From assembly GCA_022376515.1 (NCBI GenBank), contig WTXI01000070.1:105713-169712 (forward strand): a stretch of DNA of 64,000 bases, read 5' to 3'. The stretch is from Lactifluus volemus. Taxonomy: Eukaryota; Basidiomycota; Agaricomycetes; Russulales; Russulaceae. Of the stretch, positions 1 to 64,000 are shown piece by piece. Under the pieces are notes generated by a model. It had not been told where the DNA came from and ran no database searches. It worked only from the letters and a program-made list of their open reading frames with translations. Position 1 is the first letter of the stretch. Each line of letters starts with the position of its first letter. Made by a program: the position numbers and the translations under genes.

Positions 1-2040
1 GGGGTCGTTAACAGGTGCATGCCGCCGCAGAGCAATCAAAGATTCGATCGAGAGGGGCTCGATTGTAGCAAAAAGCTGTCCCATGATCGTCCGAAATAGA
101 GCCTGTGCTTCATCCGTCTTGAAGTATTCTTTGAGAACTTCTTCGTACAAGTTATCCAATAGACCTTCTCCATTGCGGCCTCGACAATGTCCCAACAAAC
201 GCTGTACGCACTTTTTTATGGTAAGGCCGATACTAGCAGGGCTATTTATGAAACCGGAGGCAACGGTTGCCCATTGAAATAAACCCTCTGCGGCCTTTGC
301 TAGTTCGACACCATAGACTTCGTACACGTCCGGAGGGAGCACCTTCTGAAGATACAGGCCAATATCTTGTTCTGTCTTGGAGGCCAGCTTGGTATCATCC
401 ATGTGGAGGGTATGGAAGGATGTCCCGTTGGTAAACGCACGTTCGATACCATCCTCTGGCCTTGCGGTGATGAGTATGCGAAATGATGACGGGAGGTCTA
501 CCAGGCGTTGAGAAAGAAATGTGTGTAATCCGACGTTGCCAACTGCATCTCCGCTCTCATCTAACGCGTCGATGACGACCAGGATTGGAGTAGGAAGTGA
601 TATGCTCCGGAGCGGTTCAACGAGGAGACGTTCAAAAAGTGTACGATAGTCTCGGCTTCCACGAAGAGACGAATTATCCTTAACGATCCTTCCGAGCTCT
701 CGTTTGAATGCACAGTGACGATCGGAGAGATCGCGCGCAAGTGTCGTGAAGAGCTGGTAAGCATCGGATTTGGATCCCTCCTTGCGTAGGAAGGTGAAGT
801 AAGAGCCGAGACACTTTTCGTCGTAGTGGCGTGCGACTTCATGTGCAATGGATGACTTTCCTGTGCCTGCCTGCCCGAGAAGAACAAGCCCGCATTTAGA
901 ATTCGGATTCTCGACCCAATTGAGAATGTGGTCCAAGAAGTCTTTGCGTGTGCCCGGAAGACAGCGTTTTTCATCGCCGAATCGCCAGCCTCCTTTGTGA
1001 GGCAATTCTCGGATTTTTGCGTCCAATTCTGTGTGATATTTATCAGACGGATGATTCAAAGATCTGTAATTACATGACACACCAGCGTCTAGCACAGCAA
1101 CCTTGGTAAGGACAGCAACATGGGCAAGGAAATTGTCTCGCAGTCGGAGGAGGTTGGTGCGGTAGTCCTCAATTTTTTCATCAACTCGGCCGACGATATT
1201 CTTCAAAGTCCGCTTTCCTGGGGATCACGTTATTATAATGATTAACCAATGAGTGAAATCAAGACGACGTACCCACTTCACAATCTTTCGCATACGATAT
1301 GATAAATTCGGCACATTCGGAAACACATTCCAGCATCTCATCCAGGATTATTGCCTGCGTAGACCCTGGCTCCATGTTCCTCAAAACTTCTGCCTCCTTT
1401 GCAATATCAAAGGCATCCCGTATTGCCTTGAGTAGTGATCGGACGTTGTCGTCGCGTTCAAACTGGTGTAGCAAAGTCTGGTGAGGCGAAATGAGGGTGA
1501 GCGTTCCGTACCATACCGCCCGACAAGGTAAGGAGACGCACCTCAGGGATCATCGAGAGCAGTTCCCAAGCTGGTTTTGCATGAGGGAGAATCTCAAGAG
1601 CGGAAATTATCTCAGCGAAGAATAGACAAAATCGGTGTTACACATACTTTTACAACTGGACCGACATGGTCCATCACCTGTTTGATGATGTCAACGGCAC
1701 GCTTCCACGTTTTTACGGTATCCATAGCATCCTCAGCGGAATCGAGCCTATAGGACATCTCCTTCTGACCGCTCATTACTGGTCCCACGGGAGTTCCACC
1801 GCCAATGGGAAGGTCACCTGTTCGGGATGAAGGAGATAACAGAGCGTTAACGTCCGCGGATTGCATGATTTCGCTGTTGGATTGGATGATAGGGCATGTA
1901 GCACCTCCTTCAGCAGTACGGTCATCAAGGTCGGCCGTTCTAGGGTTCTGGGTGTTAACTGCTACAGCAGCCAGGGAGGAACTCGCATCCGGTGACATGA
2001 CGATCGTTAAGGCGAGCGCGACCGGCTCCGTTGAATTCAT
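1..2040 (-). CDS. NACHT-domain STAND (NLR-like) protein, 5' part; gene continues beyond the left edge
   Basis: Start ATG is at 2040. Exons that keep the frame are 2040-1648, 1592-1542, 1477-1273, 1217-1083 and 1028-1 (open at the edge). The first four exons encode an N-terminal region of about 260 residues: a Ser/Thr/Ala-rich leader, then helical stretches including VMDHVGPVVK, ETLLHQFERDDNV and EKIEDYRTNLLRLRDNFL. The NACHT exon follows, with RCLPGTR just before Walker A GQAGTGKSS (about 850-875) and Walker B ILVVIDALDESGD (about 560-600). This layout is that of the common Agaricomycete NACHT-WD40 proteins, so a WD40 propeller is expected off the left edge, but none is visible. Gene H (48805-55448) is a paralogue with the same NACHT and the same upstream DNA but a much shorter N-terminus. 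Family role: nucleotide-dependent oligomerising sensor, probably cytosolic. Function is inferred from the family. Confidence 0.85.
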
Positions 2041-2640
2041 AGTATGTCCGTCAGCACTGCCAAAAATGATATCGATTTCTACGCATATGACGCTCAGTCA
2101 AACGCTCCAGTAAGAACTCCGAGCAAGAGACGAACCGTGTCCAGGTTCACAAGCCATCTCCTGCCTCCCAACAAGGATGTCTTTCTGGGTGGTCATTTCC
2201 GCATAAAGAGATACTATGATGCGGAAAAGTGGTCGTTCAGCGCTGCAAGTAACTTAGTTATACATAGGAAAAAGAATATGAGATTTCCCACAATATGTCC
2301 ATGCTTTCGTCCCATTCCACGCGTTGGGCTACGCTCCGTACGGATCGTGTACGCCATATTCTCTCCCCACAGGTAATAGTAGCATAGAAGCGTCTTTTTT
2401 TCCCTAGTAGGGTCTTGAGACGGGGAAGATTGTGCGCTCGAAGGACTGGCAGGCCCGGGGGAGTGAGAATTGGTACTTATCAGAGCTGGGTCGTAAGGAT
2501 ACGTACCAGTGACCTGGAACGCAAGCAAGGTTGATTGCGTTTCGGTGACCTGAGCCCTGCTCATGGCGGCATTTCCAGAGTGTTGAGGTACTTGAGGACT
2601 TGGTCTGTGGTAATAGTTAACAGCGGGAGACATCGGACAG
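2041..2640 (-). repeat. Upstream block shared with gene H (about 55449-56070)
   Basis: This stretch upstream of the NACHT gene at 1-2040 is clearly related, base for base in many runs, to 55500-56070 upstream of the paralogue H. Shared runs include caaggatgtctttctg and tccagagtgttgagg. Same position and orientation relative to the ATG suggest a retained 5'UTR and promoter from the duplication that made the two genes. A short open frame containing QKDILVG is kept in both copies, but I see no complete ATG-to-stop gene in it. Confidence 0.7.
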
Positions 2641-3344
2641 GAGTTTGGCATACGACTCGGAGTTGGAGTCCATCTGGATGTGTATGTGTTTGATGTGCGA
2701 GAGAGTGAAAGATTGAGCGCTATTGAGGCACGCCAGGCGCAATAGGAACAAACAAACAACAAGCCACCGATAAGTTTACTTTAACTTAAATCAATATTTA
2801 TTATTATTATTTTCTATCGACCAGGATAAATTTACTGAAATCCAGGATGTTGGAGGAGGACGTCTTTGACGTATTTATTGTATGGGCGCCAGACGAGTGG
2901 AGGCAGAACTTGAAGTGAGGACGGTGTGCGTAAAAGTTCCGAGCCTTACCCTCATCTATCGGGATGTAGTGGGGTCAGCACCCCGGCCATCGCTCCTACA
3001 TTGTTCGCGTCACTTATTTTTAGCCTGGTTATACGCGCAGAAGTCATATTTGAACTTGTTCGCTCTTCCATTGTGCCTGGCGTCAGTTCGGGAGCCAACA
3101 CGGATGATGCACAATAATACTAGTACAGTAGTAACTTACTGAAGGATAAAATGCATGGGGTTGTGCCATCTCCTCAGGTCCCTCAAGTCTCTTTGTATCT
3201 GGGGATGCCTTGGGGATGCCTTGTGAGGAACACGGCGACCGTTAGAGGTGTACAGTAATTGGACTTCGGGCGGACCGGAGCGGTTGATTATGAGGGGGCG
3301 ATGGCATTTCCAGTGCATTTCCGTCTCACACACATTCTACCTTC
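2641..3344. other. Intergenic, no gene seen
   Basis: Between the two divergent genes (NACHT - and DCAF7-like +). Reading frames here are short and none resembles a protein family. It must hold the promoter of the gene starting at 3345. Confidence 0.5.
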
Positions 3345-4816
3345 ATGACCCAAACCACGTTGCTTCAATATGAAGCTCCATGTGCGTATCAATATTTCCA
3401 TCATCAACTGCGCCCGTAGATTATCTTCGATCCCAAAGGGCCCGTCTACGCGATTGATTGGTGCAAATCACCAGCACCAGGGCAACAGATGCGTCCCCGT
3501 TCCGCGTTCCGTCTCGGGATCGCATCCTTCACGGAGGATTTCCGAAACCGGATCGCCGTCGTAGGTTTGCAGGACGATCGCGTACTGGTGGAAGACGATT
3601 ACGGCGACTATCCAGACTTTGCGACCCTTGTCGAGGTGAATCATGGATACCCTGCGACGGCACTGCTTTGGCAGCCCAGCACCGCTTCGAGCTTTGCGTG
3701 GGCTCAGAAGGCTCCGATGACAGAATTACTAGCGACAACGGGCGATTCGTTGCGCATCTTTGAGTATACGAGCGACGCACCGCTCACGTCCTCATCATAC
3801 GTCGGGCGACAGCCGAGTGGTGGTGGTCACCGTCTCTCTTTAAAGGCAGCTCTATCAGGAGTAAGTACCGTCACATCCTCTGTCTTCATAGTGGGGCCTC
3901 TCCCAACACGCTAAAACAATCTCCGCAGCAATCCAAGGTACAGGGCCAAAGCGGCGGGGCTCCTCTCACCAACTTTTCGTGGAACGAGAAGATACCGAGC
4001 CTCGTCGTCACTTCTTCTATCGACACCACGTGTACGGTGTGGAACTTGGACACGGCCACGGCGGTGACGCAACTGATCGCGCACGACCGTGAGGTATACG
4101 ACGTAGCGTGGTTACCCAACTCGACCGACATTTTCGTTTCCGTCGGCGCGGACGGTTCGCTGCGCGCCTTTGATCTGCGGAGCCTCGAACACAGCACGAT
4201 CTTGTACGAAACCCCTCCCCCTAAAAATCAACCGCCGAGTGGACGTCCGCCTTCGTCGCCGTTACTACGCATCGGGTTCAATCCGAGCGACGCGAACTAT
4301 ATGAGCACTTTCCATCAAGACGGCTCTGACGTTCAGATCCTGGACATGCGTAGCCCCGGCGCGCCCGTGATGGAACTGCGCGCGCACCGAGCGCCCATCA
4401 ACGCGGCTGGATGGAGCTCGACCGAGGGAGGATTAGTAGCTTCCGCAGGTGCCTTTTTTTTAAATATCTCCCCCGTTTGAGAGAGTGGTTCTTTCCTCAC
4501 ACACACACACATTCCTTTTTTTTGCGCAGGGGACGACTGCCAATTACTTCTGTGGGATATTTCACCTCATGCACCGGCACCAGCTGCATCGCCGCGCAAC
4601 GCGAGTTCACGGTTGAGCTCTCCAAGGCCGCCTGACGGAGGGAAGAAGCGGGTGTTGACGGACCCCATAATGGCTTACTCGGGACCAAGCGAGATTACGA
4701 ATTTGGCTTGGTCACCGCAGATCGCGCCAATGACGATGAACACGGGACACTCGACGCCAGCTGGAGAATGGATCGCCGTCGTGATGGGCAAATCGATCAA
4801 GGCGCTCAAGGTATAG
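3345..4816 (+). CDS. DCAF7: DCAF7/WDR68 (TTG1/AN11)-type WD40 scaffold protein
   Basis: Exons 3345-3381, 3439-3860, 3929-4448 and 4530-4816 join in frame to 421 residues. The first exon MTQTTLLQYEAP joins to WPVYAIDW, which fixes the start and the first intron, because animal DCAF7 has the matching YEAPW-VYAMNW segment. Other family hallmarks are a segment like FRLALGSFVEEYNNKVQ, SSIDTTCTVWNL, LIAHDREVYD, SVGADGSLRAFDLR.LEHST, and a final DPI.AY.GPSEITNLAW block. The family is a single seven-bladed propeller that scaffolds DYRK/HIPK-type kinases and can act as a CUL4-DDB1 substrate receptor. The loop after LEHSTILYE carries a Pro-rich insert. It is well conserved and looks like a functional single-copy gene. 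It is in the nucleus and cytoplasm in other organisms; location here is inferred. Confidence 0.93.
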
Positions 4817-5495
4817 GGCGTGCGTGGTGGTTGTTATATATGTGACGTATTAGCTTTTACTTGTTTCTGTCTTTTTTGCGTTGTTCGTCCTGGCGGGGTG
4901 TATTTGAAAATAAAAAATACTTTTTTTGCCTTTTTTTTTGTTACCCATGATTTCGGACCTGAACCTCTTATGTGGGCTATATGCACCGCGGGCTTCTTGG
5001 AATAAGTGAAATCTGTTTCAGTGCCGCTGGGAAATGGGTTGAACCACTTCTCGTGTTTCATCAGAGCTACAGTAACAGAAGCAGCTCGCGATACGCCACT
5101 AGTGTATAACCGCCGGAGATAGAACCCCACCGGAGACGCTTATAGTACCGTCATTTCTACTTTGGTCACACTCTACAGGGCACAAGACTCGTCCCCTCTA
5201 CTACGTTATCATACTAAACCTGAGGAAAAGTGGAGAGCGAAGCTGATACAGAGGGACATGAATCTTGTAACTTGTTCTTCTGGCTTATCGGTGTAGTCGG
5301 CGAGGAGATCGGTGATAAAGGAAGATTGAAACATAGGTCATTTCTTCTTCTGATAGAGCCATATGCAACTATCGCTCGGCTCTTGTATATCTGCCATGAG
5401 ACATCCATCGTCTTCTCTTGGCCGACCTCATCCCCTACTTGCTCTCCCCAGAGGCCGTCTCTTCATTGACAATAACACAGTCTAAAAGCTAAAAC
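4817..5495. other. Intergenic between DCAF7-like and nucleoside transporter genes
   Basis: No coding signal was recognised. It contains T-rich runs just after the DCAF7 stop and would hold the 3' end of that gene and the promoter of the transporter. Confidence 0.5.
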
Positions 5496-7548
5496 ATGTC
5501 CTCTGATGGAGCAGCACCTGTGGGGGATGTCCTCGAGAAGAAGCCCTCAGACTCTACAGTCTCCCTCCCAAAGGAGAACAGTGTTCCCCACGACGATTCA
5601 ATGACAAAGGTGGTCGACGTTGAACAAGGCAGGAGTGAACCTTTGTCGTTTACTTTCAATCGCCACCCTGGCCTCCTTCGTCGCCTGATCCTCGTCGCTC
5701 TTGCCGCCCTCATCTTCGCCTGGTGGGTTTCGGCCACTATCCTCCCTGCGACCCGCCATAGATGGATCGTGCAAACCTTCTTTGCTTGGTCGTTCATCGC
5801 CATCATCGCTTTTAGATTCATTCCAAACTCGGTCGTCACACGACCCGTCGAATCGTTTTGGGTCCCTTTTGTTCAAAATCCCTTTTTCAACCTCCCGAAA
5901 ATCGCTCGGTATGCCATAGGCTGGCTTGCACTTCTCGTAATCATCCTGGGCTCCGCGTTCGGGTTTAAACTAGAAAGTGTAATGTAGCCCCTCCTTTTCT
6001 CCGCGGCAACATGCCGGTTATAACGCCATTCGCTGGCTGACTGATATCTACCTTCATTAGGGCACAAATTACGGTGACCGCGCCATTTCCGTATTAGGTC
6101 TTTTTGTCTTCCAGTTCGGCTTTTGGGCAACCTCGCGACACCGATCGCACATCCAATGGCGGACCGTCATCGTTGGGTTGTTCATCCAGCAAGCGATAGC
6201 CCTCTTTGTGCTCAAGTCCGGCGCCGGCTTCCATCTGTTTCATTGGCTTGCGACTCTTGCATCCGACTTCCTCGCTCAAGGCCTCGCCGGCGCGCTTTTC
6301 TTCTTTGATCAGGATACCGTTGACAAACACTGGTTCTTCGTCAATGTGGTACGTCATGAGCACGCGCTTATATAGTAAAAGGTGGGTTCTCACGTGCGCT
6401 CTGCGGTAGCTCGCCACCATCATTTTCTTCATTGCTTTTGTCCAAATGTTGTATTATCTCGGTGTGATGCAGTGGGTCGTCAAACATTTCGCTTGGTTCT
6501 TTTTCAAGACTATGAACGTGTCCGGCGCCGAGGCAGTAGTCGCAGCTGCGTCTCCGTTCATCGGTCAGGGTGAATCGGCTTGTTTGGTAAGACCTTACGT
6601 TGACATCATGACCGAGTCGGAAATCCATCTTGTCATGACTTCCGGTAAACTTTTCCATCTTCGGTCTTTTAGCATGGTAAAAACCATTCAAAAGGATTCT
6701 CTACTATTGCCGGATCCGTCATGAGCGCATACATTAACTTGGGTGTCCCTGCTCAAAACCTTATCACCGCTTCGGTCATGAGCATACCGGCGTCAATCGC
6801 TATCAGCAAAGTCCGCCTGCCGGAATTGGACGAACCGGTGACTCGCGGTCGGGTCGTTGTGGATCGCGGCGAGGACGCCACCAAGGATGCTCCCGTAAAT
6901 GCACTGCACGCCTTTGCCAAGGGTGCTATTTTTGGTCTCGTCGTCGCCGGCCAGATCCTTTGCAACGTTCTTACCATCTTGTCACTTGTCGCGATGATCA
7001 ACGGTTTGCTCACCTGGATCGGTCGCGGTTTCGGCATTCACCATCTCACGCTGCAACTCGTCTTGCGCTACGTTTTTTACCCCATCACTTTCTTCCTCGG
7101 TAACGCACTATCACCCTTAATAGACGCAAAAATTTTTAACCACGCCACCCCCCTCCCCCCCTTTTTTTTTTTTTGGCAGGTGTGCCCCGATCGGAGATCT
7201 TGCGAGTATCCGAGCTGCTCGCGACCAAGCTCGTCGAGAACGAATTTGCGGCCTATCTCAATTTGCAGGCTTTAATGTCCTCGCAGGACGCCCTATCGAA
7301 GCGAGGATACACTATCGCGTCGTATGCGCTATGTGGTTTTGCGAACCTCGGTTCGTTGGGCATACAGATTGGAGTGCTGTCGGCTCTCGCGCCATCGCGC
7401 ACACGTCTCATTGCTCGCATCGGTGTCAGCGCGATGATATGCGGTTTCATTTCGACGTTACAGGCTGCTGGTATTGCGTGAGCATCGTTTCTCGATTCAT
7501 CTCAGTCAATTTGAAATTTTGCGTTGTTACAGTGGCATGCTCGTATGA
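5496..7548 (+). CDS. Concentrative nucleoside transporter (CNT family)
   Basis: Exons 5496-5978, 6061-6348, 6410-6644, 6695-7099, 7180-7477 and 7533-7548 join in frame to 574 residues; the last exon adds only AGMLV. A hydrophilic N-terminus of about 60 residues precedes many membrane segments, starting [21 protein letters not shown] signatures are [33 protein letters not shown], the binding-site loop [18 protein letters not shown], and [16 protein letters not shown]. In the family these residues bind nucleoside and coupling ion (Na+ or H+) for uptake across the plasma membrane. Spelling of G-Q-x-E, RPY and MTSG..TIAG is intact, so the protein should be active. The substrate range (purine or pyrimidine) cannot be read from the sequence. 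Confidence 0.93.
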
Positions 7549-9082
7549 TCGCGAGTACGGGGTACACGACTTTTTGGGTGAGACGTCCGGAATGTTCCTG
7601 TGAGAGGTAATCTCGTCCATGCCTGTCTTTATTTTGGAGGTGTCCGTACAAGCACTGTATTTTGGTAGCAACAAAATCGTACATGGTGCCAGCTGCACTG
7701 GGATACTCCGACCTTTTTTTTGTCTAATAATGTGCGCCGCAGGGCACAGAACTCGAGTGCTATTTTTATGAACTCATTGTCAAATTTTGCAACTCTAACT
7801 TGACTCTTGTTTTTTCGACTACCAAGTCTCAATCGGCAACCGAATTTATATTTTAAAGCGACCCGAGTATGGAACCAACTAATTATAGGAACAACGATTG
7901 TAAAAATATGATCCTGACATTCCAAATGAATGTAACTGCCGTCGTGACAACTCGCCGATCCGAGCTTTCCTGTCAACCTTGCGTCTTCCTTTGAGGTTGT
8001 AATGGTTGCGGATCTTGCGCGGGGAGGAAACTTCCCCTGATGTTGAACAGAAACATTTTACATCCTTCGTGTCGAGACTCAGCTGGTGCCTCGACTGCTT
8101 TGTTGGCGATCAGTGCTCATTCTCGTTCGTGTTTGAGCTGGTGCCTAGTATGCTTCTTGGCAGGGCACAGATCATTAAACAAACACCCAAAATGTTAACT
8201 GTCACGGTTGACACGTGTAATTGTCTTTTTTTTTTTCCTGTCCACTCAGTTTCATTTTCGACCAACTCGTCTTGCAAACGTGAGGCGCTGACGACGTGAA
8301 TTGCATTGAACATGGCTTATATTCCTCAGTTACTACTTGGTTGCTTGTCTGTGGCGTGGATCTATGCAAGGTAACAAGCCTCACGCTAGCGTGTGTACAC
8401 TCCGTCCTCTACCCCGAAAAGCAAAAATTGCAAAATCGTTCGCCATCGTCATTCAATCCTCGCAACGATGGATGGTCATCCCTTCTGTTTCTGTCTTTTG
8501 GTTTTCCGGAAATAAAAATACGGCGTAACTTTCGAGGATTCACCGCGGATATGGGGTGACGCTGGTAAATGAGTCATCATGTCGCTTTTCTTGTTATATG
8601 ATTGTTCCCTTTTTAGCTCACTCGGCTACAGAGAGCATATCCGAGTCTACATCTGCTCGCTACTGCATTTCTCCAACCCCTGTCAATCAATACGGCAAAT
8701 CAGGGCTAATCGGCTCCTGTATGATGCTACATCGTATCTGTAGGCCGATCATATGAAGGTTCCGAGGCTTCGAGAAGGCAACTAATAAAGATTGATGATC
8801 CATGATCCATTCGATCAAGGACATGATGAAGCATGTACTTGGGATGTGTTATAGTAGGCTTCAAGTTGGCTCCAAGAACGGACGGCTAGAATGGTGGTAC
8901 TGACGACCCCTTGAACCCTAGGAGGCGGCTACTCAAAAAGACCGTGACCGGTTCCTGGAATTTCCATTCATCTGCAAGGATATGGCTCGTGAGTGTCTAA
9001 CTTCATTCCTATTTCTATAATCCGAGTTGACTGGGACGTCTCTAAAAGTTTTCGGGTGAAATACATGATGACAACAGGCTAT
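7549..9082. other. Intergenic, no gene seen
   Basis: About 1.5 kb with only short, non-conserved reading frames. I found no tRNA, mobile element or repeat shared with the rest of the window. Confidence 0.45.
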
Positions 9083-9092
9083 GATAAAAAGG
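9083..9092 (+). promoter_or_regulatory. TATA-like element, first GH15 gene
   Basis: The sequence gataaaaagg lies 50 bases before the ATG. The identical ten bases lie 43 bases before the ATG of the second GH15 gene, so this is likely the shared core promoter element. Confidence 0.5.
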
Positions 9093-9132
9093 AAAGACTG
9101 GCCACCTCACGTACCCCGCCGTACTCGTGAGC

Positions 9133-11079
9133 ATGCGTCTCTTGACACTTCTCCCTGCAATTGGCCTGGTGGGCCAGGCTCTCTCCAGTCCCTTCTCATG
9201 CGACCGTGACCCGATGGAAACGACTCTTGCAGAGTTAGACGCGGAAGTCAGGGATTACTTCGGCAAGTTGGGACCTGTCACAAGAAAGACTCTTCTCCAT
9301 GACACCACTGGCCCAGAAGCCGGTGCAGATGTGAGCCAGGACTCCCGTTGTGTACTCTCGGAACGCTTTGTGAGACTGACCGTTATTCTTGCTGTTCAAA
9401 AAAACTCTAGGTTGGCGTGGTTGCTGCCGTCATCCCAGATCCTAACCATCCCGAGTTCTCGGTTTACTGGTTGCGCGACGCCTGCCTCGTCTACCATCCC
9501 TGGCTCAACGAGCTCACTGTATTTGCTGATGCGAGCCTGCGATCCCAAATGGACGATGTGGTCCACGCTCTTACGAGGACCCAGCAGGTAGTCAGCCTCG
9601 CTGGGAACCTATACACCGGTGGCATTGGAGAGGCTGTGTTCGATGTCAAACTCAACAAACTTCTTGATCCCAAGGCTCGCATTGGTTCCCCTGCCGCAGG
9701 TGTGTGACTTTTGTTGTTTTGAGAGTGTCCTTCCTGTTCTGAGTACAGCGACGACAGATGGCCCACCTTTCCGAGTTGATGTCCTGCTCAAGTACGCGGA
9801 ATGGTTGACCCAACCTGGACAGAAAAACGGCACATGGGTTCAGGACGTTCTGTGGCCCGTAATCAACCTTGACCTGCAGTGGATCTCTTCCCACTGGAAT
9901 GAAAGCTCGTAAGAAAATGATCAGATCGGGTCTCCCTCGTCTGAATTGATTCGGTTGGGCTTTAGGTGGGATCTTTGGTGGCCACCGGTTTGGGGCGGCT
10001 CTTATTGGACCGCGTCCTTGCAGTACCGTGCGCTTCGTGGCGGTGCTCGCTTGGGACGTAACATAGATCGTGACAATGACGTTGTCGAGTACGACGCGCA
10101 CGCGTCCATGATCCTCGATTACATGCAGGTGAGCATTGAACTTGGGACATATCGTCGGGGGCTCGCTGCTTACCAAAGCAAAAAAAACCGCATCTTTTAA
10201 GACGTTCTGGAACGAGAAGGAAGGATTCATGTCGGAGACCACCATCACGGATGTCAAGAAGGGCCGCTCCGGTTACGGTTCCGCACCACTCACTGTCTCT
10301 GTTTACAATTTCGACCCGTCGCTCGGCTGCGATGATGCAACGTTCCAGCCATGCTCTCCCCGCGCTCTTTCCAGTTTGAAAGTCGTCGGGGATCGCTTCA
10401 AGGAGTTCTTCCCGATCAGCCAAAACTTCACAAAGGAGCAGCCTCCGTACTACGGCTTCTTCACCGAAGATGAATTCATCGGAGGTCACGTAAGTCCTCA
10501 GAATTATCTGCAGCGAACAAACTCAATAAGTTACCTTCACAGCCCCAATTCTTCGCTTCCTTCAACGCGGCTGAACAATTGTACTACGCGCTCACCACGT
10601 GGGATATGATTGGCCACATCGACGTGACGCCAGTATCGCTCAAGTTTTGGCAGCAGTTCGATACCCGTGTCGAAGTCAAGCGCTACGAAAAGGGCACTCG
10701 GGGATACAAAGCCCTGATTACTTACACACGCTATTGGGCGAACAAGATAGTGATGCAGCTGGCCAAGGCGACCCCGGAAGATTACGTCCTCGTCGAATGT
10801 ATCGATAAGGTGACCGGTGGACCGTACGGCCCCCGCGGTATGATTCGTAGCCTTGCGGCAGCTCTCGGCGTCATAAATGCGTGGATTGGACTCAAGCCTC
10901 CCAACTGGGGTCACACCCTCCCAGCCCATGCGAATGGGGCCGCATATGAACAGATCCCAGTGCAGCTGCCACAGCGGGTGGCGCAGACGGACCGTTACCA
11001 TGACCGCCAGTCCCCAGATGTCGGAAACCAGGAATTCTTTGAGCCGGACTCGTTCCGCTACCGCTATTTTGGCTACTGA
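9133..11079 (+). CDS. GH15 glucoamylase-like secreted protein, copy 1
   Basis: Exons 9133-9330, 9411-9699, 9758-9908, 9966-10128, 10202-10489 and 10543-11079 give 541 residues. It starts with signal peptide MRLLTLLPAIGLVGQALS. The GH15 (alpha/alpha)6 landmarks are present: PEFSVYWLRDACLVYHPWL (the substrate-binding Arg-Asp of WTRDSAL), GSPAADGPPFRVD (cf. GRPQ.DGPALRA), YWTASLQYRALRGG, ALSSLKVV, AAEQLYYAL and WANKIVMQL. Two things are odd. The usual DLWEE segment, whose first Glu is the catalytic acid, reads DLWWPPVWGG. The region of the catalytic base reads DYVLVECIDK, keeping a Glu. No starch-binding domain follows. Ordinary glucoamylase activity is therefore doubtful; a changed substrate or non-enzymatic role is possible. 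It forms a tandem pair with 12702-14654. Confidence 0.88.
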
Positions 11080-12658
11080 GTGATTAAGGACTTGTAGCGT
11101 AGGGGATGTATTACCCTTGAAGTTGTAGCATGCTTTGTTCGTGATTAAAGCCAGGCACATAACTTTGGCTGTTCTACGTTCGTTTTTTCTCAATAAATGA
11201 ATCTATGAGTGTTTGTTTCTCTCCATTTTCGGTGCCAGTGTGCATGACCTAAAAAAAATCTATATCTATGGGTTGTAAATAGTAAGGTAACAGAAACGAC
11301 TCGCTAGTCAAGTCGTGGATGTACGATTGGACCAGCGTAGCAGTAGCACTGCTAACGAGGTTCGCTGCAAACGAAGTGACATCGTCATCAACGCATCAAT
11401 GCATCAACGTTGCATCAACTCCCAAGTTCTTCTTCAGTTCCACCGGCATAGCTGAACAGGCACTACTGTAGCATTCGATTACTTCGCATTCCGGCTCAAG
11501 TCTTGCTCAATCGCCGCAAGTCCCACAACCTGAGCATTCAATACCATCTCTCAACATAGCCTTGATGGATATCATGCGAAAGGAGCTATTCGTCACACCT
11601 GCCGATACGATCTCCGAGTTTCCAACAGGTCCTGAGGACAAAGACACCCAGTCGCAATTGAAACCTTGGCATCCACATTCAATAATTACTGTATTACAAA
11701 CAGTGCCAAGTAGCGATTATGTCTTCTCAGTTACGTGCATCGTGTTGCATTGATGTGAAATCCCTCCTGAGAGATAGATTGGCACTCGTCAACGAGAAGA
11801 ACTTGAACGCTTGAATGGCTCAAGGAATGGCTCGCCAGCATTGACAGCCCGCTGGCGTAGGTGAACGGAGCTTGAAATTTTTGAAACTCTCCATTGGTGC
11901 CTGGTTCAGCACCTGATTGTCACATTTTGAATCGAACACTGAACCATGTCATAATTATAATGCTTCCAGGGTACGTTACCGTGGCTAGTTTGGAGGGACC
12001 CAGAGACAGCTTCTTTCAATTCGGCGATCCCAAATTTTCCGTGGTATCACCGTCACACCCACTTCGAATCTGCTTTCCATTAATAGCTGGAAAGCCGTTT
12101 ATGCTCCTTCAACTTCATGAAAACCCACCACTGATCCTTCATAAACCGATTTCACTATCACCACATGGCGCATACATCATTCTATCTCGGACTAAACATG
12201 ATCGGCATGTTTAGGTCAGGTGCGACGCAATTATAGTACATGCCATGTCCAGGAACATTCAAGCAGTTCCACAATTCGGACCTGCCCAACATGATAGTTA
12301 TCTTGTGGGGAAGCGCAGTAAGTTGAAATTCCTTGCTATTTTTACCAGGAAGCTGATTCGAACAAGCTTGATTCTTGACAGCGGGAGGCACGCCTCCAAC
12401 GCCCATGTATTTCGGTGCTAATAGCACACTGACAAAACAATAATCGCGTCATTTCTACGCGGGCTTGTGAATTCCTCTCACTTCGCCCCTTGATTTGTAT
12501 GCCCAGACTTCTCGGATCAGTTAAGACTCAAGAGGGATAGAATATTCATGTCTGTGAATAAACTGGTTTCTTGAACGTTTCATCCTGCGATTGATACAGG
12601 ATATTCCGTGCAATGTTCCGACAACCTGGGTTGATCGAGATGCATACGCGAGGCTTGC
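11080..12658. other. Spacer between the two GH15 genes
   Basis: About 1.6 kb without recognisable genes. The two GH15 genes are alike in exons but I saw no extended match between this spacer and the sequence before the first gene apart from the TATA-like element. Confidence 0.45.
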
Positions 12659-12668
12659 GATAAAAAGG
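12659..12668 (+). promoter_or_regulatory. TATA-like element, second GH15 gene
   Basis: gataaaaagg, identical to the element before the first GH15 gene and 43 bases before the ATG at 12702. Confidence 0.5.
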
Positions 12669-12701
12669 GCAGGGCACCCAGGTCCCTCTGTAATCGTGAC
12701 C

Positions 12702-14654
12702 ATGCGTCTAGCAGCACTTCTCCCTGCTTTAGGACTTGCTGGACAGGCGTTAGCCAGCTCGCATGCATGCCAGCTTAGCGACGGTGAGATCCCATCAGAC
12801 AAGCAAGTCAAGGAATACTTTTCGAAACTTGCACCGATAACAAAGAAAACACTTCTCCACGATACTACCGGCCCAGAAGCCGGCGCTCTTGTGAGTTTCC
12901 CCCCTTCTGCCTTCTTATATGTCAGAGAAATTAAACAAATACTCTTTTCCTTAGCCCGGCGTCGTTGCAGCGGTTATCCCAGACCCCAACCACCCAGAGT
13001 TCTCGGTCTACTGGCTGCGCGATGCGTGTCTCGTCTATCATCCCTGGCTGAACGAGCTTACTGTGCAGGGTGACAAAAGCCTTCGCCCCATGGCTGATGA
13101 CCTGACACACGCACTCATCCGGTCCCAACTAGTAGTCAGCCTCGCCGGAAACGTGCTCACCGGCGGTATCGAGGAAGCTGTTTTTGACGTCCATCTCAAT
13201 ATGATTCAGGACGAGGCCGCCCGGATTGGTTCTCCCGCTGCTGGTGAGTAGCCCAAGTTCCATATGCTGCCTTCGTAAAGACCAATAGCTAAAAATAACG
13301 ACGATCGCTGAAGACGGACCTCCCTTTCGCGCTGATGTCCTGCTCAAGTATGCGGAATGGCTGATCAAGCCCGAGCAGAACAACGGCACATGGGTCGCAG
13401 ACGTTCTGTGGCCGAAACTTAATCTCGACCTTCAATGGATTTCGTCGCACTGGAACATTAGCTCGTGAGCAGCTCGAAAGCGGCGTTGCATGATCGTTTC
13501 TAATCCGCGCACAGCTATGATCTTTGGTGGCCTCCTGTGTTTGGCGGCTCTTACTGGACCGCTTCTCTGCAGTATCGCGCTCTGCGTGGCGGTGCCCGTC
13601 TCGCACGCGAGATCCACCGCGGGTTGGACGTGGTTGAAGAATATGAGACCCGGGCGTCGTTGATTCTCGACTACATGCAAGTAAGTCTCGTCCCAAATTG
13701 TTTCACTCGAGATATTACGACGTAGCACAACTGACGCGTGGGTGGCCACCTGCAGACATTCTGGAACGAACACGATGGATTCATGTCCGAGACCACAATA
13801 ACGGATGTCAAGTTGGGCCGCTCCGGTTACGGGTCTGCCCCTCTCACCGTTTCTGTGTACAACTTTGATCCATCGCTCGGTTGCGACGACGCGACATTCC
13901 AGCCGTGCTCTCCCCGCGCTCTGTCCAGCTTGAAAGTCGTTGGGGACCACTTCAAGGAATTCTTCCCGATCAGCAGGAACTTCCCGGAAGACCAGCCACC
14001 GTTCTATGGCTTCTTCACTGAAGATGAGTTCATCGGAGGCCACGTATGTCCCCATAACCTGGCATCTCCTTCCCGTTATCCATGCCTAACAACATTTCTC
14101 AGCCACAATTTTTCGCATCCTTCAACTCGGCCGAGCAGCTCTACGATGCGCTTTATACGTGGGACAGGATGGGCTACGTTGAAGTAACGTGTGTCAGCTT
14201 GAAGTTCTGGTTGCAATTCGATCGCAACACGAGGATTGGACTATACAAGAAGGGCTCCAAGACGTATAATAAGCTCACCACGGCGGCACATGAATGGGCG
14301 AACAAGATCGTGTTGCAGCTCGCGGCGAACACGCCGGAGGATTACGTGCTCGTTGAGTGCATCGAGAAGACCAACGGAGGACCGTATGGCCCACGCGGCA
14401 TGATCCGTAGTCTGGCCGCCGCGCTCGGCGTGTACGACGCGTACAACGGGCTCGCCCCACCCAACTGGGGTCATCCGATCCCGAAACAGCTCGTAAATAT
14501 TGAAGATGTGTTTGCGTACTCGGATGAGGTGGTCAATTGGGAGAAGGAGAACTACGACGACGGATATCGTGGTGTTGACCCGGCGTTGTACGCCCATCGG
14601 GTTCACTCGAGGGACCGATATGAGGGCACGCCGCGCTACCGTTACGGGTTCTGA
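12702..14654 (+). CDS. GH15 glucoamylase-like secreted protein, copy 2
   Basis: Exons 12702-12890, 12955-13243, 13314-13464, 13515-13680, 13756-14043 and 14103-14654 give 544 residues. All five introns sit at the same places as in copy 1 (9133-11079), so the pair arose by tandem duplication. Signal peptide is MRLAALLPALGLAGQALA. The same GH15 landmarks and the same departure are present: after HWNISSYDLW comes WPPVFGGSYW instead of the family's WEE. The catalytic-base region reads YVLVECIEK. The C-terminus differs from copy 1, with an acidic stretch and NWEKENYDDGY, while both end in a Tyr/Arg-rich tail (YRYGF, YRYFGY). Retention of open frames in both copies with the same missing acid suggests selection for something other than classic glucoamylase chemistry. 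Confidence 0.88.
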
Positions 14655-15423
14655 TGTGGGAGGATTTGTCTCAATGTGCTGGCGGACGAGTTCTTTCGAT
14701 TACGTTCAACTATGATATTCGTTGTCTTGCCTAGTTGGAAACCGTATGAATACTGATAAAGGTTTGTTGGATTACGTTCAAGCAAGAGGCCGCGCACTTC
14801 CACTCGTTAGTGACAGTCATTAATATTTTTGGAGAATAACAAATCAGATAATCCAATAGAAATCGTTACTGAAAATTACTGGCCAGAAATTGCTGCATCT
14901 CGACATTCCAACAAAAGGACTTCTTATCGCAGCCCATCAGCAAAATCTGCTTCCGCTGACGGTAGTGGCGGCCCGGGCTGCGGGGCTGCGCACTATTTAC
15001 GCGCCTCGCACGGACCCGCGCTTGCGCTTGCTCCTCTCCGATTACCACCTACATTCTTCACCCTCTGACTCTAGCAAATATACATATACATCTCACCAGG
15101 GCCACAAGAGAAGATGCGATTTTGAATCGTCTTCCCCTCTGGCTTACCTGTTACCCCTTGTAGGACATCCCGCTCTCCCAGGATTAGTCACCCCTAATAA
15201 TCACCGTTGTCATTCTGTCTTTTGGGGTCCTAGGTTTTTGCAGGGACGTCAAGAGAGTCTCCTGGGGGATGGAAACAACGCCTGGCTGAGGCTAGTTGCT
15301 GTTCGGGCCATTTCGTTGGGGGATCGTCGGGGACTTTGCCTGTGTCGGTATCTCTCTCCAAGTCAGGTCACCTCTGAGGTCTGAATACTGAAACACATAT
15401 AGGGAGGAAGGCATTTTTTGACG
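14655..15423. other. Intergenic, no gene seen
   Basis: A 164-codon open frame passes through on the plus strand, but it lacks similarity, intron signals or composition that would support it. Confidence 0.4.
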
Positions 15424-15976
15424 ATGGCGAGAACACAGGTAGGATTGAGCTTTAGAAGTAGAAATTCTTGCTGAACGTCATTTTTTCAGATGCCTTCGCC
15501 TTCACGCATTAGTCACGTGTCTCGCTTATCGACGAAAAATACCTGTTTGCGTACAGATAATATTGCCAGGGAAGAACTGTCGTTTATGTATCCCACACGC
15601 AATGACTTGATGGAAAAGGTGTGTTCTTGGTACGATTCGGTATGTGCTATTTCAAGCCCTCAGACCAAGCTGGTCTAACAAATTCAGCTTGAATGGGGCA
15701 AGAGCCTTGTGAATCACTTTGCAGTTTTGTTGAAATCGAAGTAGAAGTAGGCCATAAATGTCGATTTGACTTCACATACATTTCTGGTGTCCAATGACAG
15801 TGGAGATCCCAAAAGTATGTGAAGCTGAATTTCCATCTACGGTCCTTCTACCCAGATTTCAAGGACTCTGCGAAGCGGTGTACTCGCAGAACAACGCTTT
15901 CGACGCTTGGCAACTGTCCACGGAATTGGTGGCTTGTCGTGATGGATATGTAGAAGTAAGGAACCCTACGGCATAG
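15424..15976 (+). pseudogene. Decayed gene of an unknown Agaricomycete family
   Basis: A plausible start is ATGGCGAGAACACAG with a GT-AG intron (gtaggatt..ttttcag), then MPSPSRISHVSRLSTKNTC.., a second intron, and LEWGKSLVNHFAVLLKSK followed by stops. The end carries VCEAEFPSTVLLPRFQGLCE and NAFDAWQLSTELVACRDGY. The middle, TSHTFLVSNDSGDPK, resembles SQTFLVSNDGDVK at 46890-46945 and a shorter match at 33660-33700. Frame breaks near 15738-15750 make this a likely remnant rather than a working gene, unless an unseen intron skips them. Function unknown. Confidence 0.4.
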
Positions 15977-16531
15977 AATTACAAGTGGAATTGGCACATC
16001 ATAGTTTACAACATTTTAAGGTGGTCTTGGCTACCCGTCACACTCATCAGATGAAACATATAGCCGTATGTTGTAAGACATGAACGAGCATAATGAGACA
16101 TCCCGGTATAAATTAAGTCGAATGACTTTCTATTTTGACGCATGTGGCACACGGTCTGGCGTTATCGCGACAGCGATTCCCTTATCTCCGGTGCTATTTT
16201 TTCTGGACTGATACCTTCGTCTGAAACGTCATATGCTAACTGTCTGCGAATATCGACACCGGTTGAACTTGGAGGAGGAAGATAAGAATACCTGTAGTTG
16301 TTTCGTTACCTTACTGAGAATCATAGTATCCGATAATTGTGGGCAATCCCCGCCGGTGAGTGGTGTCGAAGCAAATGGGTTTGGTACACCATACACAGCA
16401 TATAACTACATTCGACACTATAAAAGCCGGATATTTTACTTCTCTTCTCCAAAAAATAATAATTCTGTGCTGATTTTATTTCTCGGGAGTAGAATCCTGA
16501 AGCTGTTGGGAGGAAAAGATGTTAAATAAAA
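15977..16531. other. Intergenic, no gene seen
   Basis: A-T-rich, with no recognisable coding sequence or repeat. Confidence 0.4.
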
Positions 16532-17323
16532 TCACAGGGCGCGCAGGAAACGCGTCGGTCTATCGCAAAAATGCGAAAACAAAAAGGTACTACGCACCAC
16601 TTCGATCCAGTAGCCATCCGGATCCAATATGAACGCGATAAACTTCATAGTGCCGTCCGTGAGACGCTTTTTGAACGTCACGCCGAGTCGCTCGAAGCGC
16701 GCGCATGCCTCTTCGACGTTACCCACGGTGATTGCGATATGGCCGAATCCTCGGGGCTCCGAGTTGCCAGAATGGTAGGGCGTCGTGTCAAGCGACTCTG
16801 TGCCGTGGTTATGGGTGAGCTCGAGGATGCCTGTGGCAGAAACCCCACGGTAGGCCACAAGTCAGCTTGTCGGTGGGATAGGAAAGTTGAGGAAAAGTGG
16901 ACAGACAGACCTTCGCGCATACGACGGCCTGCTTTTTTCTCGGAATCCGTTGCTTTGCCGCCGGAGTGATCGAATGCGAGGAAATAAAGCGTAAAGTCTT
17001 TAAATTCGAGCTCTGTTCAAAGTTCGATGAAGTAAGAAAATGAGTGATCAACGTCAGGTGGTAAGCGCAACGGATTGCTCGCTTTCGATTAGGTCCATTC
17101 CGATGATCTTTCAAAATTTGAGATGGCATTCGAAAGGGGCGATATTCAAGAAAGGGCTCACCTCTGTGTAGAACTGGAGAGAAACATTGGGATCTTTGAC
17201 CCGTAACATCGTGTGGTTGAACTACAAGATGCACGGTTCAGCGTTCAATTTTCAGCCGCACCGGTCAGAGAATGATTAACGATTACTCGCCTTATAAGTT
17301 GCAGTTTCCTCTGAGTAGGGCAT
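16532..17323 (-). CDS. GLO1: Glyoxalase I (lactoylglutathione lyase)
   Basis: Exons 17323-17291, 17221-17162, 17107-17072 (3' end approximate), 17010-16911 and 16830-16532 give about 175 residues, a normal length for one glyoxalase unit. Sequence in order: [77 protein letters not shown] and [10 protein letters not shown]. The metal ligands of the family are all present: His in FNHTM (the fungal counterpart of human Gln33), Glu in LELTH, His in GFGHI and Glu in YWIEV. The enzyme converts the methylglyoxal-glutathione adduct to lactoylglutathione in the cytosol. The first intron appears to use a GC donor (AAG|gcgagt). The last 20 residues might instead be replaced by a short extra intron and exon. 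Confidence 0.88.
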
Positions 17324-18301
17324 GTTGGTGTTGATGATAAGGTGAGGATGGCTTGAGGGCGAGAATGAGCCCTTTTGCACGTTATCTTATTAATCACCTT
17401 CAAGTTCAGTGGCGACGGCCCCGCAGAGAAGTGCGTGATATATGCTTTTGCATTCCTCGGCGGATCTCACGCCGCCTCTCATTCATGTCATGCCTTATAT
17501 GCTGTTAATAATGCGCTGCTACCAATGGGCGGTCGATGAGTTGCTGAGGGAATGTGTGGTTTACAGAGACCGATAGTTGAGAGAGTTCCAAAATCAACAT
17601 GTCCTCTGCCGCCCCGCCTGGCCCTCAATTAGGAAGGGAAAACGTATGACGGTTGAAGCATCAGGATCGTGTGTGCAGACGGCGGCCACCAATGCCATAA
17701 CGAGGAAGGTGGTAGTGGTGAGATTGAGGGGGAAATAATATACAGTAGGAGTACGGAATAAAAAAGTGTATATGTGCTGCTGGTTCAGGAATCGGAAAAG
17801 GAAGTTGGGAATGATGGAGAAAAAGGTGACGATCGAGGAGGGATGAACACGCAGCGTAAAGGCCCTGCATGAGACCGAAAAGACCAACACCTTGTTCCTG
17901 CGCGCAAAACGTAACCCACATTTTGGAGTTCTTTAGTCAAGTTCTACGTTTTCTTCCTTTTCTCTGCTGCAGCAGGGAAATGACCATTTCCCACTCCCAC
18001 CAACAGCGACAGCGACAGCGAACGCGAACGCTGAAATCTGAGAAACTGAACGTCAGTTTACGTAACCAATTGCCAACTCCATCACGCAACTTGCAAGTAA
18101 AGGCTCTTGCTCCTGGTGTTCGCCAATTCTGATAGATGTACATGGTATGTGATTATAAATAGAAAAAGTAATCGCGACTTAGTGCTGCCAAAATTAACCC
18201 ATTCCCAAAGAAAGAAAGAGAAACCCGAAAAGAAAGACTAGGCGTGCATCCTGTGTCCATTCGAACAGACTGAACAGTTGAACATCGACCTTGCCTCCAT
18301 C
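17324..18301. other. Boundary between core and NLR cluster; contains a dispersed repeat
   Basis: Apart from the repeat at 17482-17693, no gene is recognised. A 98-codon minus-strand frame around 17594-17890 overlaps the repeat and lacks support. Confidence 0.4.
17482..17693. repeat. Dispersed repeat, copy 1 (copy 2 at 30548-30768)
   Basis: About 210 bases starting ttcatgtcatgcc and including ccaatgggcggtcgatgag recur at 30548-30768 with small differences. At the second site it is joined directly to a broken NACHT gene on one side and to a long direct repeat on the other. Its origin is unknown. Confidence 0.75.
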
Positions 18302-21300
18302 TCATCCTTCCATCGATACTGACTCCCTAAGACCCTCAGCACCTCTTATATTCCTCACTGGGCGCTTATAAAGCATCTGCACAATATCGTGATGACCCGC
18401 TTCCGACGCCTCTTGGATTGGAGATCGGCCTTCGTTGTTTAGCTGATCAACGCTCGTACCATGGATCAGCAACAATTCCACAAGCTCTAGATGTCCTCCC
18501 TGCGATGCTAGATGTAATGAATTCTGGTGGTCGTCGTCCAGGGCATTTGCATCTGCATCGTGCTCAAGGAGGACCCGAGCAGCTTCCAGGTCCCCTTCTT
18601 CTGTAGCCACGTGCAATGCAGTTTGGTTACTGCCGTCGCGACTGTTCACGTCAGCCCCACTGTCGAGAAGGAAGCGAGCAACATCTAGACGCCCTTCTCT
18701 CGACGCCAGATGCAGAGGGGTCCGGTTATCGTTGTCCCGGGAATTCACATCACCGCCATGCTCGACGAGCACCCGAACGATGTTCAAGTGACCTTCTTGC
18801 GAAGCTGGGTGCAAGGGTGTCCGGTTATTCTCGTCCCGTGAATCTGTCTCAGCACCCTGTTTCAGAAGGAGCTGAGCAACTTCCGGGTGTTTATATTGTA
18901 GCAGTCCATGTAATGGAGTCTGAAGATGTCCTTCTTGTGACACCAAATGGAGCGGTGTCTGTTGGTTGTTGTCCTTGGCATTTGCATCTGCTCCATGCAA
19001 TAGAAGGACCTGAACAACTTCCGGACGCCCGTATTGTGACGCCAAGTGCAGCGAGGTCTGATTTGCTTCATCCCGAGAATTCGCGTCTGCGCCATACTGC
19101 AAAAGCAGCGAAGCAGCCCTCCAGTGTCCTCCTTGTGACGCCAAATGCAAGGGACTGCGGCGGCTCTCATCGAAGCTATTCGGATCTGCTCGGTGATCGA
19201 GAAGGGCGCGACAAATAACGTCATGTCCCTCTTGTGACGCCAAATGTAATGGAGTACAGTCGCTATCGTCCCTGGAATTGGTGTCGGCGCCGCACTCGAG
19301 GAGGACTCGAACAACATCCGCACGCCCTTCTGCGGATGCGCCATGCAAAGGGGTCCACTTATAGCTATCTGTGGCGTTTGGGTCTGCGCCGCGGTCGAGG
19401 AGGACTTCAGCAACTGCAAGACGTCCACAATTCAAAGCCGTATGCAGCGGGGACCAGTTCCTGTTGTCCCGAGCATTCGCATCCGCCTTGCGATCCAGAA
19501 GGTGCTGAGCAACTTCCAGGTGTCCCTCTTGTACAGCCCAATGCAGAGGAGCCATGTTATCGCTGTCTCGGGCATTCGCAGATGCGCCACGATCGAGAAG
19601 GAGCTGCGCGATCATCGGCTCTCCTTTCTGTGATGCCAGGTGTAATGGTGTCTTGTCGTTCTCGTCGCGAGCATTTAAATCTGCATCATATTCTAGAAGG
19701 GTTTCAGAAACTTCGAGGTGTTCCCTTTCCGATGTCCACTCCGAATGAGTGTCATGATCGCTGTGTCACGGTGAACCTCTGGACCAAGACCGAAAAAAAA
19801 GTGAAAAGCTTACGAATTTCCTCCTTGTGATGATAAATGTAAAGGAGTCTGGTCATTTTTTCCACGGGCATTTACATCTGCTTTGCGATCGAGAAGAAGT
19901 CGAGTAACGTCCAGATATCCGTTTTGCGACGCAATATGCAAAGGAGTCATGCCATCCTTGTCTCTGGGATTCGGTTTTGCGCCACGGTCGAGAAGGAGCT
20001 GAACGATTCTCACGTCTCCTTTTTGTGATGCTAGGTGTAATGGTGTCATGTCACTATTACCCAGGGCATTCGCATCTGCGTTATGGCTAAGAAGGTGAAG
20101 AACAACGTCCGGATGTCCACTAGGTGCCAAATGTAGTGGAGTATTGCCGTTCTTGTCACGAGCCTTCTCATCTGCGCCATGATCCAGAAGGAGCCGAGCA
20201 ACATCCGGGTGTCCTCCTACCGCCGCCAAATGTAGTGGAGTGTCGCCATTCTTATCGCGGGCATTCTCATCCGCCCCGCGATCTTCAAGGAGCTGAGCGA
20301 CTTCCAGATGCCCCCCTCGCGATGCCAAATGGAGTGGTGTGTCGCCGTTCTCATCGCGGGAATTAGCATCTGCACCATGATCCAGAAGGAACAGAGCAAC
20401 GTCTAGATGACCTCCTCCCGACGCCATATGTACTGGAGTGTCGCCGTCATTGTCGCGGGCATTCTCATCTGCGCCATGACCCAGGAGGAGCCAAGCCACT
20501 TGCGCATGTCCTCCTTTCAACGCCAAATGTAGTGGAGTGTCACCATTCTTTTCGCGGGGATTTCGATCCACGCCGCGATCCAGAAGGAGCCTCGCAACTT
20601 CCAGATGACCCCTTGCCGATGCCAAATGTAGTGGTGTGCTGCCACTCTCGTTGCGAGCATTCTGATCTGTGCCGCGATCCAGAAGGAACCGAGCAACCTC
20701 CAGATGACCTCCTATCGATGCCAAATGTAGTGGGGCGTTGCCGTCCTTGTTGCGGGAACTGTCATCTGTGCCGCGATCCAGAAGGAGGCGAGTAACCTCC
20801 GAATGACCTCTTCCAGATGCGAAATGTAGCGGAGTGTCCCCATTGTTATCGCAAGCATTCTGATCTGCACCACGATCCAGTAGAAGTCGAGCAACTTCTG
20901 GATGTCCTCCTCCCGACGCCAAATGTAGAGGGGTGTCGCCATTCCTGTCACAGGCATTGTTATCTGCGCCGCGATCTAGAAGGAGCTGGGCAACTCCTAG
21001 ATATCCCTCTTGCACAGCCCAATGTAGAGGTGCCATACTATCGCTATCTCGGGCATTTTCATCCGCACCACGATCGAGAAGTATCCGAGCGGCCATCGGC
21101 TCCCCCTTTCGTGATGCCAGGTGTAATGGTGTCTCGTCGTTTTTGTCGCGAGCATTCACGTCTGCGGCGCGTTCTAGAAGGATCGTAACAACTTCGAGAT
21201 GTTCCCGTCTCGGCTTCGAAAGCGACCGCGTGTTATTATCGCTGTTCCGGGGTGAGCCTCTACACCAAATTAGAGTATGACGTATGAAACTTACAAATCT

Positions 21301-24300
21301 CCTTCATCTCCACCTTGTGTTGATAAATGTAGAGAAGTCCGGTTGTCTTTTCCACGGGCATCTACATCTGCACCGAAATCGAGAAGGAGTTGAGTGACGC
21401 CCAGATATCCACTTTGCGACGCAAAATGCAAAGGAGTCATGCCATCCTTGTCTCTGGGATTTGGTTTTGAGCCGCGACCGAGAAAGAGCTGGACAATTTT
21501 TACATCTCCGCTTTGTGATGCTAGATGCAATGGTGTCGAGCCATTATTACCTGGGGAGTTCGCATCTAGGTCATAACTAAGAAGACGTTGAACAACTCCC
21601 AGATGTCCTCCTCTCGCCGCCAAATGTAGTGGAGTGTCGCCGTTCTTGTTGCGAACATTCTCATCTGCGCCACGATCTAGAAGGAGCCAGGCAAGTTCTG
21701 GATGTCCTTCTTCCGACACCAAATGTAGTGGAGTATCGCCATTCTTGTTGCGGGAATTCGCATCTGCAGCGCGATCCAGAAGGAGCCAAGCAACTTGCAG
21801 ATGGTCCCCACCCGACGCCAGATGTAGTGGAGTGTGGCCGTTCTTGTCGCGGGCATTCGCATCTGCGCCACATTCCAGAAGAAGCCAGGCAACTTTCAGG
21901 TGACCTCCTCCCGACGCCAAATGTAGTGGGGTGAGGCCGTGCTTGTCGTGGACATTCGGCTCCGCACGAAGCCAAAGGAGGAGTCGTGTGACATCGGGAT
22001 GTCCCTTTTTAGAAGACATGAATAATGGAGTGCAGTTATCGGAGGGCCTTCGAGCATTGATGTCCTGTGCGCGTTCGAGGACCAGAAAGTTGGCCAAGTC
22101 ACTGAAACCATAAAGGGCCGCATAGTGCAGAGGGTTTCCTCTGCCTTGCGATGGACTTTCTGGGTGCAGGTACCATGATGGGTGCTCATCTGGATCGTGT
22201 ATCGACATCCAGATTGAAAAATGTGGTTTGGTTGGGTCAAAGAGAAGTTTTAAGCCTTCTTGTATAATTGTTGACACGTTTCCGAACTGCGCATGGTCCA
22301 TCAAATTGCGGGCGGCATAGTCAAGGAGAGGGAATGTATCACCGCTGGGTTTGGCGTCCAGATGAAGTAAGATCCCCAAACAGGCCTGCGCGACCATAGC
22401 GTGGGCGGGCTCCATGAGAATGCGATAACGGCGGGAAGTATTGTCACGTGTGCCATAAGGGTGCTCCGACGTTAGAAATGTTTTTACCGAAAAGTGGGAA
22501 AATTGGATGAAAGAGAAACCATCAACTTTGACAAGAGAAAGCAAAGTTGAGCAAGTCGAAAGTACGGAGTTGACCGGATCTTCCGGGCGCCAATCTGGCC
22601 GAAACGTGGGAATCGGTCCTGCGTCGAAGTCAAGCGCTAGAAGGTCTGCCAACTCTTCAACACGAAGCTGGCAAGAAGCCACCACAACGAATTGGAAGAG
22701 GCGGTATGCATATTTCCAATTTTCGTCGCGGATCTCTCGTAAGGAGTGCTCATATGTCTCAACCAGGGTTTCGGGGAATTCATCCAGAGCACGCCGTATA
22801 CTTCCTGGGAGACAGTAGCGAACCACTTCAAGCTGGCAATCAACCCACCGAAACCTATGTTAAAAGCGTTAGCGGTTGTCATGTGAAATTACAGTACCAA
22901 TGCCTTACGTTCCATCAGCTTTGCGCGAGAGCTCATCGATGACCAGCTCCTTATCCCCAGCTTTCCATCTTTGCATCTTCGGATCCGAATAAACGACGGA
23001 TGTGATATAGTTACGGATCTCCTGGTCTTGTCCTCCTTCATCGTGAAGGGAAATGGAATGGGACGTCAAAGGATGGAGTACAGCCTGAATGTCGGGTGTG
23101 GGGCGACTGGCAATGCACACACGGAGGTTTGGAAGGTTTAAACCGGCAAACTTCTCGACAAGCACAAGGACCCTCTCGCGCGGGGATGGCCTGCCGGAAG
23201 TGTCCGAACACTCGTCTAGACCATCCACAATAATGTAAGTTGGGACTTGTCCGGGAGATGCCAACATGTCCATTAGACATTGTACAAGTGCATCGTCGCT
23301 GGGACCCTGGAAAGAGTCGCGGTGTTGCGAATAGAAATGGGAAAGAATATTTTGGGAGACGTCGGACTGTTCACAAAGCTGGATGAGGAATGAGGTCAGT
23401 ACGCCCCGGGAGTCCTTCCTTTCGTCGTCCATGTGATCAAAATAAAAAAAGGCCAGCATAGCTGATCCAGCTGCTCGTTTGATGTCTTGGATAATTGCGG
23501 AACTAGGCAATGACTTAGCTCTACTGCAGCAATATCGAGATTTCAACATACCAGAGGGTGCTCTTCCCCGACCCCGCTACGAATTCCGGTCGTTAGTCCC
23601 TGGAAAGGTGGAAGGACAAAAAAAAACAAACGTTTTCCATGAACCCATAAAAAGGAACCGACCGACTTCCATTCGGCGTAAGCCTTGCCCTGGATAAACC
23701 ATCTTGCGGTTTCGTTATGGGCACCGTACACATTTCTCCCTAGATCTGGGGGAGAGAGCCATCGTTGAATGTTTTTCCGCGTCTGGTCATCTATGAAGAC
23801 AGTCAATGCTCCTGCGCAGAAGTACAGGATTGGGGGATAGCTGACGCTGTTTCTTATCCCCTTGACTCCTCATTTCATTCATTTTTTCTGGCACTTAGTT
23901 ATATGTAACGCTCGCGACTTGTTCCAGAAAACGTACCCAGAACCTGCCTGCTGTCTAAACGAACACATTTAGCACGAGTTGAGTGACCAATCGAGTAGGA
24001 CTTCTTCACCGTTCCTCGTACTCTGAACACTGCCATGGACGACCTCGAGGGTCTGCGCGATGGCCCCCCAAGCCACGTCCTGGGCAAGTGTTTCTGCTCT
24101 CTGCAGCGCCGCCTTGATCTCATTCTTGCCTAAAAGCTTCTTTCCAATCGCCTCTGCGCCATGTTAAATCTAGAACTATGTTGATGACGAGACTCACTTA
24201 ATAGTCCTTGTTGAGCTTGTTTGGTCACCAGTGAAAAGGCAGAGAACAATTCAACCAAGATTTTCACGAGTATCTCTGTCACCGCTGTTGTAGGAGGGAT

Positions 24301-24649
24301 CGTGGCATAGACATGAAGGCGCTGGAGGAACCTTTTGATGAAGTTGAACAAGTGGTCAAATGCTTCGGTGTCTATGATCGCCTGACGAACCTAAGCGCAT
24401 ATCATAAAGATGAAGTATACGATTGAGCGATAACATCATTACCTTGCCGACGCGCCTTCGAAACTCATCAGTTCGCTGTTGAAAAAGGGCCACGGCATCC
24501 TCGACAGAACGGCATCCAATCAGCTCACGTATGAGTCGATCGCTCGCTTCATCCACCCTGAGATTTTTCTCCTGTAAGGCAGAATTGAGAAGTGTCTGAA
24601 AAAATGTAGGAGATATCAGGGAAGAGCCGGAAGGAGCAGTGCTGCTCAT
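18302..24649 (-). CDS. NACHT-ankyrin STAND protein (gene B), about 36 ankyrin repeats
   Basis: ATG is at 24649. The exons 24649-24443 and the one starting 24390 encode a helical N-terminus like the fungal STAND Goodbye domain (FFQTLLNSAL.., CRSVEDAVALFQQRTDEF, TEILVKILVELFSAFSLVTK). A linker exon (about 24150-24000, approximate) and WLSPPDLGRN..W follow. Walker A is split by an intron: LWVHGK, then PGSGKSTL (near 23560). Walker B is PTYIIVDGLDECSD (about 23220). The winged-helix part GTFRWVDCQLEVVRYCLPGS starts the exon ending at 21295. Ankyrin exons are about 22860-21295, 21259-19814 and 19760-18302; all these borders are phase 2. Repeats follow the 33-residue pattern TPLHLAS.GGH.EVARLLLDRGAD. 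The NACHT-ATPase is expected to switch upon ligand binding to the ankyrin array. Upstream boundaries of the linker exons are uncertain. Confidence 0.85.
20453..20925 (-). repeat. Ankyrin tract nearly identical to 36905-37395 in gene F
   Basis: About five consecutive ankyrin repeats (from NACDNNGDTPLHFAS to HAQVAWLLLGHGADENARD) match gene F almost base for base, including the unusual GTDDSSRNKDGNAPLHLAS unit. Neighbouring repeats of the two genes are much less alike. Confidence 0.8.
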
Positions 24650-24853
24650 ATTAAGAGTCGAAGAACTATAACCTGGAGTGCGGTGTTGATCGACTCTTAA
24701 AATGATCAGTTGAACAGCAACGAGTTAGAGATAACCTCAAAGGAAGTGCAGTGATAAGCGCCCAAACCAGATACCGACGCACGGACCTTCATACTGATAT
24801 GGAAAACAGACGCCCATCATCGACGTGTCCTCCCCAGTTGCAAGCTGCAGGGA

Positions 24854-26300
24854 CCAGCCTTCAGGTGCCCAGAAATCGTGCACGTGAAAAGGAATATCAA
24901 GCATTGCTGTACATCATTATATTGGGGAAATGGTATAATTAAAGCCACATGATCAATAAATCGAAGGGGCACCCGCTCAAACATGACGGAACCGAATGGG
25001 TCAAGAACTGTTGGTGCAAATACACGATGAAAACCTATCTGCGGTATCGGGAATAGTGGCTGCGATGAATCAGTGGCCTGAGTTGCGCCTTTTGTCTGGG
25101 AAGGAGACAAAGCCAATTAAATGCTATGACAAGGAGTGATAACGTTATGACTTATGAACAGCCTTTCGTGACTCAGATCCAACGGGCGGAAATATCGTGT
25201 GAAAGCTGAAACTTTGGTAGGGGGCTGGTTGGAGAGAGAGCCAGTCGCGTGCAACAGTCGCATGAGAATGCACGCCTACGTTGTGCGTACCGAAAGGTGA
25301 TTTGGGGCTGAACCTGAGGGAAGAACAAAGCTATGGGGAACGCTACGACCGGAACTGCTGGCTCAATCATGTACAGCGGTGAAACCAATCGGGCAGACAT
25401 ATGAACATACTTGGTGTATGAGCCTGTCCACCATATAGAGGCCATCTGCATTTCCCATCGGTGCCGTGCCAGTGGTAGCGAGAGAGGGATGTAGTAGTCG
25501 TCGCCGCGGATGCAAATGCCGAGGTCCGTCGTGGGTCATTTCATGTTATTGTGAGGGTGTCGTCGTGATCGACCAAGAACATCAAACTGCGACTCTCTTC
25601 CCGACCGAGGGGTAGGCAACATATATGGCCGTCGTCAGCTTAGGTACATCCCAATATTTTGAGTGAGAATCTCCTCTGGTGGCCTACAGTAATATGTGGG
25701 AGAAGGAGTCTGGGAAGTGGTGGCAGGAACAGGGTTACACGGGAGTACCCGTTTCCGCAACGGTGGATGACAGAAGGCATTTTCCCCGCGCACGATCACG
25801 TTGCTCGCGTTTGGGCGCATGGGCGAGTCAAAGTGGTGCTGCGGGTGTTGTGGTCGATCCATCAAGTTATGCGCGCCCCATTTTGATCACATCGAACCTT
25901 CCAGCCGGGACTCTGGAAGAAACCTTCTTCTACGCACGAGCTGTGCGACAGGTGCCGGAACGGAGGGGCTGACGCTACGGGTTGTTTTGTTGATATCGAG
26001 CTCAGAGACGTACAAAAGGGGCCGTGATCTTATGGATGGACAATGAAGTAGTGCAAGTGGCGATGCGATATGGTGGATGGCACTGTAAACTGCCACTACG
26101 AGAGGCAAGGTCACGGAGTTTCCAACGGAACTCTGGCTCTCAAATTTCAAATTCGAGTTTCAAGCGCAGCTTGAACGTTTTTTTTCTCGCTACCTTGAGA
26201 TCATAGAACGTAGTGAGCAAGGAGTTTTATTTTAACAAGAAACCTGTACGGCGAGTAATATAAAATGACTACGCCGAGCACAGAAAAGAGTAGACGAGTT
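24854..26300. repeat. Long direct repeat, left copy (R1)
   Basis: About 1.45 kb matching 28943-30548 in the same orientation. Shared landmarks are ccagaaatcgtgc at the left, gatcaataaatcgaagggg, ctacagtaatatgtgggag, and ctcgctaccttgagatcat, and the right end agacgagtt. It has no convincing gene. It lies just upstream of gene B (ATG 24649) and downstream of gene C. Confidence 0.8.
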
Positions 26301-26481
26301 AGTGAGAGGTTCAGCCTGAGTTCATATATGCCACGAACATGACTACGTAATCACATCTCGAGCTAGATTTACATTTGTCTTCGCTATCATCAGTAAACCG
26401 AGCCTTGATACACTTCTCAAAGACACAAAAAAAATAGCAAAATACCCGATGGCGTTGTCAGGTGATACACCATTGACAGAG

Positions 26482-28920
26482 TTAACCCGTGGAAGGAGGG
26501 AGAGGACCAAGATCCGAGTTCCGTTGCTGGGCTACGGTACTACCGGACGGGAGGGGAGAGGATCGAGTGACGGATGGCAAAGCTACCCGGGCGGCGGGAC
26601 GAGGGTGAGGCTCTGACTTGGCCGGGGGTGAGATGGTGGAGGTATCGGGGGTACCTTGTGTTGTGGCAGTAGTCGCGAAGTTGGGCGAAGAATCAGTACG
26701 GTTTTCAACATTAACTGGTAAAGAATAGTGGGAAGAAGCGATGATTGAGGTAGCATGTGTGGTCCCGCTTGTTGCGTCGGCGACCACCGTATTCTTGTGG
26801 CTTGGGATGTTGCATAGTGGGTACGAGGATGACAATTCGAGGACGGGGTTATCCTCGTTCGTAGAAGCATTGAAGGCGGTCGGGGAAGCACCAGTGCCTT
26901 TGTGTAAAGCGATGTAAATATGGCGAATGGGTTTGAGAATATGGGAATGGATTTGACGAGCTTCATCCTTGCATGCTTCCTGGGTGATATCGTTCCACAA
27001 GGTACAGAACTCGGACTGTAGTGCAGGATGACAACCTTGAACATCAAATTTCGAAATGGTTGGTTGAATGAGCTCCAGTGTGGGAGACCACCACCAAAGC
27101 CGATGAGAACGATACCACTGACCAGTGATGTGGATCCAGTTGGCAAGTAACGCGCTGTCACCATGTGCGAGGTAACTTTCTGGTATGCTCAATTGGTCCA
27201 TAACGAGAGCCTTCCACTGAGAATCGCGATTCGGCACACTTGCGATGATACCAGCAATTATCCCCTTGGTACATGAAACAGTCTGGGGATCGGTACTATG
27301 TGTCCAGCTTCTCAGTAAGTGCCCCAATTGAATGGACTGCAAGAACGCTCCATCCGTGCTCTGCTTGCAAAGCTCGGATAGGAAGTCCAAAGGCAGATGT
27401 TTTTGATGGTCCAGTGCATTGATGGCCTGCATGCAGATATTAAGCCGCCTTTCTTCGAACTTCTCAGAGAGTGAGCTGGATGACCAAGTATGATTCAAGA
27501 ACGAAGCTAAAGCCGCTGCCAACTTGGGATTGCCCAGTTTGGCCATGACTTGTTTGGGATCGGTGACCACTGAGCTACTGAAGCCCGGGATGCCCTTGAA
27601 AAACTGTTCCAACTCGTGGTCTTCTTCCAGGGCATCAAATAGCCAACTTATTACTCCACCATCGAGTTTCTCCGACAATTCCGAAGCGGCTTCTTGTGCT
27701 GTCTTCACCATACCTTGCGAGAGCTGCTTGCGGTACGCTTCCACAAGCTCCCTAAAGTGCCTCCAGGTTGCATCCTCAAAGTAAGTGTCGTAAGAAACTG
27801 TGATGGAGGTGAGAATACGGAAGATTCCGTATGAAACGCTGGTACAAAGATACCAGACTGACGACGAAAGGGGTGCATAGTAGGGACTGTCGCGACGGAA
27901 GATGGGCATCAACGTGACACATCCGTATACCCCTGCCGAAAGCCCCACCCAACCAACCACGACATGGAAGACGGAGCGGTTGATGTTCAACAAGAAAACG
28001 AGCAGACCGGAGAAGAATAGAAAAAGGGAAAGGTGTAGCAAGGTAGGCAAAGCTTCAACGGCCTTAGGAAGGTGCAGCTTCTCGATCCCATCGGCAAAGA
28101 ACGCACGGACCCGCGCTTGCTTGTGTGGGCTGTAATGTGGCGGTTGAGTATTTGTGACGTATCGGCGCGCCCACTGCTGTAACAAGGTCGCCAGCAGTGC
28201 ACATTGAAGGCTGATTGCTAAGCTCAAGAGCCAAAGTGAGTTGACCAAAATAGCATGTCCTGGTGGAGAGAAGGGGGGTGGTTCTGCAAGGATTGATGCG
28301 CGAGATATGTTGGGGTCGGCAAGAAGCTGATAAATGTTCTTGAGATAGAAATTGGAGGTCTCATGCGCATCTGGCTTGAGGTCCAGGATGGAGACCGCAA
28401 CCAGCACCGCGACAGCGGCAGAAAACAAACCAGTCTACAATGTTGTGGGAACTGTGAAGTAGGAATGGAAACTAATCTGAATGCTCACGAAAATAAGTAT
28501 CCCGTCAGCATCCTTTTGCCAGCTATGGGCTAGTTTATTGTCTTCTTCCTTTGCCATCTTCACATACATGTTGAATATGGGTCCTGAGCCATCAGAAAAG
28601 TGTTCCTGCGGCGTTTCATTTTGTGTATTTTGTGCAGTCTGACTGTCATCGCCATTGCGACCTGTAGGTCCTGTACACGGTGACCAAGATGAACGTGAGA
28701 GATAAAGTCAATTAGGAGGGTCTAACATACTTGTACTCGCACTCTCCGCAACACCACCCTCCAAGCTGTTGGTTCGACCACGTTGGGGCATCGAACGATT
28801 ATAGGGCGAGAGCCAGACGACATTGATCGTCGAATCGCCCACGCCCGGGTATTCCCGGGCGGACTTGCAAACTGCAGGTTTTTGATCCCCCAACTCTTCG
28901 TTCTTGATTAATGAAAACAT
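26482..28920 (-). CDS. DUF6535 multi-pass membrane protein (gene C)
   Basis: Exons 28920-28731, 28661-28489 and 28434-26482 join in frame to 771 residues. The N-terminus is hydrophilic (MFSLIKNEEL..), then comes IFNMYVKMAKEEDNKLAHSW and ADGILIF, joined across the second intron to TGLFSAAVAVLVAVSILDL. This block, with PPGHAILVNSLWLLSLAISL, LLQQWARRYV and ALPTLLHLSLFLFFSGLLVF, is the DUF6535 signature seen throughout Agaricomycetes. Four membrane segments are visible in the first 230 residues; the remaining 500 residues are a soluble helical region ending in a Ser/Pro-rich tail. Function is unknown. The gene stands alone between two long direct repeats (R1 and R2). Confidence 0.88.
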
Positions 28921-28942
28921 TCTTGGCAAATGCTTTCACGCA

Positions 28943-30548
28943 CAGCCTTGGGTGTCCAGAAATCGTGCATGTGAAAAGTTATACTAAGTTGCTGTACGTC
29001 ATTACATTAGGGAAAAAGTATAAGTAAGCTATATGATCAATAAATCGAAGGGGCTCCCGCTCAAACATGACGGAACCGAATGCGTCAAGAACTGTATTGA
29101 CTGTTGTGCAAATACACAATGAAAACCTATCTGCCGTATCGGGAACGATGGCTGCGATGAATCAGTGACCTGAGTAGCGTCTTTTGTCTAGGAAGGAGAC
29201 GAAGCCGATTAAATTCTATGACAATGTTATGACTTATGAACAGCCTTTCCTGACTCAGATCCGGCGGGCGGAAATATCGTGTGAAAGGAACGCTGAAACT
29301 TGGTAGGGAGCTGGTTGGAGAGAGCTCCAGTCGCGCGCAACGAAATGGGAATTGAGGCTGAACCTGAGGGAAGAACAAAGCTATGGGGAACGCTACGACC
29401 GGAATTGCTGGCTCAATCATGTACAGCGGTGAAACCAATCGGGCAGACAGATGATCATCAACAACATACTTGGAGTATAAGCCTATACAAGTAAATCCAC
29501 CATATAGAGGTCATCTGCATCTCCCGTTCGGTGCCGTGCCAGTGGTGGCGAGAGATATATATGTTCACCAGTGTAGTAATCATCGCCGCGGATGCAAATG
29601 CCGAGGTCCGCCATGGATCATTTCATGTTGTTGTGAGGGTGTCGTCGTTGGAGGGCTGGGCGCTGCCCCGAGGATGTAGTGGTTAGGGATGAAACCGCGT
29701 TGTCCGTGCTTATCTCAGCGTCGGGTGTGTCCGGTACGCCTGTCATTCCGCCCCCGCTGTCCCTAATCCCTACTCCATCGTGGTCGACCAAGTAACCTAC
29801 GAGCGGCCATCGGACTGCGACCCTCTTCCAGACCGAGGGGTAGGCAACATGTATGGCCGTCGTCAGCTTAGGTACACCCACATTGTTCTTTGAGTGAGAA
29901 CCTCCTCTGGTGGCCTACAGTAATATGTGGGAGAAGGAGTCTGGGAAGCGGTGGCAGAACAGGGTTACACAGTAACACCCGTCTATGCAACGGTGGGGGT
30001 GAAAGTACTTTCCCCGCGCACGATCACGTTGCTCGTGTTTGAGCAGATGGGCCAGTCAAAGTGTTGCTGCGGGTGTTGTGGTCGACCCATCAAGTTATGC
30101 GCGCCCCATTTTGATCACATCGAACATCCAGCCGGGGCTCTGGAAGAAACCTTCTTCTACGCACTGGCTGTGCGACAGGTGCGGGGACGGGAGGGGCTGA
30201 CGCTACGGGTTGTTTTGTTGATATCGAGCTCAGAGGGCGCAAAAAATGGGCCATGATCTTACGGATAAGTAGCGATGCGATATGGTGGATGGCACCGTAA
30301 AGTACCACTACGAGAGGCAAGATATGCCTGAGCGCATGACGGCGCGGCCAGTTCCGACGGAACTCTGCAGCTGCCATGTAGGCTCTCAAATTTCAAATTC
30401 GAATTGTCAGCTACTTGCAGATGGAACTTTTTTTCTCGCTACCTTGAGATCATAGAACGTAGTGAGAAAGGAATCTTATTGTAACAAGAAACCTGTGCGG
30501 TGAGTAACATAAGGGGACTATACCAAGGACAGAAAAAAATAGACGAGT
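28943..30548. repeat. Long direct repeat, right copy (R2), upstream of gene C
   Basis: Matches R1 at 24854-26300. It begins only about 22 bases before the ATG of the minus-strand gene C, so it is that gene's 5' flank. Its other end, agacgagtt, runs straight into the dispersed repeat at 30548. It is about 150 bases longer than R1, partly from an insertion near 29680-29780. Confidence 0.8.
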
Positions 30549-30768
30549 TCATGTCATGCCTTATACGCTGTTAATGGGCTGCCACCAATGGGCGGTCGAT
30601 GAGTTGCTGAGGGAATATGTGGGTAGTTTACAGAGACCGGAAATTGAGAGTGTGTTCCAAAATCAACATGTCCTCTGCCGCACCTGGCCGTCAATTGGAA
30701 AGGGGAGAACGTATGGCGCTTGAAAGCATCAGAATGCCTGTGACTTGTGTGTGCAGACAGAGGCCACC
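30548..30768. repeat. Dispersed repeat, copy 2 (copy 1 at 17482-17693)
   Basis: Same sequence as 17482-17693, including ccaatgggcggtcgatgag and caacatgtcctctgccg. It directly adjoins R2 on the left and the truncated NACHT pseudogene on the right. Confidence 0.75.
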
Positions 30769-30774
30769 CATACC

Positions 30775-32630
30775 GGAACTGGTCTCACCTCGAAGTCAAA
30801 CGCCAGAAGGTCTGCTAGCTCTTCAACACGAAGCGGGCGGGAAGCCACTGCGACGAATTGGAAGAGACTGCGCATACTTCCAATGAATATCTCGTAAGGA
30901 GCGCTCATGTCTCTGCGAGGGTTTGGGGGAACTCATCCAGCACATGCCGGATACTTCTAGGGAGGTAGTAGCGGACCGCTTTGAGCTGGCAACCGGCCCA
31001 TCGGAACCTACATGACACGTGTGAGCGGACGCCATGTATTTTTATGGTACCAATGCTAACATTCCATTAGCCTTTAGCGAGAGCTTTCCAATGACTAGCC
31101 CCTTGTCTTCAACCCCATCTTTCAATTCCCGAGTCCGAGAAAATGACAGATTCGATGTGCTCGAAGGACGTTTTCCTTTGTTCTCGTTCATCGTGGAGGG
31201 AGACGTGATGGGAGTTCAATAGATTAAGGACAGCTTCGATGTCGGTATCGGGGCGAGCAGTGGCCCATATGCGTAGATTTGGAAGGTCCAATTTGACAAG
31301 TTCTTCCAAGAGCACTAGGACCCTTCTACGGGAATGACATGCCGTAGGCATTCGAACACTGGTTGAGAGCGTCTATAATACTGTAGGTTCGGGGGTGTCC
31401 AGCACGTAGGAACATATCCTTTAGACACTGCGTAAGTGCAGCGGCACTAGGAACTTGCAAGCCATCGCGGTGCTTCGAATAGAACTTGAAAATAATCTCG
31501 GAGTCGGAGTTGGACTGGCCGCAAAGCTGGAACAGAAGTGAGGACAACAAGCCCCGAGGACCCTCCCTTTGGTCGTCTGAAATCGCAATAAAAGAACGCC
31601 ATAGAGGCTGGTCCAGACTTGCGCATGTCGTCGAGAGCATCGATGATCGTCGAACTTGACAATGATATGAGTTCAATCGTAAGATACTAGGAAAGTAACG
31701 TACCAAAGTGTGGTCCTCCCAGCCCCGGCTAAGAAAAAAGAGGCTTTCAACTCAAATGTAGGGTTTAATAGTAAGGGGGACACGTTCGCCACAAATCCAC
31801 AAGAGAGAACCGGATGACTTCTATTCCGAGAATGTGTCGCCTCAGATGAACCATGTCGCGGTCCGGCAATGGTGAGCACCGCACGCGATGTTGTGGTTTT
31901 TCCACGGGTCTGACGGGCAGAGCCGACTTTGAAGGTCTCGCCGCATCTGGTCGTCACCTGTGAGACAGACACGAATTCAGCGACGAATCGAGGAGAAATT
32001 CCTCAACTGTTCCAAAAACTGCGGTGGAAGCCATTAAAGGTCTGTCCAATGACCCCCCAAGCCACGTCCTGGCTGAGTCTCTCTACCCTTCGCAGCAACA
32101 CCTCAACCTCAGAGTCATTTCTTCTTAAAAGCTTCTTTCCGATTGCCTCTGCGCCGCGTTGAATCTAAAAATGCCTTGATGAGAAAAATTCACTTAGTAG
32201 CCCTTGGTCATACTGCCTGGTCACAAGGGAAAGGGTGGAGAATAGCCCGACCAAGGTTTCCATGAATATCTCTATCACGCCTGGTGTAGGAGGGATCCTG
32301 GTATAACAATCAAGGCGTCGGAGGAAGCTTGCAATGGACTTAAACAGGTGGCCGAATGCTTCGAAGTTTGCGATACATGTCATTAATATGACAACGTATA
32401 TGGCTGAGCGATACTATGATCACCTTGCCGATGCGTAATCGAAATTCAAGCGCTACTCGTTAAAGAAACTCTAGGGCGTATTCGACAGACTCACATCTCA
32501 TCGGCTCATGTATGAGTCTATATCGAAGTCTTCCCTCGTCCTGCGTTCGTACTCTTTAAGGGAAGAATCAGGAAGTGGCTGAGGACGAGATGGCAGCGTA
32601 GAGCCAATATTATCCATATCAATACTCGAT
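30775..32630 (-). pseudogene. Broken NACHT STAND gene (D), lacking its ankyrin part
   Basis: The segment reads, 5' to 3' on the minus strand, like gene B and F: LPDSSLKEYERRTREDFDI (then a stop from a deletion near 32515), FLRRLDCYTRIPPTPGV..ETLVGLFSTLSLVTRQ, a linker, and LWICGE/PGAGRTTLW. The Walker A Lys is replaced by Arg (GAGRT). Then come AFFYCDF..REGPRGLLSSLLFQL, Walker B-like YSIIDALNQC with the acidic residue pair lost, a frameshift after NAYGMSFP (about 31345), and LNSHHVSLHDEREQRK. The sequence ends in a winged-helix remnant around LPRSIRHVLDEFPQT and is cut at about 30775, where repeat DNA begins. No ankyrin exons follow. With several independent lesions it is not functional as a NACHT protein. 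Confidence 0.8.
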
Positions 32631-32640
32631 AGTCGAGAGG

Positions 32641-34072
32641 GAGGTGTCAGTCGGCTCTTTCTAAGAGAGTTGAAGGGTAATAGCAGTAGATCTAGAGGGA
32701 GAAAGAAGGGGTATCATACATAACTAGCATCGACAAGTACCCGAACCAAGGACATGAAAGGACCTACCCTTGTACGCATGCATCTATACACCAATATGGA
32801 AACAGAAGCACATATCTCAGGCTTCGCAGACCCAACTTGAGGGTGCCAGTGATTGCCTTGCCATTTGGGACAGCAGACAAAGGAAATTGGAGACATCTGT
32901 ATTCCAGGGGTCCTCGACAATACCACTGGAGCCACTATTTATTGTCTTTGCTTGGGCTTGACGGGCTTCGAGTACTTCACAAACCCTCGCCATAAATGTA
33001 CTGGACCGATAACAAAATAAAAATAAAAATTAATGACTTTGGGAGTGCTTAAAGCTGAGACGGGTAAAGGAACATGTGGGTTGAGACGCTGTAGCTGGGC
33101 ACAAAGCGGACTTTACCCATTTGAGATTAGCCCGTCTCCATGCCACGCGTGACATCATGACTTTTCTCGCACGTGAACCGAAAGAGAACCCGGTACGCAC
33201 TGTCCAGTGTCCCCGCCTCTGTGACACCCTCTTTAAATGAATCATCGACTACCTCCAGCCTCTTCAATTGGCAGAGAAAGATGGCTATGAGAGCGCGGAT
33301 TCATTCTGTGCCTTGTCCTGAATCTAAACTAGCGCCTCTCCAGGTATGCACGCAAATTTTCTCTCATTGATCAGTGTTCATGACCATGTTCCTAGCAGTG
33401 GCATCTTTATTATCCTTATTATATGGGAAGACCACCGCGCTAAACAAACCAAGGAAGACTTCATCCTTAGCACAATTGCTTGCTACCGCTGTTTCTCGTC
33501 CGTGTGCCTGATGCAAGAACTCGACGGAGAAGATATGTTCTTTGGTACGTTCTGCACATGCTACTTTACGCTCTTGGATTGACATAGGATCATGCTGTCG
33601 ACAATTTCTACTGTCAGAGAAGGGCAAGCCTCGAAGGACCTTGGCCATAACTACCGATCTCAGGCTCACTTCACTAGTGTCCAATGACAGAGACTACAAA
33701 AGTATGTGGAGTGTCGCGGCTTAACTATCTCACTCCCGGCTCCCGTTACTGTTTACATTGACTACCCGTAAAATGAAGTGTATTTGAAAACATGCTATCC
33801 GATGAAGGAGGGAGAAATACGACTGCCCTAGCGCGCCCTTAGTTGCCTTAGCCCCACCATAGTTGCCCTAGATTTCACTCATGCCCCTCGTTTACTTTCT
33901 TCGCCTTCACCCTTGCCCGAAGTTACCTATATCTCAGGCCTGGCGGGTCATTAAGACATCGTGAAGGGGGTACCCCGAACGACTGGATGCTCCCGGGCTT
34001 TACTACTTGAAAGCCTCTGATATATATGTAGTGATCGACGGAGTGATTCTCATCCTTGAATAAAAAGAGGGA
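32641..34072. other. Non-coding mosaic inside segmental duplication copy 1
   Basis: No intact gene. 33040-33360 carries pieces of the upstream region and coding exon of gene X (57050-58015), for example ccttgtcctgaatctaaactagcgcctctccag. 33500-33700 matches the unknown-family fragment also found at 46740-46950 and 15424-15976. Both pieces are broken relative to those copies. Confidence 0.6.
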
Positions 34073-34840
34073 TCAGTACTTGTCAGGTTTACGTGCCACA
34101 AGACAACGGACTGGATTTGGAATACTGGTATGGTGCTTCACATGTTTACAGATTTTGTCCTCGACTCGCCATTTTAAATCCACCTGACCTTTGGGGAGTT
34201 CTTGGGAAGCCAGCTTTGCTCCGACATTTTTGTCCAAAAATACAGCTGCGGCCCACGAGGTTACCACACTATATCCTGTGACGAGAATGATGTCCTTTAT
34301 ATCGGTGTCGGGGAAATGATTCTTCGCAAAGTTCTTCGCAAAGTCAAAGAACTTCTTAGCATTTTGACCCAGGTATCCCTGGATCCTCGACGAAGCTGAC
34401 CCAATAAAATCTTCAAAGTAGGCTTCATTTGGAAGGTGCAATATTGCTCCGGGCTTCCCCTTGGACTCATAGACTCTCATACTAGGAGACGAATCAAGAA
34501 TGGGTATTGGAATATTGAAAGCCCGTATCACTTACCCGTCCTCCTGGGTCATCCTCACAGATTTTGAGTGATAGTCTCCGCTTTGCAACCATCTTTTTAT
34601 GAATAGAGCTGGCTCAATAGGGTAGTAATCCTCTGGTACACCATGACCATATTGTTTAGGGTCATCTCTTTTCAGCCGTATGTTGAACAGGCGAACGAAT
34701 CTGCCGTCGGATATGAAGCCAATATCGCCGACCGATACGTGATTGTTGGGATTTTCACGGTCTGGCTCCCATAACGCCCAGCCGTAAGGTTTGTACTTCG
34801 CCTTGAGTTCTTTCTGGTAAACCTCGTGTGGTGAGTGCAT
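34073..34840 (-). CDS. Conserved Agaricomycete protein of unknown function (gene E)
   Basis: Exons 34840-34536 and 34481-34073 join in frame (phase 2) to 237 residues. Exon 1 begins MHSPHEVYQKELKAKYKPYG and has GWALWEPDRE and the block VGDIGFISDGRFVRLFNI. Exon 2 has DIKDIILVTGYSVVTSWAAA and ends ARKPDKY. Proteins with this GDVGF..DG.F..LFN plus DI.LVTG......WA.A..F pattern are common and unannotated in mushroom genomes. No signal peptide, membrane segment or catalytic motif is seen. It is intact, like its copy E2 (47329-48110), although the NACHT gene beside each has decayed. That contrast suggests it is still under selection. Confidence 0.75.
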
Positions 34841-35419
34841 CAGACTTTGGGTACGTGAGAATTGGAGGGGTCTATGTCACCCAAAACACGTGTATTGTGT
34901 GACGGGAACAGCATTCTACGAGCGCTCATACTGGAGTAGGGTATCAGTCTGCGCACTTGTCATCGATAACGCCCAATGTACATCTAGGAGTCTCCACCCA
35001 CCTCACATAGACTTGCAAGCTTCAAGCCTTACGCCCTACGAGCCAAACTGACAGTAGCTAGGACTTCGATGTCTTTGAAAAAACCTTGCCGCTGGAAGAA
35101 TGTCCTCATACTAGATTACGTGATCTCAGACCACATGATCCCACACATCGGTGATCCCCCGATCATCTTTAGCGTCTGCTTTCTCTTTCGCATTTCTAGC
35201 TTGTATATACATGATTCAGCATAACTCTTCATGCTAGAATGTATCACAGATCTGTCCTGTGGTAGATAAAGGTCAGGCTAAGGCAGTCACAATTATGAGT
35301 CAATCCAACATAAGTTCTTTATGCTCATTTTCCTCTCGCTCCTCGTGCTTGTGAACCTACACACCGTCTTTTTAGCTTTCTCAATCTCCCGATTTCCGCC
35401 CAAACTCACCTGTGTACCC
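34841..35419. other. Spacer between gene E and the 3' end of gene F
   Basis: No gene seen. It matches 48135-48600 of the second duplication copy. Confidence 0.5.
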
Positions 35420-38400
35420 TCACGTCGCACGCAAAGTGGTATATTTAAGCAACAACTCCTCAAGTTCTGGATGTCCTCCCTGCGATGCCACGTGCAATGC
35501 ATTCCAGTTGTGGTTGTCCAGAGCATTTGCATCCGCATCGTGCTTAAGGAGGACCCGAACAACTTCCAGATCTCCTTCTTCCGCTGCTATGTGCAGTGGA
35601 GTCCAGCCGTTACCCTTGTCTCGGCAGTTCACATCTGCCTCTTTCTCGAGAAGGAAGCGAATGACATCTAGATGTCCTTCCCCTGACGCAAGGTGCAGAG
35701 GAGTCCGGTTATCATTGTCCTGGGAATTTACATCCCCACCATGCTTGATGAGCAGCCGAACTATATTCAAGCAACCCTCTTGCGAAGCTGAGTGCAATGG
35801 AGTCCGGGCGTCATCGTCCGATGCATTGACCTCGGCACCCTTGTCCAGAAGGAGCTGAGCAACTTCCAAATGCATACATGGAAACGCCCCATGAAGTGGA
35901 GCCTGAAGTCGTTCTTCTCGTGACACCAAATGCAATGGGGTCTGTTGGTTTTTGTCCTTGGAATTTACACCTGTTTCATCCTTGAGAAGGACCTGAACAA
36001 CTTCCAGACGTCCGTATCGTGACGCTAGGTGCAACGGGGTCTGATTTTCTTCATCTACGGTATTCTTGTCCGCGCCATACGTCAATAGGATCTGGACAGC
36101 TTCCTTGAGTCCTCCTTGTGACGCCCAATGCAAGGGACTCCGGTGACTCTCGTCGAAGCTATTGGGTTCCGCTTGATGCTCAAGAAGGACGCGAGCAACG
36201 TTAAAATGTCCTTCTTGCGACGCCAGATGCAACGGAGTGCAGCCATTATCGTCCCTGACATTAGTGTATGCGCCGCGGTCGAGAAGGACTTGAACAACAT
36301 CCGCATGCCCCTCTGCGGATGCTTTATACAACGCAGTCCAGTTATAGCTGTCCGTAGCGTTTATATCTGCGCCACGGTCGAGGAGAATTTCAGTAATCGC
36401 AAGACATCTGGAGAGCAAAGCCACATGCAAGGGGGGCCAGTTCCTGTTGTCCCGAGCATTGGCATCCGCATGACGTTCAAGAAGGAGCTGAGTAACTTTT
36501 AGCCGTCCTTCTTGTACAGCCCAATGCAGAGGAGTCATGCTATCATTGTCCCGGGCATCCACACCTACGCCACGGTCGAGAAGGAGCCTAGCAACCCTCG
36601 AATCTCCTTTTTGTGATGCCACGTGCAATGGGGGCTTGTCGCGTTCGCCCTCCTCCACAAGTTCGAGCACTTCTTCGCGTGAAGTTGGAATGCCAGAGAC
36701 ATTCGGACTTTCGTCCAACGCGTCTGTCATGGCGAATATCGGTCCCTGTCCAACATATGATGGAGTGTTATTATCGCTGTTCCGGAGTGAGTCTCTGCAC
36801 AAAAATTGAACACCCGTGCCAGTGAGAAACTTACGTGAGTAAATGAGTCCGAGTCTGCTTGTCTTCCTCCATATGTTTTCGCAATACCAAACGTAGTGGA
36901 GTATCGCCATTCTTGTCGCGGGCATTCTCATCTGCGCCATGACCCAGGAGGAGCCAAGCCACTTGCGCATGTCCTCCTTTCAACGCTAAATGTAGTGGAG
37001 TGTCACCATTCTTTTCGCGGGGATTTAGATCCACGCCGCGATCCAGAAGGAGCCTCGCAACTTCCAGATGACCCCTTGCCGATGCCAAATGTAGTGCTGT
37101 GATGTCATTCTTGTTGCGAGCATTCTGATCTGTGCCGCGATCCAGAAGGAACCGAGCAACTTCCAGATGACCTCCGATCGATGCCAAATGCAGTGGGGCG
37201 TTGCCATCTTTGTTGCGGGAACTGTCATCCGTGCCGCGATCCAGAAGGAGCCGAGGAACCTCCGGAAGACCTCTTCTAGATGCGAAATGTAGTGGAGTGT
37301 CCCCATTGTTATCGCAAGCATTCTGATCTGCACCACAATCCAGTAGAAGTCGAGCAACTTCTGGATGTCCTCCTCCCGACGCCAAATGTAGTGGGGTGTG
37401 GTCATTCTTGTCACAGGCGTTGACATCTGCGCCGCGATCTAGAAGAAGCTGGACAATTTCCAGGTGTCCGTACTGCGAAGCCAGATGCAATGGGGACACG
37501 TGATTGTTACCCAGGGCATTCGCATCTGCGCCACGATCGAGAAGAAGTCGAGCACCATCTAGGTATCCAAATCCCGATGCAAAGTGTAATGGCATCCAGT
37601 TGTATGTGTCTTGTGAATTTACATTTGCACCACACTCAATAAGGAATTTAGCAAGATCTGAATGCTCCTTTTCCTTCAAGACCGACCTAAAAGGATTTAT
37701 AGCATTACCTAAACTGAAATCAAGAATAACATAAAGCATACCCAGGTTCTTCAAACACCAGGTGTAAGGCAGTCTGGGCATTCTCATCTCGGCAATCCTG
37801 ATTTGCACCATGAAGAAGAAGAAGCTGGACAATTTCCAGGTGTCCATATTGCGAAGCCAGATGGAATGGGGTCACGCTATTGTTATCCAAGGCATTCACA
37901 TCTGCGCCATGATCGAGAAGAAGTCGAGCAGTGTCTAGGTATCCAAATTTCGATGCAAGGTGCAATGGCGTCCAGTTATTCATGTCTTGTGAATTTGTAT
38001 TTGCACCGCGCTCAATAAGGACTTTAGCGAGATTTGGGCGCTCTTCTTTCTCCAAAGTAGATGATGACCTAAAGGATTTATAGCATTACCTAAACTGAAA
38101 TCGAGAATACCATAAAGCGTACGTAGGATCTTCGAATACCAGGTGTAAGGCAGTTTGTGCATTGCTATCCAGGGCATTTGCATCTGCACCATGATCAAGA
38201 AGGAGCTGAGCAACTTTCAGGTATCCGCTTTTTGATGCAAGGTGTAGCGGCATCTGGTTGTTCTTGTCATGCACACTAGCATCTGCGCCGTACTCAAGAA
38301 GAGCCCTGGCTACTTCCCAATGATTACAGACCGACACAGAATGTAGTGGTGTCGATCCTGTGTCGTCTTGAGAGTTCAAATCCGCACCATGGGAAACAAG

Positions 38401-41322
38401 GATCTGAACAACTTCCAGGTGTCCTCGTTGTGACGCTAAATTTAGTGGAATGCAGGAGCTGTTGTCACGTGGATTTGTATCGGCCCCGTGCTGGAGAAGA
38501 AATCGCGTAATCGTCCCATTGCCCATTTCAGAAGCTATAGATAATGGAGTGTGGTGGTTAGACTGCCGAGCGTTTACGTTTTGTGCACGTTGGACAATGA
38601 GGAACTCTGCGATGTCACGTAGGCCGTAGAGTGCCGCGAGATGCAATGGGAGTTCTATTTCCTGGAATGGGTACAAATTAAGATTTTTCCAGGCCCCAAA
38701 GTGTCGGGTTGTTGGGTCAAAAAAACGTTTCATGCCTTCTTGTACTGTCACTGACACGTTTTCAAACAGGGCATGGTCCACCCAGTGTACCGCTGCATAC
38801 TCGGCAAGAGGGAGCTTCTTGAGGCTATCATTGGTGACCTTTTCATCTAGGTGCAACAGGGTGTCGAAGCAGGCTTTCGCAACCATGGTGTGAGCAGGTG
38901 TGGTAAGAATGTTGTAACGGCGGATGGTAGGCATTTGCGCAGCTGCGAGGCGGCCCGAAATTAAGAACTCTTTCACTGAAAAATGCGAGAACTGAACCAG
39001 TTTCGAATGCGTAGGGCCAAACCAGTGACGTATCTGGTAATCGCGATTCTCTTGGTCATCGCTATTTTCCTGGTCCTCTTCATATTCCCGGTCATCGCTA
39101 TATCCCTGGACAACGGTGATCAGACTAGAGCACGTGGATAGCACAGCCTGCATTAGGTCTTTCCGGTGGTGATCCTCGACAAGCTTGGGAATTTGTCCGA
39201 CCTCGAAGTCGAAAGCCAGAAACTCCGCAAGCTCTTCAACATAAAACGGACGGGACGCCACCGCCATACACTGGAACAGCCGGTGGGCATAGTCCCAGAT
39301 CTCCTCATCAATATCTTGCAAGGAACGCTCATACGTTCCATCGAGGGTGACCGGCAATTTTTCCAGAGCAAGCCGAATACGCCCCGGAGGGCAGCGGCGA
39401 AGAGATTCGAATTGACATGAGACCCATTTGAACCTGCATGACATGTGTGAGTCACAGTGCAGTTTTGTAGCACCTATGCCTTACATTCTATCGCCCTTTT
39501 GTGAAAGTGTTCTGGTGACTAGTGTCTTCTCCTCCTCTCCCCATGTTCCCATGACGAGGTCCGAGTTAACGACAGATCTGATGTATGCTTCGATGTCTTC
39601 CCTCTGTCCCTCCTCTTCGTGGAGGGAAATAAAATGGGACTTCGAGCGATTCAGGACATTTTGGATGTCGGTTTCAGGGCGAGAAGTGACGAATATATGT
39701 AGCTTTGGAAGATTTAAACCGACAAGCTCCTCCACAAGCTTCAGGACCTTTCCCCGGGGAGATGGTGTGCCATAGGCTTTCGGCCATTCGTCAAGAGCGT
39801 CCACAATAATGTAAATTGGGGGATGTGCAGCACATAGAAAAATATCATTTAGGCATCTGGCAAGTGCGGCGTCACTGGGTTCTTGAGACCCATTACGGTG
39901 ATCCGAATATAACTTTGAAAGGATCTCGGAGTAGGACTGGGACTGGTCATGAAGCTGGAACAGAAGCGAGGATAACAAGCCCCGCAAATTATTCTTTTCG
40001 TCGTCTCCGAATTCGCAATAGAAGAATGCTAGCGAGGCCGATCCAGACCTGCGCATGCCATCGATGTATTCAATAATCGACGAGCTTGTTGATGATATCA
40101 GTTTCCACCGGAAAATACCGGAAATGTTGCGTACCAGAGGACGGTCTTTCCAGCGCCAGCTACGATAACAGAACCATCAATCTCGGTGCGTGTTGTAACA
40201 GCAAGGGACACTGACGTTTACCACAAACCCATAAAAGGGAGCCAGACGACTGCCAGTTGACGAAAGTATCACTTTGAGTGAACCATGTCGTGGTCCCGTC
40301 GTGGCGAGCTGCACACGCCATGTTATGGTTCTTCCATGGGTTTGACGGGGAGAGCCAGTTTTGAAGATGTTGCCGCAATTGGTCAGCTGTAAAAGGATCT
40401 CGGTGTTCTTGGTCAGAAATGACGAGATTATGTGGATAACAGACCCCTCGAAATTTGCTCAATTCGGGAGACAACTCCTAGCGTCTGCGCTGTAGTTGCT
40501 CGCACCTCCTCCTGGGTAAGCCTATCCCTCTTTTCATAGTCCATGATCACTCTCGAATTGTCCTCAAGACGGGAGACAACTTCGACCATCTGCGCTGCAA
40601 TCGCCTGCACCTCCTCCTGGATAAGCTTATCCAGCTTCTTTAGTGCCGAAACGACCTTATTCTCTCCGAGCAGCTTCAACCAGAAATTCTCTGCATCATG
40701 GTCAGCCATGTGGCCTATGGGCAAAAATCCACTCACTCAGTCGTCCTTGCTTTATCTGTTTGGTAGCCAGAGCGAGGGTAGACAACATTTCGACTATAAT
40801 CTTCACAGCAACCTCCCTTACTTTCATTGTTGGAGAAGCTTGAGTATAAAGATCATAGCTGGCATTGACATCCTTCACGGCCTGGGTCACGAGAACACGC
40901 GCTGAGGAACTGAAGAGACATACAGGTGAAATGGACTGCAGAATATGCATCATGACATGAACGGAAACTATCCGCACATTCAGACGCACCACTGAAGCAA
41001 CACCATGTCCAGATTGAATAGCTCCTTCAGGTCCTCTCAGGGCAGTACCCGAGCCAGTGAAAACCATATGCAGAACTTGAACCGTACGCAATATGGACTT
41101 CATCATCTTGGGGTGAAGGTCATTTCCCAAGGATTTACGAAAAGCCTGTACTTGTTCTTCGAGAACTTCATTAACGGATTCGATAGTGTCGCACGATCTG
41201 AGTCGGATGGCAAGTTGATGTTCGACGAGACTTGCCCTGACCTTCGTTTGGTACTGCTTAACGGCATCGCCCAAAACAGACTGCAAAGCAGACGAGTCAG
41301 AAATATCAGTTGTAGAAGACAT
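35420..41322 (-). CDS. NACHT-ankyrin STAND protein (gene F) with Goodbye-like N-terminus
   Basis: ATG is at 41322. The first exon is the clearest Goodbye-type domain in the window: LQSVLGDAVKQYQTKVRASL, LRSCDTIESVNEVLEEQVQAF, and DVNASYDLYTQASPTMKVRE. Coiled linker LIQEEVQAIAAQMVEVVSRLE follows (about 40680-40440). Walker A is split by an intron into LLWVCGK and PGAGKTVL (near 40165); Walker B is PPIYIIVDALDEW (about 39800). Winged-helix MFKWVSCQFESLRRCPPG begins the exon at about 39430. About 30 ankyrin repeats are spread over exons ending near 38120, 37745, at 36835, and the last at 36794-35420. The last exon contains a stray Walker-B-like piece (FAMTDALDESPNVSG) before its ankyrins. All ankyrin-exon borders are phase 2. 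It appears intact. Confidence 0.83.
36905..37395 (-). repeat. Ankyrin tract nearly identical to 20453-20925 in gene B
   Basis: Five ankyrin repeats here and in gene B share almost every base, including silent positions, while flanking repeats differ. See the matching entry in gene B. Confidence 0.8.
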
Positions 41323-43089
41323 ATGGTTGAGAAAAGAGAAACTAGTCGAGTCTGAGTATATGAAAATGGGGGTGGATGTTACCGTGGTTCACGGTGAGTG
41401 AGGGCAGCCTCGTGTTTGATATCGATAGTAATACTAGTAGTCAACTGCCAATCAGATTTTAAGGAAGGCGCAAGTAACTTTCCCAAGTGGGTACTATACA
41501 AGACCGGCATGATACGGAAACAACGTTAGCCGGTCGATAGTTCAAAGTAGGTATCCGAGTCTGGCTATCTATCCAATCATCACTCGGTAGCTCTGCAGTT
41601 TGACAAGTCATTCCTGTGTCAATATCCACTACGCCCGGCGCCACAACCTTTCCCAATGGCCTTCATGTCCAGTAACTTTTACGCCCAACTAGTCAACAAG
41701 ATCAATCCGTGCGAGAACTAGGCCCAGCCACCCAGAATCGGTTATCGGTATTGAGCTCATTATCATCCACCTGCCCACCCCTCGCTAAAGGCAGTCTCCC
41801 CGAGCCCGCTAGAACAACGATATCGCTGTCCTCTAGCTATCGGCATGAATGAGCATCCCCGCTCTCCCGCCATGAATCGTGATGGACGTACAACCTCTAT
41901 GATCGACTAACAAAATCTCAACAAGCATTTCTACGTGCCAACAAGCATGTGACGCCCTTCCTGGCCCGTCATGACGCCGAGTCCTCAGCCACTGTGCGGA
42001 CCGCATAGAATAAACCCGAGGCTTTTTCTTCACATGGTCCGTGGACTCTTCCTCGGGAGTCGCGTGTACCGGGTCTCAATGGGCCACAAAAAACATATTC
42101 AGACAGCAGTACGTTTATGCCACGTCAGAGTCTTCGATCTCTGGGATGACACGCTTGTTGCAAGACAGGTGCCAAACAAGGTCAAAGTCGTGCAGGCCGA
42201 TCGGTCAAGGAGATGGTCGTTGAGGAGACGCGGCTTGCTGTAGACGTGGGGTAGGGGCACGATAGAAGGTCGAAACCTAGTACGAGGTTTTGACAAGGAG
42301 AACACCGAGAGTTGACTGCTGATAGAAAAAACATTGTGAACAAAGACTGTCTCATTTTTGCCGCTGTGAGCGGACCTCCAAGTCATCACAATTTGATTCG
42401 GGCCAACTGCGTCCAAATGTACAGATAACCTTTGTCAGAGAACAAATGCCAGTGAGTGGCACGGTCGGTGTATTCTCTCTAAAAGCGATACAGCGACTGA
42501 GTAAGATAACAAAGAAGGAATAATACCAATCTATGCTGTCTCTGCATTGCCGTTCCGACGTTCACAAATAGGGTTATATGCATCTCTGCAATAAACTCCA
42601 GCAAAGGTTAATGCCCCCAGATCGGGGTCAACAAGGATGGCGAGTTGTTCGAATGCTTCTGTATGAAGGTTTGAGCCAGTTCAGTAGAGTTTGAAGACTA
42701 CAGCTGCGTACCTATTTCTGGTCCTCAACTTCACCCTGATCACCACACCCTCCATTTATATGTCCTCACTGTGTGTACACCACTCTTCTCATGCACGGCA
42801 GCAGTCAGCCGTCAACGAGGTCACCAACAGGGTTCCACGTTCAGAACCTCGGTGCCGCGCCAGGCCAGAGACGATGGTCAGTAGGTGGGCAGCCAATGAG
42901 GGAGTCGAGTGCAAAAAGCGAGAGACCAGTGTGCGTTGGCAAGGACTTATGATGTATAACGGAGCCTAAACCAATGTCGATTGGGAACAAGCGAGTTCTA
43001 TGGTTACGATGCTTACCTAGAATGACCTTGTTGTAGAGCCTGGCAGGGAAATGGGAAACCGCATAGGCTAGGGTGGACGCCATACATCG
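41323..43089. other. Intergenic, no gene seen
   Basis: About 1.7 kb upstream of gene F. Short frames only, and no repeat recognised elsewhere in the window. It should contain the promoter of gene F near its left end. Confidence 0.45.
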
Positions 43090-43660
43090 GTGGCACTTCC
43101 AAAAGTTGGGAGGTGTGGCAGTGGTATGGTAAGCGCGAGATGTTTAGAGGGAAATGAGAGGGGCAGCGACTTAGAGCGTAGAGGTATCGTAGTTACTCGA
43201 ATGGGAGCGACAAAACAGGTAGGGAGGGGGCAGGACGGAGACACGGCCAGAAAAGCGCATACGCACCCAAAAACCCGAACATCTCCACCAACACGCCGAT
43301 GGCTGGCCACTTGAGAAAGACGAGGAGGATGCCTCCGAGGAAAGCAGACGGTCCCACGTAGCTTGTTCCTCCGCGCGAAAAAGTAAAACGTCTTTTGTGG
43401 GCCGGTGATGAGGAAGGGGCCTCCGAGGAATAGGATCTGGTGCGAGTGTATCGAGGGAGTGATTATAATAATAATAATGATAACTAGCATGAGAGTGGAG
43501 AGATAGATTGCGCACATTTCCGAGGGCGAGGAGAGCACCGTCAAATCAAAGAAGAGCACGGCGAGCCGCACCGCCCCGGGTCCGCTTGATCAACAACGCT
43601 GCCCTTCTGGGTGACTGTGTGATCACCATCGGAGCGTGCTCCGAGCACACCTTCTCTATG
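43090..43660 (-). pseudogene. GOT1-like vesicle-trafficking protein, pseudogene
   Basis: Read on the minus strand: AVLFFD, then in a shifted frame DGALLALGN, a GT-AG intron, ILFLGGPFLITGPQKTFYFF, ARRNKLRGTVCF, and in another frame LGGILLVFLKWPAIGVLVEM. This is the order of the Golgi-transport protein Got1 (FFDRALLALGN, LI.G.QKT..FF.R..K.RG). A tandem tttga doubling (near 43550) and one extra base after GTVCF (near 43340) break the frame, so the protein cannot be made as one chain. The N-terminus and C-terminus are not recognisable. It stands between gene F and the second NACHT pseudogene. Confidence 0.65.
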
Positions 43661-43799
43661 GTGTTTGGTGATCGATCGTCAAACTGGGCATGCATCGAAA
43701 CCTGCACTAAACTTTTTTGGGCGAGTTCTCTGTGACGTATAAAGTAGCACAGGTATTTCTGTAGGTAGCGCTTAATTCTGATGTCCAGCTATATAGGAA

Positions 43800-44212
43800 G
43801 AAGAAAGTTATATATTTACATATCCCGCTGTAAGTGATGAGTATTTTGGGTACTGAGTTCTCGGTGAAGAAGCATTTGGCACAATATCAACAACCTAACC
43901 AACACCTGAGAATTACATCTAGTTCAATAAGTACGGATATCAACTAATACACCCCGTGTCCATATCTCAATTTATTTCTTCGCAGCAGTAAGGCGACGTA
44001 CTCACCAGCGTTTTTCGGTCTCTCTTGATCTCCTTTCCTTTCCCGCTCCTGAGATTTCTAGTTCTTCCCAGCTACTCAACCAAGTGCCCCGTCCTAGGTT
44101 ACAAGCTGGATCTTGATGCATTTCGCGTACGCTTGACAGGTTCGGGTGCTTCACAAATTCTCGACGGACGTACTCGACCAATCTAGGTGAAGAATTCAAT
44201 TGATAAATTTGT
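43800..44212. repeat. Copy of sequence upstream of gene X (56385-56915)
   Basis: Shared runs include gtactgagttctc and gacggacgtactcgaccaatctagg, in the same orientation. It ends abruptly at 44211-44213, exactly where the NACHT pseudogene D2 and the 5.7 kb duplication begin, so this point is a recombination breakpoint. Confidence 0.7.
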
Positions 44213-45726
44213 GCTCGGGGACGTTTTTCCTTTGTTCCCGCTCATCGTGGAGGGAGACATAATGGGAGTTCAACCGATTAAGGACAGCTTCAATGTCGGT
44301 CTCGGGGCGAGTAGTGACGCATATGCATAGATTTGGAAGGTCCAATTTGACAAGTTCTTCCAAGAGCACTAGGACCCTTCTACGGGAATGATATGCCGTA
44401 GGCATTCGAACACCCGTCAAGAGCGTCTATAATACTGTAGATTCGGGGGTGTCCAGCACGTAGGAACATCACTGCGTAAGTGCAGCGGCACTAGGACCTT
44501 GCAAGCCATCGCGGTGCTTTGAATAGAACTTGAAAAGAATCTCGGAGTTGGAGTTGGACTGGCCGCAAAGCTGGAACAGAATTGAGGACAACAAGCCCCG
44601 AGGATCCTCCCTTTGGTCGTCTCTGAAATCGCAATAAAAGAACGCCATAGAGGCCGATCCAGACTTGCGCATGTCGTCGATAGCATCGACGATCGTCGAA
44701 CTTGACAATGATATGAGTTCAACTTGCCACATCGTAAGATACTAGGAAAGTAATGTACCAAAGTGTGGTCTTCCCAGCGCCGGCTAAGAAAACAGAGGCT
44801 TTCAATCTCAATATGTAGGGTTTAATAAAGGGGGACTAACGTTCGCCACAAATCCACAAGAGAGAACCGGATGACTTCCATTCCGAGAATGTGTCGCCTC
44901 GGATGAACCATGTCGCGGTCCGGCAATGGTGAGCACCGCACGCGATGTTGTGGTTTTTCCACGGGTCTGACGGGCAGAGCCAACTTTGAAGGTCTCGCCG
45001 CATCTGGTCGCCACCTGTGAGACAGACATCCAAATTCAGTAGAGGAGGAATTCCTCACCTGTTCCGAAAACTGCGGTGGACGCCCTTAAAGGTCTGCCCA
45101 ATGGCCCCCAATCCACGTCCTGGCTGAGTCTCTCTACCTTTCGCAGCGGCACCTCAACCTCAGTGTCATTTCTTCCTAAAAGCTTCTTTCCGATTGCCTC
45201 TGCGCCGCGTTAAATCTAAAAATGCCTTGATGAGGAAAACTCACTTAGTAGTCCTTGCTCATACTGCCTGGTCACAAGGGAAAGGGTAGAGAACAGCTCG
45301 ACCAAGGTTTCCATGAATATATCTATCACGCCTGGTGTAAGAGGGATCCTGGTATAACAATCAAGGCGTCGGAGGAAGACTTTAACAGGTGTCCAAATGC
45401 TTCGAAGTTTATGGCCCCGACGGACCTTGGTCACGATACATGTCATTGAGACAACGTATATGGCTGAGCGATACTATGATCACCTTGCCGATGCGTAATC
45501 GAAATTCAAGCGCTACTCGTTGAAGATACTCCAGGGCGTATTCGACAGACTCACATCTCGTCACCTCATGTGTGGGTCTATTCCTGTGTATATCAAAGTC
45601 TTCCCTCGTCCTGCGTTCGTACTCTTTAAGGGAAGAATCAAGAAGCGGCTGAAAAACAAGAGGACGAGATGGCTGCATAGAGCCAATATCATCCATATCA
45701 ATACTCGATGGTCGAGAGGGAGGCAT
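44213..45726 (-). pseudogene. Broken NACHT STAND gene (D2), duplicate of D
   Basis: The N-terminus is better kept than in D: FQPLLDSSLKEYERRTREDF, CESVEYALEYLQRVALEF, then ETLVELFSTLSLVTRQYEQG. Walker A is intact here (LLWICGE then PGAGKTTLW, near 44760), as is the following SLSSSTIVDAIDDMRKSGSA. A 10-base deletion after AAALTQ (near 44470) and the frameshift also present in D (near 44397) break the chain around Walker B. The gene is cut off after DEREQRKN at 44213, with no winged helix or ankyrin exons. Confidence 0.8.
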
Positions 45727-45729
45727 CAA

Positions 45730-47328
45730 CCGGCTCTTTATAAGGGAGTTGAAGGGTAATAGCAGTAGATCTGGAGGGAGAAAGAAGGGGCATCATAGGC
45801 CGCCTAGCTAGCATCGATAAGTGCCAACCAAGAACATGCAAGGACCTACCCTTGTACGCATGCATCTATACACCAATATGGAAACAGACGCCCATATCTC
45901 AGGCTTCGCAGACCCAACTTGAGGGTGCCAGTGATTGTCTTGCCTGGAATTGGGACAGCAGACAAAGGAAAATGGAGACTTCTGTATTCCAGGGGTCCTC
46001 GACAATACCACTGGAGCCACCATTTATTGTACAATTTGCTTGGGCTTGACGGGCTTCGGGTACTTCACAAACCCTCGCCATAAATGTACTGGGCCGATGG
46101 CAAAACGGAGAAAATTGATGACTTTGGGCGTGCACAAAGCTGAGACGGGTACTGTAAAGCAACATCACCGAGCATGTGGGTCGGAGGTGAATATTTCAGT
46201 TTGAGACGCGGGTTCCGGGCTGAGATCTGAGATCCCATAAAGTGTCAATGCTGTACCTGGGCGCAAAGCGGACTTTACCCGTTTGAGGTTATCCCGTCCT
46301 CGCAAACGCGTGACAACATGATTTTTTCGCACGTGAACTGAGAAGAATTTGCTTCCGTCTCCGCCACTAATACAGTACGGTCCCCACTGCGACTCCTCTT
46401 TATTAAATGAAATATCGATAGTCAACACCACTCCCTCGGCATAGAATTCCACCTCGGCGCGCCACTCAGGCTTCTTCCCAACTACCTCCATCTCTTCATT
46501 GGTAGAGAAAGATGGCTATGAGAGCTTAGTAGGGCTATCGCGGTTCTGCGCCTTGTCCTAAATGTAAACCAGCGTCTCTCCAGGTACGCACGCAAATCTT
46601 CTCTTAGTGATGTGTTCATAGCCATGTTCCTAGCAGTGGCATCATTACAATATGGGGAGACCACCACGCTAAACAAACCAGGACAGACTTCATCCTCTGC
46701 ACATTCACTTACTACCGGGATCAGGAGCTGTGTCGTCTATGTGCCCGATGCAAGAACTCGGTGGAGAAGGTGCGTTCTTTGATACGTCCTGTACATGCTA
46801 CTTTACGCCCTTGGATTGACATGGCATCACAGTGTCGACAACTTCTACAGTCAGAGAGGGGCAAGCCTCAAAGGACCTGGGCCATAACTGCCAATCTCGC
46901 TTCACAGACATTCCTAGTTTCTAATGACGGAGACGTCAAAGGTATATGAAGTTGAGGGTCGTGGCTTTAACTATCTCACTTCCGGTTCCCATTACTATTT
47001 ACATTGACCACCCGTAAAATGAAGTGTATCCGAAAAACATGTTATCTGATGAAGAAGCAGGGGAGAAATATGACCGAAGCTAGCGCGCCCTTTTAATAGT
47101 TGCCTTAACCCCGCCATAGTTGCCCTAGAATTCATCCATGCCCCTCGTTTACGTTCTTCCCCTTCACCCTCTGCACGATCTCATCTGCCTGTCAGGCCCG
47201 GTGGGTCATCAAGAGATCGCAAAGGGGGCTTCCCGAACGGTTGGATACTCCCAGGCTCTACTTGGAAGCCTCTGATGTATATATAGTGATCGACAGACGA
47301 GCTATCATCCTATGAATAAACAGACGGA
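45730..47328. other. Non-coding mosaic inside segmental duplication copy 2
   Basis: 46160-46600 is a rearranged piece of the gene X locus: it matches 57050-57210 and then jumps to about 57815-58015 (tcggcgcgcc, ccttgtcctaaatgtaaaccagcg), so the middle of the exon is missing. 46710-46950 carries an open plus-strand stretch, CRLCARCKNSVEKVRSLIRP to SQTFLVSNDGDVKGI, related to 33500-33700 and to the remnant at 15424-15976. It has no start or splice context that would make it a gene. Confidence 0.6.
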
Positions 47329-48110
47329 TCAGTACTTGTCAGGTTGACGTGGCCCAAGACAACGGACTTGACTTGGAATACTGGCATGATGCCGCACATG
47401 ATTATAGATGTTGTCCTCGACTTGCCATTGTAAATACACCTGAGCTTCGGGGAGTGGTTCGGAAGCCAGCTGTGCTCTGACATTCTTCTCCAAAAATACA
47501 GCCGCGGCCCACGAGGTTACCACACTATATCCGGTGACGAGAATGATGTCCTTTATATCGGTTTCGGGGAAACGCCTCTTCGCAAAGTCCTTCGCAAAGT
47601 CGAAGAACCTCTTAGCGTTGTTATCGTCCTTCAGATATTTCTTGATCTTCTTCGACGCTGACCCATGAAAATCTTCACAGTAGGCTTTAAATGGAAGGTG
47701 CAATACTGCTCCGGTCCTCTCCCTCAGCCTCCCCTTGGACAAATAGACTCTCCTACTGGAGGAGACGAGTCAAGCATGGGCGTCGAAATGTTGAAATCCC
47801 GTATCACTTACCCGTCCTCCTGGGTCATCCTCACAGAATTTGAGTGATAATCTCCACCATCCAACCAGCTTTTTTGAAATGGGGGTGGGTTCAAAGTGTA
47901 GAAACCCTCTGGGACACCATGTCGTTGTAAAGGATGATCGCTCTTCAACCGTACGTTGAATATGCGAACGAATCTGCCGTCAGATATGAAGCCAACATCG
48001 CCGGACATTATACGTGTATCAGGGTCAGGGTTTGGCTCCCATAACGCCCAGCCAAAAAGTTTGTACTTCTCCTTGAGTTCGTTCCGGTAAACCTCGTGTG
48101 GTGAGTGCAT
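47329..48110 (-). CDS. Conserved Agaricomycete protein of unknown function (gene E2)
   Basis: Exons 48110-47812 and 47755-47329 join in frame to 241 residues. It is the duplicate of gene E (34073-34840), with MHSPHEVYRNELKEKYK, GWALWEPNPD, SGDVGFISDGRFVRIFNV, DIKDIILVTGYSVVTSWAAA and a C-terminus of PRQPDKY. Compared with E it has small in-frame length changes (RVYLSKGRLRERTGAV, KDDNNAKRFF), which again points to maintained coding capacity. Function unknown. Confidence 0.75.
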
Positions 48111-48804
48111 CAGACGTGAGAACTGAGAGCACAATTATCGCTCAAAACAGGTGTATTATGTGGAACAGCATTCTGCGAGCGCTCATACTGAGTAGGCTAT
48201 CAGTCTGCGCACTGGCACTTGTCATCAATTACGCCCAAGTACATCTAGGAGTCTCGATGTTTTTGAAAAAAAAGGCTTGAACACAAAGAATGCCCTCATT
48301 TATTACGTGATCTTAGACCACATGATCCCCCACATCGTGATCCCCGATCATCCTCTTATCTTTAGCCTTTGCTTTCTGTTTCACATTTCTAGCGTATATA
48401 CATGGTTCAGAGGAGACCACTCATATCTCTTCATGCTAAAACCATCACAGATTTATACTGTAAATAAAGGTCAGACCAAGATGGTCGCGATTATGAGTCA
48501 ATCCAACCTAAGTACTTTATGCTCATTTTCCTCTCGCTCTCCCCGCGCTTGTGAACCTACACACCATCTTTTAGCTCTTCTATTTCTCCTGCTTTCCGCC
48601 CAAACTCACCTGTGTACCCTCCATCGCACGCACAGTGGTATAGTTGAGCAACAATCAAGTTCTGGATGTCCTCCCTGCGATGCCAAGTGTAATGCATTCC
48701 AGTCGTGGTTGTCCAGAGCATTTGCATCCGCATCGTGCTCAAGGAGGACCCGAACAACTTCCAGATCTCCTTCTTCCGCTGCTATGTGCAATGGTGTCCA
48801 GCCG
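48111..48804. other. Spacer plus out-of-frame ankyrin tail
   Basis: 48135-48600 matches 34841-35419. 48620-48804 still encodes ankyrin sequence on the minus strand (VNGWTPLHIAAEEGDLEV, WNALHLASQGGHPEL). It lies past the frameshifted stop of gene H and is probably no longer translated. Confidence 0.6.
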
Positions 48805-51800
48805 TTAACCTTGTCTCGGCAGTTCCGATCGAAGGAAGCGAATGACATCTATATGTCCTTCCCCTGACGCAAGGTGCAGAGGAGTCCGGTTATCATTGTC
48901 CTGGGAATTTACATCCCCACCATGCTCGATGAGCATCTGAACCATATTTAAGCAACCCCCTTGGGAAGCTATGTGCAAGGGAGTCTGATTGTCATCGTCC
49001 TGGGCATTGACATCGGCACCCTGGTTCAGAAGGAGCTGAGCAACTTCCAAATGCCTAAATGGAAACGCTCCATGAAGTGGAGTCTGTAGACGTTCTTCTC
49101 GTGACACCAAATGCAGTGGTGTCTGCTGGTTTTTGTCCTTGGCATTCACACTTGCTCCATACTCGAGAAGGACCTGAACAACTTCCTGACGTCCGTATTG
49201 TGACGCTAGGTGCAACGGGGTCTGCTTTTCTTCATCCATGGTATTTATGTCCGCGCCATACTTCAATAGGACCTGGACGGCTTCCCTGAGTCCTCCTTGC
49301 GACGCCAAATGCAAGGGACTCCGGTGACTCTCGTCGAAGCTATTGGGATCCACTTGATGCTCAAGAAGGATGCGAGCAACATTAGCATGTCCTTCTTCCG
49401 ACGCCAAATGCAACGGAGTGCAGTCGTTATCGTCCATGGGATTAGTGTATGCGCCGCGGTGGAGGAGGACCTGAACAATATCTGCATGCCCCTCTGCGGA
49501 TGCTTTATGCAACGCAGTCCAGTTATAGCTGTCTGTAGCATTTATATCTGCGCTACGGTCGAGGAGAATTTCAGCAATCGTAAGACGTCCGGAGTGCAAA
49601 GCCACATGCAAGGGGGGCCAGTTTCTGTTTTCCCGAGCGTTGACATCCGCATGACATTCAAGAAGGAGCTGAGTAACTTTTAGCTGTCCTTCTTGTACAG
49701 CCCAATGCAGAGGAGTCATGCTATCGTTGTTCCGAGCATCCACATCTGCGCCACGATCGAGAAGGAGCCGAGCAATCCTCGAATCTCCTTTTTGTGATGC
49801 CACGTGCAATAGGGTCTTGTCTCTTTCGTCCTGTGCATGTCCATCAGTGACGTAGTCTGGAAGGATCTCAGAAACTCGGAAAAATTCTCGTGGCGGCTTC
49901 GAAAATGATGGAGTGTTATTATCGCTGCTCCGGAGTGAGTCACACATAGATTGAACATCATGTGCCAGTGAGAAACTTACGTGTGTAAAAGAGTCCGAGT
50001 CTGCTTGTCCTCCTCCGCATGTTTTCCCGATGCCAGATGTAGTGGAGTATCGCCATTCTTGTTGCGGGAATTCGCATCCGCATCGTGCTCAAGGAGGACC
50101 CGAACAACTTCCAGATCTCCTTCTTCCGCTGCTATGTGCAATGGAGTCCAGCCGTTAACCTTGTCTCGGCAGTTCACATCTGCCCCGTTCCCGAGAAGGA
50201 AGCGAATGACATCTATATGTCCTTCCCCTGACGCAAGGTGCAGAGGAGTCCGGTTATAATTGTCCTGGGAATTTACATCCCCACCATGCTCGACGAGCAC
50301 CCGAACTATGTTCAAGCAACCCCCTTGGGAAGCTGAGTGCAAGGAAGTATGATTGTTATAGTCCCGGGCATTGACATCGGGACCCTGGTTCAGAAGGAGC
50401 TGAGCAACTTCCAAATGCCTAAATGGAAACGCTCCATGAAGTGGAGTCTGTAGACGTTCTTCTCGTGACACCAAATGCAGTGGTGTCTGCTGGTTTTTGT
50501 CCTTGGCATTCACACTTGCTCCATACTCGAGAAGGACCTGAACAACTTCCAGACGTCCGTATTGTGACGCTAGGTGCAACGGGGTCTGCTTTTCTTCATC
50601 TATGGTATTCTTGTCCGCGCCATACCTCAATAGGACCTGGACGGCTTCCTTGAGTCCTCCTTGCGACGCCAAATGCAAGGGACTCCGGTGACTCTCGTCG
50701 AAGCTATTGGGATCCGCTTGATGCTCAAGAAGGACGCGAGCAACATTAGCATGTCCTTCTTCCGACGCCAAATGCAACGGAGTGCAGTCGTTATCGTCCC
50801 TGGGATTAGTGTATGCGCCGCGGTCGAGGAGGACTCGAACAACATCCACATGGCCCTCTGCGGATGCCTTATGCAACGCAGTCCAATTATAGCCGTCCGC
50901 AGCATTTATATCTGCGCCACAGTCGAGGAGGATTTTAGCAATCGCAAGACGTCCGGAGTGCAAAGCCACATGCAAGGGGGGCCAGTTCCTACTGTCCCGG
51001 GCATTGGGATCCGCAAGACGATTAAGAAGGAGCTGAGTAACATTTAGCTGTCCTTCTTGTACAGCCCAATGTAGAGGAGTCATGTTATCATTGTCCCGGG
51101 CATCCACATCTGCGCCACAATCGAGAAAGAGCAGAGCAATCCTCGAATCTCCTTTTTGTGATGCCACGTGCAATAGGGTCTTGTTGCTTTCGTCCTGTGC
51201 ATGTGCATCTGTGACGTAATCGGGAGGGATCTCAGCCACTTGGAAACTTTCGCGTTGCGACTTCGAAAATGATGGAGTGTTATTATCGCTATTCCGGAGT
51301 GAGTCTCTGCACATAGATTGAACATTACGTGCCAATGAGAAACTTACGTGTGTAAAAGAGTCCGAGTCTGCTGGTCTTCCTCCGTATGCAAATGTAGTGG
51401 AGTAGCGACATATACCGTGGCCCAGTTCAAGCCGTGCACGAACCTCGAGAGTTCAAGCCGGGTCCTATGTTCTCCTGCAACCCAGAGAGTACTAGGTCTA
51501 TAAATGAACGGCCGTTGAAGCAGAGGGATCCACATCAAAAGTTCTCCGTCTCTCCCACATATCCAACCATCGCTGTTAATCAGGAATTGGTCCGTAAAAT
51601 TGACTCGGGCGTTGCCATCCAAAGAGGCTGAGACAGTGTGTTTATCGCCTGGCGAGAATGCAACGCCTCCTGTTGCAGCATCCCACATGCGAATCGTGTG
51701 ATCCCCCGAAGCCGATACGATGTGCTTCCCGTCAGGCGAAAATGCAACGGAGTTGACTGAATCAGTGTGTCCGGTAAACGGGCCTGCTACGGCCGCCCCT

Positions 51801-54800
51801 ATTTCAGAATCCCACAAGCGAACCGTGCGATCGTTTGAGGCCGATGTGATGCACTTCCCGTCTGGCGAAAATGCAACAGACAACACCGCATCAGTGTGTC
51901 CAGTAAACGGGCCCACCACAACCTCTCCTGTTATGGCGTCCCATACTCGAATCGTGCGGTCCTCCGAGGCCGACGCGATGCGCTTCCCGTCTGGTGAAAA
52001 TGCAGCAGAGCGGAGCGGGGCAGTGTGTCCAGTAAACGGGCCCACCACAACCTCTCCTGTTATGGCGTCCCATACTCGAATCGTGCGGTCCTCCGAGGCC
52101 GACGCAATGCGTTTCCCGTCTGGCGAGAATGCAACAGAAAAGACCATATCAGTGTGTCCAATAAATGGGCCCACTACAACCTCTCCCGTTATGGCATCCC
52201 ATACACGAACCGTGCGATCTTCCGAGGCCGACGCGATGCGTTGTCCGTCCGGCGAGAATACAACACAGAAGATAGTATTGGTATGTCCGGTAAATGGGCC
52301 CGCTGTAATATTTCCTGTTGCAGTATCCCACAGGCGAATCGTGCGATCTCGCGAAGCCGATGCGACCCGCTGCCCTTCAGGCGAGAAAGCAACAGAAATG
52401 ACCCAATCGGTGTGACCAGTAAACGGGCCTGCTGCGACCTCTCCTGTTGTGGCATCCCACACACAAACTGTGCAATCTGCAGAGGCCGAGGCTATCCGTT
52501 GCCCATCCGGTGAGATTGCAACAGAAAAGATGAATTGGGTATGTCCAGTAAATGAACCCCTTCCCTCTCCTTTTTTGGCATCCCACACGCGAACCGTGTG
52601 ATCGTACGAACCCGAGGCAATGCGCTGCCCGTCCGGCGAGAGTGCAATACAAGATATCGGCCCGGTATGTCCAGTAAATGGGCCTGCTACGATCTTCCCT
52701 GTTGCGGAATCCCATACGCAAACCGTGCAATCGATTGAGGCTGAGGCGATGCGTTGCCCGCCCGGCGAGAATGCAATAGAGTAGATAGGACCGGTGTGTC
52801 CAGTAAATGGGCCTGCTACGGCCTGTCCTGTTGCAGAATCCCACACATGAATCGTACGATCATGTGAGGCCGAAGCGATGCGCATCCCGTCCGTGGAGAA
52901 TACAACACATTTAACGCCTTCAGTGTGTCCTGTAAACGGGCCCGCTACGACCTCTCCGGTTGCAGCATCCCACATGCGAATTGTGCCATCTTCAGAGGAA
53001 GAAGCGATACGTTGCCCGTCTATTGAGAATGTAACACAGTTCACTCGGTCAATGTGTCCAATAAACGGGCCTGCTACGACCTCTCCAGTTGCGGCATTCC
53101 AAACATGGATCGTCTGATCGTCTGAGGCAGAGGCGATGTATGTCCCGTTCGGTGAGAATGCCACGCATCTGACCACACCCGTGTGTCCAGTAAATGGTCC
53201 CGCTACGACCTCTCTTGTTGCAGCATTCCACACGCAAATCGTGCAGTCCTCCGAGGCCGAGGCAATGCGTTTCCCGTCAGGCGAGAATGCGACAGAGTAG
53301 ATGGAACCAGTATGTCCGGTAAACGGGCCCGCTACAATTTCCCCTGTTGTGGCATCCCACACGCAAATCGTGCGATCTCGCGAGGCTGATGCGATCCGTT
53401 GGCCATCTGGCGAGAATACAACAGACTCGACTGGTCCGTCGTGTGCTTTAATCGTCATTTCCAATGCTGGCCAATCAGACAACTGTCCGCGTTCCAAAAA
53501 CAATGTGCGGGGGAATTGGTGAAGATGGCACTCGACGATGCGGGAAGAGGATGGTGCGAAAGGGAGAGCAGATATATATATATGCGGGACACTTCTTGAT
53601 ATCGCCATCCCGAAATACCGCACGAAAGCGGACGCATCATCCACAAAGGCGAACAGATTCTCAACCTCTGATTGGAACAATCGCTGCAGTTGTACCCAAG
53701 AGTTACTACATGAGGTATAACATGATAAGAGCCACCTACCTTCCGCTGATCAGACCGCAACCACGTGTTCAGAGATCCCAATGCTTGTGATGCAAGACCG
53801 ACCCTGTTCTTGATGCTGAGCACTTCCAGCCAAAAAAGGAATCTTGTCTCGAACAGCAATCGAAGTTTTGTTAAGAGGTCCAGTTCGATACCAAGGCGTT
53901 CTAAATGATCGCCCCAGAAAACGCACGCATAAGATAGAGCAGGTGGAATGTATTTGGCAATTCGAGATTCGAGATCTGGCACATCCCTGTTGGCAAGGTA
54001 TGACGATTCGAGTTTGCAAATGTTGAACTTGAGATTATTGAGCATTAATCCAAGACTGGAATGTGCCAACCGACGGTGAGACTTGTCAAGGTCGATGTGA
54101 AATACCCCACTCTTCTCATTGGCTAGGAAGTCACGAAATGAGGAGTGGAGAGGAACGATCGGGAGGGTATCGTCGGATGAGGTCACGTTACTGAGCAGTG
54201 AGCCAAGGTGACGGAGCATTTCAACAACGCATTCCGAATCCTCGGGGTCAGGGTCCTCGGGGTCACCCTTGGGTGCATGTCGTCGCAGCGCAGTCAAAGA
54301 GCGGATGGAAAGCGGAGCGAGAGCAGCAAAAAGCTGTCCCATGACGGAACGAAATAGAGTCTGTGCTGCAACCGGTTTGAAGTACCCTTCCAGAACTTCT
54401 CCATATAGCTGGTCCAAAGGATCTTGCCCATCGCGACCTCGAGAGTGCCCCAACAGACGCTCTATCACTTGTTTCTTGCTAAACCCAAAGCTAGGAGGAG
54501 GATTGTTTATTAGCCCGGAAGAAACGGCTGCCCACTGAAACAATCCTTCCGCTGCTTTTGCAAGTTCGACACCATGTCGTTCGAACAGCTTGAAAGGGAG
54601 TTCGTTCTGGAGATATAAGCAAATATCTTGCTCCGTTTTTGCAGCCAGTTTGTGATCGTCCATAAAGAGGGTGTGTACGGACAACGCATTACAGAACGCA
54701 AGTTCCATACCGTTCTCCGGCCTCGAGGTGATGAGGATGCGAAAGTTCGATGGCAACTCGAAGAGATGTTCAGCAAGAAATTTGTGTAATCCGTGTTGGC

Positions 54801-55448
54801 CAATTACGTCACCGCTCTCATCCAACGCATCGATCACAATAAGGATTGGACCCCCAAGCTGAAGGTTCTTGACTGATTCAAGGAGGAGGCGTTCAAAAAG
54901 CGTGCGATAGTGTCGAGTACTACAGAGAGATGGATCATTCTTGAGCACCCTCCCGAGGGCGAGTTTGAACGGAGGATAGCGATTGGAGAGATCGCGAGCA
55001 AGCGTCGTGAAGAGCTGGTGAGCCTCATCTTTGGAACCCTCTTTCCGCAAAAAAGTGAAGTCGGTGCAGAGATACTTATTCTTGAAGAGACGTGCAACCT
55101 CATGTGCGATTGAAGACTTTCCTGTGCCTGCTTGGCCGAGGAGGACGAGCCCACGTTGAGATTCAGGATGACGGACCCACTTGACGATATGATCCAAGAA
55201 ATCTTCGCGTGTGCCTGGAAGACAGCGCCTTTCATAGCCAAATTGCCAGCCTCCTTGATAAGGCAATTCGCTAATTTTTGTTTCCAGATCTTTATACCTT
55301 CATCAGATCGACGACTCGACGATCCAGACCATCAGAATTGCGCACCAAACTCCAGAGTACCCCCTATGGGGGATGGAGGACCGGTATCTGCGGTGGGTTG
55401 CATGGTTGGGTTCGGGGTGTTGACTGCCGCTGTTGGGAAGGAACTCAT
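48805..55448 (-). CDS. Chimeric NACHT-WD40-ankyrin STAND protein (gene H)
   Basis: Exons 55448-55361, 55289-53740, 53683-51348, 51306-49981 and about 49927-48805 keep the frame to about 2140 residues. The start ATG gives MSSFPTAAVNTPNP; compared with the paralogue at 1-2040, the helical N-terminal exons are missing and the short leader splices straight to DLETKISELPYQGGW. NACHT: RCLPGTRED, Walker A GQAGTGKSS, Walker B GPILIVIDALDESGD. The typical linker SSYLANRDVPDLESRI precedes 14 WD40 repeats. The usual C-terminal block RFVHGLNWATVY is followed without a stop by ATPLHLHTEEDQQTRTLLHT, an ankyrin-exon tail, and the next two exons encode about 25 ankyrin repeats. A 14-base net deletion (near 48832) ends the frame early. 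Splicing across the WD40-ankyrin junction is inferred from matching intron phase and sequence. Confidence 0.75.
49981..51306 (-). repeat. Tandem ankyrin exon cassette in gene H
   Basis: This exon and the next (about 49927-48805) are near copies of each other and of the terminal exon of gene F. The flanking introns begin gtaagtttctca and are 40-55 bases long. Exon length 1326 is a multiple of three with phase 2 at both ends. Its last 20 codons (NSRNKNGDTPLHLAS..EEDKQTRTLLHT) match the end of gene F's penultimate exon rather than its last one, so the cassette is itself a hybrid. Confidence 0.75.
51646..53470 (-). repeat. WD40 repeat array, 14 full units plus one truncated
   Basis: Units of about 42-43 codons follow GHTx4SVAFSPDGxRIASAS.DRTIRVWD, with the joint AGPFTGHT between units. 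The three units around 51930-52200 are almost identical base for base with a 126-base period. A fifteenth unit at the 3' end is shortened to GVAFSPGDKHTVSASLDG. Fourteen units fit two seven-bladed propellers. Confidence 0.88.
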
Positions 55449-57231
55449 ATTCGCTGACACGGCGACCGATAGGGATAGTTTGACCGGCTCAGTTGGATGT
55501 TTATGCCCGCCAGCGCGGCTGAAAACAATATCAAATTCTACAAGTAGGATGCTCAGCCAGATAAGTCAATAAGAATTCGAAGAAATAGACGGACCGCGTC
55601 GGGTTTCGCAGGCTATCTCCTCCTTTCCAACAAGGATGTCTTTCTGATTTGTCTTTTCTTCATAAAGGGATATTGTAATACGGGCGAGTGGCGGTACAGC
55701 ACTGGAGGGAGGAGACTCAGTTGAACATAGGAGAAAAAAAGAGAAAATCCTACAATTCACCAATGAGCTCGTTCCATTCCACCCATCGTGCCACTGTCCG
55801 CACAGATCGTGTCCGCCATGATGTCTCCCAGTAAGTCACAGTAACGTAAAACTGTCTTTCTTTCCCAAGGAGGGTCTTGAGACGGGGAAGGTTGTGAGCT
55901 TGAAGGACTGGCAGGAGTCACTTGGTACTTATCAGTGAAGGGTAATGAACATACATACCAGTCACCTGGACCATGTGCGAGGTCGGTTGCGCTTCATTGA
56001 CCTGAGTACTACTAATGCGCTCCATTCCAGAGTGTTGAGGATCTGAGCTGTGGCAATGGTTAAGAGTGAGGAGAACCGAAGGGGAATAAATTTGGCATAC
56101 TACTGCGAGAAAATACGGGTGTATTGGTAGCTACAGAACTGTAGATTAAAATGCAAGGATGAAGGGTCAAGAGATTGCGAATCGGCGTACTTGCATTGAA
56201 GATATGCTTCCGCAGTTTGCCGGGAAGACACAACAAAGCACAACACAGTCGGGGTTGAAACGTTGAAAGTTGAAACACCGCAAACGGGGTGATTAGGCTT
56301 CCCCCCCTGCGTAGGATTCCGTGGGTCGTGCATAACGCTGATGTCCATCTTTACGCCCCCGAGCTATACGATGGAAGAAAGTCCTGTATTTGCATCCAGT
56401 TCTGCAAGTGACGAGTACTTTGCGTACTGAGTTCTCAATGAAGGTGCTATTTTTGGAGATTTGCTATCAGCTCCGCCTAACTTTCAGTAGGCACGAGTTG
56501 GGCGAACATCGAGGCGTACTTACAGATACCTGAGAATTAACTCCTGTACAATAAATCAACTGATACATCCCGCGCCTATATCTTCTTCGCAGCGGCAATG
56601 CGACATAGTCACCAATGTTCTCTCCATTCCTTCCCGCTCTTGAGATTCCCCATCGCCAGCTACTCAACCAAGTATGCCATCCTACAAAGCCTCCATAGTC
56701 CATGCGAAGGAAACCACGTCCGCCAATGTCTTTGTGATGGTGCCTTACTCGCGCAGAAACGGAGAATGAATAAACTCGCCGTGGAACGGCAATGTGAACA
56801 TTTTCAACCCTTGTCTCTGGATCTTGACGCATTTCGTGTACGTTCGGGGTGCTTTCCAAATCCTCGACGGACGTACTCGACCAATCTAGGTGGAGAATAC
56901 AATTGGTAATTTTGAGCGGGCGCAAGGCCGAGATGCATGAAAACAATAACACTGAGAAAAATATACTGCAGTGCCTCAAAGAGAGATATCTGGACGGATG
57001 ACGACGCCATGACCTGGTGAGATCCGCAAAGTGGCAACGCGCCCAACTGAAGCGGACTTTACCCGTTTGAGTTTGTCCCGTTCTCCATGCCGAACCACGA
57101 GGTGTCCGAAAGCAAACGCGTGACATCATGATTATCAAATCAAGACGCGTCTGTTGACCGTTGATTGATAGAGCAGAAGTGCACGTGAACTGAATGGGAC
57201 TCCGTCTCTCCGTCCTCAACCAGTTCCATCC
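55449..57231. other. Intergenic between gene H and gene X
   Basis: 55500-56070 is the upstream block shared with 2041-2640. 56385-56915 is the source or copy of the repeat at 43800-44212, and 57050-57210 recurs in broken form at 33040-33250 and 46160-46350. No gene is recognised; it must hold the divergent promoters of H and X. Confidence 0.55.
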
Positions 57232-59796
57232 ATGGCCACTAATACATTTCCTCTAAAGTACCGCAGGAAATCATCTCCACCGCCCTCTCCCCGAATGTTG
57301 TCCCCAATCGCACAAATATCCTCCTCCTTCCCCACGAACTTCATCTCTCCACCCCCGAAATGGCTTGATAGTGATGATGAATTGGAGCATGAGCCCGCTC
57401 TCACAAGTGATGATGCCCTCACCGTTTTCTCGTCCAGTTGTTCTCGCGCACCCTCTCTGGCACCTCTGGACGCAGAAGATGCTCACGTCGATATACTCTC
57501 CTCTCCTGTTCAAGAAGCCTTCATCCGTCCCTCCGCACCCTCCCGTGCCCCTCTTTCGAGATACAACAACAAGTCATACCCACCAAACGCAAAGTCACCT
57601 ACAACGCGAGAAGATGTCGCTGCTGTTCTCCTTTCCCTGCGTGCGCAACCACGCCTGGGTCCCTCCCAACCCGTGCTCGTCCAGCTCCCCTCTCCGACAG
57701 AGAGCGTGGAACCACCCCTTCCCGTTCGTCGCTCGCGCGTTGTCTCACCATCTCTACGGAACCTTGTTTTACCACGCACGCCGTCCCCGTCTCCGCGGCG
57801 CCCTCTTCAAACGATTTCCCCCGTTATCGATAGCGAGGTTGTCCACGGGACCACTCCTTCGGCACAGAGAACTCCATCTCGGCGCGCCACCCCGGCTTCT
57901 TCCCCACTACCTCCATCTTCACCATTTGCAGAGGAAGATGACTATGAGAGCTCAGAGTTATCGCGGTTCCATTCTGTACCTTGTCCTAAACCTAAACCAG
58001 CGCCTCTCCAGGTACGCTTGACAAATTGTTTTTTTTTATCTCCGGCGTTCTCTTTTTCTGCCCTTTAATTGGCATCTGTCCGGTTCTTGACTTGCGCCCA
58101 CTTGACATTTGCTTATCCGCACCTTTCATCTTAGGTGCATATCACCACGGACGATTCCGAACTCGACGGACATACACGCGTGCAGTCACACGACGACCAA
58201 GAACTCGAGGAAGATTGTGATCGGACGGGGTTATGCGAAGCAGTTCCAGCTGCGTTTCTCGAGGTGCGTAAGAAAAAAAAATCGCTTCCTTATCATTATC
58301 AAACTCTATTCCAAAGCGCTTTGATGGGTTTTTGCCACAGGATTCGCTCTTTCCCGAAAATGGTCCCGATGAGCGGCTTGACCAATCGTGCGTTCCCCTA
58401 TTGCCCCTTCCGGTGATTGAGATACCCCCTCGGTCACTCGATCGGCATAAGGTGTGTAGACTCTTTGTGATTTCACCTCGTCGATCTCACACTTGTGTTT
58501 CGACCAAAGTCGCCATTGCTCACTCCATGTGAATTATCGGCGACAGAACTACCGAACGGGTGTCGTCCCGATACTCCGATCTCCGTTGCTCCACCGCCGT
58601 TGAAATTAGTGCTTCCCGCGCTGCATATAGACAGTTCACTTCCCGATGTCGTGGACCAGGAGACCCCAGCCAAACCATTAGCCTACTCTCGGGCCGCCTC
58701 CTCCCCGCTGACCACGCTTGATGAGCCCAGCATACCGCCCAGCCCCGTGCACAGCGTCTACCCTGCCTCATCTCCTCTTAGCTCCCCACCGTTATCCCCC
58801 ACTTGCGAACAGCAGCAGAAACAACAAGAGAGAGAATATGAACATGCGCTACCACTCCCTAGCCCAGTTGTGGGCATCAAGCGCCCCGCTTCTGTCGCAC
58901 CCGAGGATACCGATGGAACCGTTGTTGATACAGCATCAATATCGGGGTCGGCGTCTGCCCCGCTGGCGCGTACACACGCTCGGACCAAACGGCGCCGTAG
59001 GGAGGTAGATTCGGACGATAAGCTCTGGCGCAACCTTAAGAAACACAATCCTATACCGATACCCGAACCTCCCGCCTCCGCTCCTACCTCCTCTACACGC
59101 CCAACCTCCCCACCACACGTCTCTTCCTCTACCACCACCACCACCGCCGCCGCCGCCGCCTGCCCCACCACTTCTTTCTCCTCGTCTACCGACGATCCAA
59201 ATCCTGACGAAGCAGACGAGAAAGAGACCGAAGATAGTGACGACTTTCCAATCTGTCCTATCAACGATGACGACACCGGACCACCTGACCCTTCCCACCC
59301 ACACCACTCACACCCTTCCCCACACCATCACCCTCCTCACCACCAACCAGAAAAAGAACGAGAAAAAGTAAAAGAAGAGGATCAGGATCAGGATCAGGAT
59401 CAGGATCAGGAACAAACATGTCCGCACCCAGCCCTACTCGGCATCCTCCTCGAAACCCTAGCTCTCTCTCGCGCATCCTCACTCCCACTGACAGCCCTGA
59501 CGCGCACCACGCCCGCCTTGGCGACTTGTCCACACGCAGAGTTGACATCCACCCTCGCGTGGGCCGTACGCGCGCGCATCCTCGGCTGCGTACGTTCGTC
59601 GGGCGAAGCTTTACCCCCTTCTTACTTTTACGATCCGGCCGCTGACCCGGATCGTGAGCGCAGAGAACTCTTGCAGTGTTTGATGCCTCGCGCTGGAAAG
59701 CGTCGCGAGACGATGAAATACAAGCAGTATTATTGGGCTCCTGTCGTCGTCGGGCGGGGACGCACAAGGACGTGGGATGTCGATTGGGAGGAGTGA
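57232..59796 (+). CDS. Large disordered protein of unknown function (gene X)
   Basis: Exons 57232-58011, 58135-58263, 58341-58451 and 58510-59796 join in frame to 768 residues, all phase 0. Most of it is Ser/Pro-rich low-complexity sequence with proline-directed SP/TP sites (LPRTPSPSPRRPL). A basic patch THARTKRRRREVD could be a nuclear localisation signal. There are runs of Thr, Ala and His and a DQ repeat. The only compact part is the last 120 residues, from CPHPALLGILLETLALSRAS to KYKQYYWAPVVVGRG, ending TWDVDWEE. I do not recognise the family. Nuclear location is a guess from the basic patch. Fragments of its promoter and first exon are scattered at 33 kb and 46 kb. Confidence 0.75.
59380..59410 (+). 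repeat. Hexanucleotide microsatellite (gatcag)n in gene X
   Basis: About five units encode Asp-Gln pairs. Because the unit is six bases, length changes keep the frame. Confidence 0.8.
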
Positions 59797-60075
59797 ACTA
59801 GCTGGTTGTGACAGTGATCGTCGGCTAAGTTATAGTTGTTATTCGGTTTTCATGTTGTCGAACACAGTTGTAGCCAATTATCACTAGTAGTAGCGTTGTA
59901 TATGCAATGCCGATTCTTGTCCATTTCTTCCAATGTCCCCTCAGATAAAATGAGAGAAAAAAAAGACACCATGTTGGCTATGGGGAGCATGCAAAATACG
60001 TATGGTAGAGCATGGCAAGTTCATAGCAACTCATACATACATGGGCAACAGAACCACTACCTGTCGACCACCCTT

Positions 60076-61080
60076 TTAATCCCAACCCGATGGTTGTGCT
60101 CCAACATCCCACTGCGTCGTGCCTGCAGGCTCTGCTGCCCAATCATTTCCGCCGCCGGTCGTTTCCGCAGCCCAATCAATACCACCTAAATAGCCACCGG
60201 TAAGACAAACCTCGTGATGAAAAAAAAATCACATCTAGGACTTACCCTCTGTAGTAGCAAGCACAGGATTGATCCCGCCAATAGCAGGTGCCGAGGAGAC
60301 GTCCCACTCCGTGACAGGCGCGGCGTCGGCATCGCCAGCTGCAGCGGCCTTGGCCTGCGCCTCCTCCTGTTGCTGCTTCTCGACCTCCTCGGGGTCACGG
60401 TAGAAGAACATGTCGACCATGACGTTCCAGCCGTCGGGCGTGCGGGGAATAGTGCCGCGCAAACGGAGGACCTCGCGCGCAAGTAGCCACCAGATAAGGC
60501 CGATCGAGTGGCGAGACTTGTTGTTTGTTGGGATCGCCACGTCAACGTATTTGAGAGGGGCATCCGTATCTGCGAGCGCGATGACAGGGATGTTGACATA
60601 GGATGCCTCACGGATCGCTTGGTGATCGACGCGAGGATCAGTCACAATGATCAGGCGGGGCTCTTTGAAAGAGCGGGTAATGTAGTTTGTGAATGAGCCG
60701 GGGGTGAACCGGCCAGCAATCGCTTGTGCGCCCGTGTTGGCGGCATACTTGAGTACAGCGCGATGTCCATATGGCCGTGCAGAAATCACACAAACGTCGT
60801 TGGGGTTCTCGATGGCGGCAATAATCCGTGCCGCAAAGACAAGTTTCTCCCATGTCTTTCCAATGTTGATAATGTGAATTCCTGAAACGAGAGAAAGTCT
60901 GTGATGAGACGTTCAGTGGTACGACTAGGAGTGGGGCTCACCGTCTGGCCGCCTCTTCCAAACGTAGGGTTCCATCTGCTTGTCACAATTCTTGGTTCCA
61001 AGGTGGCACTGTGCTGCGAGGAGGAGTTGGATATCCTCCTCAGTCGCACTCAGAATAGAAGGGAGTTTTATTGAAGCCAT
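60076..61080 (-). CDS. RPS0: 40S ribosomal protein S0 (uS2, laminin-receptor family)
   Basis: Exons 61080-60942, 60881-60246 and 60185-60076 join in frame to 294 residues, the usual length. It starts [20 protein letters not shown] and keeps the uS2 core: [72 protein letters not shown] and [19 protein letters not shown]. The acidic C-terminal tail repeats the DWAAE and WDV motifs typical of eukaryotic S0/RPSA. It acts at the head-platform junction of the cytosolic small subunit and in 20S pre-rRNA maturation. It is a strong marker that this flank is core genome. Confidence 0.96.
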
Positions 61081-61339
61081 GCTGAGCCTATCACACCTAT
61101 CAGCATCCAAGACTATACCAGACCATCCACCGCCAAAGCTGAACCATTCGGAACCATTCCTTCATGAAGAGAGATAAAAGACGCAAGACACACACCGTTG
61201 AGGATTTTCGAAGGCTGAACGCCTGTGTCAATGACGTTCGAAGGCTTTTTCTGTCGGGTCCTGCGGGCGTTGATCACTCGATTGTCTCCCTAGCTAGACC
61301 GGCATTCACCGAAACTCGTTCCCACGCTAACCTATACAC

Positions 61340-62648
61340 TTATAAGACTTTGGACAATGCACGCAATTCTTTCTCGCCCGTTTTGCAGCAACCCCCGACC
61401 AAAATCCCGCCCCAAACGCCTTTTTCAACAGCCGTGTGCACTATTTCTCCGAGTCTCCCAGCCCACTCTTCTCCTTGTGCGCGCGTCTCTCCGCTGTACC
61501 AGCCCCATTTACGCGTCTCCATGTCATACGTCTGACCGCCGTTTGGCTTGAGCACGAGCCAGGGTTTCTTCACGCTGCCAACCCCGGTGGTAGCGTTCAT
61601 TTTAGCAAGTGCGTCACTCGCGGCAGCGACGGCACTCCCAACGTGAGCGATGGCGGTGCAATTGATACCAAATGCGTCGGGCACTGCGTACCGCACGTCT
61701 TCACGACCACCACCACGAGCAGCAGGAACGTCCCCAAAGTACGCCGTGAGGACTTGCTCGGCTCCTAAGTGAGCACCTCCACCAGAAGCACATTCCTCTG
61801 GGAACTCCCCACTCGTATAGACGGCGCACACCCACCACGGCTTGCGCTCCTCCGGCGCGACCTCGTCTTCGAGAATTGCAACGGCCCGCCGGATGGCGCG
61901 CACCTCGCGAGCGAGCGGGACAGTCTCGAATGCGAGTACATCCACTGCACGCCACGTCTCCTTATCTGCAGCGTACGCGCGCAGTCGCTCGAGATGGAAC
62001 TCCGTCAGCTCGTTCTCGGATTGTGCTTCTTGGGCGCGCTCGTCCTCGCGGAAGGCATTACGATTCGGGTGGGTTGGGTCCGGCGGGTACACGTAGGCCT
62101 GAGGACCATAGGGCGGTGGGTAGTAGCCGTCGAACTCGTGCGGCAACGGCAATGAAGCGCCGTACGCGGCGAGCGAGAGTGCGATCTTGATGTTGTCAAT
62201 GGGAAGATTTGTCTCTGCCACGAATCGGTTACGCGCTTCGGCGGCGAGCGTCACGGATGAACGCATCAGTCGTATGGCGTCATCTTGGGAATATCCCGCC
62301 CTAGCGTAGGTAATGAACGAGCCTTGATAACTATCGAACACGGTGAATGATAAGTGGCGACAAAACCAAAGAAGACTGCCCACGATACAGTTTCGATGAG
62401 ACGTGCCCCTGCTCGTAAGAATGAAAGGTGCACCTCAATAACAGACTCAGGAGTCTTGATCAAGGCTTCCGAAGACCAAAGAGATGAGGCTGTATCGAGT
62501 TGATACTCATCTTCAAGGATCGATCCCTGTCAACGACATCCTCAGTATATCAGCGTACATGTGTGTGGATGAAAACATCCCGATGTACCAAACCCCCATC
62601 AATCAGTACGCACGATGTAGATGGGAACAGTGTGGAGAGATTAGACAT
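61340..62648 (-). CDS. Homocysteine S-methyltransferase (Mht1/Sam4-type)
   Basis: Exons 62648-62589, 62526-62384 and 62330-61340 join in frame to 397 residues. The N-terminus MSNLSTLFPSTSCVLIDGGL joins to GSILEDEYQLDTASSLWSS, then LRAGARLIETV, and across the second intron SYQGSFITYARAGYSQDDA. Zinc-binding cysteines of the family are present in FGINCTAIAHV and in VGGCCKTG near the end. The enzyme transfers methyl from S-methylmethionine (or S-adenosylmethionine) to homocysteine in the cytosol, making methionine. It is longer than the yeast enzymes because of acidic and Gly-rich inserts (YPPPYGPQAYVYPPDP, ASGGGAHLGAE). Which methyl donor it prefers cannot be told from sequence. Confidence 0.9.
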
Positions 62649-62726
62649 TCTTGCTGTCTAGCATTCGCTGAAAGGTCGGCTAAACGCTAACGCAGTCTGT
62701 GACGCAATGTAAACAAAAGCAACCTT

Positions 62727-62820
62727 GGTAGCGGCGAGGTTCGAACTCGCGCGGGTTTTCCCCACTGGGAGTCAAGTCATAACTTAAATCCAGCGCCTTA
62801 GACCACTCGGCCACGCTACC
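62727..62820 (-). tRNA. tRNA-Leu, probably anticodon UAA, with intron
   Basis: On the minus strand the acceptor stem GGTAGCG pairs with CGCTACC, the D arm is TGGCCGAGTGGTCTAAGGCG, the T arm contains GTTCGAA, and a long variable arm marks a class II tRNA. GGTCTAAGGCG is typical of Leu. The anticodon loop TTTAAG is followed by an intron of about 12-13 bases before the 3' half of the stem. One stem pair (A-C) looks mismatched, so the anticodon call is likely rather than certain. Confidence 0.85.
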
Positions 62821-63433
62821 AATCCCTGTTTGGTGTCACTGAGCTCGTATAGTCCTGAAAGCCATCCTGATATATCGAGTCGTTGTCAAATATCGATATC
62901 TCTCCTGCCTCTCGACCATCGATCCTGTGAAATAATCCCGCACGAGATCGATACTGCTCGGTTGGGCGTCTGGAATAGTGACAATTGCCTGAGACTGGAG
63001 TCGTCTGCTAGCCGCACCAGGTACTAGTGAATTCCCTACTCTCCAGGTCAATTACAACTACTCGCATGCATGTTTGTGGCTATGTCTATTGTAGCCTATA
63101 TCAATATGATATGCTTACGCAGTTAGCAAAGTCCGCGGTGTCCGTAAATTTCATGCAATGCTCATTATGATCCAAGTACCGCACTCAGCTGGTGTCGTTG
63201 TTTGGCGAATGTACCACATATTCCGAGTACGATCAATGGTAAGCCAAGTCGGGAGAAATGGAAATACCGAAAGGACGTATGACAAAATCATACGAGATAG
63301 CGATTGATGAAGGGCCCAGTCTAAGTAAGTTACACCATGAAAGTAATATTCTGGATAAACCCCTCGAGGTCTGCGTAGCCAGTCGCAGGGGATCTGTGTC
63401 ATGCATCACCGGATCTAGGGGCATTAATTGGCT
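62821..63433. other. Intergenic, no gene seen
   Basis: Short frames on both strands without similarity or splice support. Confidence 0.4.
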
Positions 63434-63830
63434 CTACGCCACATATTCGTCGTGTTCCTTGTGCCACTCTTCAAGTGATGCCTCCGGGTATTCCTTAAAA
63501 GTCTCCTTTTTACCTTCAGGCAGACGCACATAAGAAGGTGCTGATCCCGTCATGAGCACTGTCTACATGGGTCGATCACACTACCATGTCAATCGTACTC
63601 GGAGCAAAGCTGAATGCCAATAACGCACCATCTCATCGGGTACCTTCAGGTCTGGCTCGTCAATTGCGGACGCGAAAGGATGCAACAACTCTGGACTGTG
63701 TAAAACCAGACGCATTCCGTCACTGATGCGACGCATTGTCAGTGACAAGGATAGCTTACTACGTTTCGTCCCATAGCCAGAGCATCGCCGAGCATTTTGA
63801 GCAGAAATGCCGTTCGGAAGTCGATCGCCT
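63434..63830 (-). CDS. Possible unidentified gene, C-terminal exons
   Basis: The last exon reads TVLMTGSAPSYVRLPEGKKE and ends EEWHKEHDEYVA before a stop at 63434; it looks like real protein rather than chance. A preceding stretch DGMRLVLHSPELLHPFASAI to VRYWHSALLR joins to it in phase 0 through a short GT-AG intron (36 bases). Further upstream FRTAFLLKMLGDALAMGRN also looks coding, but I could not join it in frame. A TATA-like gatatataaag lies at about 63865. The gene may be small, decayed, or mis-modelled. Product unknown. Confidence 0.35.
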
Positions 63831-64000
63831 TTCCTCGGGCGTACCACGGTCCAATACTGCTTTATATATCCTATTCTCCACCAAGTCACCAACACACACA
63901 ACGTCAGCATGTCAAAAACTATGCATTTTAATGAGAATTAAAGGATTAATTCGTACGAATGTCGTTCTTCCCTTTCGTGATTTGAAGCGTGTGCGCGTGC

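Follow-up and report, generated by a model that had tools for sequence, protein, structure and literature searches.

The locus described here raises the question of whether a NACHT-WD40 gene of Lactifluus volemus has been joined to ankyrin exons to give a single gene with two kinds of repeat array, and, if so, how the joining occurred. The window, by which we mean the whole 64,000-nt stretch of DNA that was analysed, forms the end of contig C597 (the contig end is window base 64000) in a genome of 62.4 Mb and 628 contigs. An initial annotation had placed a WD40-to-ankyrin junction within 51340..51430, in a gene on the minus strand designated gene H. We modelled gene H as eight exons with an uninterrupted frame of 2283 aa, or 2277 aa if the first ankyrin intron uses its downstream acceptor; exon boundaries were chosen by us from the sequence and from relatives, without a gene predictor, and all seven introns were GT-AG (Table 1). 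Pfam gave the order C2, NPHP3_N/NACHT, 14 WD40, and then Ank stretches in groups of 11 and 9. As 22 ankyrin motif anchors were present, two of them only 13 residues past the previous one, we count 20 to 22 ankyrin repeats. The P-loop GQAGTGKS in exon 5 was intact and LIVIDALDE was present, both of which we take to be NACHT NTPase motifs. Exon 4 had lost, in frame, a helical region that is retained in contig C50, probably the other haplotype of the locus; a Pfam search with this region, as it occurs in C50 and in the Lactarius hatsudake homologue P0126, gave no match up to E 5. The terminus of exon 8 (48805-48830) carried a frameshift, common to C50, which removes the C-terminal end retained by gene F, another gene in the window. 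Among five single-sequence AlphaFold2 models of exon 7 (mean pLDDT 81.7, 73.0, 49.7, 48.2, and 35.4), only one or two were good; the best was a regular helix-pair solenoid with disordered ends, which in the full protein would make up a linker. The corresponding model of the WD40 exon (mean pLDDT 36.8) was unusable and was discarded. We infer that gene H would be read as a single spliced mRNA.

Table 1. Coordinates of gene H and related features in the window
Feature	Position	Strand	Remarks
Exons 1-4, C2-type domain	55346..56025	minus	start codon 56025; Pfam C2 E=7.5e-6
Exon 5, NACHT/NPHP3_N NTPase	53740..55289	minus	Pfam NPHP3_N E=3.8e-21, NACHT E=9.7e-8
Exon 6, 14 WD40 repeats (43-aa register), family C-terminal block and ankyrin-derived tail	51348..53683	minus	
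Fusion breakpoint (exact position uncertain)	51404..51410	minus	WD40 block end at 51410, continuous ankyrin match from 51404 (from alignment and codons)
WD40/ankyrin intron, phase 2	51289..51347	minus	59 nt, or 41 nt with the alternative in-frame acceptor at 51307
Exon 7, ankyrin block 1, 11 Pfam Ank stretches	49981..51306	minus	start is 51288 with downstream acceptor
Exon 8, ankyrin block 2, 9 Pfam Ank stretches	48805..49924	minus	near-duplicate of block 1; stop TAA 48807-48805
Gene F, 3' ankyrin exons	35420..36979	minus	kind of source for the gene H ankyrin part

At the junction, the WD40 family C-terminal block (...RFVHGLNWATVY) terminated at 51410, and past it the gene H frame continued as V-ATPLHLHTEEDQQTRTLLHT, with no stop, up to a phase-2 donor at 51348^51347. 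The initial annotation had read the same tail but omitted one V, a residue that a relative on contig C67 has too (VYVHSSSK). We aligned this region with four ankyrin-exon ends of our choosing, two in the window and two in C50, using for the part after the switch at most 135 columns that ran from the tail through the intron into the beginning of the following exon. After the switch, gene H was identical to the four ends at 101/110, 101/112, 98/110, and 105/113 positions (89-93%); before it, at 14-16 of 44 positions (32-36%). The four sibling ends were alike on both sides of the switch (34/44 or 44/44 on the left), whereas gene H was like them only after it, and this pattern identifies a true breakpoint. 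The junction is therefore confirmed as real in the assembled sequence and lies within the interval first proposed for it, and the claimed match of its tail and donor to the ends of ankyrin exons held for all four ends aligned. The initial annotation had put the switch at about 51404-51405; the ankyrin match does run from 51404, but the precise position is uncertain and probably falls anywhere between about 51404 and 51410.

Gene F and the second ankyrin exon of gene H have the same donor, in the same phase 2, as the tail, and the downstream ankyrin exons stayed in frame, as had been claimed. For the intron after the WD40 exon there were two in-frame acceptors, 51306 (41 nt), which was the one originally chosen, and 51288 (59 nt), which is the site retained in the siblings; the upstream acceptor was gone from the second ankyrin exon. 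In the second ankyrin intron, the acceptor first assigned, 49927, kept the frame, but 49924 (56 nt), which also leaves it intact, was better placed. The gene H tail, in addition, carried a private 12-nt in-frame deletion, and these 12 nt were present in all four siblings.

All 16 relatives that we inspected (L014-L028, close matches from a DNA search with the WD40 end, plus a C50 paralogue) had a stop 1-10 codons past the block, and the C67 paralogue and the Lactifluus volemus protein P0121 also ended at the breakpoint position. When the genome was searched with the block plus the tail, gene H alone among the 150 matches scored (of 642 candidates) covered all 85 residues, which excludes chance, and the next longest match extended to residue 79, through a stop. 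The stops of the relatives together with this single full match indicate that the junction replaced the last few codons and stop of a complete NACHT-WD40 gene. Thus the proposal that a NACHT-WD40 gene was fused to a 3' part of the gene F type stood: the NACHT-WD40 coding region is complete, the join is in frame, and intron and phase were carried over. By eye, none of the other scored blocks had a same-strand ankyrin match within 5 kb 3' of it among the matches listed (150 scored of 642 block candidates, 150 scored of 1861 ankyrin candidates, the latter listed in part). On contig C223, one block had a listed ankyrin match on the other strand, at a distance of about 2 kb. A search of other organisms with junction residues 1380-1500 gave 43 candidates, none with E <= 0.001, a weak null since known relatives of the block (P0121) were missed as well.

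A junction of this kind might be produced by a chimeric assembly or read that misjoined WD40 and ankyrin parts at ~51404, and C50 indeed does not have the junction. NLR repeats are hard to assemble, and long reads recover WD40 alleles that Illumina assemblies do not (excerpted text of PMC12222747). Nevertheless, we regard such a chimera as improbable. No long repeat is common to both sides of the join, the fused stretch is 89-93% identical to its siblings and has a deletion of its own, and the join preserves the frame and falls at the family stop. In DNA searches that skip very common words, neither the WD40 end nor the NACHT exon had a near-identical second copy that could have been its true continuation; the next best matches were 77% (40 scored of 195 candidates) and 89% (40 scored of 626 candidates), respectively. 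Contigs of up to 1.9 Mb and separate haplotigs also suggest that long reads were used.

The WD40 part of gene H displayed the variability of its family. Its 14 repeats had a mean pairwise amino acid identity of 62% (range 44-86%), and the most variable repeat positions were 12, 14, 30, and 11. Diversifying positions of Podospora HNWD repeats are 10, 11, 12, 14, 30, 32, and 39 (excerpted text of PMC12222747). With the register matched by us to that of HNWD, these seven positions had a mean entropy of 2.12 in gene H compared with 0.99 over all 43 (permutation p 5.5e-5, 200,000 random sets). The C67 paralogue gave the same pattern, 2.16 versus 0.99, showing that the variability is a family trait that gene H has retained. 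In a comparison of 25 sequences, C67 was nearest for the gene H NACHT (89%), the C50 paralogue (83%) and C67 (82%) for the WD40 array, and a different group (76-77%, L014 and others) for the C-terminal block. As these parts are nearest to different groups, gene H is a patchwork, probably from at least three sources. Exon 5 had at least 39 other matches in the genome at 86-89% DNA identity (40 scored of 626 candidates). The C-terminal block (51410-51659), nearer to a different paralogue group than the NACHT and the WD40 array are, marks a second mosaic point, with an alignment gap just before it.

Contig C50 (1-50005) was collinear with window 6713-64000 except at window 28870-33370 and in the gene H region. 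In 1-kb bins, identity was 0.89-0.96 across gene F and 0.86-0.94 in the 5' and middle parts of gene H; elsewhere it was mostly 0.96-0.999, with a few lower bins (0.89 at 8 kb, 0.94 at 16 kb). Two low-identity islands between the contigs could thus be delimited, at 33000-42000 (gene F) and 50000-56500 (gene H), with 0.86-0.96 per kb. An ankyrin-rich stretch at about 18-28 kb formed no island and was 97-99.9% identical, and hypervariability is therefore not general to ankyrin genes here. We conclude that C50 is probably the other haplotype of the locus. It might instead be a paralogous segment, in which case the comparison would be uninformative on alleles, and the assembly is only partly duplicated: for the RPB1 family, one gene occurred on both C1 and C9 and two further places on C556 were single. 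This mixture of copies on two contigs and on one is, however, what a partly phased dikaryon is expected to give, and the collinearity apart from two structural differences, with most 1-kb bins away from genes F and H at 96-99.9% identity, makes a paralogous origin quite unlikely. As to the first of these structural differences, window 28870-33370 was absent at the syntenic place in C50, and its reading frames were all short, some of them resembling NLRs on visual inspection; window 31156-33066 matched C50 33515-35444 (88%), which is syntenic with window ~44.2-46.2 kb.

The C50 gene at this locus (38093-42031) encoded C2, the helical region, and ankyrin in one open frame to a near-end stop, without NACHT or WD40, its pre-NACHT linker running straight into the first ankyrin exon without a change of frame (GTRD-VTAQDES). 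The same C2 exons therefore stand 5' of the same ankyrin array in C50 and in the window, the helical exons being in C50 only, and the last ankyrin exon is frameshifted in both, with an extra stop slightly earlier in C50. The unfused state that the initial annotation had hoped to see at the orthologous locus was not found in C50, which has a different in-frame rearrangement. The start, intron, and tail that belong to the ankyrin exon itself are retained in the window and all absent from C50, which suggests that C50 is a deletion derivative in this part of the locus. C50, the probable other haplotype, has probably lost the switch and one of the two sensors, so that recombination of receptor parts can be seen at this locus.

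The C50 gene also bears on whether gene H is one gene or two. If the WD40 transcript ended before or near 51404, as the uniform stops of the relatives just past the block might suggest, the ankyrin exons could be a separate downstream gene, with ATG codons inside these exons as putative starts. We consider this arrangement very unlikely: gene H has no in-frame stop past the block, the ankyrin donor, intron, and phase follow directly, and C50 has this ankyrin exon in one frame with the C2 exons, an argument for transcription of the array from this promoter.

Gene F encodes a NACHT-type domain and ankyrin repeats; none of the four reading frames tested gave a WD40 match. Values of dS were 0.073 between ankyrin blocks 1 and 2 of gene H and 0.156 between gene H exon 7 and gene F; between the window and C50 they were 0.087 for the first and 0.026 for the second ankyrin exons. 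In ten comparisons among five copies, dN/dS of the ankyrin part ranged from 0.65 to 1.06, suggesting selection that is weak, diversifying, or mixed; constraint is not demonstrated by these ratios. Such values, together with the missing helical region, the frameshifted last ankyrin exon in both haplotypes, and the extra stop and missing NACHT of C50, would also be expected of a decaying gene, that is, a recombination product weakly or not transcribed and without function as a two-sensor receptor. We judge decay to be rather unlikely, given the 2283 open codons, the seven GT-AG introns, the retained P-loop, the retained pattern of WD40 surface variability, and long open frames in both haplotypes in spite of different in-frame rearrangements.

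The fusion had also been described as caught soon after birth, and this we could not uphold. The fused stretch differed by 7-11% from four siblings, compared with about 2.5% between allelic sibling ends, and a recent birth is unsupported by such divergence, of which the parts from before and after the fusion are inseparable. With the private 12-nt deletion also taken into account, the fusion is not demonstrably young. The window and C50 share both the placement of this ankyrin array 3' of the C2 exons and the frameshift in its last exon.

Our preferred reading, which we hold to be likely though well short of certain, is that gene H is one fungal NLR gene that arose by ectopic recombination in a tandem NLR cluster. 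A complete C2-(helical)-NACHT-WD40 gene would have been cut just before its stop and fused with the terminal part of an ankyrin exon of the gene F type, thereby acquiring the phase-2 donor of that exon together with the ankyrin exon downstream, of which there is also a second copy in tandem. The protein predicted from this comprises C2, NACHT, 14 WD40 repeats (enough for two seven-bladed propellers), a linker of ~50-70 aa, and 20-22 ankyrin repeats. The C50 haplotype would have lost NACHT and WD40 by in-frame deletion, presumably later or independently. In STAND receptors, the repeats keep NACHT off and binding of a ligand frees it. Gene H would most likely work, by analogy, like other STAND receptors: as a nonself sensor, it could respond to a ligand on either array by releasing the NACHT ATPase to oligomerise, and with two arrays it could bind two ligands or present a larger surface. 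Its C2 end may target the protein to a membrane, and since gene H lacks the helical region found between C2 and NACHT in relatives, its output may be weakened or partner-dependent. A more elaborate scheme, which we regard as highly improbable, is that a dikaryon carries complementary halves at one locus, C2-NACHT-WD40-ankyrin in one nucleus and C2-helical-ankyrin in the other, forming a split two-input receptor active only in the shared cytoplasm; gene H would then be a switch with two sensors lacking the helical executor candidate, and C50 the executor candidate with one sensor lacking the switch. On our preferred reading of a single fused NLR gene, gene H, if transcribed, would be a natural system in which to test whether a single NACHT switch can work for two sensor arrays, and the C50 form, if transcribed, one in which to test how an NLR behaves without its switch. 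The molecular step itself is visible in the breakpoint at the stop codon, the borrowed splice donor, and two probable haplotypes with different sets of modules.

Fungal NLRs have NACHT with ANK, WD, or TPR repeats, in architectures reinvented by recurrent fusion, and C2 occurs in a few basidiomycota (Dyrka et al. 2014; excerpted text of PMC4986451). They have been tallied by one repeat class each, ANK, WD40, TPR, or HEAT (PMC4986451, PMC12258605, and PMC12222747, in excerpt). We found no description of a NACHT-WD40-ankyrin protein in the literature searched, which included the excerpted text of these three papers, and do not claim its absence from print. Among 240 homologues (the best 120 of 7957 and the best 120 of 7949), none combined WD40 and ankyrin in one protein, a sample in which rare doubles may be missed. 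Profiles made from the gene H repeats detected ankyrin in 120/120 and WD40 in 0/120 of the best 120 in the ankyrin set, and WD40 in 120/120 and ankyrin in 0/120 of the best 120 in the WD40 set. Single-sequence phmmer was rejected for finding double proteins, being poor on distant domains; it gave NACHT in 0/120 of the ankyrin set, though Pfam shows a NACHT-type domain in some. Gene H has the NACHT with P-loop and the C-terminal superstructure-forming repeats of a fungal NLR (STAND) protein. Its repeats are neither WD40 only nor ankyrin only, and as the single-repeat feature of the NACHT-WD40 and NACHT-ankyrin classes is therefore lacking, we file it outside both, as a fungal NLR of unusual architecture. 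The internal repeat identity of more than ~80% of HNWD-like proteins is lacking as well; variation at the diversifying positions is present.

Comparison with known systems shows what gene H shares with each and where it departs from them. The NACHT-WD40 NLRs P0121 of Lactifluus volemus (61%) and P0126 of Lactarius hatsudake (60%) have NACHT followed by WD40, as does gene H; P0121 has the same C-terminal block, and several listed NACHT-WD40 homologues have C2 before NACHT. P0121, like the 16 inspected relatives, ends after its block, whereas gene H runs on into its ankyrin repeats; the helical region seen in C50 and P0126 is missing from gene H. P0126 (3443 aa) has a long, unrelated C-terminal extension past its WD40 array, from either a fusion or a gene-model merger. 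The NACHT-ankyrin NLR of gene F has the ankyrin exons, intron, and phase of the type from which those of gene H would derive, but its ankyrin repeats come after the NACHT-type domain, where gene H has a WD40 exon in between. Finally, the HNWD genes of Podospora (het-d/het-e/het-r) vary at the same WD40 repeat positions as gene H, with repeats more than 80% identical as against the lower mean of gene H, and the excerpted text of PMC12222747 mentions for them neither a C2 nor an ankyrin part, both of which gene H has.
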